Shown here: positions 1-64,000 of the stretch, one piece after another | Layout of the letters: each line of letters starts with the position of its first letter | How positions within the stretch are numbered: the stretch's first letter is position 1 | Source of the DNA: Hydrogenovibrio sp. SC-1 | GTDB taxonomy: Bacteria > Pseudomonadota > Gammaproteobacteria > Thiomicrospirales > Thiomicrospiraceae | Reading direction: 5' to 3' | NCBI RefSeq assembly: GCF_002848135.1 | Contig: NZ_PKGB01000012.1 | Location: forward strand, 1 to 64,000 | DNA: 64,000 bases | Translations under genes and position numbers: made by a program | The notes under the pieces: generated by a model | Databases searched by the model: none | What the model saw: only the letters and a program-made list of their open reading frames with translations | What the model was told of the DNA's origin: nothing

Positions 1-122
1 ATATTAATGGTTATTATGATTATCTTTTGAAATATCAATACGTAATGGCGACCAATAAGCATAAACATACTTATAAAAAGATTCTATCGCCGATGATTAG
101 TGCATAAATTTGTTAAAGTCAG

Positions 123-132
123 CCAGGCCTGG
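123..132. repeat. CCAGGCCTGG palindrome, copy 1
   Basis: Perfect 10-bp palindrome, here extended to a 14-bp palindrome (AGCCAGGCCTGGCT, 121-134) that overlaps the murJ stop region. It belongs to the interspersed family described under findings. Confidence 0.8.
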
Positions 133-1680
133 CTACTTTGAGACAGAAGAATGTGAGGGTAAAACCTTTTTTGAACGTATTCCCAATAACCATAGCACCA
201 AGCCATAAATAACAATTGCTGCCATAACCAACCCTAATAGCCAAGTTAGCCGCATTCCCGCGCTAAACGCTAACCATTCACTGGTTTCTGGTCGTAAAAA
301 GAAGACAAAACTAATCAAAACAATATTGGCAGCGCTAACCTGAAGCCACAACTTACCCCAACCGGCTAAAGGCTTAAAAACCTGCTGCTTCACCAAAGAC
401 CAATACAATAATCCCGCATTCATAAAGGCAGACAGTGTCGTTGCCATCGCCAGGCCCACATGCGCAAAGGGGCCAATTAAGGCTAGGTTCATCACTACAT
501 TTGTCAGCAATGCAGCAACAGCAATTTTAACTGGGGTTTTCATATCCTTACGAGCATAAAATGCTGGAGCTAAAATCTTGACCAAAATAAAGCCCAATAA
601 CCCGAATGAATAGGCCATTAAACTCATCCCAGACATAGAGACATCTTGTTCGGTAAAGGCTCCGTAATAAAATAAGCTGATAATCAATGGCTCAGCTAAT
701 AGCAATAAACCTAATGTCGCAGGCACACCGATAATCAAAACCAGCCTTAAGGCAAAATCAATATCAGCCTCAAACCCTTTCCAATCCTTAAGCGATGCTT
801 TTTTCGATAATCCTGGTAACACCACCGTTGCCAAGGCAACACCAAATACGCCTAATGGGAACTCCATTAGTCGATCTGAATAATACAACCATGACACTGA
901 CCCCGTAACCAAAAAAGAAGCCAACACGGTATCAACCAGTAAGTTAATTTGTGCCACTGATACACCGAAAAGTGCAGGCAACATTAAGCGCTTAACCTCA
1001 GACACACCTTCATTTGGCTGTAAAGAAGGCCTTGGTAACAGTCCCAATCGTTTTAAAAAAGGAAGATGAAACAATAACTGAACCACCCCAGCAACCAACA
1101 CACCCCACGCGAGAGCCATCACGGGGACATCTAGTAAAGGTGACACCCAAATTGCGAATGAAATCAATACCAAATTCAAAAAAACTGGCGTAAAAGCAGG
1201 TACGGCAAACTGATTATATGTATTTAAAATAGCAGATGAAAAAGCCACCAATGAAATCAATAATAGATAGGGAAAGGTAATCGACAGCATATCCGCCGCT
1301 AATTGGAATTTCTCAGGATCATCGACAAACCCAGGGGCAAACACCCACATCCACAGAGTAGAGCCGAAGACCCCGAATGCAGTTAACAACAACAAGATTC
1401 CACCAAGACGCGTTAGGATGGCATCAACAAGCTGCTTAACAGCTGCTCGCCCGCCCTTTTCTTTGTAGTCTGCTAAAACAGGAACAAAAGCTTGAGAGAA
1501 AGCGCCTTCTGCAAATAAGCGCCGAAAAAAGTTGGGGATTTTAAAAGCAACAAAAAATGCATCCGCACCGGCAGAAGCGCCAAAATATCGTGCTATGACC
1601 ATATCCCGAATAAACCCTAGTACTCGGGAAATCATCGTCATACTACCGACAGTTGCTGTTGCTTTCAATATGGTTTTCAA
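133..1680 (-). CDS. murJ: Lipid II flippase MurJ (MviN)
   Basis: Integral inner-membrane protein of 515 residues that flips lipid II to the periplasmic face for peptidoglycan synthesis. The N-terminus carries the family segment SRVLGFIRD (about residues 18-26), and FRRLFAEGAFSQAF (about 52-65) is the MurJ signature. The rest is a run of hydrophobic helices consistent with 14 membrane segments. The start is a TTG: the residues aligning with the E. coli N-terminus begin there, a stop lies five codons upstream, and no ATG fits. No clear Shine-Dalgarno is visible. It lies downstream of rpsT on the same strand, a common gammaproteobacterial order. A CCAGGCCTGG palindrome touches the stop codon on its 3' side. 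Confidence 0.95.
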   Translation of the reverse strand: MKTILKATATVGSMTMISRVLGFIRDMVIARYFGASAGADAFFVAFKIPNFFRRLFAEGAFSQAFVPVLADYKEKGGRAAVKQLVDAILTRLGGILLLLTAFGVFGSTLWMWVFAPGFVDDPEKFQLAADMLSITFPYLLLISLVAFSSAILNTYNQFAVPAFTPVFLNLVLISFAIWVSPLLDVPVMALAWGVLVAGVVQLLFHLPFLKRLGLLPRPSLQPNEGVSEVKRLMLPALFGVSVAQINLLVDTVLASFLVTGSVSWLYYSDRLMEFPLGVFGVALATVVLPGLSKKASLKDWKGFEADIDFALRLVLIIGVPATLGLLLLAEPLIISLFYYGAFTEQDVSMSGMSLMAYSFGLLGFILVKILAPAFYARKDMKTPVKIAVAALLTNVVMNLALIGPFAHVGLAMATTLSAFMNAGLLYWSLVKQQVFKPLAGWGKLWLQVSAANIVLISFVFFLRPETSEWLAFSAGMRLTWLLGLVMAAIVIYGLVLWLLGIRSKKVLPSHSSVSK

Positions 1681-1778
1681 AAGAAGGATCTTTAGTTAAT
1701 CAAAATATGAAGGTATTTTACCGACTAATCTAGGATAGATCATGGTTTCTTACTGACACTGGCCAATACGCTAGACAT

Positions 1779-1804
1779 AAAAAAACCAGGCAAGCCTGGT
1801 TTTT
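1779..1804 (-). terminator. Rho-independent terminator of rpsT
   Basis: On the minus strand a CCAGG/CCTGG-based stem (ACCAGG, loop CTTG, CCTGGT with flanking A/T pairs) is followed by a run of T. It sits just after the rpsT stop and before murJ. The stem is a split version of the CCAGGCCTGG palindrome seen elsewhere. Confidence 0.85.
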
Positions 1805-1836
1805 ATCACATAACAAAGTCAATGTTAATTGAATAA

Positions 1837-2100
1837 TTAAGCCATTGCTTTGATACGAGCATTAATACGGCTCTTACTACGCGCCGCTTTGTTTTTTGCA
1901 ATAATGCCTTTACGAGCCATACCATCTAAGCTTGATTGTGCATCTTTAAAAGCAGCATTAGCCGCTGCCTGATCACCAGAATCAATCGCAGTCATTACTT
2001 TTTTTACAGTGGTACGCATTTCAGAACGCATACTAGCGTTATGTTGACGACTTTTCTCGGCTTGCCTAGCTCTTTTTGTTGCTTGTGCTGAATTTGCCAT
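1837..2100 (-). CDS. rpsT: 30S ribosomal protein S20
   Basis: Small basic protein of 87 residues, the usual S20 length, that binds 16S rRNA in the 30S body. It opens with [16 protein letters not shown] and is rich in Lys, Arg and Ala, with the typical S20 pattern ([16 protein letters not shown]). A GGAG ribosome-binding site lies 8 nt before the ATG. It is followed by its own terminator, so murJ may be separately expressed or reached by read-through. Confidence 0.97.
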
Positions 2101-2252
2101 TTAAATACTCCAAAAATTTGATTTCAATAGTTTTTTTGTCGATACGCATCGACCATCGACACTCATTAAGAAAGGGCTAAATCTTCCTAAAGTATCTAAA
2201 CGTTTGAAAGGATTACGCGATTATCCACAATTCACCTATCCATGTCAAGCAC

Positions 2253-4145
2253 TTAGTCCAGTGATTTTTTTAGTTGAATGGGACCAATATATCCAACTTC
2301 AGAGACCCCATTTCCCTGCTGAATCTGTTTGGTCGCATCCCCCGCATAAGAATCCGTTACCAAATCATTTTGATTTAAATCTGCTTTATCTTTTGAAAAC
2401 TCTTTCTCACTAAACGGATGCTGAATCGTTAACGAGATATAACCAAAATTACCAATTCTTATCCAATCCGGCGAAGTAGATTCTGCAGCATAAGGCATAG
2501 TGGCAATGCGTGATAATCGTCTTTGATTGATTTGATATGCCCAAACCGCATCATTTAAATGCCCTTTATTGGTGTCTTCTCCAACGAGTAAAACACCCGA
2601 TTCCTCAATAAAGGCAAGATTGTCCGGTTCTGCAATTTGATTAATATCACACTCATTACCGGCATAATCGGACTCTTCGCCCTTCGTTGTGTATAACTTA
2701 GAACGCCCAGTTAAGATTGCCGACATAGTTTGACCCACATATTCCGAATCAATTAAAGGATGCTTCCCCATCTCTAGCTGATAAACCACCCCACAAGGTA
2801 TTCCATGATTATCCAACTGTATATCGCCTTTATTATCTGCCATCATACCTGTCGCCACAGACATCGAGATATAGAGTTGATTAGCCTTCCTATTAAGTGC
2901 CAACCCCTCTTCTTTTTTAAACTCGACGGTCGCGCCTAAATAATCAGCCATTCGACGTGTTTCCAACCGTGATGCAAGCGCAATATCCTCCTCCAAAACC
3001 TTGCCATCGCCGGTAAGGTCTTTCAGTTTCAAACAAGTCCCAGTCGCATCAATAAACCGACCGCCAGACTTATCACATTCCGCCTGGGGTTGATTCAATA
3101 TGGCTTTATCAAAGATATCTTCAAATTGAATCGCATCATGGGTATTAACCTGGTCATCAGGGTTCAACAACCGATCAATATTTGTATTGCTCACATGCCC
3201 CATGCTAATCCAAGACAGATTTGCCTGCCCACCATTGCTTCCTGAAACTTGTTGCCACTTTGCTGCGTACAAATAGCCTAGACTCAAGTCTCGTGGTTTA
3301 TCTGCCACAAACATAAATAAACCAACACGACCGCCATCATCAGTCAGATAAACGGTCCGCTGATCAGGCATCACTAATCCGAGTTCATGAGAAAAGCGTC
3401 CCATAGCATAGTGCTTTTGATAAACAACTTTACCTTCATTAGTCATCCTAACCTCAGGCATCCAACCATAGTAATAGGGACTCGGAAACACCTGTCCAGT
3501 TGGTGTACGCCAGTACTTCTCAATCAGTTCAGCACCATAGCCATTATCCGACAAGGCATACCTCGCATCTGGTTCATATTCTTCTGACCCCAAATGTGAC
3601 TGCCATGGCGTTGTCGAACCCGCACAATGCACCCAACCACCAAAGTAATCATCTTGTGAAATATATGCTAGCGAACCTGGCTTAACTGACAGTTCACCGT
3701 TTTCAGACTGTAGCAACTCTGCTTTGTACAAAGCGCCGATGCCGCATTCGAATTGAAAAATGGCAAACAGTCGCCCATTTCGTTGCAAAATGGAAACATG
3801 ATCCAACCCAGATCCTTTAGCCGATGGTTGGGTTCCATTGCATAATAACGGCGTACCATCTTCATTTTTCAACACCTTTCCAGTTCGATCTTTAATCGCA
3901 CCAAAAATCTCACCGGAAGCATCCCTTTCTCCGACTCGAAGTAAACGACGATAACTGAGTGACTGTGTCTCATTTCCTACCTGGATTTTAGGTGCAACCT
4001 GTAGTGTTGACTCTGCCTTAGAAGCTGTTTTAGGAGTTGACACTGATTCAAATTGCAAATTATTCGCGTACAAGAAACTCGGCCAGGCAGTCACTAATCC
4101 AACCACACTGGCAATCAAAAATTGATGGGTCTTCACAATATTCAT
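2253..4145 (-). CDS. Secreted PhoX-like (DUF839) protein
   Basis: Protein of 630 residues with an N-terminal signal peptide ending near AWPSFLYA. The middle resembles the PhoX/DUF839 family: VHCAGSTTPWQSHLGSEE (about 180-197), HELGLVMPDQRTVYLTDDGG and LFMFVADKP. PhoX enzymes are Ca/Fe-dependent periplasmic alkaline phosphatases. The fold assignment is by motif recognition; phosphatase activity is inference, since metal ligands were not checked one by one. AAGGAA precedes the ATG. Upstream are a palindrome copy and a tRNA gene; no pho box was recognised. It could instead be one of the many uncharacterised DUF839 beta-propellers. Confidence 0.75.
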   Translation of the reverse strand: MNIVKTHQFLIASVVGLVTAWPSFLYANNLQFESVSTPKTASKAESTLQVAPKIQVGNETQSLSYRRLLRVGERDASGEIFGAIKDRTGKVLKNEDGTPLLCNGTQPSAKGSGLDHVSILQRNGRLFAIFQFECGIGALYKAELLQSENGELSVKPGSLAYISQDDYFGGWVHCAGSTTPWQSHLGSEEYEPDARYALSDNGYGAELIEKYWRTPTGQVFPSPYYYGWMPEVRMTNEGKVVYQKHYAMGRFSHELGLVMPDQRTVYLTDDGGRVGLFMFVADKPRDLSLGYLYAAKWQQVSGSNGGQANLSWISMGHVSNTNIDRLLNPDDQVNTHDAIQFEDIFDKAILNQPQAECDKSGGRFIDATGTCLKLKDLTGDGKVLEEDIALASRLETRRMADYLGATVEFKKEEGLALNRKANQLYISMSVATGMMADNKGDIQLDNHGIPCGVVYQLEMGKHPLIDSEYVGQTMSAILTGRSKLYTTKGEESDYAGNECDINQIAEPDNLAFIEESGVLLVGEDTNKGHLNDAVWAYQINQRRLSRIATMPYAAESTSPDWIRIGNFGYISLTIQHPFSEKEFSKDKADLNQNDLVTDSYAGDATKQIQQGNGVSEVGYIGPIQLKKSLD

Positions 4146-4237
4146 TTCCTTTCAACTAATGAGGTGCTGCTAAGTTACCAAAAATAGTTGCCTGAAATAC
4201 GAAGCTTTTATTGCAATGGCATTAATCGCAAAAACAC

Positions 4238-4247
4238 CCAGGCCTGG
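4238..4247. repeat. CCAGGCCTGG palindrome, copy 2
   Basis: Perfect copy, intergenic, about 90 bp upstream of the PhoX-like gene start. Confidence 0.8.
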
Positions 4248-4346
4248 TCAAAATTTAGCAAAGAATGTGGTTAAAATGAATTGCGATAGAGATGAACGTG
4301 AGAACTAAATTCACTCAGGTAAGCAGTGAATTCATATATTGAAGAG

Positions 4347-4379
4347 ATAAAAAAAGCCAGACATTTCTGTCTGGCTTTT
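4347..4379 (-). terminator. Terminator of tRNA-Ser(GCT)
   Basis: Perfect 12-bp inverted repeat (AAAAGCCAGACA / TGTCTGGCTTTT) with a 4-nt loop and a T run on the minus strand, immediately downstream of the tRNA gene. Confidence 0.9.
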
Positions 4380-4387
4380 GAATGTAA

Positions 4388-4479
4388 TGGCGGTGAAGGA
4401 GGGATTCGAACCCTCGATAGGGGATAAACCCTATACTCCCTTAGCAGGGGAGCGCCTTCAGCCTCTCGGCCACTTCACC
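4388..4479 (-). tRNA. tRNA-Ser (anticodon GCT)
   Basis: A 92-nt class II tRNA with encoded CCA. Acceptor GGTGAAG pairs with CTTCACC. The anticodon stem-loop is CTCCC-CTGCTAA-GGGAG (anticodon GCT), and there is a long variable arm and a T-arm GGTTCGAATCC. It reads AGC/AGU serine codons. In related bacteria this tRNA commonly follows alaS-lysC-csrA; here it follows lysC directly. Confidence 0.97.
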
Positions 4480-4580
4480 TAAATCAATATCTAAAGCTTT
4501 GATTGTGGCGCGTATGATACCTTGAAACCGAAAGGTTGTAAAGAGATGGAACCACCCTTTTACGCGCCTTTAAATGTTTT

Positions 4581-5807
4581 TTACTGATCCAGGTCAAATG
4601 CTTGGTGCAATGCCTGTACAGCGGTTTCCAGCAGGGATTCTTCAATCACAACTGAAATTTTGATTTCGGTGGTACCAATCATTTGAATATTGATATTGTT
4701 ATCCGCCAACACCTTAAACATTTTACTAGCAATCCCTGAGTGCGATTTCATGCCTACACCCACCATCGAAATCTTAACAATGGTATCGTCACAAATCACT
4801 TCACGCGCGCCTAATTCTTGGACTGTTTTTTCCAAAATGGCTTGAGCAGCCGCCAAATCGCCTCGGGCGACGGTAAAGGTAAAGTCGGTTGTTCCATCAA
4901 CGCCTTGGTTTTGGATAATCATGTCAATCTCAATATTGGCATCCGAAACCGGTCCAAGTATTTGAAATGCGACCCCTGGCTTATCGGGTACACCCAATAC
5001 CATCAGTTTAGCTTCATCCCGACTGAATGCAATTCCTGAAATTAACGGCTTTTCCATATCCAATTCCTCAAAATCTTCTTCGGAGATCAGTAATGTACCG
5101 CCTCCTTCTTTCATTGATGAAAGCACCCGTAAAGGCACTTTGTATTTACTGGCAAATTCCACAGAGCGAATTTGTAAAACCTTTGCGCCTAAACTGGCTA
5201 ATTCCAACATTTCATCAAAGGTCACGACATCTAACCGTCTGGCTTCGGGCACGACACGCGGGTCAGTGGTATAAACCCCATCGACATCAGTATATATCTG
5301 ACATTCATCCGCCTTTAGTGTCGCTGCCAAAGCAACCGCCGTGGTATCGGAGCCACCGCGTCCTAACGTAGTAATATCACCATCCGGCGACACGCCTTGG
5401 AAACCCGCAACCACCACAACTTTTCCTTGGTTGAGTTGCAAAGTAATTTTCTCCGCATCAATCTTCTCAATTCGCGCTTTAGAGTGAACCTCATTGGTTT
5501 GAATCGGCACCTGCCAACCGGTATAGGAAATGGCATCCATGCCTTTTTCTTGTAATGCCATACTTAATAACGCAATCGTGACCTGTTCACCCGTGGTTAA
5601 CAATACGTCCATTTCGCGCTTGGAAGGTTGCGTCTGCATTTCTTGCGCCAATGCCGTTAACCGATTGGTTTCACCACTCATCGCAGACACAGCTACGACG
5701 ACTTGATGCCCGTCTGCAACAAATTGGCTGACTTTGTCCGCCACATTTTGAATACGTTCAACATTTCCAACCGAAGTGCCGCCATATTTTTGAACAATTA
5801 GAGCCAT
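4581..5807 (-). CDS. lysC: Aspartate kinase LysC
   Basis: First enzyme of the aspartate pathway (Lys, Thr, Met and diaminopimelate). 408 residues from the ATG giving MALIVQKYGGTSVG, the kinase nucleotide-binding signature. GRGGSDTTAVALA (about 150) follows in the catalytic domain, and two ACT regulatory domains fill the C-terminal third. A GTG 21 nt upstream is open, but GGAGAAGG sits at the right distance for the ATG at 5807. It lies downstream of alaS, with a strong hairpin terminator or attenuator between them. Confidence 0.95.
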   Translation of the reverse strand: MALIVQKYGGTSVGNVERIQNVADKVSQFVADGHQVVVAVSAMSGETNRLTALAQEMQTQPSKREMDVLLTTGEQVTIALLSMALQEKGMDAISYTGWQVPIQTNEVHSKARIEKIDAEKITLQLNQGKVVVVAGFQGVSPDGDITTLGRGGSDTTAVALAATLKADECQIYTDVDGVYTTDPRVVPEARRLDVVTFDEMLELASLGAKVLQIRSVEFASKYKVPLRVLSSMKEGGGTLLISEEDFEELDMEKPLISGIAFSRDEAKLMVLGVPDKPGVAFQILGPVSDANIEIDMIIQNQGVDGTTDFTFTVARGDLAAAQAILEKTVQELGAREVICDDTIVKISMVGVGMKSHSGIASKMFKVLADNNINIQMIGTTEIKISVVIEESLLETAVQALHQAFDLDQ

Positions 5808-5863
5808 TGTTTTTTTTGCCTTCTCCACAAATCGGCTGATTTTTAAACAGCCATAAACTTAAA

Positions 5864-5898
5864 AAACCGCAGCCCCCAAACTGGAGTTACTGCGGTTT
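5864..5898 (-). terminator. Hairpin terminator/attenuator between alaS and lysC
   Basis: Stem AAACCGCAG / CTGCGGTTT with a 17-nt loop, followed on the minus strand by a run of T. It ends about 55 nt before the lysC ATG, so it either ends the alaS transcript or attenuates entry into lysC. Confidence 0.75.
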
Positions 5899-5934
5899 GG
5901 GATACACTCCCCCTCACGACCAAGAGTCTGGAAT

Positions 5935-8529
5935 TTAGTCTAATGCTTCCACCCAGGCCTGGACAGAAGCTAATGCCTCTGGCAATTTTTCAGGGTCTTT
6001 CCCCCCCGCCTGAGCCATATCGGGTCGACCGCCGCCTTTTCCACCCACTTGCTGAGCGACATGATTGACCAGCTGCCCAGCTTTAATCTTATTGGTGACC
6101 GCTTTGCTGACACCCGCAACCAAAGTAACCTTCTCACCATCCACTGCGGCCAATACAACCGCGGCTGGCTCCAGCTTATCTTTCAGTTTATCCAGAGTTT
6201 CTCGCAAGGTATTCACATCAGCCCCTTCTAACTGAGCTGCTAATACCTTCACGCCATTCACCTCGACAGCAGAATTCGCCAGGTCATCGCCTTGTGAAGC
6301 CGCCATTTTAGATTGCAACTGCTTGAGTTGTTTTTCAAAATCTTTGCTCTCAGAGACCAGTTGCGACAATTTTGTCACCACTTGCGACTTATCCGCTTTT
6401 AACTGGGTAGCCACTTCCAACAAACGTTGTTCAGATTCATAAATTGCTTCCCATGCCGCTTCACCTGTCACTGCCTCGATGCGTCGAACGCCTGAAGCAA
6501 TGCCACTTTCAGATAAAATTCGGAAAGGCCCGATTTCTCCGGCTGAATTCACATGGGTTCCACCGCAAAGTTCAATGGAAAAATCACCCAACTCAACCAC
6601 GCGAACCACATCACCATATTTTTCACCGAACAGCGCCATCGCCCCTTTCGACTTCGCAGCTTCAATATCCATCTCAGCCATGTCAACCGGCGCATTTTTC
6701 ATAATTTGCTGATTGACCAACTGTTCAATTTTCAAACAGGTCTCAGCAGAAATCGGTTCAAAATGTGAGAAGTCAAAACGTAGGCGGTCAGGTTCGACCA
6801 ATGAACCTTTCTGACCAACATGAGTGCCGAGTACCGTTCTTAAAGCCGCATGCAATAAATGGGTTGCTGAATGGTTGCGTTCGGAAGCCCGCCTTGCCTT
6901 GACATCAATATGTGCTTGTATTGTCTGCCCCACTGCCAAAGCGCCCGCAGTAACCTTACCAATATGTAAAAAAGTCGCGCCTTGCTTTTGGCAATTATCG
7001 ACATGAAAGCTGTTCATACCTTCCGTTAGACTGCCCTGGTCTCCAACTTGGCCACCTGATTCGGCATAAAAAGGGGTTTCGTTTAACACCACAATTGCTT
7101 GCGTACCTTCTGATATTGACTCAACCTGCTGACCCTCGACAAATATCGCCTGAATTTCTGCAGAAGCGGCATCCTGATCATAGCCAACAAACTGTGTTGG
7201 GACGCTAAAATCAACCTTTAAACTTCCTTGAGTGGCAAAGTTACTTGCGGATCTGGCTCGTGCTCTTTGCGCTTCCATTTCCTTTGCGAAGCCCGCTTCA
7301 TCAACCGTTAAATTGCGTTCTCTAGCGACATCGGCGGTCAAATCGAATGGAAAGCCATAGGTATCATACAGTTTAAAAGCCACTTCCCCACTAACCACCG
7401 TTCCGGCCAATTGCGAAAATGCGTCTTCTAAGATTCGCATGCCATTTTCCAAGGTTTCGGCAAAACGTTTTTCTTCCTGTTTTAAAACACGTTCAACATT
7501 CGATTGCTCTTGAACCAACTCGGGATAAGCATCACCCATTTGCTGAACCAAAACATCCACCAGCTGATGGAAAAACAATTCAGTTTGGCCTAATTTATAA
7601 CCATGACGAATGGCCCGGCGAATAATACGGCGTAACACATAGCCACGGCCGTCATTGGCTGGTAAGACGCCATCAACAATCATAAACGCACAAGATCGAA
7701 TATGGTCTGCAATAACACGAAGTGAACTGTTGGTCAGGTTCTTTTCACCCGTTAGCTCAGATGCCTTTTTGACAATGGCTTGGAAAAGATCAATGTCGTA
7801 ATTATTGTGCTGATGCTGCATAACCGCCGCAAGACGCTCTAAGCCCATCCCCGTATCGACTGACGGTTTTGGTAAAGGCGTTAAGGTACCATCATCGGAA
7901 CGGTCGAACTGCATAAAGACCAGATTCCAAATTTCTATATACCGATCGCCATCTTCTTCAGGAGACCCCGGAGGCCCACCCGCGACAGACTCCCCATGAT
8001 CATAGAAGATTTCGGAACAAGGGCCACAAGGCCCGGTATCACCCATAGACCAGAAATTGTCTTTGGCGCCACAACGAGAAAAGCGATCGGCACTGACACC
8101 CATCTCTTTTAACCAAATATCTTCGGCTTCTTTATCTTCTTCAAATACGGTCACCCAAAGCTTTTCTGCTGGGAGGTTTAATTCTTTGGTTAGAAATTCC
8201 CAGGCATACTGAATGGCCTCACGCTTAAAGTAATCGCCAAAACTGAAGTTACCTAACATTTCGAAAAAAGTATGGTGACGCGCGGTATAGCCAACATTTT
8301 CTAAATCGTTATGCTTTCCGCCGGCACGAATACAGCGCTGAACACTGGTGGCACGCACATAATCACGTTTTTCTTGCCCTAAAAAGGTTTCTTTAAATTG
8401 CACCATTCCCGCATTAGTAAACAATAAGGTGGGATCATTTGCAGGTACAACGGGGCTAGAATGAACTGCTGTGTGGCCTTGCTTTACAAAAAAGTCTATA
8501 AACGCTTTTCTGAGTTCTGCGCTGGTCAT
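5935..8529 (-). CDS. alaS: Alanyl-tRNA synthetase
   Basis: 864 residues, normal for bacterial AlaS; charges tRNA-Ala and edits mischarged Ser/Gly. The N-terminal class II core has [15 protein letters not shown] and [23 protein letters not shown]. The editing domain has [11 protein letters not shown] (about 560-570) and CGGTHV. The C-Ala domain ends with [19 protein letters not shown] lies before the ATG. It follows recA-recX, a conserved gammaproteobacterial order. A CCAGGCCTGG copy lies in the last codons (Gln-Ala-Trp). Confidence 0.98.
5953..5962. repeat. CCAGGCCTGG palindrome, copy 3 (in alaS)
   Basis: Perfect copy inside the 3' end of alaS, read as Gln-Ala-Trp. Confidence 0.8.
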
Positions 8530-8618
8530 ATTTTTTTCCTAAACTCTATAAACTGACTAAAAACCCTAAATGGGCATCGTTAAATTCTTTCAATGACAAC
8601 TCGGTAAATTTAATTCTC

Positions 8619-9095
8619 TTATGAAGACTTAAATGCTTTCCATATCTGAGACTGACTAAACCCACGCGACTGTAAGAAGCGCATGCGCCTGGCTTGTTCC
8701 TTGGCTTGACCGGGTTGCTGTGCATCACCATATTTTTTAACAAGACTTGCTCTGGCTATGTCTGCCCAATCCTGATCATCCATTGCCAAGTAGCTTTCTA
8801 TCAATTCATTAACATCACTACGTTGTTGCAAGGCTTGACGAATCTTGTAAGGCCCCTGCCCTTTTTCACAGGCTTGACGAACATATTGCTCAATAAATCG
8901 ATCATCTGAAAGCCAACCCTTTTGCGCTAATGCATCCAACACAGAATCAACCAGGCCTGGTTGATCTTGAGCCTCTGGACACTTCTGCAGCAACTTATAT
9001 CTCAGTTCTTTACGCCCATGCTCTCTGACCGCCAATAAAGAAACGGCTCGATTTTCTAGCTGTTGACCTAAATCGGCTTGCAGTTCATCGAGCAT
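8619..9095 (-). CDS. recX: Regulatory protein RecX
   Basis: 158-residue RecX, which binds RecA filaments and limits their extension. It shows the three-helix repeat pattern of the family (AVSLLAVREHGRKELRYKLLQK; QKGWLSDDRFIEQYVRQAC; RRMRFLQSRGFSQSQIWKAF). The ATG at 9095 is chosen for the GAG-type site just upstream; a GTG two codons earlier (9101) is the alternative. It begins about 15 nt after recA ends, so the two are probably co-transcribed. It carries a palindrome copy read as Pro-Gly-Leu. Confidence 0.92.
   Translation of the reverse strand: MLDELQADLGQQLENRAVSLLAVREHGRKELRYKLLQKCPEAQDQPGLVDSVLDALAQKGWLSDDRFIEQYVRQACEKGQGPYKIRQALQQRSDVNELIESYLAMDDQDWADIARASLVKKYGDAQQPGQAKEQARRMRFLQSRGFSQSQIWKAFKSS
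8951..8960. repeat. CCAGGCCTGG palindrome, copy 4 (in recX)
   Basis: Perfect copy inside recX, read as Pro-Gly-Leu. Confidence 0.8.
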
Positions 9096-9109
9096 CTTCA
9101 CTCAAACCA

Positions 9110-10144
9110 TTACGCTAGGACTTCGCCTGTTTCTGGATCAATCTGATCATTTTTAACGGGCAATAATTTTTCTTTAATTTGGGTCTGTAGGGTTTCATAT
9201 ATCTCAGGGTTATCCTTCAAGAACTGACGGACATTATCTTTACCTTGACCAATCTTCTGACCTTGATAACTATACCAAGCGCCCGCTTTATCAATCAGCT
9301 TTTCTTTTACCCCTAAGTCAATCACTTCACCCTGACGTGAAATCCCTTCACCATACAAGATATCAAATTCAACCTGCTTGAACGGCGGTGCAACTTTATT
9401 CTTAACAACTTTCACACGCGTTTCATTCCCTAGAATTTCATCGCCTTTCTTAATCGAACCAATGCGACGAATATCTAATCGAACCGAGGCGTAGAATTTC
9501 AACGCATTCCCGCCGGTCGTGGTTTCTGGGTTACCAAACATCACCCCAATTTTCATACGAATTTGGTTAATGAAGATGACTAAGGTGTTAGTCCGTTTAA
9601 TATTACCGGTTAACTTACGTAATGCTTGAGACATTAGGCGCGCTTGTAGGCCCATATGAGAATCACCCATATCGCCTTCTATTTCAGCTTTTGGCGTTAA
9701 GGCAGCAACCGAGTCAACCACCACAATATCAACTGCACCAGAACGCACCAAAGAATCGGTAATTTCTAAAGCTTGCTCACCCGTATCAGGCTGAGAAACC
9801 AATAGATTATCAACATCAACCCCTAATTTTTGGGCGTATTGTGGATCAAGCGCATGTTCCGCATCTACGAATGCTGCCGTACCACCCAACTTCTGCATTT
9901 CGGCAATCACGTGTAACGTCAAGGTGGTTTTCCCTGAAGATTCGGGACCATAAATTTCAACGACACGCCCCCGCGGTAAACCGCCGATTCCTAACGCAAT
10001 ATCCAATCCCAGAGAACCAGTCGAAACAGCCGCGATATCGCGCACAGCGCCTTGATCGCCCATCCGCATAATTGACCCTTTGCCAAATTGCTTTTCAATT
10101 TGTCCTAAGGCTGCATCTAGTGCTTTTCTTTTATTCTCATCCAT
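9110..10144 (-). CDS. recA: Recombinase RecA
   Basis: 344-residue RecA, the DNA-dependent ATPase for homologous recombination and SOS induction. Walker [10 protein letters not shown] (about residues 64-72), Walker B region [10 protein letters not shown], loop L1 around [10 protein letters not shown] and L2 region [18 protein letters not shown] are intact. The ATG at 10144 gives [17 protein letters not shown], matching the family start. A GTG nine bases upstream is also open, but AGGAACGG fits the ATG. No canonical gammaproteobacterial LexA box (CTGT-N8-ACAG) was found upstream; a different inverted repeat lies there. Confidence 0.98.
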
Positions 10145-10168
10145 TTCGATCACCGTTCCTGTTTGGTT

Positions 10169-10184
10169 TTGTGTACATCCACAA
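10169..10184. promoter_or_regulatory. Inverted repeat upstream of recA (possible operator)
   Basis: TTGTG-N6-CACAA, an interrupted palindrome 25 bp upstream of the recA ATG and downstream of the pncC terminator. It lies where a recA operator would be expected, but it is not the E. coli-type SOS box. Function is inference only. Confidence 0.35.
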
Positions 10185-10206
10185 CCCCTTTAAAAAGGTC
10201 ATTAAA

Positions 10207-10267
10207 AAACCCTTGCTTTGTTTATTCAAATGAACGCTTTTTGAACAAAAACAAACGCAAAGGGTTT
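10207..10267 (-). terminator. Long hairpin between pncC and recA
   Basis: Imperfect inverted repeat: arm AAACCCTTGCTTTGTTT (10207-10223) pairs with 10249-10267 with two single-base bulges. A T run follows on the minus strand. It is best read as the pncC terminator, which implies that recA has its own promoter in the 60 bp that remain. Confidence 0.65.
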
Positions 10268-10324
10268 CGTTTTTTAGCCGACAATTATCCCACACTTAGG
10301 GCATTTTGACATCTTTTTTAATGG

Positions 10325-10822
10325 TTAATCATTTAAAATCGCAAGGATCCCCTTCAAAGCTTCTATCGTACACTGCTGCCTAACCGCATCACGATCACCA
10401 TCAAAATGATAACACTTGGAAACCAAGTTACTATGACCTTGCAAAGCCCAGGACATCCAAACGGTACCGACCGGCTTATCTTCAGTACCACCGCTCGGCC
10501 CTGCAATCCCCGAACAAGCAACACTCATACTTGCATGCGAAGATTGAAGCGCTCCGATCACCATTTCCTCAACACAAGCTCGACTGACCGCACCATTCCG
10601 CTGAAGCGTCGTTTGATGAACCCCTAGCATCTCAATTTTCGACTCATAACTATAAGTAATATAAGCACGGTCAAACCAGGCTGTACTGCCGGGCAAGCAG
10701 GTCAACACTTCCGCAATCATCCCGCCAGTACAAGACTCTGCAGTTACTACCATCTTATTATTTTGTTTTAATGCCGATGCAACCTCAGACACCAAACTAT
10801 CCAAATCAGAAGAGATCTCCAT
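10325..10822 (-). CDS. pncC: Nicotinamide-nucleotide amidase (PncC/CinA C-terminal domain)
   Basis: 165-residue stand-alone CinA C-terminal domain that deamidates nicotinamide mononucleotide in pyridine nucleotide salvage. Motifs: TAESCTGGMIAEVLT, YSYESKIEMLGV, SVACSGIAGPSGG and KPVGTVW. The start at 10822 is preceded by AAGGAG at 9 nt; an upstream ATG at 10885 would add 21 unconserved residues. Its position upstream of recA is common in gammaproteobacteria (cinA-recA). Confidence 0.93.
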   Translation of the reverse strand: MEISSDLDSLVSEVASALKQNNKMVVTAESCTGGMIAEVLTCLPGSTAWFDRAYITYSYESKIEMLGVHQTTLQRNGAVSRACVEEMVIGALQSSHASMSVACSGIAGPSGGTEDKPVGTVWMSWALQGHSNLVSKCYHFDGDRDAVRQQCTIEALKGILAILND

Positions 10823-11294
10823 GCCCCCAAACTCCTTAACACCCAATATCCTGTTCGTGCACAAGACACCTAAAAGAATTAGCATACCTTTTTTTCGGAA
10901 CTAATAACAGCCCAAAACAATCCAAACCCGTTCTCGTCAATTCATAATCGTTGTTTCAATTAAATTAGTGCCTGAGCACCCACGCCGCACGACAAGACAC
11001 CTACCAAAACAAAATAAACAGACTTGCTTCCATTGTGAGATCTTTCCCCAAATATTCTTTAACGCAACCAGATAAATATCATACTCTTTTTCAAGTCGGT
11101 TAAAGGAATTGCTCACAATCGTCAACGACAAAGACCCGATCTTATTGGCATTTATTCATCGCATCGGCCATTGTTAACAACGGTTTTTTGTTAGAATTAA
11201 CGCTATTCACAATTTTGCCGTCAAACGCAAACAATGAAAAACTTGTATTAAACCCGCATCCAAAAATTTAACCACAAGCAAACACCATAAAACA
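10823..11294. other. Intergenic region between pncC and mutS (divergent)
   Basis: About 470 bp with no credible gene; the open frame at 10937-11131 has no family resemblance and no ribosome-binding site. It holds the divergent promoters of pncC and mutS, although no clear -35/-10 pair could be fixed. A 12-bp direct repeat, ACAAGACACCTA, occurs at 10861-10872 and 10992-11003. Confidence 0.5.
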
Positions 11295-13898
11295 ATGACC
11301 GATACCGCTAAACACACCCCGATGATGCAACAATATCTCGCCGTTAAGGCAGAATACCCTCAGCAACTGGTTTTTTATCGGATGGGAGATTTCTATGAGT
11401 TATTTTTTGACGACGCGGTGAAAGCCTCGAACCTGCTCGACATCACCCTAACCGCTCGCGGAAAATCAGGTGGAGAACCGATTCCGATGGCGGGCATCCC
11501 GCACCATTCTGCCGAGGGCTACTTAGCCAAACTTGTCAAGCTCGGTGAGTCCGTTGCAATTTGTGAACAAATTGGCGATCCAGCAACCACCAAAGGACCC
11601 GTTGAACGGAAAGTCGTTCGGGTGATTACGCCGGGCACTCTAGTAGAAGAGGCGTTATTAGATGACAAACGCGACAACCTATTAGCAACCATTGCACCGA
11701 ACGGCAATGGTTTTGGCCTAGCATTTCTGGAGGTTTCCAGTGGACGATTTGAAGCGACTTTGCTGGCTGACTCAGAGCAACTGATTAGTGAAATTGAACG
11801 CTTAAGACCCGTTGAAATCATCTTGCCGGATGATGCTTTGTTCAAACAATCTTTGCCCGAGTCGGTGCAAAATCACCCAGGCCTGGTCAATTATCCGAGC
11901 TGGCACTTTGATGCAGACAGTTGTCGCCAGCGCTTAACTGACCATTTCAACACACAAGATTTAATGGCATTTGGCTGTGAACATTTTCCGCCAGTAATTC
12001 GCGCAGCGGGTGTCATTTTGCACTATGCCACTGCGATGTTGCAAAATGCATTGACCCATGTCAATCATTTACAAACCTATCAACCCGATGATGCCTTAGT
12101 CATTGATGCCAACAGCCGACGGAATTTAGAGCTAGATACCAATCTGAGTGGCGGCAAAGAGCACACTCTCTTCTCTATTTTAGACAATGCCATTACCGCG
12201 ATGGGCAGTCGTTTGATGAACCGTTGGCTAAACCAGCCACTACGTGACCAACAGTTATTGAATAATCGCTTGGATGCCATTGAATCGATTTTAACAGAGC
12301 AGAGTGCCGCCGACTTTCGCAAAAGTCTAAAACCCATTGGTGACCTTGAGCGTATTCTAAGTCGCGTTTCGCTCTATTCCGCTCGCCCCCGAGATATATT
12401 TGTTCTGGGGCGATCATTAGCCCAACTTCCCGAGTTGCAAACGCTTTTGCAAAACCAACAGACTGAAAAATGGCAACAACTTGCCACTAGGCTGGCTACC
12501 TATCCGCAATTGACCACACAACTCTCTCAAGCTTTGGTTGAAAATCCTCCCATGATGATTCGCGATGGCGGCGTGTTTGCAGAAGGCTATGATCCAGAAC
12601 TCGATGAATTGCGAAACCTAAAAAATGAAGCTGGAGACTATTTATTAGCTTTAGAAGCACGTGAAAAAGACCGCACAGGCATTAGTACTTTAAAAGTCGG
12701 CTATAACCGTGTGCATGGTTATTATATTGAGGTCAGTAAGCTGCAATCTGACAAAGTCCCAGCCGACTATGTTCGCCGCCAGACCTTAAAGGCACAAGAA
12801 CGCTATATTACGCCTGAGTTAAAAACCTTTGAAGATAAGGTACTCAGCGCTAATGAAAAAGCACTGGCAAGAGAAAAATTATTGTATCAAGCGCTGCTTG
12901 AAACCCTAAACGCTCAGCTCAGTCAATTACAAGCTACGGCTGCCGCACTGGCTGAAACCGATGTATTGGTCAGTTTGGCACAACAGGCTTTAACCCTAAA
13001 CTTAACACGCCCACAATTAACGACGACACCTGAGATTGACATACGACAAGGACGACACCTAACGGTTGAAGCCTTATCGGATCAGCCTTTTATTGCCAAT
13101 GACAGTTGTTTTTCAGATCAAAGACGCTTACAAATCATTACTGGTCCTAATATGGGTGGTAAATCAACCTATATGCGACAAACGGCATTAATTGTGCTCA
13201 TGGCACATATGGGCAGCTATGTTCCAGCAGAAACGGCACAAATCGGTCCAATCGACCGTATTTTCACTCGAATTGGCGCATCTGATGATTTAACGTCCGG
13301 TCGTTCAACTTTTATGGTGGAAATGACTGAGACAGCTCATATACTGCACCATGCCACCCCCCATTCACTCATATTAATGGATGAAATCGGTCGAGGCACC
13401 TCAACCTTTGATGGCCTTGCACTGGCTTGGGCCATTGCTGAACAAATGGCAACCCACATTCAAGGCTATTGTTTATTTGCGACGCATTACTTTGAACTGA
13501 CCGCCCTTGCAGAGCAATTTAAAAACACCGTTAATGTTCATCTTTCCGCTTTGGAACATCAAGATAAAATTGTGTTTATGCACCAAGTGAATGAAGGGCC
13601 TGCCTCTCAGAGCTACGGACTTCAAGTGGCCGCCTTGGCAGGGGTTCCATCCAATGTTATTAACGCAGCAAAACAACATTTACAGCGTTTAGAAAACCAG
13701 TCGGTATCTCAACAGCAAACCCCAGCCCCTGAAACCAAAACGGTTCAACAGTTTGACTTATTTTCAGCGCCTGCAATAACTCCTTCTGAACAGACCTGTT
13801 TACAAACACTTCGAGATTTGTCAGTGGATGACCTAACCCCAAAACAGGCGTTACAAACGCTTTACGAACTCACGGATACTTTAAAGGCCAATTCATAA
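11295..13898 (+). CDS. mutS: DNA mismatch repair protein MutS
   Basis: 867-residue MutS, the mismatch-recognition ATPase. The mismatch-binding motif [11 protein letters not shown] (about residues 32-42) contains the Phe-X-Glu wedge. Walker A is [13 protein letters not shown] (about 617-629), Walker [17 protein letters not shown], and the conserved ATHYFELT follows. The C-terminal tail keeps [18 protein letters not shown], the tetramerisation helix-turn-helix. The last base overlaps the ATG of the TPR gene, so translation is probably coupled. One palindrome copy lies inside. Confidence 0.98.
11877..11886. repeat. CCAGGCCTGG palindrome, copy 5 (in mutS)
   Basis: Perfect copy in mutS, read as Pro-Gly-Leu-Val. 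Confidence 0.8.
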
Positions 13899-14443
13899 TG
13901 AACTCTTCAGCTCCATTATCAATCGATGAAACCAAGCAACAAGCCCACGCTTTATTTAATGAAGGGGATTCAGAGGGAGCGCTGCAATTGCTTAAACAAG
14001 CTCTTCAGCAACACCCAAATGAGATCAGTTTGGTTTTAGGGTTAGCACAGCTCACGTTTCAATCGGGTCATTTGCAGGAAGCAGAGCAGCTATTGACTCA
14101 ACTTCCAGAAGCTGACCAAGCCAGTGGTGAAGCCAGATCTTTAGCCGCGCTTTTTCAATTCAGCCGAATTGTGATGGATGCGCCAGAGCAGGCTGAGTTA
14201 GTCGCCAAGCTACAACAAGATCCTCATCATCTTGAGTCACTTTACCAACTGGCCGCTTATCTGATGCTTCACCATCAAATTGAACCCGCATTAAAATGTT
14301 TGCTAGAATCGATACAAATCGATAAAAACGATCATAATAACCGTGCCCAGAAATTGCTACTCGATATATTTACATTACTACAAAACGACCATCCTCAGCT
14401 CGTCAATCACTACCGTCGCCAATTACAAAGCTTTTTAAATTAG
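13898..14443 (+). CDS. TPR protein resembling the C-terminal half of YbbN/CnoX, without thioredoxin domain
   Basis: 181 residues. Helical repeats start at about residue 12 (ALFNEGDSEGALQLLKQALQQHPNE; LAQLTFQSGHLQEAEQLL). The end, ALKCLLESIQIDKNDHNNRAQKLLL then VNHYRRQLQSFLN, matches the TPR_20 tail of YbbN/CnoX chaperedoxins. The thioredoxin domain of those proteins (about 110 residues with a CxxC-type motif) is absent, and the gene starts on mutS's last base (TAATG), so there is no room for it. A holdase or adaptor role is inference. It could be a split or reduced CnoX, or a general TPR protein. Confidence 0.75.
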   Translation: MNSSAPLSIDETKQQAHALFNEGDSEGALQLLKQALQQHPNEISLVLGLAQLTFQSGHLQEAEQLLTQLPEADQASGEARSLAALFQFSRIVMDAPEQAELVAKLQQDPHHLESLYQLAAYLMLHHQIEPALKCLLESIQIDKNDHNNRAQKLLLDIFTLLQNDHPQLVNHYRRQLQSFLN

Positions 14444-14490
14444 CGGCATACTTTTCCAACGGGACTGAAACACAGAATTAAGGAGACTGA

Positions 14491-15354
14491 ATGCAACTGT
14501 CGGAATCACAACTGAAAAAGCTACCTGTTTTTGGAATTGCAGGAAATTTTGCCGAACACCTTGGCCAAGCAGGCGAAGATGCAGATTTTGTCAATATTCC
14601 CACTAAAGAAGCGCATGCACCGAAAGGAATCTTTCCGATTTACATTCCAAATCATGCTTCTTTTTTAGGCACTTATCCATTATCTCATAGCCAGTTGCAA
14701 GCGGACTTCTCCAACCCCATTAATGTGCAAATGGAGCCCGAACTGTGTATGCTGTTTGATGTGCATTATGAAGGACATCATATTGCTGACTTAACCCCTG
14801 TGGCCTTCACCGCCTTTAATGATTGCTCTATTCGCCGCCCCAATGCGACCAAAATCAGTCAGAAAAAAAACTGGGGGCCTAATTCAACTGGGGTTGCAAA
14901 ACAATGGATTGAATTAAACCAGTTTGATGCGGATAGCGAATTGGATCATTTTCAAATCGCTTCTTATTTAAAACGTCATAATACAATCAAGGCCTATGGC
15001 GTGGATAGTGAAGTACGGAGCTATAGTTACTTTTATCAGCCGCTAGTGACTTGGATATGTGAAACCTTTAACACCCAAACTGACCTGGGGCCGTTAGAAA
15101 ATCTAGCCAACCTAATCTCCAAAGCCAACTTCCCCAAACAACTTATTATTAGTTTAGGGGCCACCCGCTATACCGCACTGGGAGAAAAAACCTATCTAGC
15201 GCCAAATGATCAAATTGGGGTGTTTATTTACAATCCCAACCAGATCACAACACAAGAATTAATGGCTCAATTCCAAGCATCTCATTTAACTTTGCCGGAT
15301 GCCGATGCCGTTGGCCTAATCCAAACCGTCAGTCAAGTTGACAGTTCCTCGTAA
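14491..15354 (+). CDS. Uncharacterised DUF5718-like protein (FAH-fold resemblance)
   Basis: 287 residues with no signal peptide. VFGIAGNFAEHLGQAGE near the N-terminus, the acidic MEPELCMLFD (about 89-98), FTAFNDCSIRRPNATKISQKK and QIGVFIYNP recall the uncharacterised DUF5718 family, with segments like fumarylacetoacetate-hydrolase-type enzymes. The start has AAGGAG 6 nt before the ATG. It sits directly before the GshB-type ligase on the same strand, about 70 bp away, which suggests a shared pathway or transcript. No substrate can be named. Confidence 0.65.
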   Translation: MQLSESQLKKLPVFGIAGNFAEHLGQAGEDADFVNIPTKEAHAPKGIFPIYIPNHASFLGTYPLSHSQLQADFSNPINVQMEPELCMLFDVHYEGHHIADLTPVAFTAFNDCSIRRPNATKISQKKNWGPNSTGVAKQWIELNQFDADSELDHFQIASYLKRHNTIKAYGVDSEVRSYSYFYQPLVTWICETFNTQTDLGPLENLANLISKANFPKQLIISLGATRYTALGEKTYLAPNDQIGVFIYNPNQITTQELMAQFQASHLTLPDADAVGLIQTVSQVDSSS

Positions 15355-15425
15355 ATAAGGGTTTACTTTTAATCTTAAAGCCGTCAAAATTCGAAATTAA
15401 ACCATTTTTGGACAAGGTGAAGCGC

Positions 15426-16481
15426 ATGAATATCGGCATTATTTTTGAAGACTGGGATGCCATTACCCCGGCAAAAAATTCAACCCTAAGAATTATTAAA
15501 GAATGCCTAGAACGCAGTCACAAAATTTGCATTCTTTACCCGAGCAACTTAACCGTACGTAACAATGTGACCTATGGCTATGTGAAACGCATTTTGCCGA
15601 TGGAAAAGGTTCCTGACAATATTTTACAATTCTATAAAAAAGTTAAGTTTGAAGAAGTGATGATGCCCTTACATGGGCTGGATTGCATTTTGTTCCGAAA
15701 AGATCCACCAATTGATCCAATGGTGTTTAACTTCTTAGATTCCGTTAAAAACGAAGTGGTCATCGTCAATGATGTCGATGGCATGCGTAAAGCCAACAAC
15801 AAACTTTATACCACCACCTTTAACGACCCAAACAATCACTTTTTGCCGATTACCCATGTCTCCAAAAGCAAGAACTATATCCGTCAGCGGATTGATGATA
15901 TGCCGGGCGACAAGGTGATTCTAAAACCGCTGAATGCCTCTGGTGGTCATGGCGTGATTGTCTTAGAAAAATATGCACAAACCAGCATTAACTCCATCCT
16001 CGACTTTTATATCGACAGTCAGGACAAGAGCTATGTCATTGTTCAAGAATACATTGAGGGTGCAGAGCATGGTGATGTTCGAGTGATGATGCTGAATGGT
16101 AAATTTATTGGCGCCTATAATCGCAAACCGCCAGAAGGCGATGTGAGAGCCAATATCCAAATTGGTGGCACCGCGCACAAGTATACAATGACGGACTCTC
16201 AAATGGCTATTTGCCGGAAAATTGGTCCCAAATTGGCCGCGGATGGGCTCGATTTTGTCGGTGTCGATATGATTGGCGACAAAATCCTAGAGGTGAATGT
16301 GTTAAATCCAGGCGGCATTACCAACATTAACGCATTAAATAAATTGAAGTTGCACAAGAATGTCGTCGATTTTCTGGAAGAAAAAGTCAATGAAAAAGAA
16401 GAAAAACATGCTGAGCTAGAGTTTTTGTTGAAGCGGATCAGCGAATTTAGGCAGGCCGAATTTTTAAGCAAAGATGATTAG
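15426..16481 (+). CDS. gshB: Glutathione synthetase-type ATP-grasp ligase (GshB)
   Basis: 351 residues, prokaryotic GshB family, which joins glycine to gamma-glutamylcysteine. Seen: GIIFEDWDAITPAKNSTLRI (start), CILFRKDPPIDP (about 98-109), NDVDGMRKANNKLYTT, VILKPLNASGGHG (ATP-grasp lysine and glycine-rich loop), VRVMMLNGKFIGAYNRKPPEGD and FVGVDMIGDKILEVNVLNPGG (metal-binding Glu/Asn). The ATG at 15426 follows AAGGTGAAGCGC; a TTG at 15408 is less likely. It is somewhat longer than E. coli GshB, with a charged C-terminal extension. A related ligase specificity is possible. Confidence 0.85.
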   Translation: MNIGIIFEDWDAITPAKNSTLRIIKECLERSHKICILYPSNLTVRNNVTYGYVKRILPMEKVPDNILQFYKKVKFEEVMMPLHGLDCILFRKDPPIDPMVFNFLDSVKNEVVIVNDVDGMRKANNKLYTTTFNDPNNHFLPITHVSKSKNYIRQRIDDMPGDKVILKPLNASGGHGVIVLEKYAQTSINSILDFYIDSQDKSYVIVQEYIEGAEHGDVRVMMLNGKFIGAYNRKPPEGDVRANIQIGGTAHKYTMTDSQMAICRKIGPKLAADGLDFVGVDMIGDKILEVNVLNPGGITNINALNKLKLHKNVVDFLEEKVNEKEEKHAELEFLLKRISEFRQAEFLSKDD

Positions 16482-16498
16482 ATTCAACCCTAAAACAA

Positions 16499-16508
16499 CC
16501 AGGCCTGG
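16499..16508. repeat. CCAGGCCTGG palindrome, copy 6
   Basis: Perfect copy in the 47-bp gap between the gshB-type gene and the cyclase gene. Confidence 0.8.
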
Positions 16509-16528
16509 CCTTATTTGATGATAAAACG

Positions 16529-18733
16529 ATGAAAATTCTTGGCATTCCCATTGTTCTGACTAAGTCACAACGCCGATTGTTTCATGGTACCCTTTTGGCA
16601 CTCACTGCCAGTCTCTTGGTATCTGGCATTTTTCTGCTAGGGGGGTTCAATACCCTAGAATGGCAAATTGATGACGCCAAAACGAAGCTGATACGAGGCG
16701 ATTCCAACGCAAACCCAGAAGTGGTAGTCTTATTGGTGGATGAAGCGTCTTTATCCACTTTAGAGCCGATCGTTGGCCGCTGGCCTTGGCCCAGATCGGT
16801 TTGGGCCGATGTTCTAGAATTCATGACAATGGGTGGCGCACAAAGTGTGGCATTCGATATTCTGTTTACCGAGCGCGAGCTGAATCAACAAAAGGCACAA
16901 TCAGAACATGATCTAGCCTTTATCGACTCAACGGCTGAATCTGGCATTGCAACCCATGCCATTCAACTATTACATGATCCATCCAATCCAACACCCAACC
17001 GCCCTTTACCGAAAGTGTTTAAGGAGCGATTTGCTATTCCAAAAACAATCGGCTTAAAGCAAAGTCAAAATAATACCCGTTATATTCCTTTCACAGGGCT
17101 CTACGAAAACGCACGAAATATTGGCGTGGTCGAGTTTTCGCCCGATGCTGATGGGGTTTATCGTCGTACTCGGTTATTTCGCGATTTTATGGGAGATTTT
17201 TACCCTGTCCTTTCGGTAGCGCCCTTAATGGAAAGCTTAGGAATCAATCGAGTTGAGCAGACATCCAAGCCACCTATGATTCAATTTGGGGGGCTTAAAG
17301 TCCCTTTAGATCGAAATGGCTTTTATGAAGTGAATTTTTACAAACACTTTACCACCTATTCGATTGGTAGCGTACTGGCCTCTATCGACCAATTACGCAA
17401 AGGGAATCTGGAAGCCCTTTATACCGACCCGAGACTTCTTAGCCCTGAAAAATTTGCTGATAAAATCGTCTTTATTGGCACCAGCGCAGTTGGGTTAGAA
17501 GATATGAAAACTACCCCATTGGAAAGTCGATGGCCAGGGGTTTTCCTGCATGCATCCATTACCAGTAACTTACTCAATCAAGAATTTGTATATCAAGTAC
17601 CCGCGTCTTGGGTATTCGTATTAATCTTCCTATTAGCCATCATCACGATGCGACTGGCCATTTATCAAGATGCGATTTTACTGCAAACTTTCTATCCTTT
17701 TTTATTAGCCAGTATCGTTGTGATGTGTGGTATTTGGGCGCAAGAGAGCTTTGCCCAAAATTGGGATTTAACGCCTTTATTAACCAGTATCTTAACTACG
17801 TGGTTAATGATCAGTGGTTATCTATCGGCAACAGAAGGGCGTGAAAAACGACGGGTGCGCAATATGTTGTCGCAATACGTCTCCCCTTCTGCATTGAACA
17901 TCGTACTGGATAACTATCAAGACCAAATTCAAGCCGAAGTGGGTAAAGAGGAAGAAATGACGGTGGTATTTTCTGACATTCGTGGCTTTACCACCATATC
18001 CGAATCCTTATCGCCAGGGGAAGTGGTCACGCTACTCAATATTCACCTAGACGCCATGACCCAGGTCACATTTGATTTTAAAGGCACCATGGATAAATTC
18101 ATCGGAGATGCGACAATGGCATTCTGGGGAGCACCGCTCCCTGATCCCGATCATGCTTTACATGCGACACGTGCCATGATTCACATGGCACGAAAAGTCT
18201 ACCAAGTGAACCAAGAACTCACTGAAAAAGGCTTACCCAATATTCAAATTGGGGTCGGCGGTAATACAGGGTCAGTTATTTTAGGGAATATTGGTTCCAG
18301 TCAAAAACTCGATTATACGGTTATTGGCGATGCGGTTAATTTAGGCTCACGCTTAGAAGGATTAACCAAGCAGTATGGTTTAAAAATGCTGATTTCTGAA
18401 TTTACACAACAAGAGATTAGTCAGCAAATACCCTGCGCCCTAATCGACCAAGTCAAGGTAAAAGGCAAAAACAAACCGGTTAAAATCTACTTGCCTTTAG
18501 CGGACATTGACGACCCTGATATCGATGATGCCTTTAAAATTGCCGAAACCTGCCAGCAGGCATTTAATGCGTATCATGCCAAGGACTTTTATTTGGCCAG
18601 CCAAATATTCCAACAGTTACCGGATGACCCCTTTGCCCATTTTAAAGCGGTATACGACCAGCGCTGCCAAGCATATCTTAAAACCCCTCCCCCTGAAATA
18701 TGGGATGGCGTATTTACTCTAACCACCAAATAA
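16529..18733 (+). CDS. CHASE2-domain class III adenylate cyclase
   Basis: 734-residue membrane enzyme. One N-terminal helix (about 15-40) is followed by a large periplasmic CHASE2 sensor (about 60-360, including VVLLVDEASL and GRWPWPRSVWADVLE). Two or three membrane helices (about 365-440) lead to a C-terminal cyclase domain. Catalytic residues look intact: metal Asp in VFSDIRGFT, adenine-specifying Lys in MDKFIGDATMAFWGAP, Asp in DYTVIGDAVNLGSRLE with the following Asn and Arg. The Lys/Asp pair predicts ATP rather than GTP. It probably makes cAMP in response to an extracytoplasmic signal. No adjacent CRP or phosphodiesterase gene. Confidence 0.92.
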   Translation: MKILGIPIVLTKSQRRLFHGTLLALTASLLVSGIFLLGGFNTLEWQIDDAKTKLIRGDSNANPEVVVLLVDEASLSTLEPIVGRWPWPRSVWADVLEFMTMGGAQSVAFDILFTERELNQQKAQSEHDLAFIDSTAESGIATHAIQLLHDPSNPTPNRPLPKVFKERFAIPKTIGLKQSQNNTRYIPFTGLYENARNIGVVEFSPDADGVYRRTRLFRDFMGDFYPVLSVAPLMESLGINRVEQTSKPPMIQFGGLKVPLDRNGFYEVNFYKHFTTYSIGSVLASIDQLRKGNLEALYTDPRLLSPEKFADKIVFIGTSAVGLEDMKTTPLESRWPGVFLHASITSNLLNQEFVYQVPASWVFVLIFLLAIITMRLAIYQDAILLQTFYPFLLASIVVMCGIWAQESFAQNWDLTPLLTSILTTWLMISGYLSATEGREKRRVRNMLSQYVSPSALNIVLDNYQDQIQAEVGKEEEMTVVFSDIRGFTTISESLSPGEVVTLLNIHLDAMTQVTFDFKGTMDKFIGDATMAFWGAPLPDPDHALHATRAMIHMARKVYQVNQELTEKGLPNIQIGVGGNTGSVILGNIGSSQKLDYTVIGDAVNLGSRLEGLTKQYGLKMLISEFTQQEISQQIPCALIDQVKVKGKNKPVKIYLPLADIDDPDIDDAFKIAETCQQAFNAYHAKDFYLASQIFQQLPDDPFAHFKAVYDQRCQAYLKTPPPEIWDGVFTLTTK

Positions 18734-18746
18734 AAGAGTCTAAAAC

Positions 18747-19637
18747 ATGCCCTTACCAACGGCGAAGCAGATTCAATTCAGAGGGGAAGTTTATACGCTT
18801 GCTTTATCGATTATCGAAGCGCACTTTCCCATCTTTGCCTTTTTTACCGTTTCAGTGCTGGGCAGCCTGCATGCTTATTTTTACAGCCTGGCCATCGCAG
18901 CCACGATCCTGGTTTTTTGGGTAGTTTTTCGACGGAAACTATCCGAATTATCGAGAACGCATGCCTATAAAAATTTAGCGCTGACTAGCTTATTTATCAC
19001 GACATTGTTTAGTCTGATCTTTCTCGCTTTACAAACAACATCCCCCAGCCACGTTGCGATTATTTTATTTTTACAAGTCCTGTTTAGTTATCTTTTCCTA
19101 GGACGAAATCCGGGAGAGCAGTTGGATCGACAACATCTCATTGGCGTGATCCTAATGACACTGGGTGCCGTCATAATTTTGTTTCCAAATCAACTGACTG
19201 TCCGACTTGGCGATGGGCTTGCATTATTAGCCGCCGTGATTGCGCCCTTTGCCAATCACTATCAAAAACGTGCTCGTGTCGATGTATCGAGCGAAACCAT
19301 TTTGATGGTTCGAAGCCTGATTGCTTTGCCGTTTTTATACCTACTCGCACACTTATTTGAAGCTGAACCCAGCTGGAGCGAGATACAATCACAAGCCCTG
19401 TGGTTATTTTTAACTGGCGCAATGGTGTTTGTTGTGTCTAAAATATTATGGGTGGAATCGCTTCACCGACTTCCCATCACCAAGGTGAATGCGCTCTATG
19501 CGTTTTCTCCCTTGATGACCTTGGGATTAGCCTACCTCTATTTAGCTGAGTCTCCCACTTGGACTCAAATATTAGGCGCCATCCCCATTTTGATCGGCAG
19601 TATTTTTATTACCCAAAAAAGTGCAAGGAGTCATTAA
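18747..19637 (+). CDS. EamA/DMT-family membrane transporter
   Basis: 296 residues, about ten membrane helices in two five-helix halves. LLGSLHAYFYSLAIAA-like and ALLAAVIAPFANHYQKRAR segments are typical of drug/metabolite transporters, and TKVNALYAFSPLMTLGLAYLYLAE (near residue 250) is the usual second-half EamA motif. The substrate cannot be told. It begins 13 bp after the cyclase gene, and its stop overlaps the next start by one base, so the three are probably one transcript. Confidence 0.85.
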   Translation: MPLPTAKQIQFRGEVYTLALSIIEAHFPIFAFFTVSVLGSLHAYFYSLAIAATILVFWVVFRRKLSELSRTHAYKNLALTSLFITTLFSLIFLALQTTSPSHVAIILFLQVLFSYLFLGRNPGEQLDRQHLIGVILMTLGAVIILFPNQLTVRLGDGLALLAAVIAPFANHYQKRARVDVSSETILMVRSLIALPFLYLLAHLFEAEPSWSEIQSQALWLFLTGAMVFVVSKILWVESLHRLPITKVNALYAFSPLMTLGLAYLYLAESPTWTQILGAIPILIGSIFITQKSARSH

Positions 19638-20221
19638 TGTTTTCGCAATTGAATCGGTTCGTTTTTCCATTCATTATCTTGGGAACCCTATACGGACTCA
19701 CGGGTTGTAGCAGCATTCAAGTCAGTCAAGATTATGATAAGACTGCCGACTTCAAAGCCCTCCAAACGGTTCAATGGCTTGAAGAAGCCGACCAGGTTGA
19801 GCCGAAGGCGGCGACTTTTGCATCCCAAAACCCACTGATTGCTAAACGTATTACCCAAGCCATTTCGAAAGAGCTCAGAGGAAAGCACATAACCTTTGTC
19901 GACCAAAACCCGACTGGCTATGTAACGTACCACATTGAAACGATTACAAAACCTCGCTCCAATCAAGTTACAACAACATTTGGATTTGGTAGTCATGGTA
20001 GCTTCGGCGGATTTGGATTCCAAACACATCCGGATGGAGACTATTATGACGAAGGAAAGTTGGTCATTGACCTATTCAATGATCAGAAAAAACTGGTCTG
20101 GCGAGGGATTAGTACGCGGTATGTTGAACAACATACCGCGCCAGAAGAAATGACGAAAACAATTCAAGAGGTGGTCAAAAAACTATTGGAACAATACCCT
20201 CCCGAAGCCGTCCAACCTTAA
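19637..20221 (+). CDS. DUF4136-family lipoprotein
   Basis: 194 residues starting MFSQLNRFVFPF. A signal peptide ends in lipobox LTGC (Cys about 24). The mature part begins with SSIQVSQDYDKTADFKALQTVQW, the DUF4136 opening, and contains a Gly/Phe-rich loop (FGFGSHGSFGGFGF). AAGGAG 6 nt upstream fixes this start; a longer frame opening at 19559 lies inside the transporter gene. Function unknown; an envelope location is inferred from the lipobox. Confidence 0.85.
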   Translation: MFSQLNRFVFPFIILGTLYGLTGCSSIQVSQDYDKTADFKALQTVQWLEEADQVEPKAATFASQNPLIAKRITQAISKELRGKHITFVDQNPTGYVTYHIETITKPRSNQVTTTFGFGSHGSFGGFGFQTHPDGDYYDEGKLVIDLFNDQKKLVWRGISTRYVEQHTAPEEMTKTIQEVVKKLLEQYPPEAVQP

Positions 20222-20250
20222 AAAGCGCTAGATACTGAAATAACCGATGT

Positions 20251-21843
20251 TTAGGAAAGCTGTTGTTCCTGTAAATAGGATTCATAGTCACCACGATAGT
20301 GTGTGACGCCATCGGCCGTCATAACCAGCAACTGAGAGGCTAACGAAGAAACAAACTCTCGGTCGTGTGATACAAAAATAACCGTTCCTTCATAAGCTTC
20401 TAGCGCTTGGTTTAATGATTCAATGGATTCCATATCCAAATGGTTGGTCGGTTCGTCCATCAACAAAATATTGGGATTTTGCAGCATCAGTTTACCAAAC
20501 AACATTCGACCTTGTTCCCCCCCTGAAAGTACCTTAACCGACTTGTTAATGTCTTTTTGGGAGAATAGCATCTTCCCTAAAATACCTCGAACCACTTGTT
20601 CATCGTCTGTCGGAGCCTTCCATTGACTCATCCAGTCCAGCAAGGTCATGTCCTCTGAAAAGTCATGAGCGTGATCCTGGGCATAATAGCCGATTTCAGT
20701 ATTTTCTGACCACTTCACTTTTCCAGAATCCGCCTTAACATCGCCGACTAACGTTTTTAACAGTGTGGTTTTCCCGATACCATTCGCCCCAAGAACGGCT
20801 AATTTTTCACCGGCTTCGAGCATCAGGTCTAGGTCTTTAAAGACGGTTAAGTCATCATAGGATTTACTAAGGTGTTGCACTTCCAAAGCCAGTCTAAATA
20901 ATTTCTTATCCTGTTCAAAACGGATAAACGGATTGACTCGGCTCGAAGGCTTCACTTCAGACAGCTCGATTTTATCAATTTGTTTTTGACGTGAAGTCGC
21001 CTGTTTTGCTTTAGATGCGTTGGCTGAAAATCGACTGACAAAACTTTTTAACTCATTAATTTGTGCTTTCTTTTTGGCATTGTCGGCCAATAACTGTTCA
21101 CGCGCTTGGGTAGACGCAAACATATACTCATCATAGTTTCCGGGGTAAACTCGTAGTTCACCATAATCCAAATCTGCCATATGAGTACAAACCGCATTTA
21201 AAAAATGGCGATCATGGGAAATAATCATCATCGTGCTTTTGCGTTCGTTCAATACGCCTTCCAGCCAACGAATGGTGTTAATATCCAAGTTGTTTGTCGG
21301 CTCGTCTAGCAATAAAATGTCTGGATCTGCAAACAACGCTTGAGCTAATAGCACCCGGAGTTTCCAACCAGGTGCAATCTCTGACATTAATCCAAAGTGT
21401 TGTTCCACCGGAATTTCTAACCCCAGCAATAATTCACCCGCTCGAGATTCCGCGGTATAACCATCCATTTCACCAAATGCGACTTCTAAGTCAGCGACCT
21501 TCAAGCCGTCTTCTTCGCTCATTTCGGCTAGGCTATAAATGCGATCTCGCTCTTGTTTAATTTCCCAAAGCGCTTCATCACCCATAATCACGGTATCCAC
21601 CACAGAATAGGCTTCATAAGCAAACTGGTCTTGTTTCAACTTACCCAATTTCTCATCTGGATCTAGCATGACTTGTCCAGCTGTGGGCTCTAAATCGCTG
21701 CCAAGAATTTTCATGAAAGTTGATTTACCACAGCCATTGGCACCAATGAGTCCATAACGGTTTCCGTCACCGAACTTGATATTTATATTTTCAAAGAGCG
21801 GCTTTTCGCCAAATTGCATGGTAATATTTGCGGTAGAAATCAA
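20251..21843 (-). CDS. ybiT: ABC-F ATPase YbiT
   Basis: 530 residues, the same length as E. coli YbiT and very similar along its length. Two ABC ATPase domains: Walker [10 protein letters not shown] (about 35) and GANGIGKTT (about 353), signature region near [30 protein letters not shown] and [15 protein letters not shown], joined by the ABC-F linker (about 240-310). No membrane domain. ABC-F proteins act on ribosomes during translation; the exact role of YbiT is unsettled. The start is a TTG, aligned residue for residue with the E. coli start and preceded by AAGGA at 7 nt. Confidence 0.96.
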
Positions 21844-21948
21844 AACAAAATCCTTAAATAGTCAGTGACAATCTCATTAAAATGGCTTTAATTATCAAAG
21901 CCCTTGAGATGGGTGCGCTATTGTGGCATAAATTGATCAAAAAAACAG

Positions 21949-21958
21949 CCAGGCCTGG
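21949..21958. repeat. CCAGGCCTGG palindrome, copy 7
   Basis: Perfect copy in the divergent gap between ybiT and ldhA, where neither gene needs a terminator. Confidence 0.8.
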
Positions 21959-22000
21959 TTATTTTTAACAACCTCTTCTACCCAATATAGGATTAACACC

Positions 22001-22996
22001 ATGAAAGTGGCTTTCTTTAGCACCACCAAAACAGATAAACGGCTATTTGAGTCTCATGACTGCCCTGCTAATCTGGAGCTGACTTTTTTTGATGTGCATC
22101 TCAGCGAAAAAACAGCACCCTTAGCGCAAGGATTTGAAGCCATCTGTGTTTTTGTAAATGATCAATTGAATCGAGCAGTGATTACGCAAATCGCTAATCT
22201 GGGCGTTAAACTGATCGCCTTGCGCTGCGCGGGGTTTAATAATGTCGATCATGAGGCCGTCAAGGATTTCGGCCTCACGGTTTTAAGAGTGCCAGCCTAT
22301 TCTCCAATGGCGGTTGCGGAACATGCTTTAGCGCTAATGATGAGCCTAAACCGCAAAACCTATCGAGCCTATAATCGCGTCCGTGACAGTAACTTCACGT
22401 TAGAAGGGCTGTTGGGATTTGATATGTTTGATAAAACCGCTGGAATTATTGGCACCGGGCGCATTGGTCAGGAAATGGCTCGGATTTTATATGGTTTAGG
22501 TCTTAAGGTACTGGCTTATGACCCCTTCCCCAATACCGCAATTGAACCCTATGCCGATTATGTTGACTTGGATATCCTCTATCAACAAAGCGACATCATT
22601 ACGCTACATGTGCCACTCCTTCCGGAAACCCATCACCTCATCAATGAATCCTCTCTGGCTAGAATGAAGTCAGGAGTGATGCTCATTAATACCAGTCGTG
22701 GTGCCTTGATGGACGCACAAGCATTAATTAACGGTTTAAAGTCATCTCACATTGGCTATTTAGGCATTGATGTCTATGAACAAGAAGAACATTTGTTTTT
22801 TGAAGATCACTCCGAAGAAATTATTCAAGATGATATCTTTGAACGATTAGTGACCTTTCCAAACGTTTTGATTACCGCCCATCAAGCATTTTTCACCCAA
22901 GAAGCGCTGGATCATATTGCAGATACCACTTTTCAAAATCTCACACGCTTTGCAGAAGGGACACTACTGAGAGAAAATTGTGTTCAATGTGAATAG
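22001..22996 (+). CDS. ldhA: Fermentative D-lactate dehydrogenase LdhA
   Basis: 331 residues, D-isomer-specific 2-hydroxyacid dehydrogenase that interconverts pyruvate and D-lactate with NADH. Rossmann motif GIIGTGRIGQEMARI (about 148-162). Active site Arg in NTSRGALMDAQ (about 232), Glu in the DVYEQEEHLFFED region, and His in ITAHQAFFTQEAL (about 295). FEAICVFVNDQ and ALRCAGFNNVD match E. coli LdhA closely. AGGA lies 8 nt before the ATG. No regulator nearby; it is followed by a hairpin shared with htpG. Confidence 0.95.
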   Translation: MKVAFFSTTKTDKRLFESHDCPANLELTFFDVHLSEKTAPLAQGFEAICVFVNDQLNRAVITQIANLGVKLIALRCAGFNNVDHEAVKDFGLTVLRVPAYSPMAVAEHALALMMSLNRKTYRAYNRVRDSNFTLEGLLGFDMFDKTAGIIGTGRIGQEMARILYGLGLKVLAYDPFPNTAIEPYADYVDLDILYQQSDIITLHVPLLPETHHLINESSLARMKSGVMLINTSRGALMDAQALINGLKSSHIGYLGIDVYEQEEHLFFEDHSEEIIQDDIFERLVTFPNVLITAHQAFFTQEALDHIADTTFQNLTRFAEGTLLRENCVQCE

Positions 22997-23015
22997 CCGT
23001 GAAATGCGAAGACAA

Positions 23016-23050
23016 AAAAGCCCCAATATAAGCAAGTTATATTGAGGCTT
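23016..23050 (-). terminator. Terminator between ldhA and htpG (convergent)
   Basis: 14-bp stem (23018-23031 with 23037-23050) and 5-nt loop. It is fully paired, with one U-G, when read on the minus strand, and a T run follows, so it mainly serves htpG. It may also act on ldhA. Confidence 0.85.
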
Positions 23051-23080
23051 GCATTTAATTGAATTGCATAACGATAGAAG

Positions 23081-24973
23081 TTAAATCACATCGCTCAGCA
23101 ACGCATTCATACGCTTAATGAATTCCGCTGGGTTTTCCAGCGCATCCCCTTCAGCAAGTTGTGCTTGTTCTAGTAAGAACAAAGACCACTCTTTTACCTT
23201 GCCATCATCGGCCAAACTATCCAGCTTTTTGACAAGGCTGTGTTCTGGGTTAAGCTCTAACACCGGCTTTTGTTTTGGAATGGCCTGTCCCATTTGCTCC
23301 ATCATCCGAGCCATATGAGCTGACATATCTCCGTCTGCCGAAACCACACATGCAGGAGAATCGGTCAAGCGATGGGTCACCTTCACATCAGAAACCTGAT
23401 CTTCCAGCGCCTTTTTCACTTTTTCAGTTAAGGCCTCACGAGCCTTTTTATCTTCTTCAGTTAGTTCTTTTTCCGCTTCTTCTTCAAACTCTTTCAAATC
23501 TGCTGCGGTAACCGACTTCAATGACTTACCATCAAATTCTGTTAGATGAGACACCAACCATTCATCAATACGATCCGTTAACAATAAAACTTCTATGCCT
23601 TTTTTACGGAACATTTCTAAATGCGGACTGCCCTTCGCTGCGGCATAGGTATCGGCCGTAATAAAGTAAATGGCCTCTTGGTCTTCTGTCATTCGGTCAA
23701 CATACTGCTGAAGACTGACACGCTGTTCTGCGGTAGAAGACTCATCGGTGCTTGAGAAGCGCAATAAATTGGCAATCTTATCTTTATTGGCAAAATCCTC
23801 TATCACCCCTTCCTTAATGACATTCCCAAACTGATCCCAAAATTGATTGTAATTGGTCTGATCTTCTTCTTTAGCAAACTTGGTCAACTGATCCAATACT
23901 CGCTTAACCGAAGCCGAACGAATTTTATCTACCACGCGATTACTTTGTAGAATTTCACGCGAGACATTCAACGGCAGGTCATTAGAATCGATCACGCCAC
24001 GAATAAAGCGTAAATAGGTTGGCATGAGGTGTTCAGCATCATCCATAATAAACACGCGCTTTACATACAACTTCAAACCATAACGACGATCACGGTCATA
24101 CAAATCAAACGGCGCTTTTTTCGGGATATAAAGTAAAGAGGTATATTCTAATGTTCCTTCTACCTTGTTATGAATATGCGCTAACGGCGCTTCAAAGTCA
24201 TGGGAAAGCGTTTGATAGAAGTTATTATAATCTTCATCCGATAATTCAGATTTTGGCTGAGTCCACAGTGCGGTCGCTTTATTGACCTGCTCTAAGGTCT
24301 TTTCTTCGGTTTCTTTACCCTCATCATCTTGTTTTGCTTGCCACATTTTGATTGGGAAGTTGATATGGTCAGAATAGGTGGTGATGATATTTTTAAGTCG
24401 GAAGTCATCCAGAAATTCATCCATATCTTCTTTTAAATGCAATACAATTTCGGTACCTTTGGTCTCTTTTTCAACCGTTTCTAAGGTGTATTCTCCTTCG
24501 CCTGCTGATTCCCAGCGGGTTGCAGCTGCCTTTTCATCTCCGGCTTTACGCGTAGTTAGAACCACCTTATCGGCCACAATGAAAGAGGAATAGAATCCAA
24601 CTCCAAACTGACCGATTAAATGACTGTCTTTCGCTTGGTCACCTGTCATGTTTTCTAAAAATTTCTTGGTACCCGAGTTTGCAATCGTCCCGATATTTTC
24701 AACCACTTCATCACGGGTCATCCCGATGCCATTATCGGCAATGGTAATGGTTTTGGCATCCTTATCAAATCCGACAACGACCGCTAATTCCGTTTCACCT
24801 TCAGACAAGGCATCATTAGATACCGATTCAAAACGTAGTTTATCCAACGCATCAGAAGCGTTCGAAACGAGCTCTCTTAAAAAGATTTCTTTATTACTGT
24901 ACAACGCATGAATCATCAATTTTAGTAATTGATTCACTTCTGTTTGAAAAGCATGGGTTTCGGTATGACTCAT
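23081..24973 (-). CDS. htpG: Chaperone HtpG (Hsp90)
   Basis: 630-residue bacterial Hsp90. GHKL ATP-binding motifs: [17 protein letters not shown] (about 28-44), [23 protein letters not shown] and [16 protein letters not shown]. The middle domain contains [11 protein letters not shown] and [10 protein letters not shown], and the end has the dimerisation region. AAGGAG lies 11 nt before the ATG. A near-consensus RpoH promoter lies about 110 bp upstream, in keeping with heat-shock control. Confidence 0.98.
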
Positions 24974-25088
24974 TTGGATACTGACTCCTTATATCTAATT
25001 AATAATCGTAAGTGTTTTAGTACATTAAAGCCGTTCATTAATGCACAGACATCGAACTGAATAATTGGGTTACTTTTGGATGGCAACT

Positions 25089-25116
25089 TAATAGGGTCAG
25101 TTATGAATTTTTCAAG
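25089..25116 (-). promoter_or_regulatory. RpoH (sigma-32) promoter of htpG
   Basis: Read on the minus strand: CTTGAA (25116-25111), 14-nt spacer, CCCTATTA (25096-25089). This is close to the heat-shock consensus CTTGAA-N13/15-CCCCATNT. The start site would be near 25082, about 110 nt before the htpG ATG. Confidence 0.7.
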
Positions 25117-25144
25117 CCAATTATCATTTTTTTCTTTGCACAAA

Positions 25145-25173
25145 TAAAAAAGCACTCAATAAAGAGTGCTTTT
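25145..25173 (-). terminator. Terminator downstream of the secreted 300-residue protein gene
   Basis: 10-bp perfect stem AAAAGCACTC / GAGTGCTTTT, 6-nt loop, and a T run on the minus strand. Confidence 0.88.
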
Positions 25174-25195
25174 CTACTGTCATGGCTTAAAATCG

Positions 25196-26098
25196 TTATG
25201 GCGTAACCACTGCCTGTAATGCATTTTTGATTTCATCTGGGGCATCAGCAATCGACATAAAACTGCCCGAACCCATCATTGACAAACTGGGCCAATTGAT
25301 GGCAATGCGGAATTTCGCATTCAGGGCAATGACGCTAGACCCTGTGACTAACAGCTCGTATGGAAGGTGTGCGGCATGAGACGATCCTGTTTGATCAATC
25401 TGATCTAGGATATTCGCGCCACGCCCTTCCCCTTGACTAAAAGCAACCCCAAATACGGTCTCCTCTTTGCCTGGCAAGTCAATTCGATAGACCATTGAAG
25501 TCCCACCTTTTTTGGCTGCCAACCCGGTTTCTACTGCATTGACCGCTGCGTCATAACCCTCAAATTCAGCCAATTCATCAACGTCATCAAAATAGGGCAT
25601 TAAAAACTTATAATGATACTCTCGTAACGCATCTGCACTTAAACCCGATTCAGAGCCAAATGTTTTCTGATTTCCTAAAGCTTTTTCCATTGTTTGCTGA
25701 ACACCACTGATATCGCCTTCCATTCGATATACATTCCATAAATAGGTTGGATTGGTGTAAGTCACTTCGGTTTGACCCGCTCGATTAACCACTGCGATGC
25801 GTTGCATCGCACCAAAACCACCATGCTTGGATAAACTCGCTATTTTCTTAAGCGCGGGATGCGTTACCACCATCACCTGAGTATCAGCATTCGGTTGATA
25901 AGAACCGACCACTTCATATCCATTGGCTTGTAAACTTGCTTGTGTTTCATTCGCCACCTCAGAAACAGATGCCTGAGAAACCGACCCTAAGATAAACGGC
26001 TTATAGTCTGCTGCAACTGCGACTGAAGCCATCAAGATAAAGTAAGTCACTGTTACCCAACGCGAAAATTTTAAAATCATCGTATTTATTACCATCAT
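25196..26098 (-). CDS. Secreted protein of unknown function (faint DUF302 resemblance)
   Basis: 300 residues. A signal peptide ends near ASVAVAA (about residue 29). The first mature segment (VANETQASLQANGYEVVGSYQPN, then VMVVTHPALKKIA) faintly recalls DUF302 domains. The rest (YLWNVYRMEGDISGVQQTMEKALG, YHYKFLMPYFDDV, PYELLVTGSSVIALNAKFRIAINWP) was not recognised. Three Met codons compete for the start (26098, 26095, 26080), none with a good Shine-Dalgarno; the longest is given. Monocistronic, with its own terminator. Probably periplasmic. Confidence 0.7.
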   Translation of the reverse strand: MMVINTMILKFSRWVTVTYFILMASVAVAADYKPFILGSVSQASVSEVANETQASLQANGYEVVGSYQPNADTQVMVVTHPALKKIASLSKHGGFGAMQRIAVVNRAGQTEVTYTNPTYLWNVYRMEGDISGVQQTMEKALGNQKTFGSESGLSADALREYHYKFLMPYFDDVDELAEFEGYDAAVNAVETGLAAKKGGTSMVYRIDLPGKEETVFGVAFSQGEGRGANILDQIDQTGSSHAAHLPYELLVTGSSVIALNAKFRIAINWPSLSMMGSGSFMSIADAPDEIKNALQAVVTP

Positions 26099-26214
26099 AT
26101 TGTTGTAAGAGTCTCTATAATCATCAATTTTTCTTTAAATTAAAAATTCATTTTTTTTATGCTTAAATTAAATATAGCCACTTTTGGGTAAAAACCCTCA
26201 ACAAAAACAAAAAA

Positions 26215-26233
26215 AACGCCTAAAAAGGCGCTT
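26215..26233 (-). terminator. Terminator after the CheZ-like gene
   Basis: Short stem AGCGCC / GGCGTT (minus strand, one G-T pair), 6-nt loop, then a run of T. It ends the cheD-cheA-CheZ-like transcript. Confidence 0.75.
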
Positions 26234-26263
26234 TCTCAAATATTCTAATCAAATAGGAAACGG

Positions 26264-26830
26264 TTAAAAAAGCTCAATTTCCTCTTCTTCAACTTCTTCA
26301 GACTTCATTCTGTCTCGCATTCTGACTTTCATTAACTCAATCGCATCTTTGGCATGCATCTGCTCATCGAAAATCAGTTCAAATAACTCTTCTTCCTCTC
26401 GCATGGTCGTCCCTTTACGAACTTCAGCCTTAAAGGCCTCCCACTGAGCTTGGTCCTTGGCATGCATTTCATGAGAAACAATTTCTGATAGACCTGACAA
26501 GCCATTGGAAACATGATTGAGTCGCTGACTTAACTTGTCATAAAACTGGAATGCGATAATGGCTTGTTGCATTTTTTGTGCTAAGTCATTGGTTTGTACC
26601 AACAATGAAGCGTTATGCTCAGCAATGCCCTCTACATCATTTGACATCTCAGCAATTTTTTTACTCGAGACCTCAATACTTTCAATATGCTTTGACATAA
26701 ACTCAAATGAGTCAATTAAGGCATTAACCGAATTATCACCATCTGTTATCGTTAACTCAATTTGAGCAACCGATAGGTTTAAAACCATAATGGTTTCTTG
26801 TACTTCCTTAGCACCTAATGCAAATGACAT
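26264..26830 (-). CDS. CheZ-like chemotaxis protein (candidate CheY-P phosphatase)
   Basis: 188 residues, almost all helix and coiled coil. Residues 90-105 read AIIAFQFYDKLSQRLN, in which Asp98 and Gln102 have the D-x3-Q spacing of the CheZ catalytic helix (QDFQDLTGQ in E. coli). The acidic C-terminus ends EEIELF, perhaps a docking tail. It follows cheA by 46 nt, with GAGGG before the ATG. This reading of a diverged CheZ is inference from motif spacing and location. It could instead be another helical chemotaxis accessory protein. Confidence 0.6.
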   Translation of the reverse strand: MSFALGAKEVQETIMVLNLSVAQIELTITDGDNSVNALIDSFEFMSKHIESIEVSSKKIAEMSNDVEGIAEHNASLLVQTNDLAQKMQQAIIAFQFYDKLSQRLNHVSNGLSGLSEIVSHEMHAKDQAQWEAFKAEVRKGTTMREEEELFELIFDEQMHAKDAIELMKVRMRDRMKSEEVEEEEIELF

Positions 26831-26876
26831 AAATCCCTCAAATTAAACTTATTAGCAAGCTATACCAAACCTAAGC

Positions 26877-28952
26877 TTAGGCTGCATGCGAATGCAAACC
26901 GCCACCTTTATGAGTCGCCAAGGTTTCCATAACATCCAAAATGAGAGAAACCGTCCCATCACCCAGTATTGTTGCACCGGCAACACCACTGATTTTCATA
27001 AAGTTGTTTTCTAAACTTTTAATAACGACCTGCTGTTGTCCAAGCAAATCATCGACAAAAATACCTGCACGCTTGCCGCCTTCTTCAACGACCACCAACA
27101 GTCCTTCCGATAAATCCGTACGAGCATCTTTAATACCCATTTTCTGATGTAACCGAATTACCGGAATATAACTATCGCGCAGTTTATACAATTCCGTTTG
27201 ACCAGCAATTCCTTTGATTAAAGACTTATCAACCTGGATCGATTCAACAATCGACACCAGCGGGAAGACATAGGTTTCAGCACCCACTTTTGCAAGCTGT
27301 CCATCCAAAATGGCTAACGTCAACGGCAAGCGAATGGTAAACACACTGCCAACGCCAATTTCCGTTTTGACTTCAACCGAGCCACCCAAGCCTCTGATAT
27401 TTCGACGAACAACGTCCATCCCAACGCCGCGACCAGAAACATCACTTACCACTTCGGCAGTTGAAAATCCAGGATTAAATATCAGGTCGACAATTTCTTC
27501 TTCCGTCAAGTTGTGATCCGGCTCAATCACTCCTTTTTCAATTGCCTTCTGTTCAATTCTAGCGGCATCAATTCCAGCACCATCATCGGTAATCTGGATC
27601 AGAATATTACCACCTTGATGGAAGGCGGCCATCTTAACCGTCCCTGTCTCGGGCTTGCCCGCCGCGAGACGAACATCTGGTGATTCGACGCCGTGGTCAA
27701 TCGAGTTCCGTACTATGTGAACCAATGGATCTGTTAAGGCTTCTAGCATGGTTTTGTCTAGTTCAGTATTTTCACCTTCCATAACCAATTCGATGGACTT
27801 TCCTAACTTCTGACTAACGTCATGGACAATTCTAGGCATCCGATTAAACGCAAAGCTCACAGGCAACATACGAATATTCATTACGCTTTCCTGCAAGTCG
27901 CGTGTATGACGTTCTAAGTGGGTAAGCCCTTCTTTTAACTTATCCACCCACTCCATAGAATCCAAGCTCTGATCTCCCTGTTCAGCCTGATCACCAAACT
28001 GACTTAACATGGACTGCGTTATCACTAGTTCTCCAACCAAATTAACCAATTGGTCAATTTTGCTTAAATCAACACGGATAGAGCTATCTTGCTTTGGTGC
28101 GGGTTTGTGAGCCGCTTTAGCTGTCGCAGCGGCCGGTTTTGTAGCGACCTTTTTGGGAGAGGCTGCTGCCTTGGGTGCCTCTTGTGCGACCACAGGTGCC
28201 TCAGACACAACCGTCTCGGCTGGTTTCGATGCCTCTGATGTAATTTTAACTTCAGCACCATCACCATCAATCCATTCAAAGACTTCTTTCACATCAGCTT
28301 CTTCAATATTGTCGCCAGTCAGAGTTAAGTGCCATTTTAAATATAGATTCTCTGGATTTAAGGATTCAACGTCAGGTAGCTGTGAATCATCCACCTCAAC
28401 CTTCAGGTCACCTAGCGTTTCTAATTCTCTGAAAATGCGTATGGGTTCATTACCGGTCTGTAATAAATCAGATTCAGGAACAATCTCAATCTTCCATTGC
28501 CGCCCTATTGCTGATGATGCACTATTATCCTGGGTTTCAGCCGCAGGAGCTTCTGCCTGCTGACTTCCTCCATTCAGAATACGTTCCATGTCCTTTTGCA
28601 CTTCTGAGGCTCTTGCTTCATCAATTTCTTCATGATTCTGCAAACGCGTCATCATATCCCTCAAGACATCAACGGCCTGTAACATAGTGTCCGTCGCTTC
28701 TTGAGTGACGTCTCGACGACCATCGCGCATTTCATCTAATAAGGTTTCGAGGACATGGGTAAAATCAATAATTTCATTAAAGCCGAAAGTTCCACTCCCG
28801 CCTTTAATAGAGTGTGCTGCCCGAAAAATCTCATTAATTTTGTCGGTATCGGGTGTGCCAGGAACCAAATCCAGCAATCCCGCTTCCATTATATCCAGCC
28901 CCTCAAAACTCTCTTCAAGATACGTTTGGCGAAAAGTTTCCATCATGTCCAT
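26877..28952 (-). CDS. cheA: Chemotaxis histidine kinase CheA
   Basis: 691 residues. HPt domain with phospho-His47 in FRAAHSIKGGSGTFGF; a middle domain (about 150-240, WKIEIVPESDLLQTGNEPIRIFREL); an Ala/Pro/Lys linker; P3 dimerisation; GHKL kinase core (LVHIVRNSIDHGVE N box, ITDDGAGID, GRGVGMDVVRRNI); C-terminal CheW-like domain. It phosphorylates CheY and CheB when coupled to receptors. The gene overlaps its Shine-Dalgarno with the cheD stop (11-nt gap). No cheY, cheW, cheB, cheR or receptor gene is in the window, so partners lie elsewhere. Confidence 0.96.
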   Translation of the reverse strand: MDMMETFRQTYLEESFEGLDIMEAGLLDLVPGTPDTDKINEIFRAAHSIKGGSGTFGFNEIIDFTHVLETLLDEMRDGRRDVTQEATDTMLQAVDVLRDMMTRLQNHEEIDEARASEVQKDMERILNGGSQQAEAPAAETQDNSASSAIGRQWKIEIVPESDLLQTGNEPIRIFRELETLGDLKVEVDDSQLPDVESLNPENLYLKWHLTLTGDNIEEADVKEVFEWIDGDGAEVKITSEASKPAETVVSEAPVVAQEAPKAAASPKKVATKPAAATAKAAHKPAPKQDSSIRVDLSKIDQLVNLVGELVITQSMLSQFGDQAEQGDQSLDSMEWVDKLKEGLTHLERHTRDLQESVMNIRMLPVSFAFNRMPRIVHDVSQKLGKSIELVMEGENTELDKTMLEALTDPLVHIVRNSIDHGVESPDVRLAAGKPETGTVKMAAFHQGGNILIQITDDGAGIDAARIEQKAIEKGVIEPDHNLTEEEIVDLIFNPGFSTAEVVSDVSGRGVGMDVVRRNIRGLGGSVEVKTEIGVGSVFTIRLPLTLAILDGQLAKVGAETYVFPLVSIVESIQVDKSLIKGIAGQTELYKLRDSYIPVIRLHQKMGIKDARTDLSEGLLVVVEEGGKRAGIFVDDLLGQQQVVIKSLENNFMKISGVAGATILGDGTVSLILDVMETLATHKGGGLHSHAA

Positions 28953-28963
28953 AAATACTGTCC

Positions 28964-29539
28964 TCAGAAAAGTTCTACGTCGCCCTCTACAGGCTTAGAT
29001 CCAATATTGTTAATGTAACGGCTTTCTTCAGCAGCCAAAGATTGATTGTGCATCGCATTTAAGCGCCTAACCCGAACCCGGCCAGAATTAGGATAATATA
29101 AAATTTTCCTCGGATACACATCCCCGATATCTTGAGAAACAATTTTAAAGCCTTCCGTATAAATATAGTCGAATGCAAACCCAATATTGTACCAACCAAT
29201 ATTGGTACTTGAACTCATAATCCGTCCGCCACCAAAAAGTTTAAATTCGAGGCGCTCTCGTTTTGCACCTGCTGATAACAAGGCATTGACTAAGTTTTCC
29301 ATTGCATAGTTACCGTATCGGTTTGCATCCGACAATTCGGATGCGCCGATGGCATTCTTATCCATGGGCAACATAAAATGGTTCATTCCACCCACACCAG
29401 TGACAGGATCTCTAACACAAGCCGATATACAGGATCCTAAAACCGTTTCAATCCGCTCATTGGCATTGGTAACATAGAATTCTCCCGGCAAGATTTTATA
29501 GGTTGTAATACCTTCTGCTGGATCCACACTTTTTTGCAT
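28964..29539 (-). CDS. cheD: Chemoreceptor glutamine deamidase CheD
   Basis: 191 residues. CheD deamidates specific glutamines of chemoreceptors. Catalytic Cys and His are visible in VLGSCISACVRDP (about 29-41) and GGMNHFMLP (about 50-58), followed by YGNYAMENLVNALL and KLFGGGRIM. It is first in the cheD-cheA-CheZ-like transcript. The C-terminus ends GDVELF, similar to the tail of the CheZ-like protein. The Shine-Dalgarno before the ATG is weak. Confidence 0.93.
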   Translation of the reverse strand: MQKSVDPAEGITTYKILPGEFYVTNANERIETVLGSCISACVRDPVTGVGGMNHFMLPMDKNAIGASELSDANRYGNYAMENLVNALLSAGAKRERLEFKLFGGGRIMSSSTNIGWYNIGFAFDYIYTEGFKIVSQDIGDVYPRKILYYPNSGRVRVRRLNAMHNQSLAAEESRYINNIGSKPVEGDVELF

Positions 29540-29695
29540 ATTTTTATTAAAGCCTAATATTAAAACTTAAACTAACCAAGCCAATTAGATTACGGTTCAG
29601 GTTTGCACTTATTATTATAAAAACAACAATAAAACTTGTGTTTTTTATTCATAAAGAAATAGTCGCATTTATTACGAGCAGTGGCAAGTTTTTGT

Positions 29696-30202
29696 TTAAC
29701 TCTTGTTTTTTCTTTGGGCGCGTTTTTGTTTAAAAAATTGTTTAAGTTGATGACAAGCTTCCTGTTCCAATACGCCATACTCCACCTCAACAAAGTGATT
29801 CAGACGAGGCTCCTGGACCAAATTAAAGACAGATCCTGCCGCACCCGTTCTTGGGTCTCTCGTCGCAATCACAAGACGTTTTACTCTGGCATGAACCATA
29901 GCACTGGCACACATAGGACAAGGCTCAAGAGTTACATATAGGGTAACCCCGCCCAATCGATAATTTTGTATCGCTTGGCCTGCTGCTCGCAACGCAACCA
30001 TTTCAGCATGCGCAGTCGGATCATGGTTCTGAATGGTCTGATTCCAACCCTCTGCCACACACATGCCATCTGCGACAATCACCGCTCCGACTGGCACTTC
30101 CCCTTCTGACTCTGCTTTTTGTGCCAATCGAAAAGCACGCTGCATCCAGAATAAATCCTGTTCTGCTTGAGTTGCCCCCGCTAATGGGAAGCTCATCTCC
30201 AT
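29696..30202 (-). CDS. tadA: tRNA-specific adenosine deaminase TadA
   Basis: 168 residues; makes inosine at position 34 of tRNA-Arg(ACG). Zinc and catalytic motifs HAEMVAL (about 65-71) and PCPMCASAMVHARV (about 95-108) are present, as is VPVGAVIVADG. The C-terminus is basic (Lys/Arg-rich), normal for the family. GAGGTGATCGC precedes the ATG at 30202; an ATG two codons in is possible. It lies about 30 bp after guaA on the same strand. Some TadA homologues act on guanine, but this motif set is the tRNA type. Confidence 0.93.
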   Translation of the reverse strand: MEMSFPLAGATQAEQDLFWMQRAFRLAQKAESEGEVPVGAVIVADGMCVAEGWNQTIQNHDPTAHAEMVALRAAGQAIQNYRLGGVTLYVTLEPCPMCASAMVHARVKRLVIATRDPRTGAAGSVFNLVQEPRLNHFVEVEYGVLEQEACHQLKQFFKQKRAQRKNKS

Positions 30203-30232
30203 GCGATCACCTCTTGTGAAGCTCGTCTAGAG

Positions 30233-31813
30233 TTATTCCCACTCAATCGTTGCAGGCGGCTTACTGGAAATATCATAGGTCACTCGGGTAATGCGCGGAA
30301 TTTCATTAATAATTCGATTAGAAACTCTTTCCAAGAAATCATAAGGAAGGTGCGCCCAACGAGCTGTCATAAAATCGATTGTTTCAACAGCTCTTAAGGC
30401 CACCACATAATCATAGCGACGCGCATCACCCACCACACCAACTGATTTGACGGGTAGGAATACAGTAAAGGCCTGTGATGTTTTATCGTATAAATCAGCC
30501 GCACGTAACTCTTCAATAAAGATATGATCAGCTAAGCGCAAAATGTCAGCATATTCTTTTTTAACCTCACCTAAAATCCTGACGCCCAACCCGGGACCAG
30601 GAAATGGGTGTCGGTAAACCATATCGGTCGGTAACCCAAGTGCCACACCAAGTTTACGAACCTCATCTTTAAAGAGTTCTCGCAAGGGTTCTAATAGGTC
30701 TAGCTTCATCTCTTCTGGCAACCCCCCCACATTATGATGGGATTTAATTACTTTGGCTTTCCCGGTTTTAGCGCCGGCAGACTCAATGACATCTGGGTAT
30801 ATCGTACCCTGCGCCAACCATTTCACATTGGTTAATTTTGACGCTTCTTCATCGAAAACCTCAATAAACGCATGGCCAATGATTTTACGTTTTTTCTCAG
30901 GATCGGCTTCCCCTTCTAGGGCTTCCATAAAGGTTTGTTCCGCATCAACACGAATGACTTTGATGCCCATATTTTCGGCAAACATCGCCATGACTTGATC
31001 GCCTTCCTGGTGTCTCAATAGGCCATGGTCAACAAAGACACAGGTCAACTGCTTGCCAATCGCTTTATGCAACAAAGCTGCCACGACCGAAGAGTCAACC
31101 CCGCCTGAAAGTCCAAGCAAGACATCATCACTACCGACTTGCTGTTGAATTCGCGCCACACTGTCTTCAATAATATTTTGCGTGGTCCATAGTTTTTCAC
31201 ACCCACAAATATCGACGATAAATCGTTCGATCATACGGTGGCCTTGCGTGGTATGTGTGACCTCTGGGTGGAACTGAATTCCATAAAACTGTTTTTCTTC
31301 ATTTGCCATACCCGCAACCGGGCAGTTGGGCGTAGACGCCATCAGTTTAAACCCTGTAGGTAGGGATTCAACACGATCACCATGAGACATCCATACATCC
31401 AACATACCATGCCCCTCAGAGGTCACATGATCTTCAATGTCGTTTAAAAACTGGGTATGTCCATGCGCCCTGACTTGTGCATAACCATACTCATGCTCTT
31501 TTGCATGCACAACTTTGCCACCTAACTGCTCTGCCATGGTTTGCATACCATAGCAAATACCTAGTATCGGCACGCCAAGCTCAAATAATTCAGTGGCCGC
31601 GACCGGAGCATCATCACCGGTTACGGTTTCTGGACCACCGGATAAAATAATCCCTCTAGCGCCAAACTCTATCAGCGCCTCTACATCCGCATCCCAAGGC
31701 TCAACCTCACAATACACGCCAATTTCTCGAATACGACGCGCAATCAACTGTGTGTACTGAGAACCAAAATCTAAAATTAAAATACGATGTTCATGAATGT
31801 TTGGGTGTGACAT
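30233..31813 (-). CDS. guaA: GMP synthase (glutamine-hydrolysing)
   Basis: 526 residues; converts XMP to GMP using glutamine. Class I amidotransferase with Cys in ILGICYGMQ (about 83) and His/Glu in [15 protein letters not shown]-pyrophosphatase loop [17 protein letters not shown]-terminal dimerisation domain ending in TIEWE. The ATG at 31813 ([10 protein letters not shown]) is chosen over a TTG at 31837 because GGAAAG fits it. It follows guaB, the usual guaBA operon, with a palindrome copy in the gap. Confidence 0.97.
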
Positions 31814-31866
31814 AAATACTTTCCAAAAAGAGGTCAATTAAGGCAACCCAGGACAGCCAATAATGA

Positions 31867-31876
31867 CCAGGCCTGG
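31867..31876. repeat. CCAGGCCTGG palindrome, copy 8
   Basis: Perfect copy in the guaB-guaA gap. There is no T run, so it is unlikely to terminate the operon. Confidence 0.8.
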
Positions 31877-31919
31877 GTAAATTTAGGGTTAAAAGAACAC
31901 CTTCGATATTTAAGCGATC

Positions 31920-33719
<1,800 letters not shown>

Positions 33720-34052
33720 ATGAAAAATTTACTTGTTATCTCTGCCGTTGCAGCGACCCTTTCAATTACAGCTTGCGCCAACAATGCTCCCGTCAAAATG
33801 TCTGCTTACGACACGACGGTTTCAGAAGCCACAAAGCTTCATGACTCGGCTAAAAGCCATCATCACGTATTCAAGCAAAAGAAAATGAAACAACCCTATG
33901 TTGAGCACCACCTTGCTTTGGCAAAAGCGGCCAAAGCCAAAAATGATGATTCAACTGCCATGTTCCATGCTAAAGAAGCACTCAAAATTGCCAAGGCTGA
34001 ATTGATGCAGTACGAAGAAGGAAAAACCATTAAACCTGGTTGGATAAAATAA
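33720..34052 (+). CDS. Small lipoprotein of unknown function
   Basis: 110 residues. Signal peptide with lipobox ITAC (Cys about 19). The mature part is helical and Lys/Ala/His-rich: HHLALAKAAKAKNDDSTAMFHAKEALKIAKAEL. This one-and-a-half TPR-like pattern loosely resembles small SoxXA-binding (SoxK-like) proteins of sulfur oxidisers, which would fit the suspected organism. The likeness is weak and not used as the name. GGAGG precedes the ATG at a good distance; a strong terminator follows. Confidence 0.75.
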   Translation: MKNLLVISAVAATLSITACANNAPVKMSAYDTTVSEATKLHDSAKSHHHVFKQKKMKQPYVEHHLALAKAAKAKNDDSTAMFHAKEALKIAKAELMQYEEGKTIKPGWIK

Positions 34053-34085
34053 CCCCTTTTCAACTGGGTTTGATTGATCAAAAGA

Positions 34086-34110
34086 CCGCCAGGCCTGGCG
34101 GTTTTTTTTG
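34086..34110 (+). terminator. Terminator built on the CCAGGCCTGG palindrome
   Basis: Perfect 18-bp palindrome ACCGCCAGGCCTGGCGGT followed by eight T on the plus strand, about 35 bp after the small lipoprotein gene. It contains palindrome copy 9 (34090-34099). Confidence 0.88.
34090..34099. repeat. CCAGGCCTGG palindrome, copy 9 (in a terminator)
   Basis: Perfect copy forming the core of a rho-independent terminator. Confidence 0.8.
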
Positions 34111-34112
34111 AG

Positions 34113-34778
34113 CTATTTTCCCTTCAAATATTGCTCATCGGTAAAGCAACTCACCCATTGTGGCTTCATGATTACCAAAGCCAAGATCAAAACGCCATTA
34201 ACAAACCCTTCTGGAATGGCAATCAATGGAATATAGGGAATAAAGGATCTTTCCAACACCTCCAGTGTATAAAGTCCACTTTGAGCCATAACCAGAGCCG
34301 CAACGGCTGAGGCGGCAATCACACTGATACTGGCCGCGAGAAACCCATTCAATAAAATAAAAACAAAAAAATTCCGTTCGAGCGCCTGATACGACCAAAC
34401 GGCAATTCGCCAAACAACCAACACCGGAATGACCGCCATGATGAGTGCATTAAGACCAAACGCCATCCAACCGGCACTCCCCAATATCGAAATACCCAAT
34501 AACGCAATACTCAGTGACATCAGGGCAAATTGCGCACCAAACATTAAGGTCACCAGTGCGGCTAATAATAGATGAAACCCTAACCCTGGACCGATGGAGG
34601 CGACTGAATTCCACGTCAAGAATACAATGACCGTTGCGCCTAAAAAAACATGCTGGGATGGCTTATCGGATATCTTGTGCCAAGGCGCGGTTTTTAACGC
34701 CCAGACAAGAACGGGCAAATAAAGTCCAAACCCCAGTAACGACCAGACTAAAGATAGTCCGCTATCATGTAAATTCAT
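34113..34778 (-). CDS. CbiM-like (COG3235-type) integral membrane protein
   Basis: 221 residues, six or seven membrane helices. GLGFHLLLAALVTLMFG (about 65-81) and IAIPEGFVNGVLILALV (about 187-203) match CbiM-type energy-coupling-factor components that import cobalt or nickel. No ATPase or CbiQ partner gene is adjacent, and no cobalamin riboswitch is visible upstream. It is probably one of the stand-alone members of this family, whose substrate is unknown. AGGGG precedes the ATG. Confidence 0.75.
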   Translation of the reverse strand: MNLHDSGLSLVWSLLGFGLYLPVLVWALKTAPWHKISDKPSQHVFLGATVIVFLTWNSVASIGPGLGFHLLLAALVTLMFGAQFALMSLSIALLGISILGSAGWMAFGLNALIMAVIPVLVVWRIAVWSYQALERNFFVFILLNGFLAASISVIAASAVAALVMAQSGLYTLEVLERSFIPYIPLIAIPEGFVNGVLILALVIMKPQWVSCFTDEQYLKGK

Positions 34779-34927
34779 AAAGCCCCTTTTTCGCTTTCAC
34801 ACCTTTGCTGACACGCCTAACATTAGTGGACCTTGTCACAAAATGGCAATAACTTTCGATTATATTAACCGAAAATATGCCCCTAAATCGATTATCATTC
34901 CTCTTTTAAAAACAAAGAAGTGACGAC

Positions 34928-35320
34928 ATGCTCTCATTCAAGATACTATTTGCATTCTTTTATGATGCATTGCTACTGATTGCCCTTTGGTTTGTCAGCG
35001 CCATTCCATTTGTACTTTGGCAAGGCTCAGGATTTGAGCAGGACCCAGTCAAGTTACTGGCATTCCAAACATACTTATTGGCAATAACCTATTTTTATCT
35101 TAGCTACTTCTGGACTCTGAATGGCCAGACCCCTGGGCTACGCGTTTGGCATCTACGCCTGTTGACGAATAGTGATCATCTCATGAATCGTTACCAAGCT
35201 AATTTGCGGTTTCTTAGCGGTATATTGCTATTTACTATTGGGTGGATAGGACTCTTTATTCCGCCAGTCAAACAAACTTTGCAGGATCGTATTTCAAAGA
35301 CTAAAATAGTGGCGACTTAA
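34928..35320 (+). CDS. RDD-family membrane protein
   Basis: 130 residues. The family opening (FFYDALLLIALWFVSAIPF, with Asp but without the classic Arg-Asp-Asp cluster) is followed by about three membrane helices, TLNGQTPGLRVWHLRLL in the middle and the closing QTLQDRISKTKIV. RDD proteins are poorly characterised; some are linked to ion exchange. It lies 16 bp upstream of serB on the same strand. Confidence 0.85.
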   Translation: MLSFKILFAFFYDALLLIALWFVSAIPFVLWQGSGFEQDPVKLLAFQTYLLAITYFYLSYFWTLNGQTPGLRVWHLRLLTNSDHLMNRYQANLRFLSGILLFTIGWIGLFIPPVKQTLQDRISKTKIVAT

Positions 35321-35336
35321 AAAAGGATCCAGCTTA

Positions 35337-36170
35337 ATGACAACACTGATTATTCACGAAAATGGCTTAACGTACGAGCAAAGCAAACAAATTACTAGAT
35401 CATTAGGCACACCTGAAAAAGTCAACAATCATTACCGTATTCGGGTGAATGACTATTGCGCAAAAACAACACAAGCACTTTCTCAAAAAATTGGCATTGA
35501 TATCAATCCGCTCCCAGCAGGATTTAATGGCAACAATATTCAGCTCGTTATCAGTGACATGGATTCAACCCTAATCGGCATTGAATGTGTTGATGAAATT
35601 GCAGATATGATGAACTTAAAACCACAAGTGGCAGCCATTACCGAAGCCGCTATGCGTGGAGAATGTGATTTTGAAAGTTCTCTAACACAAAGAGTTGCGC
35701 TACTGGAAGGTCTGAATACCCAAGCCCTACAAACCGTCTTTGACGAGCGCTTATTTTTAAATCCAGGGGCCGAAGTCTGGCTACAAGGCTTAAAAGATCA
35801 ACACATTGCGTTTGCATTGGTCTCCGGTGGCTTTACCTTTTTCACAGAACGTCTGCAAAAACAGCTCAATATCGATTTCACTCTAGCCAATGTGCTAGAA
35901 GAAAATAATGACTTATTAACCGGTAAAGTGCTCGGAAATATTGTGGGGGCGGAAGCCAAAGCGGCCTTTTTAAAACAGCTATGTGAAAAGCTCGATATTA
36001 CGCTCGACCAAACCATTGCCATTGGCGATGGTGCCAACGATTTATTAATGATGAAAGAAGCGGGTCTAAGCATTGCCTACCATGCAAAACCAGCAGTCCA
36101 AAAGCAGGCAGATGTTAGCATTAACTTTGGCGGCTTGGATAAGGTGCTTGATTTTATCGCTGGTGACTAA
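35337..36170 (+). CDS. serB: Phosphoserine phosphatase SerB
   Basis: 277 residues, HAD superfamily; last step of serine synthesis. Catalytic motif I SDMDSTLIGIECVDEIADM (about 77-95), motif II VSGGFTFFTERL, motif III/IV AIGDGANDLLMMKEAGLSIAYHAKP. The short N-terminal region before motif I (about 75 residues) resembles a reduced ACT-like domain. AAGGA precedes the ATG. Confidence 0.95.
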   Translation: MTTLIIHENGLTYEQSKQITRSLGTPEKVNNHYRIRVNDYCAKTTQALSQKIGIDINPLPAGFNGNNIQLVISDMDSTLIGIECVDEIADMMNLKPQVAAITEAAMRGECDFESSLTQRVALLEGLNTQALQTVFDERLFLNPGAEVWLQGLKDQHIAFALVSGGFTFFTERLQKQLNIDFTLANVLEENNDLLTGKVLGNIVGAEAKAAFLKQLCEKLDITLDQTIAIGDGANDLLMMKEAGLSIAYHAKPAVQKQADVSINFGGLDKVLDFIAGD

Positions 36171-36179
36171 GGCACCAGC
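36159..36179 (+). terminator. Hairpin over the serB stop codon
   Basis: 7-bp stem GCTGGTG / CACCAGC around the stop codon, followed by an A/T-rich stretch without a true T run. A weak terminator at best. Confidence 0.35.
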
Positions 36180-36211
36180 TTAAACCTATTTCATATCAAC
36201 CCATCTATCGG

Positions 36212-37216
36212 CTAAAAGAGACTCATTTCATATTCCTGAATGGCAACCACGATAAACTTACCGATTGTCGATTCATATCCAGGCCATTGACTAGCCACTT
36301 TTTTCATAAAAGGCTCCGCCATGATTTTAGGTTTCATCTCAAAGTCAGACAAACCTTCTTCATAATATTCACCCGCCTTGGTATAAAGCGTTTCTACAAA
36401 TTGACGACCATCCTTAATCAATTGAACATCTTCATGGCGTCCGTGCATAGGAATAAAGTGATCGATTGGCATTTTCTCAATTGCAGACAGTGCTTTAATT
36501 GAACCACGGTAAGAGCCATCAGCCATATTCGCAACTCGACGCATGACCATATCACCCATATACATCGTTTTATCCGTGACAACCTCGATGGCAATATCCG
36601 ATTCAGTATGGACTTTACCAAAGTGATGTACTTTGAACTCAACACCGCCCAGCTTAAAGACCTCTCCACCATTCAAGTGTTGGTCTGCCAACGTAATGAC
36701 CGTTCCTGTAATCTTGTTATCGGTATTGGTTTGCATAAAGTCGAACCAAAACTTATCTTGGCCATTTTTCAAAACTTTTTCGCAACTTGGATGGCAGTAA
36801 AGTGACACATCCGGATTTGCGGCAACAAATGCATGATTGCCTAACCAATGATCACCATGATAATGGGTATTAATCACCTTCACCACGGGCAAGGATGTTA
36901 CCTTTTTAATTTGACGGAGTACCATCTCACCAATTTGAGTTGAACTACCAGTATCGATCACCACGACACCTTCATCCGTCACGACAAAGCCGGGATTACT
37001 AAACATCCCAAAATTCTCAGGGGATGGATGAGCTCCTAATGCCGGAACATAGTAACAATGCTCTGAAACTTTTACCGCGTCAATATCAGGAACTTTCGGA
37101 CCTTTAAATTCATCCAGATCACTTGCGTACAGGGGAGATAAAGCTGATAAGCCCACCATACCAGCGCTGACGCCGAAAGCTGATTTTAAAAATGCCCGTC
37201 GCTTCATTGAATGCAT
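36212..37216 (-). CDS. Tat-exported metallo-beta-lactamase-fold hydrolase (SoxH-like)
   Basis: 334 residues. Twin-arginine signal MKRRAFLKSAFG (residues 4-15) followed by a hydrophobic stretch to LYAS. Zinc motif NTHYHGDHWLGNHAF (H-x-H-x-D-H, about 115-129), further ligands in YMGDMV (about 218) and IPMHGRHE (about 257). The mature start (AVKVSEHCYYVPALGAHPSPENFGMFSNPGFVV) is typical of periplasmic SoxH/quinoprotein-relay-type hydrolases in sulfur- and methanol-oxidising bacteria. The substrate is unknown. GAGGA lies 8 nt before the ATG at 37216. Export in folded form with bound metal is inferred from the Tat signal. Confidence 0.85.
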   Translation of the reverse strand: MHSMKRRAFLKSAFGVSAGMVGLSALSPLYASDLDEFKGPKVPDIDAVKVSEHCYYVPALGAHPSPENFGMFSNPGFVVTDEGVVVIDTGSSTQIGEMVLRQIKKVTSLPVVKVINTHYHGDHWLGNHAFVAANPDVSLYCHPSCEKVLKNGQDKFWFDFMQTNTDNKITGTVITLADQHLNGGEVFKLGGVEFKVHHFGKVHTESDIAIEVVTDKTMYMGDMVMRRVANMADGSYRGSIKALSAIEKMPIDHFIPMHGRHEDVQLIKDGRQFVETLYTKAGEYYEEGLSDFEMKPKIMAEPFMKKVASQWPGYESTIGKFIVVAIQEYEMSLF

Positions 37217-37296
37217 ACCTAATTCCTCAATCCATAAAATATAAGACTTTAATTATATACACCTCTTTTGTAACAGCAAGCACTTTAGCCCAAATC

Positions 37297-37315
37297 AATA
37301 TTGAGATTATTTATC
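37297..37315. promoter_or_regulatory. Possible Fur box upstream of exbB
   Basis: A 19-bp stretch ending in TTATTTATC matches the E. coli Fur consensus at 13 of 19 positions by hand alignment, 85-103 bp upstream of exbB. The region is AT-rich, so chance matches are likely. It is listed because TonB systems are often iron-controlled. Confidence 0.3.
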
Positions 37316-37399
37316 TTAATATTCACGATTTTTTAATCTTTCATATCACCAGTCTTATACAATATTGCTTCTTGTAACCTTACACTCTGGCAAACGGCA

Positions 37400-37834
37400 A
37401 TGGATTTTCTAAAAACCTATCTAGACATCAGTATTTTTGGCATATTAGGCATTATGAGTTTTATCATGGTCTGGCTTGCCATTGAGCGAAAATTGTTTTT
37501 TTCGCGACTCACGTTAAGTGACTATGACTCGATCGAATCACTCAGAATTGCAACGACTCATAATCTGACAACCATTGCCAGCATTGGCTCCAATGCGCCT
37601 TATGTCGGGTTACTTGGGACGGTGCTAGGTATACTTATCACCTTTTATGAACTGGGGCTCAACAATCAAATCGAAACGGGTCAAATTATGATGGGACTCG
37701 CCTTGGCGTTAAAAGCCACTGCAGGCGGAATTGCTTTAGCGATCCCTTGCATTATTATCTATAATGGTTTGGTTCGCCAAACGGAAGTGATTGAGCTACG
37801 CTACCTTGCATTGCGCTCACAGCCTGAAAACTAA
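37400..37834 (+). CDS. exbB: TonB-system proton channel subunit ExbB
   Basis: 144 residues, the short ExbB2-type MotA/TolQ/ExbB proton channel. First membrane helix about 8-30, ERKLFF after it, then GSNAPYVGLLGTVLGILITFYELG and GLALALKATAGGIALAIPCIIIYN, the conserved second and third helices. It powers TonB with ExbD in the inner membrane. First of a three-gene exbB-exbD-tonB set. Confidence 0.92.
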   Translation: MDFLKTYLDISIFGILGIMSFIMVWLAIERKLFFSRLTLSDYDSIESLRIATTHNLTTIASIGSNAPYVGLLGTVLGILITFYELGLNNQIETGQIMMGLALALKATAGGIALAIPCIIIYNGLVRQTEVIELRYLALRSQPEN

Positions 37835-37848
37835 CTAGTAACACACCC

Positions 37849-38235
37849 ATGAAACGATTTGATCAAATTAATGTTATCCCGATGATCGACGTCATGTTGG
37901 TTTTGCTGGCAATTGTCCTGACCTCTGCCAGCTTTATCGTTCAAGACAAACTCAATATTGAACTCCCTGAAACGCAACAGACCGAAACCTATACGCCGCC
38001 AGAGTCCTTAAGTTTAAGACTCGCCATCAATGCCAGTAACCAATATTTTTTAAATGATCAACCAATTAGCTTTGAGGATTTGGCACAGCAACTCCAACAA
38101 GCCGACTCAGACCAACCGATAGAACTTAGAGTCGATCAAAAAGCCAAATTTGGTCCTTTTACCAAGCTAATTGATCTGCTAAAAAAATACCAACTCAACC
38201 AACTCAATATTCTAACGCGGAAGCACAATGCGTAA
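37849..38235 (+). CDS. exbD: TonB-system subunit ExbD
   Basis: 128 residues. The N-terminal FDQINVIPMIDVMLVLLAIVLT segment carries the essential membrane Asp (about residue 15). A periplasmic domain contains LRLAINASNQYFLNDQPIS and the closing LIDLLKKYQLNQLNIL. It follows exbB by 14 bp and overlaps tonB by 8 bp. Confidence 0.92.
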   Translation: MKRFDQINVIPMIDVMLVLLAIVLTSASFIVQDKLNIELPETQQTETYTPPESLSLRLAINASNQYFLNDQPISFEDLAQQLQQADSDQPIELRVDQKAKFGPFTKLIDLLKKYQLNQLNILTRKHNA

Positions 38236-38749
38236 TGGCACCCAAGCCTTCCTAATTACTGTATTACTCTATATCACCTTGATTTCAACAAGTGTCATGT
38301 TGCTGAATACCCAATCACATGCTTTATCACCTCCTTTAACGAAAGTAGCAGTGACTGCAGCCATGTTTAATGAATTGCCAGAGCCTAAACCAGAGCCGGA
38401 TATTGAACAGCAGCGCGCTCAACAGGCTGCGGCACTGGCAGCAGCAGAAGCTGAAGTGCAATACACCCAAAGGCTTGCACAACACCTTAGCCGTTTGGCG
38501 CAAAAAAATTACCCGCGCATGGCAAAACGTCGCTTACAGCAAGGGAATGTCATTTTGCAATTCACCCTTCAACCCAACGGTCAGATTCAACAATTACAGC
38601 TTATTGACGCCAGCAACTATCGCTTACTAAATGAAGCCGCTCTGGATATCATTCGAAAAAGCATGGACTATCAGTACCTGCCCTTTCCATCGGAAATGCC
38701 GAAAAAACCCATTCGAATTCAAGTTCCCATTAACTATATTTTAAGATAG
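38228..38749 (+). CDS. tonB: Energy transducer TonB
   Basis: 173 residues. One membrane helix (about 8-28), a short acidic Pro-containing spacer (LPEPKPEPD, then Gln/Ala-rich) and a C-terminal TonB domain with NYPRMAKRRLQQGNVILQF (about 97-115) and LIDASNYRLLNEAALDII. It spans the periplasm to energise outer-membrane receptors. No TonB-dependent receptor gene is in the window, so the client lies elsewhere. Last gene of the exbB-exbD-tonB set. Confidence 0.93.
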   Translation: MRNGTQAFLITVLLYITLISTSVMLLNTQSHALSPPLTKVAVTAAMFNELPEPKPEPDIEQQRAQQAAALAAAEAEVQYTQRLAQHLSRLAQKNYPRMAKRRLQQGNVILQFTLQPNGQIQQLQLIDASNYRLLNEAALDIIRKSMDYQYLPFPSEMPKKPIRIQVPINYILR

Positions 38750-38831
38750 CGATGAAATCCAAAAGCAACGTCCTGCGAATGATTGGATTTTGTTAAAATA
38801 CCCCCCTCATTTCATTCAACGAGTATTTTTT

Positions 38832-39266
38832 ATGAATACAGATACGACCTTACCAACATTAAGCGAAGTCCAAGCGGACTTGACCAAACGTTTTACCCAT
38901 TTTGAAAATTGGAAGGATCGTTATAAGTATTTAATTGATATGGGTAAACAATTACCCAAAATGGAGGACAATGCCAAAACGGAAGCTAATCGCATTCATG
39001 GCTGCCAATCACAAGTATGGATTCAGATCACTGAAAAAGAAGGTCGGCTTTATATGCGGGCCATGTCTGATGCCGCCATCGTTTCTGGGCTGATTGCACT
39101 GTTATTAAGAATTTATAATGGACGGACACCACAAGAAATTATCGATGCTCCTTTAGATTTTTTAGCCGAGATTGGATTACTTCAGCACCTTTCCCCTAAT
39201 CGTTCAACGGGACTCTACCACATGATTAAACGCATTCAAGCCGAAGCCCAATCCAGACTCGTATAA
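38832..39266 (+). CDS. sufE: SufE/CsdE-like sulfur acceptor
   Basis: 144 residues. SufE accepts sulfur from a cysteine desulfurase (SufS or CsdA) for Fe-S cluster assembly. The catalytic Cys lies in NRIHGCQSQVWIQI (about residue 54). FENWKDRYKYLIDMGKQLP and FLAEIGLLQHLSPNRSTGL are family hallmarks. The ATG at 38832 is preferred over a TTG at 38790. No suf or csd partner gene is adjacent. Confidence 0.9.
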   Translation: MNTDTTLPTLSEVQADLTKRFTHFENWKDRYKYLIDMGKQLPKMEDNAKTEANRIHGCQSQVWIQITEKEGRLYMRAMSDAAIVSGLIALLLRIYNGRTPQEIIDAPLDFLAEIGLLQHLSPNRSTGLYHMIKRIQAEAQSRLV

Positions 39267-39281
39267 GACTGGAGAAAATAA

Positions 39282-39291
39282 CCAGGGCTGG
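39282..39291. repeat. Degenerate CCAGGCCTGG copy
   Basis: CCAGGGCTGG, one mismatch, between sufE and the convergent retention-module gene. Confidence 0.5.
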
Positions 39292-39298
39292 CTAATTC

Positions 39299-40348
39299 TT
39301 ACTGTTCCATTAGGGTAAGGTCTTCTTCTAACCATTCATTCTTAGTCATTTCATTCACGAGAAAATGGACCGTTTCAGCTTCTTGAACGGTACTAAAAGT
39401 GGTTAACATCAATCGAGCCCCCCCTTCTTGAGAATCTTGAATATAACTAAAATAAGCGTCTACAGTTTCCGACTCGACAATTTCTGGCAACATTGAACGA
39501 CTGGTGGCGGCCCCTTCACCATTGATACGCGTTTGCATCGGCTCTGGCAACTGCAGCGTTTGCTCAAACCCGCCACCATGTGCCTGCACAACAGCGACCT
39601 GAAAGCGCTCATCACCTTCAACCACCTTATCAAGCTGCACTTCTATACCAAAATTGGCTGTCATTTGGTTAGGGGAAAAAATTACAGAAAGGGTCGGTGC
39701 ATCATAATCTTGTTCATTCGTTTCAATATTGCCAACAGACAAGACCACCGTCAGCGTCGTAACCGGCGGTTCAGATAAGCTTAACGTATAATTAGCCACA
39801 CCGCCTTCTGAGACTTCTTCAAGCCCAGACAAGGTTAAGGCTACCTGACCAAGTACCGCTTGAGTCGGAATTTCCATTTTAGGGTCTTCAAAAGGAATTG
39901 GCTGCGTCAGGCCTCTAAAGTCGATCAAAGGTTCACTTTCAATTTCATTCCGAGAAACAACCAGGCCTGGCTCCACTGATGAGCTGACCCAACCATCTAA
40001 AGAGGCTTTTATATTTGACGAAATATAACTTTCTTCTAACAGCTTTGCGATCTCATCTGAAATCGGTTCTTTCGGCGCGGGATTAACATCGACATGTTCG
40101 GAAGAGGCGGCGACTAAATCTTCGATAAAAACACTGTGGTATTGACTCATAAACGGACTGGTCTGATCCAATAAAAAATGATGGCCATTATTCATTGCCA
40201 GCACCACGGTCGCATGGTCCGCTAACACCAAGACCTCATATTTCGTTAGGTAGTCAGCTTCATAAAGTTTTTTCACAGTTCGTTTACTCAAATGAACCAC
40301 TTGAGCAATGCCTTCAATTCTTAATACCTGTGCAACAAAATCATTCAT
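39299..40348 (-). CDS. Orphan protein with retention-module-like and Calx-beta domains
   Basis: 349 residues, no signal peptide. The N-terminus (AQVLRIEGIAQVVHLSKR, then YEVLVLADHATVVLAMNNGHHFLLD, about residues 6-63) resembles the retention module at the start of large LapA-type adhesins. Residues 175-265 form a Calx-beta domain (EEVSEGGVANYTLSLSEPP; VVEGDERFQVAV). The C-terminal 90 residues are unrecognised. Large adhesins have thousands of residues and a type I secretion tail; this one has neither, and no secretion genes flank it. It may be a reduced adhesin or an intracellular relative. It carries a palindrome copy read Pro-Gly-Leu. Confidence 0.6.
   Translation of the reverse strand: MNDFVAQVLRIEGIAQVVHLSKRTVKKLYEADYLTKYEVLVLADHATVVLAMNNGHHFLLDQTSPFMSQYHSVFIEDLVAASSEHVDVNPAPKEPISDEIAKLLEESYISSNIKASLDGWVSSSVEPGLVVSRNEIESEPLIDFRGLTQPIPFEDPKMEIPTQAVLGQVALTLSGLEEVSEGGVANYTLSLSEPPVTTLTVVLSVGNIETNEQDYDAPTLSVIFSPNQMTANFGIEVQLDKVVEGDERFQVAVVQAHGGGFEQTLQLPEPMQTRINGEGAATSRSMLPEIVESETVDAYFSYIQDSQEGGARLMLTTFSTVQEAETVHFLVNEMTKNEWLEEDLTLMEQ
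39961..39970. repeat. CCAGGCCTGG palindrome, copy 10
   Basis: Perfect copy inside the retention-module-like gene, read as Pro-Gly-Leu. Confidence 0.8.
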
Positions 40349-40481
40349 GAATAAATACCCTAACCACCATTAAGAAATAAAGCATAACAAATACAATGCC
40401 AACATGGCTATTGTACTTAAGACCATAAACAACAACCAACTGATTGTCGAACCATTTCCAAAAATATAAATACTCAAATAC

Positions 40482-40506
40482 AAAAAAGCCCCCAAATTGG
40501 GGGCTT
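40482..40506 (-). terminator. Terminator of htpX
   Basis: Stem GCCCCC / GGGGGC with additional A-T pairs, very short loop, T run on the minus strand. Confidence 0.88.
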
Positions 40507-40533
40507 CGTAAAAACCACGATTACAACGGAAGA

Positions 40534-41430
40534 TTAAGCAATTTTTAATTGATCTTCAGTCGTGGCTCGTAGGGCAGCAATACGATCCTCCAACGGAGGA
40601 TGTGAACGGAATAAATCACCAAAGCTTGATTTCTTCGCTGAAATCCCAAACGCGGCCATTTGGTCTGGTAACTCACCTGGCTGCATTGTTTGCAAACGTT
40701 GTAATGCCGCGATCATATTTTCTCTTCCCGCCAAGTAGGCGCCACCATTATCGGCATGGAATTCACGACGGCGTGAGAACCACATCGCAACGATACTGGC
40801 CAAAATACCAAATAGAATTTGTGCCACAATATCAACGATGATAAAAGTCCAACTATGGCCTTCTTCTTCATTTTTGAGCACAACGCGATCCACAACGTAA
40901 GCAACAATTTTCGCAAAGAAAATCACAAACGTATTTAAGACCCCTTGGAGCAGAGCCATGGTCACCATATCGCCATTCGCAACGTGCGCTACTTCATGAG
41001 CCAATACCGCTTCGACTTCATTTTGACGCATACTACGCAACAAACCTGTTGACACCGCGACCAAAGATGAATTCTTGGTCATCCCCGTTGCAAACGCATT
41101 TGGCTCTGGCGAATCGTAAATGGCTACTTCTGGCATTTTAATACCGGCCTTTTCAGATTGACGACTCACCGTATCCATCAGCCATTGCTCGTCAGCATTT
41201 CTTGGCTGAGTAATCACCTGAGCACCGACTGACATTTTTGCCAACCATTTCGACATTGCCAAAGATACAAAGGAACCTGCAAAGCCAAATATCGCGGCAA
41301 AGGCAAATAAATTGCCTAAATCGAGATTGGTGCCCTGCATATAATTGCCGACCCCTAACAAATTCATCATCAGCATGGCCACAGCCAACACCGCAATGTT
41401 TGTTAACAAGAATAAACCGATACGTTTCAT
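40534..41430 (-). CDS. htpX: Heat-shock membrane metalloprotease HtpX
   Basis: 298 residues, M48B peptidase of the inner membrane that helps degrade misfolded membrane proteins. Two N-terminal helices, zinc motif [12 protein letters not shown] (about 143-154), two central helices (about 158-215), then [14 protein letters not shown] with the third ligand. GGAG is upstream. A sigma-32-like promoter precedes the gene, matching its known heat-shock class. Confidence 0.96.
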
Positions 41431-41475
41431 TAACTTAACTCTCCATTGAATTATTTTTAAACCTTGTTATCATAA

Positions 41476-41487
41476 TAACAATTGTTA
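41476..41487. promoter_or_regulatory. 12-bp palindrome at the htpX start-site region
   Basis: TAACAATTGTTA, a perfect palindrome just downstream of the putative sigma-32 -10 element of htpX, near the expected transcription start. A regulator site is possible. Confidence 0.4.
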
Positions 41488-41494
41488 ATAAGTA

Positions 41495-41522
41495 ATATAA
41501 GGTTTTTCTATAGACTTTCAAG
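41495..41522 (-). promoter_or_regulatory. RpoH-like promoter of htpX
   Basis: Minus strand: CTTGAA (41522-41517), 14-nt spacer, CCTTATAT (41502-41495). The spacing equals that of the htpG promoter, and 6 of 7 defined positions of the CCCCATNT element are close or matched. The start site would be near 41488. Confidence 0.55.
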
Positions 41523-41557
41523 TCTTTTTTTAATCAATCTAACTCAGGCCAGTATAA

Positions 41558-41567
41558 CCAGGCCTGG
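41558..41567. repeat. CCAGGCCTGG palindrome, copy 11
   Basis: Perfect copy between gatB's 3' end and htpX's promoter. Confidence 0.8.
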
Positions 41568-41601
41568 TCACTTTTTGGAGCCATTCAGCAGAGTTTCAAG
41601 T

Positions 41602-43029
41602 CTATTGTAACTTTTGCTTCAATAACTGATTCACCTGCGCAGGATTCGCTTGCCCTTTGGATGCTTTCATTACCTGTCCGACAAAGAAACCAAACATCTT
41701 CTCTTGACCGTTTCGATATGCCTCAACCTGCTTAGCGTTATCAGCCAATACCTGATCAATCATTGCTTCAATCGCACCGACATCCGTGATTTGCTTCAGT
41801 CCTTTTTCTGCAATAACCGTATCCGCATCTCCTTCGCCTGACCACATTGCATCAAAGACTTGCTTAGCCATTTTGCCGGAGATGGTATTATCCTGAATAC
41901 GATTAATCAGTCCAGCTAACTGTGCTGCCGTCACTGGAGATTCTGAGATAGTCAAATCATGCTGGTTCAACGATTTCGACAATTCGCCCATTACCCAGTT
42001 TGCTGAAATCTTTGGCTGCTTGGTTAAAGCGACAACCGCCTCAAAATAATCGGCCATCGCGCGCGAGCTGGCTAGCAAGGTTGCATCATAATCCGATAAT
42101 TCAAACTCAGCGACAAAGCGTGCTCTTTTGGCATCTGGTAACTCTGGCATTTCGGCTTGAATCGCGTCAATGTCCGCTTGAGTTACGACGACAGGCAAAA
42201 GGTCCGGACAAGGGAAATAGCGATAATCGTTAGCTTCTTCTTTTTCGCGCATGGAACGGGTTTCGTTTTTATCAGCATCATACAGACGGGTTTCTTGAAC
42301 CACTTTGCCACCGGATTCCAAAATCTCAATCTGACGGTCAATTTCAATTTCAATGGCCTGCTCAATAAACTTAAATGAGTTGATGTTTTTCAACTCCGCC
42401 CTCGTCCCAAAAGGCGTGCCTGGCTTGTGAATAGAAACATTCGAGTCAACCCGGAATGAGCCTTCCTGCATATTGCCATCGCAAATGCCTAAATATTGCA
42501 CCAATTCATGTACTTTTTTCGCATAAGCAACCGCCTCTTTAGCGGAACGCATATCCGGCTCGGAAACAATTTCCAACAAAGGGGTTCCAGCACGGTTTAA
42601 ATCGATCCCCGTTTGCCCAGGAAAAGCATCATGCAAAGATTTACCGGCATCCTCCTCCAAATGGGCTCGTGTCACACCAATTTTCTTGGTGTCACCATCG
42701 ACCTCAATTTCAACCACACCGCCTTTATCGACAATCGGAAAACTGAACTGTGATGTCTGATAGCCTTTCGGTAAGTCTGGATAAAAATAGTTTTTACGGT
42801 CAAAAATTGAACGGCGACCAATTTCGGCACCAATGGCCAAACCAAATTTGATGGCCTTTGGGATCACAGCCTTATTCAATACTGGCAATTGCCCTGGCAT
42901 GCCCAAGTCCAATAAATTCGCTTGCGTATTAGGCTCTGCACCATAGGCAATCGGCGAGCCTGAAAAAATCTTTGTCTTTGTGGTTAATTGAGCATGAATC
43001 TCTAACCCGATCACAACTTCCCAAGTCAT
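41602..43029 (-). CDS. gatB: Asp-tRNA(Asn)/Glu-tRNA(Gln) amidotransferase subunit B
   Basis: 475 residues. GatB binds the misacylated tRNA and the ATP/kinase site of Gat[18 protein letters not shown] at the start, [37 protein letters not shown] and [17 protein letters not shown] are family blocks; the C-terminal YqeY-like tRNA-binding domain ends in [13 protein letters not shown]. The ATG at 43029 has AGGA 5 nt upstream and is chosen over one at 43053 inside gatA. The presence of GatCAB suggests indirect Asn- and/or Gln-tRNA formation. Confidence 0.96.
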
Positions 43030-43045
43030 ATTATTCCTGTCTCCG

Positions 43046-44500
43046 TTATTCATAGGTTGCTGGCATCTGACAATGCCAGTCGGTCACTTGCTGATACTGA
43101 TGTGCAATATTCAGCAAAGCAGCCTCGCTGTGGTATGGGCCAATCAAGTGCAACCCGACAGGACGACCTTCCGCAAAACCTGCCGGTACAGACATCGCTG
43201 GCAAGCCTGCTAAATTGACAGGAATGGTATATAAATCCGCCAAATACATACTGACAGGATCATCTGATTTTTCACCAATATTAAAAGCTGGGGTTGGTGC
43301 AACTGGCCCCATAATCACATCACAGCTTTCAAACGCTTTTGTGAAGTCATCTCGAACCATACGACGCAATTTTTGCGCCTTGAGATAATAGGCATCATAA
43401 TACCCCGCTGATAACACATAAGCACCAACCATAATCCGACGCTTCACTTCCGCTCCAAAGCCTTCCGATCGGGAACGATGATAAAGGTCTTCTAAATCAT
43501 GCGGATTCTCACAACGATATCCATAACGGACCCCATCAAATCGAGATAAATTTGAAGAAGCTTCAGCGGGTGCTAATACATAATACGCTGGAACTGCCAA
43601 ATCCTTGTTTGGTAAACTGACCGGAATTAATTCTGCGCCTAAGGCTTCATACGCAGCCAAAGCATCGCGCACAACCTTTTCAACACTGGCATCCAAGCCT
43701 GATTCAAAATACTCAGCCGGCACACCAATTCTCAAACCTTTTACGGATTGACCTAATTGCTGTGAATAATCAGGCACTTCCTGCTCCAAGCAGGTCGAAT
43801 CCCGCTCATCAAATCCTGCCATCACTTGCAGTAACCAAGCGGCTTCTTCTGCTGATCTCGTCATAGCGCCGCCTTGATCAAAGCTTGATGCATAAGCAAT
43901 CATACCGTAACGAGAAACCGTGCCATAGGTCGGCTTAATGCCGGTAATCCCACAAAAAGAAGCCGGTTGTCGAATAGACCCTCCTGTATCCGAACCAGTT
44001 GCCAAGGGGGCTAGCCCCGCTGCAATCACCGCTGCCGCACCGCCAGAAGACCCGCCTGGGACAGCCTGGTGATCCCAGGGATTTAAGGTCGCTCCATAAT
44101 AACTACTCTCAGAAGAAGACCCCATCGCGAACTCATCCATATTGGTTTTGCCTAAAATCGGCATGGCCAATTCACGGGTCGCCTCAACGACTTTTGCATC
44201 ATAAGGGGAAATAAAATTGTCCAACATTTTAGAACCACAAGTGGTTTTTACCCCCAAACTACAAAAAATATCCTTATGTGCAATTGGAATACCGGTCAAC
44301 GCATGGCCTTTTCCGGCATCCAATAAAGCATCAGCCTGTTTTGCCATCTCTAATGCCAACTCAGGCGTTACCGTTACATAGGCATTTAATGCAGGATCAT
44401 ATTGACTGATTCGATTTAAATAATGTTGCGTCAAATCCACACTGGTGATTTCACGCTTTTGGAGCTTTTCGCTCATTTCTTTTACTGATAACGTATGCAT
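43046..44500 (-). CDS. gatA: Asp-tRNA(Asn)/Glu-tRNA(Gln) amidotransferase subunit A
   Basis: 484 residues, amidase-signature glutaminase that supplies ammonia to GatB. The Ser-cisSer-Lys catalytic set is visible: Lys in IAHKDIFC (about 76), Ser in [16 protein letters not shown] and in [16 protein letters not shown]. It lies between gatC and gatB in a compact gatCAB operon, ending 16 bp before the gatB start. Confidence 0.97.
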
Positions 44501-44519
44501 TTAATAAAGTCTCTTTAGC

Positions 44520-44807
44520 TTAGTCAATCACTTGGGGAACAAGGTAGAGTCCATTTTCTGCAGCAGGTGCAATTGATTGATAGGCTTCACGATGATTGGT
44601 TTCAGTTACTCGGTCTTCTCTTAACCGCTGTACCTGATCGAGTGGGTGCGCCATGGGCTCAATACCATCGGTATCTATCGCTTGCATTTGCTGAAAAATC
44701 CCCAACACATTGGACAATTTTTCTGTTAGCTGTTCACTTTCAGTGGCATCCACTGAAAGACCCGCCAACTGAGCTATCGCATCCACTTGGTTTTTCTCTA
44801 AAGACAC
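44520..44807 (-). CDS. gatC: Asp-tRNA(Asn)/Glu-tRNA(Gln) amidotransferase subunit C
   Basis: 95 residues, the small subunit that wraps and stabilises GatA/GatB. Opening AIAQLAGLSVDATESEQLTEKLSNVLGIFQQM and closing YLVPQVID are typical. The start is GTG with GGAGAG upstream. First gene of gatCAB. Confidence 0.95.
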   Translation of the reverse strand: MSLEKNQVDAIAQLAGLSVDATESEQLTEKLSNVLGIFQQMQAIDTDGIEPMAHPLDQVQRLREDRVTETNHREAYQSIAPAAENGLYLVPQVID

Positions 44808-44944
44808 TATATTTCTCTCCGAAATTAACTGTTTAAAATTTTTGTAAAATGACGCTTAACATGCAAATCGTCAATGACGACTCACCCCTTATTACTTTAT
44901 CAACGCTTAGCCGAACGCTTTGCTTTCATCATTATTCTGGTTGC

Positions 44945-46642
44945 TTATTTTGAAACCTCAAAAACCCTAGCAACGCCACGCCCTCGACTATCTGATGCGG
45001 CCTGTAACAGGCCATACTGTTTCGTAATTAACTGCACATCCCCCAAGTAGGAACTGCGCTTAAGTTGATATCCCATAATGGTCAGAGCATCCTTGGTTGA
45101 CGCCTCAAGCTCCGGATTATATTGAATCAAGTTTTTTGGCCATAATTGGTGGTGAACTCGCGTTGCGTCCACGGCCTGCTGCGGCGACATATCCCGTTCC
45201 ACAAGATTCACCAGTGTTTGAAACACCGACGTGATAATCGAACTACCGCCTGGTGTTCCAACCACGATTTCAACCTGTTGATCCTTCATCACAACAGAGG
45301 GAGACATAGAAGAGAGCATCCGCTTTTCGGGAGCAATTTCATTTGCCTCCCCGCCAATCACACCAAACAGATTGGGCACTCCAGGTTTAGTACTAAAGTC
45401 GTCCATTTCATTATTCATCAAAAATCCCGCCCCGGTCACTACAACGCCATTCCCAAACGGCATATTCAAGGTATAGGTATTCGAGACGGCATTGCCATCG
45501 CCATCCACAATTGAAAAGTGCGTGGTATCATGCGACTCTGCCAGGCCTGGGCGGATGTCTTCCGTCTCTGAAATCGTTTCAAGACTCACGGATTCGACTC
45601 TTTTTAAACTATAAGCGTCCGATGTAAGAATGGATACAGGTACTTTAACAAAATCTGGGTCACCTAGATACTCTGAGCGATCCGCATAGACTCTTTTTGA
45701 TAATTCGGCATAGAAGTGCGCTCGAATTGCTGCTTCTGGAAAGTCGGCCTTTTCCCCATTAATCACAGCTTCCTGAAAGTCATTCTGTAAAATCTGACTC
45801 ATTTTTAATAGTTGAACCAAAGCCACTCCGCCCGAGCTTGGCGGTGGTGCAGAAATAACCTGCCTACCACGCCAAGTCGCAACGATGGGCTGTCGCCACT
45901 TCGCTTCATAACGGGTCAAATCTTGTTTAGAGATAAGACCATTATGCGCTTGCATTTCTGCCAAAATCAACTCAGCTGTTTTACCAAAATAAAAATCAAA
46001 AGGGCCCGATTTTGCAATCCGCTTTAACGTATCAGCCAGCTCAGATTGAACAAATAACTCACCAGATTTAAGCCCACCAAAATACCTCTTAAAGTTCAGA
46101 GGCTTATCCGATTTTTTCGACAAATAGGATTGATACCAATTGGCTTTTTTAACCAAATCAGCCGGAATTTTAAAGCCTTTTTCAGCCAAATTAATGGCTG
46201 GCCTGAGTAAGTCCGCCCAAGGTAAGCGACCAAATTTTTGATGTGCTTGCCACATTCCCATAACGGTTCCAGGAACACCGGATGCCTGATGACCGATCAA
46301 AGATCGATAAGGAATAGGTTGCTTTTTGGCATCCAGATATAATTCACGATGGGCTTTCTGCGGCGCTTTTTCACGATAATCCAAAAAATAAGGTAGCGAC
46401 TTGTCGACTAGCGTCATAAAACCACCACCGCCCAAATTGCCAGCCTCAGGGTAGGTGACGGCTAATACAAACGCCGCCGCTACTGTCGCATCTACAGCGT
46501 GGCCACCGGAAGCCAAAACGTGTTGAGCCACTTCGGCACTATACTGATCCGGCATCGCAACTGCGGCTTGCTTATTCGCAGCTTGCACACCAGTAAACTG
46601 GCTTGCCATCAAGACAATAAAAGTAACATAGATTATGCGCAT
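44945..46642 (-). CDS. ggt: Gamma-glutamyltransferase, exported
   Basis: 565 residues; cleaves and transfers the gamma-glutamyl group of glutathione in the periplasm. Signal peptide ends near GVQA (about residue 21). The autoprocessing nucleophile Thr is in HDTTHFSIVDGDGNAVSNTYTLN, with LSSMSPSVV and VGTPGGSSIIT downstream and EAGNLGGGGFM near the N-terminus. The ATG at 46642 has AAGGAG 5 nt before it; a GTG at 46648 is less likely. A palindrome copy inside reads Pro-Gly-Leu. It pairs functionally with the GshB-type gene elsewhere in the window. Confidence 0.95.
   Translation of the reverse strand: MRIIYVTFIVLMASQFTGVQAANKQAAVAMPDQYSAEVAQHVLASGGHAVDATVAAAFVLAVTYPEAGNLGGGGFMTLVDKSLPYFLDYREKAPQKAHRELYLDAKKQPIPYRSLIGHQASGVPGTVMGMWQAHQKFGRLPWADLLRPAINLAEKGFKIPADLVKKANWYQSYLSKKSDKPLNFKRYFGGLKSGELFVQSELADTLKRIAKSGPFDFYFGKTAELILAEMQAHNGLISKQDLTRYEAKWRQPIVATWRGRQVISAPPPSSGGVALVQLLKMSQILQNDFQEAVINGEKADFPEAAIRAHFYAELSKRVYADRSEYLGDPDFVKVPVSILTSDAYSLKRVESVSLETISETEDIRPGLAESHDTTHFSIVDGDGNAVSNTYTLNMPFGNGVVVTGAGFLMNNEMDDFSTKPGVPNLFGVIGGEANEIAPEKRMLSSMSPSVVMKDQQVEIVVGTPGGSSIITSVFQTLVNLVERDMSPQQAVDATRVHHQLWPKNLIQYNPELEASTKDALTIMGYQLKRSSYLGDVQLITKQYGLLQAASDSRGRGVARVFEVSK
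45541..45550. repeat. CCAGGCCTGG palindrome, copy 12 (in ggt)
   Basis: Perfect copy inside ggt, read as Pro-Gly-Leu. Confidence 0.8.
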
Positions 46643-46677
46643 CGCCACTCCTTATCTATCAACATAGCCAAATTCGA

Positions 46678-46687
46678 CCAGGCCTGG
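46678..46687. repeat. CCAGGCCTGG palindrome, copy 13
   Basis: Perfect copy between ggt and ppiC, about 40 bp upstream of the ggt start. Confidence 0.8.
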
Positions 46688-46726
46688 TCAAGTTTGTGTT
46701 CACTTGGCACCGAAATAAACCCTCGC

Positions 46727-47008
46727 TTATTCGCTACGATCAGTGACCTCAACCAAGTGATAACCAAATTGAGTTTTGATTGGTCCTTCCAATGAGCCTA
46801 CATCAGCCGAAAAGCAAACTTTATCAAATTCTGGCACCATCATCCCTGGCCCAAACTGACCTAATTCGCCGCCATTCGCACCGGATGGGCATTGTGAATG
46901 ATCCTTTGCAACCTGTGCAAACTCTTCACCCGCTTCAATTTGTTCTTTTAATGCCAAAGCTTCTTCTTCAGTGGCAACTAAAATATGTCTTGCACTTGCT
47001 AATGCCAT
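46727..47008 (-). CDS. ppiC: Parvulin-type peptidyl-prolyl isomerase PpiC
   Basis: 93 residues, a single-domain cytoplasmic parvulin (E. coli PpiC has the same size). ASARHILVATEEEALALKEQI, SQCPSGANGGELGQFGPGMMVPEFDKVCF and TQFGYHLVEV cover the whole fold. AAAGGAAA precedes the ATG. Divergent from the mevalonate operon, 84 bp away. Confidence 0.95.
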   Translation of the reverse strand: MALASARHILVATEEEALALKEQIEAGEEFAQVAKDHSQCPSGANGGELGQFGPGMMVPEFDKVCFSADVGSLEGPIKTQFGYHLVEVTDRSE

Positions 47009-47078
47009 ATTGCTTTCCTTTATCTATTTTGCCATTCAATGACAGTCACTTTTCAATCAAATTTATATTGAGTTCGCA

Positions 47079-47084
47079 TATAAT
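47079..47084 (+). promoter_or_regulatory. Candidate -10 element of the mevalonate operon
   Basis: A perfect TATAAT lies only 8 bp before the ATG of the HMG-CoA reductase gene, with no good -35. If used, transcription would start at or next to the ATG (leaderless mRNA). Confidence 0.4.
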
Positions 47085-47092
47085 ACCCGAAT

Positions 47093-48163
47093 ATGAAAAA
47101 TGAATCATCCACTTCAAACCCAACAGCCTTTGCCAGCATTCCAATGCGGTCCGTTGGTCCCCTAAAACTCATTGGAGATGTTGAAGACGACCATATCCTG
47201 GTTCCGTTAGCAACGTATGAAACCCCTTTGTGGCCTTCTGTGGACCGTGGTGCCCGCGTGACGCATCATGCAGGCGGTATTCGTGTAACTGTTATCGATG
47301 AACGCATGACACGGTCAATTCTGCTGGAAGCACCGAATGCTCATATTGCGCATCAAAAATGCCAGCAACTTAAAGCGAGTCAAGCTCAATTACAACAAGT
47401 GGTCTCTCAATCAAGCCACTATGCTAAATTACTGGACATTCATAGCCAGATAGTCGGGAAATTAGTGTATCTTAGGCTTGAATTTAATACAGGTGATGCC
47501 TCGGGTCACAATATGGTTACTAATGCGGCCGACCAATTAATCCCTTGGATTTTGCAGCAACACCCCGAATTAACCTATGTTTCCATTTCGGGCAACTACT
47601 GTACCGATAAAAAAGTGTCTGCTGTTAATGGTATTTTAGGACGCGGCAAGAATATTGTTTGCGAAACCACCCTTCCCCGCAAACTGGTGAAACGTTTCCT
47701 TAAAACAACTCCTGAAGCGATAATTGACTTACATATCAAAAAAGATCTGCTGGGCAGCATTATTTCTGGAGGTCTAAGAACGGCCAATGCCCATGTCGCC
47801 AATATGTTATTAGCATTCTACTTGGCAACCGGTCAAGATGCTGCCAATATCGTTGAAGGCTCTCAAGCCATTAATCATATTGAACTCACTCCGGATGGAG
47901 ACCTTTATTTTTCAACAACCTTACCGAATTTAATCGTCGGTACGGTTGGTAATGGGAAAGGTCTTGATTTTGTACTGCAAAACCTTAAACAGCTTAATTG
48001 CACTCAAACATCTGCCAGGCCTGGTGAAAATGCGCGTCGCCTAGCTTGTATTGCGGGTGCCACGGCGCTTTGCGGAGAATTATCGCTGTTAGCAGCTCAA
48101 ACCAACCCTGGTGAGCTCATGAATGCCCACCTTCGCCTTGAGCGACAAAAACATTCCGTCTAG
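47093..48163 (+). CDS. Hydroxymethylglutaryl-CoA reductase
   Basis: 356 residues, soluble, without the membrane domain of eukaryotic enzymes; makes mevalonate from HMG-CoA. Motifs are class I-like: catalytic Glu43 in PLATYETP, GDASGHNMVTNAADQL, Lys in SGNYCTDKKVSAVN (about 180), Asp in TGQDAANIVEGSQ (about 260), GTVGNGKGL, and a C-terminal His in MNAHLRLER. No Shine-Dalgarno is visible before the ATG, although this start precedes all conserved blocks. It opens a three-gene operon with IPP isomerase and HMG-CoA synthase. A palindrome copy lies inside. Confidence 0.93.
   Translation: MKNESSTSNPTAFASIPMRSVGPLKLIGDVEDDHILVPLATYETPLWPSVDRGARVTHHAGGIRVTVIDERMTRSILLEAPNAHIAHQKCQQLKASQAQLQQVVSQSSHYAKLLDIHSQIVGKLVYLRLEFNTGDASGHNMVTNAADQLIPWILQQHPELTYVSISGNYCTDKKVSAVNGILGRGKNIVCETTLPRKLVKRFLKTTPEAIIDLHIKKDLLGSIISGGLRTANAHVANMLLAFYLATGQDAANIVEGSQAINHIELTPDGDLYFSTTLPNLIVGTVGNGKGLDFVLQNLKQLNCTQTSARPGENARRLACIAGATALCGELSLLAAQTNPGELMNAHLRLERQKHSV
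48015..48024. repeat. CCAGGCCTGG palindrome, copy 14 (in HMG-CoA reductase gene)
   Basis: Perfect copy; here read in another frame (Ala-Arg-Pro-Gly). Confidence 0.8.
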
Positions 48164-48166
48164 AAG

Positions 48167-49198
48167 ATGAGCCACGCCCCAATCACACAACGCAAACAAG
48201 ATCATATTGATTGGATTCTTAAAGATGATCTCATTGAACGCAATCAATCTGGCTTTGATAAAATCAAACTGACTCATCGTGCCTTGCCTGAATGTGATTT
48301 TGCTGAAATTGATAGTCAAACACAATTTTTGTCAAGGCCGCTAGCCTTCCCCATGCTCATTTCGTCTATGACGGGTGGCGCCACCCAGCAATTAGCACAA
48401 ACCAATCGCCACCTTGCAGAAGCAGCTGAAGCCAGCCAAGTCGCGATGGCGGTCGGATCACAACGCACTCTAGTTGAGGATCAGGAAGCACTCCAGAGCT
48501 TCCAATTAAGACGCTATGCGCCAAACATTCCTTTAATCGCAAATATGGGTGCTGTTCAGCTCAATTACGGCTTTGGGTTTGATCAGGCAAAGCTCATGAT
48601 TGATACTTTAGAAGCTGATGCCCTTTTCCTTCATCTCAACCCACTACAGGAAGTAATTCAACCGGAAGGTGATACTAACTTTGCGAGATTAACCGATAAA
48701 ATTGAGCAACTAGCCAGCGAGCTATCGGTTCCTGTCATTTTAAAGGAAGTGGGATGTGGACTCTCAGCAACGGATATTCAGCTGGGGTTGAATGCTGGCA
48801 TTAAATGGTTTGATATCGCTGGGCGTGGCGGCACCTCCTGGAGCAGAATCGAAGCCAATAGAAGCAGTTCTACTTCAGAAAAATCACTCGGCGTCCTTTT
48901 TCAAGACTGGGGATTAACCACGCCTGAAGCACTAATGGCAGCGCGCCCCTTCCAGGATCAAGCAAACTTTATTGCTAGCGGCGGTATTCGCAATGGCATC
49001 GATATGGTTAAATCGGTTATAATAGGCGGCCAAATTTGTGGCTTAGCTGCACCTTTATTAAAACCCGCCCTGGAATCTTCGGCGGCAACCTATGAGAAAA
49101 TACAACAATTACATCAAGAATTTCGGACAGCGCAATTCTTACTTGGCGCGCCAACTTTGGCGGATTTATTTTTAAACGATGCGCTGATCGTATCGTAA
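48167..49198 (+). CDS. fni: Type 2 isopentenyl-diphosphate isomerase (FMN-dependent)
   Basis: 343 residues; interconverts IPP and DMAPP with reduced FMN. QRKQDHIDWILKDD at the start, FPMLISSMTGGA (about 60-71), LIANMGAVQLNYGFG, HLNPLQEVIQPEGDT, VILKEVGCGLS, WFDIAGRGGTSW and FIASGGIRNGIDMVKS are the family blocks. It starts 3 bp after the reductase stop. Type 2 isomerases usually go with mevalonate pathways in bacteria, as here. Confidence 0.96.
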   Translation: MSHAPITQRKQDHIDWILKDDLIERNQSGFDKIKLTHRALPECDFAEIDSQTQFLSRPLAFPMLISSMTGGATQQLAQTNRHLAEAAEASQVAMAVGSQRTLVEDQEALQSFQLRRYAPNIPLIANMGAVQLNYGFGFDQAKLMIDTLEADALFLHLNPLQEVIQPEGDTNFARLTDKIEQLASELSVPVILKEVGCGLSATDIQLGLNAGIKWFDIAGRGGTSWSRIEANRSSSTSEKSLGVLFQDWGLTTPEALMAARPFQDQANFIASGGIRNGIDMVKSVIIGGQICGLAAPLLKPALESSAATYEKIQQLHQEFRTAQFLLGAPTLADLFLNDALIVS

Positions 49199-49217
49199 CA
49201 GAAGACTGTTTTATTAG

Positions 49218-50384
49218 ATGAAAGTGGGAATCGACTTAATTCATTTTGCAACTTCCAATTACTATTTGGACCTGGAAACCTATGCGCAGGAAAAAGGCAC
49301 TGATCCTAATAAATACTTAATTGGTATCGGTCAAGAAAAGATGTCTATTGCCCCACCAGATGAAGACATTATCACTTTGTCAGCAAAAGCAGCAGCACCT
49401 ATTCTTGATAAGATTGATAAAAACACCATTACAGCCGTCTTATTTGCAACTGAATCAGGCGTTGATCAATCAAAATCAGCCGGCGCATTCCTACATGGAT
49501 TACTAGAGCTTCCAAATCGTTGTCGTGTTGTTGAATTTAAACATGCTTGTTATGCCGGTACTGCCGCCCTGCAAATGGCAACAAGCATGGTGAGAGCCAA
49601 CCCTAATGAGACCATTTTAGTCATTGCTGCAGATATCGCTAAATATGACATTGACTCTTCTGGAGAAGCAACGCAAGGTTGTGGTGCGGTTGCGATGCTG
49701 GTGACGAAAGACCCTCGAATATTAGCAATTGAACCGGGTTCGGGTTACTACACTGAAGATGTCATGGATTTCTGGAGACCTAACCATCGAAGTACCGCAT
49801 TAGTCGATGGAAAGTATTCAACTAAAGTCTATTTAAATAGTTTGAAGCAAGCATGGGAACATTTTACGGAATCAACTGGACGTAAATTCAGTGACATTGA
49901 TGCGTTTTGTTACCACATCCCATTTTCAAGAATGACAGAAAAGGCTCACAAAACCTTAGTTAAAAAAGTCGGAACCCCTGTTTCAGAAGCCTTATTTAAA
50001 TCACAAACCCAACCAGGTCAAGTCTATAATCGTTTAGTTGGAAACAGCTATAGTGCATCTCTATTTATTGGATTTTGTTCTTTTTTGGACAATGCCGTTC
50101 AAGACCTAAGTAATAAACGTTTTGGCTTTTTTAGTTATGGGTCTGGCTGTGTTGCAGAATTTTTTAGCGGACTCATCCAACCCAATTATCAACAACACTT
50201 GATGACAACAAGCCACCAACAACAAATTGCAAGTCGAAAAGCTTTAGATTATCAAACCTATTTAGAGTTCTATCATACAGATACGTTTGGCCAAAACAAT
50301 ATCGTCTTTAGCAAAAACAATCTTGGCCCATACCGTTTAATGGACATCCAAAACGACATTCGCCACTACGTAAAGACTTCTTAA
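49218..50384 (+). CDS. mvaS: Hydroxymethylglutaryl-CoA synthase
   Basis: 388 residues, bacterial MvaS; condenses acetoacetyl-CoA and acetyl-CoA. Catalytic Glu79 in FATESGVDQSKSA, nucleophile Cys111 in EFKHACYAGTAAL, His in YHIPFSRMTEKAHK (about 233). GNSYSASLFIGF and FFSYGSGCVAEFFSG close the thiolase fold. Last of the first mevalonate block, 19 bp after the isomerase gene. No thiolase gene follows. Confidence 0.95.
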   Translation: MKVGIDLIHFATSNYYLDLETYAQEKGTDPNKYLIGIGQEKMSIAPPDEDIITLSAKAAAPILDKIDKNTITAVLFATESGVDQSKSAGAFLHGLLELPNRCRVVEFKHACYAGTAALQMATSMVRANPNETILVIAADIAKYDIDSSGEATQGCGAVAMLVTKDPRILAIEPGSGYYTEDVMDFWRPNHRSTALVDGKYSTKVYLNSLKQAWEHFTESTGRKFSDIDAFCYHIPFSRMTEKAHKTLVKKVGTPVSEALFKSQTQPGQVYNRLVGNSYSASLFIGFCSFLDNAVQDLSNKRFGFFSYGSGCVAEFFSGLIQPNYQQHLMTTSHQQQIASRKALDYQTYLEFYHTDTFGQNNIVFSKNNLGPYRLMDIQNDIRHYVKTS

Positions 50385-50470
50385 GCCAATCAAAAAATAA
50401 AACCTAAACCTTATTCCTTTTCATTTGGTGAACAGTACCCTTTTGACCTAAATCTCAATAACTCTATTCA

Positions 50471-50499
50471 AAAAAAAACCACAATCTAAAAGATTGTGG
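50471..50499 (-). terminator. Terminator of the six-gene envelope operon
   Basis: Stem CCACAATC / GATTGTGG with 5-nt loop and an eight-T run on the minus strand. It could also stop transcription from mvaS on the plus strand less efficiently. Confidence 0.85.
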
Positions 50500-50528
50500 C
50501 TTTCAATAGTGAATTACTCTAATCCAGA

Positions 50529-52100
50529 CTAGAACACCGACTTACATTGCTCAGTCGTTGTTGGAACCGCGGTTGTTGTCTCTACTAGTTCAAATGAATC
50601 TGCAAAATATTCTTGAATATACTCATTGGTTTCCAGGGACTTGTAAGATGCAGCAATACAAGATGTTGTTGCACCACTACACTCTGTAACGCCAGCTGGA
50701 TCAAGATTTTTTAGGGTGTAAGTACTACCCAGAACACTAATATAAGCAACAAATGTCTGTACCTGATCTTGTGAGAAACTTCCTTTAATCAAGTTATATT
50801 GAGTACCTTCTTTTTGACAAGCTGATACATTCCCGTCAGCCTGAAAATAAAATCGGAAACCATTAGTATCATTAGACATCTTTAAATGTTTACCACTAAA
50901 CGCATCAAATGCTTTAGTTGCACCAATATTTGCATTAAATGCTCCGCTGGCACTATTGGTTGCACTGACTAAAGTCGTTGTATAGTCTCTAGCTGTATAA
51001 TCAAAAGTATTATTTGTTCTAATAGCAAGGGCATTTTTAAGGCGATCTGCAGCATTTGCATCTAATGCTACGCTTTTAGCTACCTCAGCACTAAATAAGC
51101 TTTTCTTTAACTCTGCCAATGCAGGTGCTGCTGCAGGGCTGACTGCACAACCCGAAACATTATCTGTGTAACTATCACCTGAAACCGCTAACACACAATT
51201 TAAATACTTATTAAGCTCAGTGATCTCATTGGCCTTAAATGGATTCGTTTTCGATGTTTGCGTTGCAACGAAACTAAAAATGGATGAAGCTTTGGTTGAA
51301 ATTGCAGATAGTGGATCGGCACCACTGGTAAAGTCCGCATTTAATAATAATGCACGATACGTTGCCGGCAAGAAATCCTTCAATTTAGTCCCAGAATTTG
51401 CATCGACAAAAGATTGAGCAACAGCTTCTGCAAGCTTATGAAAGTGAATACTCATCTTAAATGCTCGTGCCTTATTCCCGACATTGGCATCAAATGGGTC
51501 AATTAGATTTGGATCTGGTGCATCACCAACCGCACGAGTTTGACTACCCAAAAAGCTTCCTAAAAATTCATTGAATTTGGCTTTAAACTCAGCCTTAGTC
51601 AACCCATTTGGTATATCTGCATCTGACAAGTTTTCAATTTCTTGATTCAAGGTTGAAATAGCAGTCACTTTTAAGCCACTAGTATTGTTATCCAATAATA
51701 AGCTCATCGCCGCATTATAGACTTGAGTTGTTAGTAAATCCCGCCCAGTTTCAACCCGGATAACACCACCATCTTTTAAAGCCGCATCACCCTGTAAACA
51801 ATTTCGCGAGGAAGGATTTTCGCAGTAATTTGTTCCATCTTTCGCAACTGAAAAATACCCATCCTTATCCGTAAAGGCACTAGGTTCGAACTCAGAATCA
51901 TATTGGCCGTTTTTATTTACATCAACATACACCGTAGCAAATGCGACATAGTCATCAACAACGGCCCCAGACATTTGTACCGTAGAAACAGATCCCTTAT
52001 CACTACTGCCTCCACCACAACTCGCTATAGCCACCAATAAAGCAGAAACCGAGGTAGCAATAAGTGATTTTTGAAATAAACTATTTGATATTTTCTTCAT
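50529..52100 (-). CDS. Large lipoprotein of unknown function
   Basis: 523 residues. Signal peptide and lipobox IASC (Cys about 28) followed by a Gly/Ser stretch. Residues 40-80 (SGAVVDDYVAFATVYVDVNKNGQYD, then DKDGYFSV) look like a small beta-sandwich with a Ca-binding Asp-rich loop, as in many surface proteins. The rest is largely helical (ALKDGGVIRVETGRDLLTTQVYNAAMSLLLD). Cysteines at several places may form disulfides. Last of a six-gene operon of envelope proteins. Function not recognised. Confidence 0.8.
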   Translation of the reverse strand: MKKISNSLFQKSLIATSVSALLVAIASCGGGSSDKGSVSTVQMSGAVVDDYVAFATVYVDVNKNGQYDSEFEPSAFTDKDGYFSVAKDGTNYCENPSSRNCLQGDAALKDGGVIRVETGRDLLTTQVYNAAMSLLLDNNTSGLKVTAISTLNQEIENLSDADIPNGLTKAEFKAKFNEFLGSFLGSQTRAVGDAPDPNLIDPFDANVGNKARAFKMSIHFHKLAEAVAQSFVDANSGTKLKDFLPATYRALLLNADFTSGADPLSAISTKASSIFSFVATQTSKTNPFKANEITELNKYLNCVLAVSGDSYTDNVSGCAVSPAAAPALAELKKSLFSAEVAKSVALDANAADRLKNALAIRTNNTFDYTARDYTTTLVSATNSASGAFNANIGATKAFDAFSGKHLKMSNDTNGFRFYFQADGNVSACQKEGTQYNLIKGSFSQDQVQTFVAYISVLGSTYTLKNLDPAGVTECSGATTSCIAASYKSLETNEYIQEYFADSFELVETTTAVPTTTEQCKSVF

Positions 52101-52121
52101 GACTAGCTCCTCAATCCTTTG

Positions 52122-53516
52122 TTAGAAATAAAACTCTAAGCCTAAGTTAAATTGCACCATTTTTGGAAGATCTATGGTTTCGTCTGTTGCAGAACTTAGA
52201 TTGCTTAATTTTGATAAATCACTCATTTCTTCAAAGGCAATATCTAGATTTAATGGTCCCCAGGACAAACCTGGCGCATAGAACTTACGTTTATCACCGG
52301 CTAGGTTCGAATGATAACTGATTCTAAAGTCTGGCACTAACGCATAATACCATTCATCACCAGCGGCATCGGTTGCATAGGAAGCACTCACCGACATCCA
52401 TTGTTGTTTTTGATTTAATAAATTCGAAGCGTCATTTAAGTCGGCTGAACCAGCTAGCGACCAATGACGATTTTTACTGTAATAAGCCCCTTCAATCCGC
52501 GCCTGAGGCGTTAATTCAACGGATTCACTTAGAGCATATTGGTTTGAAAAATATTTTTCTGTATAGGCTTGATTGGTTGTTCCGGCACCCAATTCATTAT
52601 AATTGAATTTTGGAGTGTTAATATTTTGTACCATTAACCCAGCCATCCAGTTTTCAGCAAACCATTGAGCCCCGATATCTAAACCAAAAGCATTTTCATT
52701 TTGATTAAGATCACTGTGATCACTTAAATCCGAAGCAATGGTAATATCTTCATTATTAGCAGTTTGGGTAAGGTATTTTTTAAAGGAGTTGACTGATTTG
52801 ACCAAACTGGCTTGAATCATTTTGGCTCTGAAGCCGACGGCCAAATGCCCACTATCATTTTGATAAAACTGATCTCCGTAAGTTAAAGCGACTTCCGTAG
52901 AGACAGCGGTCTTAAGATAAATCCCAGTTTTGACATCCAAGGCATTAACCAAATCATTATCGGTAAAAGAATTGCCCGATCCCGTTGCAACTAACTGGCT
53001 AGGATCGAATGTCACTGGACGGTCATCACTTAAAAGCGCACCCGTTCCTGAGGTTGCAAATGTCATTTCAACCCCAAATCCCCCTAGCTTATTATGCGTA
53101 AATACTAGGGGAAGGTTTCCTTGAGCATCCAATTGAAATGAGAAGTCATCACGAACTTTAGTAATCATCGAAACCAGCTCTTGCTCGAGTTCGGTTGCTT
53201 GTACCACTGCAGATTGTGTTGAGCTATTGAAACTTGTTAAAATTGGCTTAATATTATTAACGTACTGATCATTGAGTTCACCAAATCCTGCCTGCTGAAA
53301 CCTAAACCCGCCGGACAGCCCCATACCAAAATTATTCTCGACATGTAAATTCCCACCTATCCAAGCGGGATTAGCCGTACTAGAAAAAATCGTATGATTA
53401 TTACTGGCCTCCCCATACCCTAAATTTGACCCCGTCAGGAGAGGCTTTGATGCTGCCAAACTGGCAGAGCTTGATATAACCAACAGTGTTGCGAGCGTCA
53501 ACTTATTTAATCGCAT
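52122..53516 (-). CDS. TraF_2-type outer-membrane barrel protein
   Basis: 464 residues. Signal peptide ends near SSASLAA; the mature start NLGYGEASNNHTIFSSTANPAWIGG and the closing MVQFNLGLEFYF (terminal aromatic) indicate an outer-membrane beta barrel like the proteins filed as TraF_2 (PF13729). Despite that name no conjugation genes are here. The ATG at 53516 has AGAGGA 8 nt upstream; the ATG at 53525 overlaps that site. Fifth gene of the envelope operon, between two lipoprotein genes. Confidence 0.75.
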   Translation of the reverse strand: MRLNKLTLATLLVISSSASLAASKPLLTGSNLGYGEASNNHTIFSSTANPAWIGGNLHVENNFGMGLSGGFRFQQAGFGELNDQYVNNIKPILTSFNSSTQSAVVQATELEQELVSMITKVRDDFSFQLDAQGNLPLVFTHNKLGGFGVEMTFATSGTGALLSDDRPVTFDPSQLVATGSGNSFTDNDLVNALDVKTGIYLKTAVSTEVALTYGDQFYQNDSGHLAVGFRAKMIQASLVKSVNSFKKYLTQTANNEDITIASDLSDHSDLNQNENAFGLDIGAQWFAENWMAGLMVQNINTPKFNYNELGAGTTNQAYTEKYFSNQYALSESVELTPQARIEGAYYSKNRHWSLAGSADLNDASNLLNQKQQWMSVSASYATDAAGDEWYYALVPDFRISYHSNLAGDKRKFYAPGLSWGPLNLDIAFEEMSDLSKLSNLSSATDETIDLPKMVQFNLGLEFYF

Positions 53517-53539
53517 AGGTTCCATCCTCTTATAAGCAG

Positions 53540-54043
53540 TTAAGGGGTCATGCGCTGACGATAGGATTGTCCCTCCTCAGGCATAGGCATTGAATTCATT
53601 TTTTTATATTTTGCCATGTTTTTTTCCATTTGGGGTGCGAATGTACAATTTTTATTTTTAGCATTATCTAGTAAGAAGTGATGACGATCCGCAAGACTTT
53701 GAATTCGTTTCAATTCTGGCTGAGTAAACCCATCCAAAGTGGAACCATCAATATGATTATTGGCGGATGCACTACCAGACAAAAACGCCAAGACCATATC
53801 AACTATTGCTTGAATACCAAAAATACGTTTTTGACGCTCTTCTTTAATTTCAAACAATTCTTGTACATCTTTTTCGATAATTAACAACTTAGGTTTCAGT
53901 TGATCGCAACTCAGCCTCGAATCCCCTGGCTGGGAAACAGCAACAGGATCGAGGTTCACCTTTTTTTCAGGAGAAGATGAACACCCCGCCATCATTAAGA
54001 TTCCTGAGAACCCGATTACAGCTAAACGTTTTTTATTTTTCAT
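53540..54043 (-). CDS. Small lipoprotein of unknown function
   Basis: 167 residues. Lipobox MAGC (Cys about 21) followed by SSSPEKK. The mature part is helical with two Cys, a hydrophobic segment about 80-97 (FGIQAIVDMVLAFLSG) and RQRM near the end. GGAG before the ATG. It lies between two outer-membrane barrel genes, so an assembly or partner role for them is plausible but unproven. Confidence 0.75.
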   Translation of the reverse strand: MKNKKRLAVIGFSGILMMAGCSSSPEKKVNLDPVAVSQPGDSRLSCDQLKPKLLIIEKDVQELFEIKEERQKRIFGIQAIVDMVLAFLSGSASANNHIDGSTLDGFTQPELKRIQSLADRHHFLLDNAKNKNCTFAPQMEKNMAKYKKMNSMPMPEEGQSYRQRMTP

Positions 54044-54059
54044 TTGACTTTCTCCAATG

Positions 54060-55421
54060 TTAAAACGAAGCTGCTGTTGAAATAAACAGATTCATACTAT
54101 TAACTGAAACATTCTGAACACGGGTCGATGAATTAAATAGGTCAGCTTGACCTGAACCTTGTGAATAATTAATACCAACCGTTATATTCGACCCTTTGGT
54201 ATAACGAGACAAAGACAAAGCGCCACCAATTAAATTGACGTGGTCTTGCTTATAGGTTGCGACATCACTGTTAGTATTCGCATTATTGGTATAAACCCCG
54301 CCTCTAAGCGCCCAAGTCGGATTCAAGAAATACTCGACGCCCCCTGCTAGATTCCAAGTAGCTTCATAGACATCGGTTTTAGAAGCATATCCAAAGTCAG
54401 CGGAATAAAGCAACGCATCCGTTGCAAAATAGGCCACCCCTAAATTCAGTTCAACAGGCAACTGATTGTCAGGGTTTTTTTGTAATGCTGAAGATGTTGC
54501 CTGTCCTAAATCCAGTGGGTCCAGCTGATTGTTATAGGTTGAACAATTACTATAATCACCGGCAACGGTTGCACTCTCTGTACATAAGTTATAAGTTGAA
54601 TTTTCACGACTTTCTGGATTCTGACTAACCATAAAAGTGGTCTGAGCCATTAACCCCACAGAAACTTTCGGTGCCGGAGCCCACATAACCCCTAAACGTG
54701 GTTGAAAACCAAATTCTTCGGTCTGAATTTTTTGGTAATAGGTTCCGTCAAGTAATGCATTCTGCCCAGCATTCGTCTGGCCAGCAGGAATGACACCCGT
54801 TGCTTTAACATACTGCCAATTGGTCAGTTCTTTTTTACGCATATAGCCATAAAGCGTCAATCCGATTGAAACGTCCTTATTGACGGCAGTTGCATAAGAA
54901 ACCCCTGCTAAAGTCGTTGTATCCTGGTTGTTAAAATCAATTTGTTGATTATCGATTGTTGTCATTCCCAAACTTTGTGCTTTAGTGCTAGGCGTAAAGT
55001 TGGTAAATTGATCACTTTGATCTTCTAAGTCATAGTTTGGTATGGCAATTGAAAACCCAACCGTACTATCATCACCCAAAGGCTGTGTCGCACCAAAGTA
55101 ATTGGCCACCATCCCCGAAGAACTTCGTGTCCATTTGTGATTACTGCTATTAATATTACTGTACTCGGTTGTTTTGTAGTTATAAGCATTCACCGAACCA
55201 GAAATTTTAGGACTGCTTGCATAAACCACACCGGCGGGGTTGTAGTACAAACCCGACGCATCATCCGCGATCGCGGTATAGGCACCTCCCATCCCTGCAG
55301 AACGATCTCCCACTAGAATATCCTTATAATGATATTCATCGGCAAATGAAGCAGTCGAGATCACCGCGCCAGAAATGGCAATAAAAATTGATTTTTTTAA
55401 TTTTGAATTAGTGATATTCAT
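54060..55421 (-). CDS. OMPP1/FadL-like outer-membrane protein
   Basis: 453 residues. Signal peptide ends near STASFA. The mature part opens with VGDRSAGMGGAYTAIADDASGLYYNPAGV, the N-terminal plug-like motif of FadL/OMPP1-type barrels for hydrophobic substrates. It continues with alternating strands and ends in an aromatic residue (TAASF). CAGGAG 7 nt upstream fixes the ATG at 55421, which overlaps the M48 protease gene by 14 bp. Substrate unknown. Confidence 0.8.
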   Translation of the reverse strand: MNITNSKLKKSIFIAISGAVISTASFADEYHYKDILVGDRSAGMGGAYTAIADDASGLYYNPAGVVYASSPKISGSVNAYNYKTTEYSNINSSNHKWTRSSSGMVANYFGATQPLGDDSTVGFSIAIPNYDLEDQSDQFTNFTPSTKAQSLGMTTIDNQQIDFNNQDTTTLAGVSYATAVNKDVSIGLTLYGYMRKKELTNWQYVKATGVIPAGQTNAGQNALLDGTYYQKIQTEEFGFQPRLGVMWAPAPKVSVGLMAQTTFMVSQNPESRENSTYNLCTESATVAGDYSNCSTYNNQLDPLDLGQATSSALQKNPDNQLPVELNLGVAYFATDALLYSADFGYASKTDVYEATWNLAGGVEYFLNPTWALRGGVYTNNANTNSDVATYKQDHVNLIGGALSLSRYTKGSNITVGINYSQGSGQADLFNSSTRVQNVSVNSMNLFISTAASF

Positions 55422-56268
55422 TGAAACGCTCCTGTAACTTGGCCAGGTTGATATTTGATAAGCCATTTTGTTCAATTAAAGTGTCCATTTCATTAATGCG
55501 CTCAGTCAAAGGCGGATGGGTCTCAGATAAAATCTGCACCTGTTCTGACTGATTTTTTTCAATCCGATTAAAGTAACGCATCAACGCAGTTGGGTCATAG
55601 CCAGCATTTGCGAGAAGAAAAACACTTGTTCGATCTGCCTCAAACTCGTCCTTTTTAGACTGCAACCCTTTATTAAAGAGGATTTCCATTGTCTCATCCA
55701 AAGCCTCATTAAAAGCTTGAGTTGCAGCGCGCCCACCACCAGATAGGACTGCACCTAAGCTATCTTCAGCATTCCCCTTAGCGCTCCTTAACTTAACCTT
55801 CTTAACATAATGACGCAACTCAACGTGCCCAATCTCATGTGCCAAAATGGCTGCCAATTCGGACTCATCTTCAATATTATTTAAAGCGCCTTTTGTGATA
55901 AAAATATACCCCCCAGGAGCTGCAAAGGCATTGATAATATCGGTATCCAAAACAATAAAACGATATTTCAACTCTGAACGCTCACTCATTTGTGCAACAA
56001 CTTGCCCAACCTTATTCACGTATGCATTTAACTGATCATTTTTAACGGGAGGGTATTTCCCTAAGACCTTACTCGCCAATTCACGACCAAACAATATTTC
56101 CGTCGCAATATCGTCTTCGGTATAAGGCGCATCAGGAATCGTTGCAAACAATCGCTTATGGAAGTTACCTTCTGGTTGTGACATACCACTTGACATCACC
56201 GTCATGCCTAAAACAACCAGGCCTGCTTTTAGCAGCTTTGAGTCACTCACTCGCCATGTTGAATTCAT
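55408..56268 (-). CDS. M48-family metalloprotease, exported
   Basis: 286 residues. Signal peptide about 1-30. Zinc motif LAHEIGHVELRHYVKK (HExxH, about 138-142) and a downstream Glu in KKDEFEADRTSVFLLANAGYDP. It is like the catalytic half of BepA/YfgC, which cares for outer-membrane assembly, but lacks the long TPR half. AAGGAGG 6 nt upstream selects the ATG at 56268, whose A overlaps the stop of the SH3 gene (TGATG). A palindrome with one mismatch lies in the signal region. Confidence 0.88.
   Translation of the reverse strand: MNSTWRVSDSKLLKAGLVVLGMTVMSSGMSQPEGNFHKRLFATIPDAPYTEDDIATEILFGRELASKVLGKYPPVKNDQLNAYVNKVGQVVAQMSERSELKYRFIVLDTDIINAFAAPGGYIFITKGALNNIEDESELAAILAHEIGHVELRHYVKKVKLRSAKGNAEDSLGAVLSGGGRAATQAFNEALDETMEILFNKGLQSKKDEFEADRTSVFLLANAGYDPTALMRYFNRIEKNQSEQVQILSETHPPLTERINEMDTLIEQNGLSNINLAKLQERFNEYH
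56217..56226. repeat. Degenerate CCAGGCCTGG copy
   Basis: CCAGGCCTGC, one mismatch, in the signal-peptide region of the M48 gene. Confidence 0.5.
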
Positions 56269-56765
56269 CACAAACCTCCTTCAAGGGGTTGACTAAATTG
56301 CTCTAGCTCCTGACTGGTTACACTAAATGATTCCATATAGCGCACCCCTTCCATATTAACCACAACATCCCCTGCTTCTGCCCGAGCAGTTGCCGCTAAG
56401 CCTCTTGCCGCCGCCGCCGTAGTAATAGCAGAGGCACGACGCCTAACGTCTTTGAGCTCAGTCTCAGTGTCGCCGGGCAAAACGGTTATGCGATCATTTG
56501 GTGGCGTCTCTTTCACCAAAAATTTTGAGACCCAACCTTTCTTTTGGGCAAATGATACATTTAACCAAACACCTTTTTGATCAAGCACCTTAACTTGATC
56601 GCCCTTAACCAGCTCTGCTACCATCTCAGCCTGAAAATCAGGCTCTTTTAAAATTTTAGCTTTGTTGCTGGAGATATACTGTGGCTCAGCCTGCGCTGCA
56701 AACGGAATCAACACCATACTACTGAGCAATAAAGAAAGAAAATACTTTACTGGACGGTTTTTCAT
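56268..56765 (-). CDS. Exported SH3-domain protein
   Basis: 165 residues from the ATG at 56765. Signal peptide ends AAQA. A bacterial SH3 domain spans about 27-85 (SSNKAKILKEPDFQAEMVAELVKGDQVKVL; GVWLNVSFAQKKGWVSKFLV). It is followed by an Ala/Arg-rich helix (RRRASAITTAAAARGLAATARAE) and the end VTSQELEQF. Such proteins often sit beside M48 proteases and may bind peptidoglycan. First gene of the six-gene operon. Confidence 0.8.
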   Translation of the reverse strand: MKNRPVKYFLSLLLSSMVLIPFAAQAEPQYISSNKAKILKEPDFQAEMVAELVKGDQVKVLDQKGVWLNVSFAQKKGWVSKFLVKETPPNDRITVLPGDTETELKDVRRRASAITTAAAARGLAATARAEAGDVVVNMEGVRYMESFSVTSQELEQFSQPLEGGL

Positions 56766-56996
56766 AACTACATCCCTATTATTAAGAAACAACTTAGGCT
56801 TAATATTACCCCCAAAGGGCCGCTTATTCAATTACGTTTATAAAGCACTGAGTCTGGTTTCAAGTTGAAATAGCATGTTCTTGAAGATTCTGCTATATTC
56901 TGACTTAGGTTTAATCATAATCCTGTTCAGCTTAATCAAACCTTAAATAAAATAATAAATTTGAATTCATTATTTCGCTCTGGTAGGAGAAGCATT

Positions 56997-58043
56997 ATGC
57001 AAGTCTCATTTTCGACCATTATGATCATCACACTTTTTATCAGCTTCCTTTCTGCCTGTGGTGGCGATAGCAACTCTACAGATAACACAAACACCTCGCT
57101 TCAAAAATCGGCAAAAATTATCCTAAGCGCAAAATACGATACAACCAGCACCAAGTCAACGCGTGCCGAAACCACCCTTGGACAAGATGCAGACGGAGAT
57201 GGAGGGGTTTGGAGAGCGATTACCCCCTCTAGCTTTAAAGTGGCATTTAAGAGCATTACCCTGAATAACAAAAATGGAACCACCTATTCGCTCATACCCG
57301 ATACGGGAACACTTGCAAACAGCCAAGTCATCGATTTAAGTACCGATAGCTATGTCATTAATAGCGATGACATTCCCAACGGCGACTACGAAAGCATTTC
57401 TGCTGAAATTTACTACTACCAAATCACCATGCCTATAAACATCCCGGCGCAGTCTCAAGTTATCCGAGTCTATTTAAGTGATGACGACTTCAGCCAAGAA
57501 GGGAACTTAGGCCACCATCAAGGTGATATTACCCTAATTGGGGTCGACGGTACTGAAAAAGGCTGGGCAAAAGGTGGGGAAGCATGGTTACCATCAACCG
57601 CTAGCACAAACCGTTCAGTCGACCACAATGGCGCGGGTGGCGTAGACAGCGAAACGGGACACGCGAGAGGGTTCTATGGTGATAGCGACCTTTGGAATAC
57701 TGCCTTAACCCAAAATGGATTTACTTATTTTGACCCCAACCAAGGCAGTAACCAGGACATCTTTCAAATTGCCTCGCCTTTGAATCTGACTGTTTTAGAT
57801 GAAAGCCAATTCGAAATCAATGTTGCCTTCGACCTAACCAACGCTTGGCAATTTGAAGACTTTGATTTAGTAGATACGGCTGGTTATGAAGTATTCAACC
57901 CCGGTGCAGGAGGTATCAACGACACCAACAACCTTAACCCCGATGGCACTCAGTTACAAGATGCGGCCTGGTACAATAATACCGCTAAAAATGGTGCCGA
58001 ATGGACTCCCGTGTTTAATATGCCAACGGTCACTCAAAAGTAA
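56997..58043 (+). CDS. Lipoprotein of unknown function
   Basis: 348 residues. Lipobox LSAC (Cys about 21) followed by GGDSNSTDNTN. Residues 55-160 (AITPSSFKVAFKSITLNNKNG; NGDYESISAEIYYYQITMPI) look like a beta-sandwich of the kind seen in DUF4382-like surface lipoproteins, which is only a resemblance. Rich in Asp, Asn and Gly; possibly Ca-binding (DADGDGG). AGGAG 8 nt before the ATG at 56997. Divergent from the six-gene operon across a 230-bp shared promoter region. Confidence 0.75.
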   Translation: MQVSFSTIMIITLFISFLSACGGDSNSTDNTNTSLQKSAKIILSAKYDTTSTKSTRAETTLGQDADGDGGVWRAITPSSFKVAFKSITLNNKNGTTYSLIPDTGTLANSQVIDLSTDSYVINSDDIPNGDYESISAEIYYYQITMPINIPAQSQVIRVYLSDDDFSQEGNLGHHQGDITLIGVDGTEKGWAKGGEAWLPSTASTNRSVDHNGAGGVDSETGHARGFYGDSDLWNTALTQNGFTYFDPNQGSNQDIFQIASPLNLTVLDESQFEINVAFDLTNAWQFEDFDLVDTAGYEVFNPGAGGINDTNNLNPDGTQLQDAAWYNNTAKNGAEWTPVFNMPTVTQK

Positions 58044-58121
58044 TTATTCGACAACACAAATCACTTTGGCTGTTTTGGAATTAACTGTCGTTTGCAAAAC
58101 AGCCTTATTCAATTTAGTTAA

Positions 58122-58790
58122 CTAAGAGTCTTTTGTCAGTATTTCAATTTTCTTCAAAAGCTGTGCTGATTCATCAGCATCGGGTGTTCTGTCAGACAAA
58201 TACGTCATCCATCGAATACTTGCCAATTTGTAACCATAATCCGCTGTTGTTTGAATGATTGCCCTCAGCGTCTTGAGTGTAAGCATCTCCTTGGCAATAG
58301 AGGCAGAAACTAATTGAGACTCTAATGGCGATATTGCCAATACCAATTCATCTAGTTTGGTCGTCTTTCCTGACTGCCATTTTTTTGCAAAACCGTGGTA
58401 TTGTGAGGGCAGCTTGTCAACTTCGGACGCACTTAAACTACCTGACAAAAAATGATAATAAGCCTCTAATTCCGGCGCATTCACCAAAGGTTTTACCTGC
58501 AAATATAATGCACAATCTGACGCATTTAACACCGCAGCCTGAATGGCGCAATCAGCAATATAAACACGTGCTAAAGTTTCTAATTTGGCGCTTTGCTTGG
58601 CCTGACTGATTGCCTTTCTGCGCTCGCTTTCGGCTAAGATAACTCGACCTTCCAAGTAGTATTTTTGATAATTTTGAAAAGCAGAAACAGCTTTGACTTG
58701 CCAAGCGTTTTGAGGCTGACTAAACTGAATCGAGCATCCAGAAATAAACAATACAAAAACTCCAAAAGCGATTAAGACCCTTCTTTTCAT
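58122..58790 (-). CDS. Lipoprotein of the MCE operon
   Basis: 222 residues. Lipobox ISGC (Cys about 19), then a helical protein with three Cys (IADCAIQAAVLNASDCALYLQ) and no family recognised. It is not obviously a PqiC/ABC-auxiliary lipoprotein or MlaC. It starts on the base next to the stop of the MCE gene, last of four tightly packed genes, so it probably belongs to the same envelope transport machine. Confidence 0.75.
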   Translation of the reverse strand: MKRRVLIAFGVFVLFISGCSIQFSQPQNAWQVKAVSAFQNYQKYYLEGRVILAESERRKAISQAKQSAKLETLARVYIADCAIQAAVLNASDCALYLQVKPLVNAPELEAYYHFLSGSLSASEVDKLPSQYHGFAKKWQSGKTTKLDELVLAISPLESQLVSASIAKEMLTLKTLRAIIQTTADYGYKLASIRWMTYLSDRTPDADESAQLLKKIEILTKDS

Positions 58791-59726
58791 TTATGGCAGC
58801 TCCAGGCGATTTGAGTTTTCATCTTGCATCATATAATCAATTTTATCAATGAGCTGATTCGTTTTCTCCACGCTCTTCAACAACTGCTGCTTTAAAATCA
58901 AAATATCTTGATCGGTTCCACCAAGTGCTTGAACGGTGCTTTCCAGTGTATTTAATTTAAGTGTTACATCAGTCAGAATAGTCGATACTTGCGTCATAAT
59001 ATCTTTTGACGGCACCACTATGGCTGCATTTAAGTTTTCAACTAAGCCTGACACCCCTAAAATGGTTTTCTGCAATTCTTTAATGGATGCTTGGGTTGTA
59101 TTCAAGGTGTCTGACAGGGTTTGGCCATCTTCAGGATTACCCGTTAAGCTGGAAACGAATGAGGGGCTTTCCTTTAAATCTCGGATAATCACTTCTAAAT
59201 GACCGAGCGTTTGAAACAAGGCGCCCTCTGGGTTTGACACCTGTTCGGTAATTAATGAGAAATCTTCAACTATGGCGATCAACTGGTTCACAGTCGGTTC
59301 TAGCTTGATAATAATATCATTTATATCATCACTGACCGTCATCTCAACATCACTGCCATCAGCTAACAAAGGCGAACTTCGATCCGAAAGAATCTCAATA
59401 TAAGGAGATCCAATCAAAGGCTTTTTTAAAATAAGACGGCTATTTTCGGTAATCCACTTTCGATTCGTTTCGTTCACATAAAAACGTAAATTGACCAACC
59501 CCGTTTCTGTTAGATGAATATCATCAATATACCCCACCTCAAATCCCGACAATAGGAGCGGCATACCGACTTTAAAGGATTGCGCACTGGGGGTTGTAAA
59601 CTGGAAATGATATTTTTGGTCAAACACGCCTTTCTGGTAGAGCAAATAGCCCGTCAACCCTAAAGTCACCAAACCCAAAGTCAACATAAAAAATCCAACC
59701 GCTAATTTCAGTCTAAAATATGACAT
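58791..59726 (-). CDS. MCE-domain protein (MlaD-like)
   Basis: 311 residues. One N-terminal membrane helix (about 8-28), one MCE domain (about 38-115: FKVGMPLLLSGFEVGYIDDIHL; LILKKPLIGSPYIEIL) and a long helical C-terminal region (about 130-300). MCE proteins form hexameric rings that bind lipids between the membranes. It is longer than E. coli MlaD because of the helical tail. It overlaps the upstream ATPase-like gene by 19 bp. Confidence 0.9.
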   Translation of the reverse strand: MSYFRLKLAVGFFMLTLGLVTLGLTGYLLYQKGVFDQKYHFQFTTPSAQSFKVGMPLLLSGFEVGYIDDIHLTETGLVNLRFYVNETNRKWITENSRLILKKPLIGSPYIEILSDRSSPLLADGSDVEMTVSDDINDIIIKLEPTVNQLIAIVEDFSLITEQVSNPEGALFQTLGHLEVIIRDLKESPSFVSSLTGNPEDGQTLSDTLNTTQASIKELQKTILGVSGLVENLNAAIVVPSKDIMTQVSTILTDVTLKLNTLESTVQALGGTDQDILILKQQLLKSVEKTNQLIDKIDYMMQDENSNRLELP

Positions 59727-60172
59727 GTCTGTCCTTGATAATGCATTCGATTACTATTCAACTCTAATATTGAAATCGCCTTTGGGCTATCCAATAATGC
59801 AATCAGTGCTAAGGTTTGCTCAACCGCATCTGCATGCCCAAGCAATGACAAAGGTAAGACAATAAATATTTCATCTTTAGGCATTCTCTCTGCACGTAAT
59901 AACATCGTTGCAAACAACTCAAAATCGGAACAAGCACCAACCCGCTTACCTTCAATATGAGATAAATTCAATTTTGCTAATAGCCGACGGGCCAATGTCT
60001 GTGACGCCTTAATGGGCATAAACCGATGCACCTCATCCATTAAAGCAATATTCTCTTGCATACTTAAATTAGCAAGCAAGGGCGTTTTATCAGAGAGAAC
60101 CGCGCCCTCAGAGTGAATTCGAGTCCACGCTTCAATTTCGTCATAGCTATCAAAAAACCTTACACTAACCAT
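59708..60172 (-). CDS. Degenerate MlaF-like ABC ATPase lacking the P-loop
   Basis: 154 residues, against about 240-270 for MlaF ATPases. GAVLSDKTPLLANLSMQENIALMDEVHRF (23-51) corresponds to the Q-loop and following helix of MlaF (ALFTDMNVFDNVAYPL), but the Gln is missing. Residues 81-93 (CSDFELFATMLLR) sit where LSGGMARRAALAR lies, and 101-112 (EIFIVLPLSLLG) where the Walker B DEP would be. There is no Walker A, and the gene overlaps the permease by 13 bp, so no P-loop was cut off. It probably cannot hydrolyse ATP. Assignment is from hand alignment and operon position. Confidence 0.6.
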   Translation of the reverse strand: MVSVRFFDSYDEIEAWTRIHSEGAVLSDKTPLLANLSMQENIALMDEVHRFMPIKASQTLARRLLAKLNLSHIEGKRVGACSDFELFATMLLRAERMPKDEIFIVLPLSLLGHADAVEQTLALIALLDSPKAISILELNSNRMHYQGQTCHILD

Positions 60173-60945
60173 ATCAGCAACGATACCGCCTCTATCACAA
60201 AAAGCGCCACAAATAAACTGACCATCCCCTTCAAAACGGCAACGGGAATATCACTATAACAGCTACCGGTTTTCAAACCACTATGTATGGGTAACAACAT
60301 AATAAAAAACCCAAACGTCATGCTCTTTAACAGCAACATCAAAATATTATCAAATGACACTGCATTTAACAAAATACGCAAATAACTCGTCAATTCCATC
60401 TGCATAAAAAACAGTGAAAATAAATAACCGCTCACCAGCATAATGAACGAGAAAACAATCGCCAATCCGGTCACACTCACCACGCCACTTAGAATTCTAG
60501 GCAGAAACAAATAGTCAATCAGATTGACTTGATAGGAAGTTAGAGCATCCAATTCATGATTAACATGCATCAGGGATATCTCTGTATTCACTGCAGCACC
60601 AGACCTGAGTGCGACCAGTAACGCCGTAAAAAAAGGCGAAAACTCATTAAAAATAAAATAAACCAAAATACTACCGATTTCATTTAACAACCCCAATTCT
60701 GAAGCTAAAATGATTACTGAACCGATAATAATACTGCCAAAAATAAAGGCAATCAAAACAAAAACAGGCAGAACTTGAACCGCCGTAAAATATATCTGTT
60801 TAACCAGCACCATTCGCATAGCAGGATGATAACTTTGAGGCAAAAGCGCATGCCAAAAGACAGACAGTGCAAACCCAGCGACACTGACGGTTTTGTAAAA
60901 ACGTTTTAATGTAAGATCACCTAACTGTGCGACTTGATTTAACAT
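60160..60945 (-). CDS. MlaE-like ABC permease of the MCE operon
   Basis: 261 residues, five or six membrane helices. The MlaE-type block is diverged but visible: FTALLVALRSGAAVNTEISLMHVNHELDALTSYQVN (about 115-150), with the E-x(6-9)-E-x-DAL spacing of MlaE, and the PIHSGLKTG loop before the last helix. The ATG at 60945 is preferred; a TTG at 61002 is open. First gene of the permease / ATPase-like / MCE / lipoprotein set. Confidence 0.85.
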   Translation of the reverse strand: MLNQVAQLGDLTLKRFYKTVSVAGFALSVFWHALLPQSYHPAMRMVLVKQIYFTAVQVLPVFVLIAFIFGSIIIGSVIILASELGLLNEIGSILVYFIFNEFSPFFTALLVALRSGAAVNTEISLMHVNHELDALTSYQVNLIDYLFLPRILSGVVSVTGLAIVFSFIMLVSGYLFSLFFMQMELTSYLRILLNAVSFDNILMLLLKSMTFGFFIMLLPIHSGLKTGSCYSDIPVAVLKGMVSLFVALFVIEAVSLLIWLV

Positions 60946-61051
60946 ACCAATCTCAAATAGACCTTTAAAGCCAACTAAGCACCACCAGGAAGTATCTGGC
61001 AAATTATTTTATGATTGTAAACTAAATTTCTTCTCACTTTTGTTTAGACAT

Positions 61052-61076
61052 AAAAAAAGCCCGCAAAAGCGAGCTT
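61052..61076 (-). terminator. Terminator of tRNA-Ser(GGA)
   Basis: 8-bp stem on the minus strand (AAGCTCGC / GCGGGCTT, one T-G), 4-nt loop and a run of seven T. Confidence 0.85.
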
Positions 61077-61088
61077 AATTTATAAAAC

Positions 61089-61179
61089 TGGCAGAGAGGA
61101 AGGGATTCGAACCCTCGATAGGCTATTAACCTATACACGCTTTCCAGGCGTGCTCCTTAAACCGCTCAGACACCTCTCT
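61089..61179 (-). tRNA. tRNA-Ser (anticodon GGA)
   Basis: 91-nt class II tRNA with encoded CCA. Acceptor AGAGAGG pairs with CCTCTCT. Anticodon arm CACGC-CTGGAAA-GCGTG (anticodon GGA), long variable arm, T-arm GGTTCGAATCC. It decodes UCC/UCU. Its variable-arm and T-arm sequences resemble those of the GCT tRNA at 4.4 kb. Confidence 0.97.
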
Positions 61180-61253
61180 AAATAGGAGAGAGAATTATAC
61201 CCAAACAGCATTAAATTACCAGTTTTTTCCTTGATACATCCTGTGCCAGAGGC

Positions 61254-61757
61254 TTACATCATCTCCAAGTCCATTAACACAGCATCCAGTCCTGCCGCAG
61301 CACACTTTTCGTCATCCATCCCATCTGGCGCACCACTAACACCGATTGCACCATATAATTTACCACCGGCTTTAATCGGCACTGAACCCGCCATAAAGGC
61401 CAATCCTTCCCCCATAGTTTGTAAAGGACTATTGGCTCGACTTTCAAGCTGAGACCCTTTTACATTAAACATCACTGAAGTATAAGCCTTCTTTTGACTA
61501 ATCCCCCAGGAAACAGGTGGCGCCATCGTATCCCGCATTTGAACTTGTGGAATACCATTCCGATCGACAACCGTAACCGAAATCGGAATACCCATTTCTC
61601 GACACGCATCCATTGATGCCTTTGCGATCGTATTAGCAACATCTGACGTAATTCTGTTAACTTGAACGACCATTGGCTCTTCAGCTTGCACTGGCAGTGC
61701 CACTGTTGCCGCCATAACCATGGAAGCACCTATTGTTTTAAGATAACCCATTTTCAT
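61254..61757 (-). CDS. Exported HbpS/GlcG-family protein
   Basis: 167 residues. Signal peptide ends VQAEE. The mature part is the heme-degrading/HbpS-GlcG (DUF336) domain: ACREMGIPISVTVVDRNGIPQVQMRDTMAPP, SQKKAYTSVMF, IKAGGKLYGAIGVSGAPDGMDDEKCAAAGLDAV. Members bind heme or corrinoids, or are of unknown role. AGGAG 5 nt before the ATG at 61757. Monocistronic, after the tRNA gene. Confidence 0.9.
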   Translation of the reverse strand: MKMGYLKTIGASMVMAATVALPVQAEEPMVVQVNRITSDVANTIAKASMDACREMGIPISVTVVDRNGIPQVQMRDTMAPPVSWGISQKKAYTSVMFNVKGSQLESRANSPLQTMGEGLAFMAGSVPIKAGGKLYGAIGVSGAPDGMDDEKCAAAGLDAVLMDLEMM

Positions 61758-61943
61758 AACCACTCCTATTTGCTATTGTTATTTCATTCTCTTCACAGAA
61801 TCCTATCGTCCCTGTGATCATATCGTTATCGGTTAATTAACGATATAGTTGAAATAAAGATAGTTTTTTTAAGTCATAAAAATGTGAAAATATTATGAAT
61901 CTATCCACATTAAAATGTTTCTAATGTTCGCTTTCGGCTACGT

Positions 61944-61949
61944 TATAAT
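61944..61949 (+). promoter_or_regulatory. Candidate -10 element for the mevalonate kinase operon
   Basis: Perfect TATAAT 25 bp before the ATG, without a clear -35 at 16-18 bp. It resembles the arrangement at the first mevalonate block. Confidence 0.4.
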
Positions 61950-61974
61950 GTCATAAACCTAAAGAATAGAGCAA

Positions 61975-63015
61975 ATGAGAACCTGTTGCCAGACACCTGC
62001 CAAATTAATCCTGACCGGAGAACATGCTGTCCTATTTGGTACGCCTGCACTCAGCATGGCGGTTAATTTTTTAACCCAATGCGATATGGTATTTACTGAC
62101 AATACCCAACCAAAAAAATTATCGTTTAGCATCGCCCTCAACGACTATCGATCAACCCATCATTTTTCATTTCTTGAATGGCAAGACCAAATCATTCAAA
62201 TCCGATCTCGATATGCGCTGTATGAAAAAAATTCGCTCGCCATTCAAACGGTCTGTAGCAACCCTGTGGATCTAGTGCTCCTAAGCCTTTATTTTTTCGA
62301 CACCACCTACCCTCTTAAAAAAGGGCATTGGGACATTAAAATTCAATCAAAAATTCCTTTAGGAAGAGGGTTGGGCAGCTCTGCTTCAGTTATTATCAGT
62401 CTCCTACACAGTCTTTATATTCAGCACCAGTGCCCTATTATTGAAGAAGAAATTCTCAACCTCGCACAAAAAGTAGAATCCTTCCAACATGGTCATTCGA
62501 GTGGACTGGACACCACCACCATCTTTAAAGGGGGCTTAATCCATTTTCAGCATAAACATCCCATTCAGCAGCTAATTATGCAAAACTTTCATGGATGGTT
62601 AATTGATACAGGCAAACCCGACTCCACGACGGGACAGGCCGTCAGTCATGTTCATCAACAATTTCATCATCACCACGCTATTTGGCAAGCCTTTGACATG
62701 ACCACAACTAAAATTGAGCAGGCCTGGCAAGCCTCAGACGCAGTGAAATTAAAAGAAGCCATCACCGAAAATGAACAACTGCTAGAAAACATAGGCGTGG
62801 TTCCAGAAAGAGTTCAAGCCTTTATCAAACGCATTAACCAACACCCCAATAAAGCCGCAAAAATTTGTGGTTCTGGCAGTATTCAAGGCGACAAGGCTGG
62901 CGTCATCCTATGTCTTAGTCACCAACCCCCCACTGAACTGTGTGAAGAATTTGGATATACGCTGCTACCGCTAACACTGAATGAACAAGGAAGTCATTGT
63001 GAAGTGGTCTTCTAG
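61975..63015 (+). CDS. Mevalonate kinase (GHMP family)
   Basis: 346 residues. AKLILTGEHAVLFGTPALSMAVN (N-terminal GHMP motif, about 8-30), ATP loop IPLGRGLGSSASVIISLLHSL (about 123-143), catalytic Asp in HGHSSGLDTTTIFKGGLIHF (about 172-191), and the C-terminal glycine-rich AAKICGSGSIQGDKAGV. The SSGLDTTT form matches mevalonate kinases rather than phosphomevalonate kinases. Phosphorylates mevalonate at C5. It overlaps the next GHMP kinase gene and opens the second mevalonate block. Confidence 0.85.
   Translation: MRTCCQTPAKLILTGEHAVLFGTPALSMAVNFLTQCDMVFTDNTQPKKLSFSIALNDYRSTHHFSFLEWQDQIIQIRSRYALYEKNSLAIQTVCSNPVDLVLLSLYFFDTTYPLKKGHWDIKIQSKIPLGRGLGSSASVIISLLHSLYIQHQCPIIEEEILNLAQKVESFQHGHSSGLDTTTIFKGGLIHFQHKHPIQQLIMQNFHGWLIDTGKPDSTTGQAVSHVHQQFHHHHAIWQAFDMTTTKIEQAWQASDAVKLKEAITENEQLLENIGVVPERVQAFIKRINQHPNKAAKICGSGSIQGDKAGVILCLSHQPPTELCEEFGYTLLPLTLNEQGSHCEVVF
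62718..62727. repeat. Degenerate CCAGGCCTGG copy
   Basis: GCAGGCCTGG, one mismatch, in the mevalonate kinase gene, read Gln-Ala-Trp as in alaS. Confidence 0.45.
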
Positions 63016-63937
63016 CGCTCCTGCCAACCTCATGTTAATGGGAGAACATAGCGTGGTTTATGGGCACACCGCAATTGCGTGTGCCCTCTCACAAAGAATA
63101 CACATTGATTGGCAAACCCGAGAGGATGATCAAATTCTCATTCAATCTACGCTGGGACACTATCAAACAACACGTCAAGCCCTACCAGAATGTCATGCAC
63201 CCTCAAAACTCATTTGGGTTATCCGCTGCCTACAACACTATCAAATCAAACTTAAAACTGGATTGAGCATCACCATCAAAAGTGATTTCAGCGACACACT
63301 GGGCCTCGGTAGCTCCGCCGCCGTTTTGGCTGCAATGCTTGGGGGGCTGGATTATTTTGTTGCCGATAAACCCGTTTCCTTAGGGCAACAATTCGCCACC
63401 GGACTCAAAATCATCCACAAAATTCAAGGCCGGGGTTCCGGCACCGATTTGGCGGCCAGTTTACATGGCGGTATTATTCATTTTCAGCCGAAAACACAAC
63501 AGATTGACCAGCTCGCCACCCACCTCGATTTATCGTTGGTTTACTGTGGCTATAAAACCCCGACCGCAGAAGTCCTCCAACAGGTCGTGCAAGATTGGGC
63601 CGAATCACCTGCACAATTACAAAAGCTTTATCAGCTTATGGGTGACACCACTCAACTCGCCTATCATGCACTTTGCCAACAGAATTGGAATCAGTTTTCG
63701 CAGCAACTTAATCGTTACCAAGGCTTAATGGACACCTTAGGCGTCAATGATGCGACTTTATCGCATATTGTTTATTCACTGCGTCAAGACCCCAATATAT
63801 CCGCCAGTAAAATTTCTGGGTCTGGTCTAGGCGATTGTGTGATTGCATTGGGCAAAATGTCTGAAGACACCTTAACTGACTACCAAAAAATTCACATCCA
63901 AGTCCAACCCCTTGGTCTAGATATTCAACCTTTATGA
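62999..63937 (+). CDS. Second GHMP kinase, probable phosphomevalonate kinase
   Basis: 312 residues from GTG. SAPANLMLMGEHSVVYGHTAIA at the start, LGLGSSAAVLAAMLGGLDYF as ATP loop, GRGSGTDLAASLHGGIIHF with the probable catalytic Asp, and SKISGSGLGDCVIAL near the end. The GSGTDLAAS form is closer to phosphomevalonate kinases, and a pathway with one mevalonate kinase upstream needs one. A second mevalonate kinase is the alternative. The GTG at 62999 has AAGGAAG 5 nt upstream; an ATG at 62981 lacks a site. Either start lies inside the preceding gene, suggesting translational coupling. Confidence 0.75.
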   Translation: MKWSSSAPANLMLMGEHSVVYGHTAIACALSQRIHIDWQTREDDQILIQSTLGHYQTTRQALPECHAPSKLIWVIRCLQHYQIKLKTGLSITIKSDFSDTLGLGSSAAVLAAMLGGLDYFVADKPVSLGQQFATGLKIIHKIQGRGSGTDLAASLHGGIIHFQPKTQQIDQLATHLDLSLVYCGYKTPTAEVLQQVVQDWAESPAQLQKLYQLMGDTTQLAYHALCQQNWNQFSQQLNRYQGLMDTLGVNDATLSHIVYSLRQDPNISASKISGSGLGDCVIALGKMSEDTLTDYQKIHIQVQPLGLDIQPL

Positions 63938-63944
63938 GCTGCCT

Positions 63945-64000
63945 ATGTCATCATCAAAATATCAATTTATTCACAATATCATCCCACATCTAAGCCCCTC
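63945..64000 (+). CDS. Start of a further gene, probable diphosphomevalonate decarboxylase (partial)
   Basis: An open frame begins at the ATG 7 bp after the second kinase (MSSSKYQFIHNII) and runs off the window. The visible 18 residues are not diagnostic. A decarboxylase is inferred only because it is the one mevalonate-pathway enzyme still missing. Confidence 0.4.
   Translation, partial: MSSSKYQFIHNIIPHLSP

Follow-up and report, generated by a model that had tools for sequence, protein, structure and literature searches.

The window, the 64,000-nucleotide stretch of DNA analysed here, carries six open reading frames for envelope proteins (g1–g6), all on the minus strand between 56765 and 50529 (Table 1). 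The g1/g2 and g2/g3 junctions overlap, by 1–4 nt and 14 nt respectively. The remaining genes are spaced by 16 nt (g3/g4), 14 or 23 nt depending on the start chosen (g4/g5) and 21 nt (g5/g6). Inspection of the sequence by eye placed a purine-rich ribosome-binding site before each of the six starts, and all six products look exported. A hairpin with a 14-pair stem and a T tail follows g6, 25 bases beyond its stop codon. The layout described in a first-pass annotation, with six genes on one strand, strong ribosome-binding sites and one terminator at the end, is therefore real. Terminator-like sites were about as frequent across the operon region as in shuffled sequence (6 against a shuffle mean of 5.9), so the hairpin is distinctive by its length and position only. 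Promoter-like sites across the region numbered 15, not above shuffles (17.4), and none was found in the segment upstream of g1 (56766–56960). A single transcript spanning g1–g6 is the likely prediction from the sequence. Compared with the syntenic copy in the near relative G003, the six genes had dN/dS values of 0.02–0.11, at a dS near saturation (1.6–3.1), and all six are therefore maintained as proteins.

Table 1. Positions of the six operon genes, the hairpin that follows them and the cyclase gene, in window coordinates.
Feature	Position	Strand	Length	Remarks
g1, SH3 protein	56765–56268	-	165 aa	
g2, M48 protease	56268–55408	-	286 aa from ATG	ATG at 56268; GTG at 56271 is the other candidate start
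g3, FadL/TodX-type barrel	55421–54060	-	453 aa	
g4, small lipoprotein	54043–53540	-	167 aa	
g5, TraF_2-type outer-membrane protein	53516–52122	-	464 aa	ATG at 53525 is the other candidate start
g6, lipoprotein	52100–50529	-	523 aa	
Terminator-like hairpin	50504–50474	-		After g6
CHASE2-adenylate cyclase	16529–18733	+	734 aa	32 kb from the operon

The product of g1 matched the Pfam family SH3_3 (PF08239, E 3.7e-8, above cut-off). Its C-terminal tail, RRASAITTAAAARGL ... YMESF ... E..F, was conserved in four aligned orthologues, and an SH3 tail of this type is also legible at a contig edge in G014. The second gene encodes a secreted metalloprotease of family Peptidase_M48 (PF01435, E 1.5e-31, above the curated cut-off). 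The HExxH zinc motif and downstream glutamate of g2 (H145, E146, H149 and E209, numbered from the GTG start) were invariant in five aligned rows, and the nearest solved relatives in a PDB sequence search were the M48 peptidase 3c37 and BepA. Like BepA and LoiP, g2 has an exported M48 peptidase domain, but it falls far below the NCBIfam cut-offs for either protein and no lipobox cysteine was seen in it. Assignment as BepA was rejected at a score of 99.1 against 570 (M48_BAM_BepA), with coverage of profile positions 43–252 of 483 and without the TPR half. Assignment as LoiP was rejected at 59 against 365 (M48_lipo_LoiP).

The third gene encodes a member of the FadL family (PF03349, Toluene_X; E 4.3e-12, 45.7 against a gathering score of 29.7). 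Its N-terminal NPA motif (N61, P62 and A63), invariant in 18 aligned rows, is what has been deleted in 2r4o, a FadL structure among the PDB matches of the g3 structure model. That model was built from a four-row alignment and has a mean pLDDT of 52.7, with residues 1–68 below 50, and its fold matches therefore count as weak support. They comprise FadL and TodX at query TM scores of 0.40–0.49; FadL, TbuX and TodX all ranked behind the top match, 9hiv, which is part of a BAM complex from Bacteroidota. For g3, the 14-strand barrel with N-terminal hatch of the FadL family is accordingly a putative fold. Thus g3 shares the Pfam family and the NPA motif with FadL, TodX and TbuX but differs from them in the 11–15% identity of these low-confidence matches and in its signalling-gene context. 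An identity as the type IX secretion (T9SS) protein PorV was rejected (NCBIfam PorV_fam, 32.8 against 90).

Among the accessory genes, g5 encodes a TraF_2 protein (PF13729, E 1.8e-31, 109.8 against a gathering score of 25). A far weaker match was to PorP_SprF (PF11751, E 1.1e-5, 25.5 against 22.3), and g5 was rejected as a T9SS PorP (NCBIfam T9SS_PorP_fam, 17.1 against 90.55). A relationship between g3 and g5 found no support (hhalign probability 13%). The Pfam assignments of g1, g2, g3 and g5 all exceed their curated cut-offs, and the envelope nature proposed earlier for the operon is upheld. Neither g4 nor g6 matched a Pfam or NCBIfam family above cut-off, and the structure model of g6 failed (40.2, versus the mean pLDDT given above for g3). 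An N-terminal domain of about 70 residues in g6 occurs on other proteins too and was matched alone in seven further genomes.

All of g1–g6 lie side by side in just two of 55 related genomes, G003 and the window genome (which is counted in the 55); incomplete sets occur in G014 and L055, and the view of the six genes as one conserved system was rejected. The first-pass annotation had held that rare co-occurrence of the six families would speak against its proposed module, and rare co-occurrence of the full six is largely what we observed. Of the 54 related genomes other than the window's own, G003 alone has a relative of g4, and a further one was detected in L055; relatives of g6 along most of its length were detected in G003, G014 and L055. 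Genes related to g5 occurred in 16 of the 55 genomes, in 13 of these outside this operon, and TraF_2 matches were present in all 11 genus members sampled (outside this operon in nine). Lipoproteins, large or other, come after g3 in G013 and G066. A contig scan that picks up close relatives only gave three relatives of g3. Among 246 genomes sampled across the phylum, some of them shared with the class sample described below, the only strong g3 match was the window's own, and weak matches (E 1.6e-12 to 5e-11) occurred in four genomes.

The core g1–g3 is kept across lineages and is linked to one clade of CHASE2-adenylate cyclases. Strong matches to g1, g3 and this cyclase clade fell in an identical set of 14 genomes, from nine families, out of 369 sampled Gammaproteobacteria, in counts that ignore phylogeny. 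A clear gap separated the matches of these genomes from the next-best ones, and the cut-offs (E 1e-25 for g1, E 1e-80 for g3 and about 900 bits for the cyclase) were chosen after the gaps were seen. The G066 cyclase is split over two open reading frames scoring 553 and 347 bits. Only the best first-look candidates were scored per genome (at most four for g3, ten for g1 and three for the cyclase), so an orthologue may have been missed. The g1 and g3 profiles included no row from the positive class-sample genomes except the window. The 16-row cyclase profile contained 10 of the 13 other positive genomes, with G271, G066 and G202 outside it, and the count of 14 genomes is therefore partly circular for the cyclase.

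The usual gene order is cyclase-SH3-M48-barrel: the cyclase lies directly upstream of the other three in 12 of the 14 class genomes, and likewise in L056. In the remaining two the genes are unlinked or distant yet all kept. These are G271, with the cyclase on contig C73 and the operon on contig C106, and the window genome, where the SH3, M48 and barrel genes are contiguous on one strand and a cyclase of the matching clade is encoded away from the SH3 gene. This separation extends to G003, G013 and G014, in which the cyclase also does not adjoin g1–g3. Cyclases of at least 56% identity were found in five of the 55 related genomes, and strong g3 matches in four of these five and nowhere else. 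The fifth, G019, has the cyclase (56%) without g3, in an assembly of about 150 contigs with the cyclase on one of 5.2 kb. Pairwise distances between cyclases track those between g3 proteins (r 0.71 over 15 loci), an observation we do not use as evidence because it mostly reflects shared ancestry.

The window cyclase contains CHASE2 (PF05226, 164 bits against 26.3) and Guanylate_cyc (PF00211, 83.5 against 21.9) domains above Pfam cut-offs and is the sole CHASE2 protein found in its genome. Residues D483, D527, K523, T597, N604 and R608, which we take to be the two metal-binding aspartates, the Lys/Thr specificity pair and the transition-state asparagine and arginine, were invariant in 16 aligned rows. 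A phylogenetic tree placed the window cyclase, four family orthologues and 11 module-adjacent cyclases in one group (support 100/100), apart from 41 other CHASE2 proteins. On sequence grounds, the window cyclase is the orthologue of those encoded directly upstream of g1–g3 in other families. A phage or defence origin was rejected: PHROGs matches were weak except for that of the M48 protease to a family of unknown function. PADLOC gave no match for g1 or g3–g6 and merely E 0.004–0.009 for g2. Its Pycsar-cyclase models matched the catalytic domain of the cyclase (best E 8e-27), which we attribute to the class III cyclase homology that they share rather than to defence. A scan of the window for CRP-like sites gave 29, where 30 would be expected by chance.

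Of 52 genomes with an SH3 match at E <= 1e-6, 38 had one of the weaker matches, and nine such loci were read. A barrel-free triad of cyclase, SH3 and M48 genes was present in five, with the cyclase domains supported by Pfam in four of them. Two loci had SH3 and M48 without a neighbouring CHASE2 cyclase, one of these adjoining a CHAT-TPR protein, and two (G122 and G157) had SH3 with neither an M48 nor a CHASE2 cyclase as neighbour. The loci were selected, G366 and G323 for an adjoining CHASE2 match and others for a match across the whole profile, and five of nine is therefore not a rate.

We lean, by a little, towards reading g1–g3 and the CHASE2-adenylate cyclase as a trans-envelope cAMP signalling module, in which the linkage is observed and the mechanism is proposed from the predicted domains. 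The first-pass annotation had suggested an outer-membrane assembly-and-uptake module. Its envelope role holds, but the linkage of the core to this cyclase, which it did not note, favours signalling over assembly and uptake alone. In the proposed module, the FadL-type barrel g3 would let in or bind an external, probably hydrophobic, signal, or would report on outer-membrane condition. In the periplasm, the SH3 protein g1, perhaps anchored to peptidoglycan, would serve as an adaptor to the periplasmic CHASE2 domain, and the M48 protease g2 may act on this adaptor, on the ligand or on a faulty barrel by processing or clearing it. The cyclase would convert the envelope signal to cytoplasmic cAMP. 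In this family the cyclase gene stands apart from the operon, and in this branch the operon would have gained g4–g6, a TraF_2 barrel and two lipoproteins that probably extend the module at the cell surface. A more detailed relay is tentative, and we would not expect all of it to hold: the FadL-type channel admits a hydrophobic signal, the SH3 adaptor and M48 protease use proteolysis to gate that signal, and a dedicated cyclase responds with cAMP. The barrel-free triad would then be the older form, and the window operon a lineage version in which a second barrel and a pair of lipoproteins enlarged the surface part.

An alternative that we regard as unlikely is outer-membrane assembly or quality control, in which a BepA/LoiP-like M48 protease and the SH3 protein help to fold or clear both barrels (FadL-type and TraF_2) and the lipoproteins and the cyclase merely reports or regulates. 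It is consistent with the apparent export of all six products, with the sub-threshold resemblance of g2 to BepA and LoiP, with the PDB sequence match to BepA and with the BAM component 9hiv as top match of the low-confidence g3 model. The distance of g2 from both cut-offs and its missing TPR half argue against it, as does the tracking of the module by one specific cyclase clade. Triads also exist without a neighbouring g3 match, so the barrel is not needed as a client of the M48 and SH3 proteins. Uptake of hydrophobic compounds as the function of the system seems to us quite improbable. In this view g3, a FadL/TodX-type channel, would carry lipids, hydrocarbons or quinones, the cyclase would regulate uptake, and the lipoproteins and g5 would be accessory parts at the surface. 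The above-threshold PF03349 match, the invariant NPA motif deleted in 2r4o and the MlaE and MlaD relatives encoded close by (58791–61002) all fit such a role, but the operon itself holds no degradation gene by Pfam. To our knowledge, uptake systems would not be expected to include an SH3 protein or an M48 protease, which also counts against it. Uptake through the FadL-type barrel could itself be the sensing step.

That the six envelope genes are loose neighbours, sharing a transcript and no joint function, is very unlikely for the operon as a whole: the g1–g3 order is kept in nine families along with the cyclase. The rarity of the complete set and the location of g5 mostly elsewhere are what this explanation accounts for, and for g4–g6 it may apply. 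Least credible, and hardly to be expected, is a T9SS-like system that would export g6, with g3 as a PorV-like shuttle and g5 in a PorP/SprF-like role. The PF11751 match of g5, the sub-threshold PorV_fam similarity of g3 and the lipoproteins after g3 in G013 and G066 point towards it, but g3 and g5 score far below the PorV and PorP cut-offs, and g6 matched no sorting-domain family in Pfam or NCBIfam.

The trans-envelope signalling module, if correct, would give named partners (SH3, M48 and FadL-type barrel) to a single clade of cyclases in nine of the gammaproteobacterial families sampled, so that the ligand and its path through the envelope could be tested directly. Literature searches on combinations of CHASE2, SH3, M48, FadL and TraF found no description of this composition in titles and abstract openings, in agreement with the first reading of the locus. 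The SH3-M48-barrel-cyclase relay would, if true, be conserved and not described before.

The closest precedent, by analogy, appears to be in Sinorhizobium meliloti. According to the sections cited here, the outer-membrane barrel NsrA is required there for signal perception with the CHASE2 cyclases CyaK and CyaD1/CyaD2, in the Clr pathway (PMC7529298, PMC13001267). As proposed for the window module, an outer-membrane barrel is combined with inner-membrane CHASE2 adenylate cyclases, and the output of the NsrA pathway is cAMP. NsrA is larger than g3 (barrel portion residues 600–1200) and alphaproteobacterial, the likeness drawn here being one of role, and the same sections mention no SH3 or M48 partner. 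If our reading is right, the idea of a CHASE2 cyclase that is fed by a barrel in the outer membrane would extend beyond plant symbiosis to other bacteria. The cited part of a report on the Burkholderia contaminans BiofilmReg operon describes a LysM-FecR protein, parallel to the SH3 partner, that is encoded together with a CHASE2 sensor, but there the output runs through a histidine kinase and response regulator instead of a cyclase, with no M48 protease or barrel (PMC5192318). In magnetotactic bacteria, mtxA is also encoded beside a CHASE2 cyclase gene; the section cited mentions TPR and Ig-like domains but no SH3, M48 or barrel (PMC4439547).

The six-gene minus-strand operon described in the first-pass annotation is real: g1 to g6 are closely packed, each preceded by a ribosome-binding site, and a sequence scan placed a terminator-like hairpin 25 bases downstream of the g6 stop. 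No sigma-70-like promoter was found 5' of g1 in the scan. Pfam assigned g1 to SH3_3, g2 to Peptidase_M48, g3 to Toluene_X (FadL) and g5 to TraF_2, all above cut-offs, with g5 also narrowly clearing the PorP_SprF cut-off. No family scored above cut-off for g4 or g6, both of which appear lipoprotein-like from their N-termini. Catalytic residues of the g2 protease were conserved in the alignment. Values of dN/dS against the syntenic copy in the related genome G003 (0.02–0.11 for g1–g6) indicate that purifying selection acts on all six genes.

Coordinates of the operon and of other loci discussed (window positions unless a locus, L, or contig, C, is named)
Feature	Coordinates	Remarks
Operon g1–g6	56765-50529	minus strand
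g1 (SH3)	56765-56268
g3 (barrel)	55421-54060
CHASE2-cyclase	16529-18733	32 kb from operon
Mevalonate-pathway genes	47093-50384; 61975-63937; L051:6946-7959	flank operon stretch; L051 lies beyond the window
MlaE- and MlaD-like genes	58122-61002	with a lipoprotein-like gene
360-aa lipoprotein-like gene	56961-58043	divergent from operon
G013 module M48	L050:6666-8546	extra C-terminal part of ~340 residues, no Pfam match
G317 TPR-CHAT locus	L171:2045-8998	TPR-CHAT protein, length ≥2318 aa
Chemoreceptor gene	L077:13548-15533	HAMP and MCP signal domains (Pfam)
Chemoreceptor gene	L085:1-1514	assigned by N-terminal likeness
Three other window-genome proteins with g6 N-terminal domain	C3:28721-30042; C6:56370-56576	two are neighbours, near prepilin-like genes

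The complete six-gene set is rare among the 55 related genomes, own included. Matches to g4 occurred in two genomes, full-length matches to g6 in three (its N-terminal domain alone in seven more), strong g3 matches in four plus one weak, and g5 matches in 16. Locus reading found the complete operon in G003; G014 has g2, g3, g5 and g6, with the g1 tail at a contig edge, and a Thiotrichales MAG carries g3-g4-g5-g6 on a contig that starts at g3 (L055). In the remaining 13 genomes with g5 (loci L037–L049) its relative sits outside such an operon, near an ORF that we read as DNA polymerase I-like in nine. Given this distribution and the partial sets, g5 looks like a recruit to the operon and g4–g6 like a lineage extension.

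The remaining genes form a more widespread core. Of 369 gammaproteobacterial genomes, 14 matched the g3 profile strongly (E ≤ 3e-81) and two more matched it weakly. SH3 and M48 genes in the same order accompany the strong matches, in most cases with a protein of ~720 residues upstream; all five scanned by Pfam (L074, L075, L056, L084 and L079, the last as two ORFs) comprised CHASE2 plus an adenylate/guanylate cyclase. The SH3-M48-barrel core occurs without g4 and g5 in G013 and in a Gammaproteobacteria MAG (L056). Downstream of the core, G013 encodes a lipoprotein of 1684 aa with many cadherin and Ig-like domains, whose residues 41–158 match g6 residues 38–151 at 34%. No other genome of the 246 in the phylum sample gave a strong g3 match; modules that include the barrel may therefore be limited to Gammaproteobacteria.

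The single CHASE2 protein of the window genome is a cyclase encoded away from the operon. It shares 38–44% identity with 11 module-adjacent cyclases and no more than 33% with the other full-length CHASE2 proteins compared outside its own family group. In a midpoint-rooted tree of 57 proteins, these 11 and five window-family cyclases formed one group of 16 (100/100 support). A profile of this clade had clear matches in 14 class-sample genomes. All scored at least 906 bits save that of G066, whose gene is broken into two ORFs (553 and 347 bits), and the best match beyond these 14 reached 502 bits. The SH3 profile recovered the identical set, every genome at E ≤ 7.5e-26 (next match 4.9e-13); the 14 span nine families by family codes. 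CHASE2 proteins of any kind occur in 202 of the 369 genomes; the module is thus associated with one CHASE2 clade, not with CHASE2 in general.

In 12 of the 14 genomes the cyclase gene immediately precedes SH3, and it is non-adjacent in the window genome and G271; in G223 contigs end between SH3 and M48. It is also non-adjacent in G003, G013 and G014, outside the class sample. Cyclases sharing at least 56% identity occur in five of the 55 related genomes: G000 (the window genome), these three and G019. All but G019 have strong g3 matches. By raw counts, uncorrected for kinship, the genes are retained jointly even when unlinked, which argues for joint function. Cyclase catalytic residues are conserved in the alignment, and Lys and Thr occupy the specificity positions, as is usual for bacterial adenylate cyclases. 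Two genomes from a single family carry chemoreceptor genes next to the cyclase module, and we read CheW-like genes close to it in some others.

Nine weaker SH3 loci, a non-random selection, were also read. Five (G366, G323, G213, G276 and G142) carry consecutive CHASE2-cyclase, SH3 and M48 genes without an adjoining g3 match, the cyclases measuring 614–705 residues (four assigned by Pfam, that of G323 by profile only). These barrel-free triads suggest a basic unit of cyclase, SH3 and M48, to which one clade added the barrel. G296 has SH3-M48 with neither a CHASE2-cyclase nor a CHAT-TPR protein beside it, and G122 and G157 have SH3 alone. In G317 a CHAT-TPR protein takes the cyclase's place beside an SH3-M48 pair related to g1-g2.

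Genomics establishes the composition, gene order and co-occurrence of the module. The operon core is better explained as the putative envelope side of a CHASE2-cyclase signalling module, with g4–g6 as an extension particular to this lineage, than as the outer-membrane assembly-and-uptake system first proposed, a reading that is only partly supported. The first-pass annotation knew of no described system with such a composition, and our open-access literature searches likewise listed no description of this module. Outer-membrane assembly is a less probable rival, kept in play by the first-ranked fold match of the g3 model, a Bacteroidota BAM component placed ahead of FadL; the g3 and g6 structure models were both of low confidence. 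In the signalling reading, CHASE2 would be the periplasmic sensor, the SH3 protein with its conserved tail an adaptor, M48 proteolysis the gate and the barrel the outer-membrane input. The output would be cAMP, or less probably cGMP; a CRP-site scan stayed at chance level. This relay leans on analogy with two precedents. PMC7529298 and PMC13001267 describe S. meliloti NsrA as an outer-membrane protein needed with its cognate CHASE2 cyclases to perceive plant signals, and PMC5192318 describes a Burkholderia CHASE2 histidine kinase encoded alongside a LysM-FecR protein.

Among the flanking genes, HMG-CoA reductase-, IDI-2- and HMG-CoA synthase-like genes occupy one side of the operon stretch, and GHMP kinases and diphosphomevalonate decarboxylase the other; the decarboxylase was named by Pfam and the rest by our reading of the sequences. 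A 154-aa ORF between the MlaE- and MlaD-like genes, at the ABC ATPase position, matched no Pfam family at E 0.01 and may be a degenerate ATPase. The divergent 360-aa lipoprotein-like gene matched no family above cut-off; it also neighbours the operon in G003, at 72% identity.
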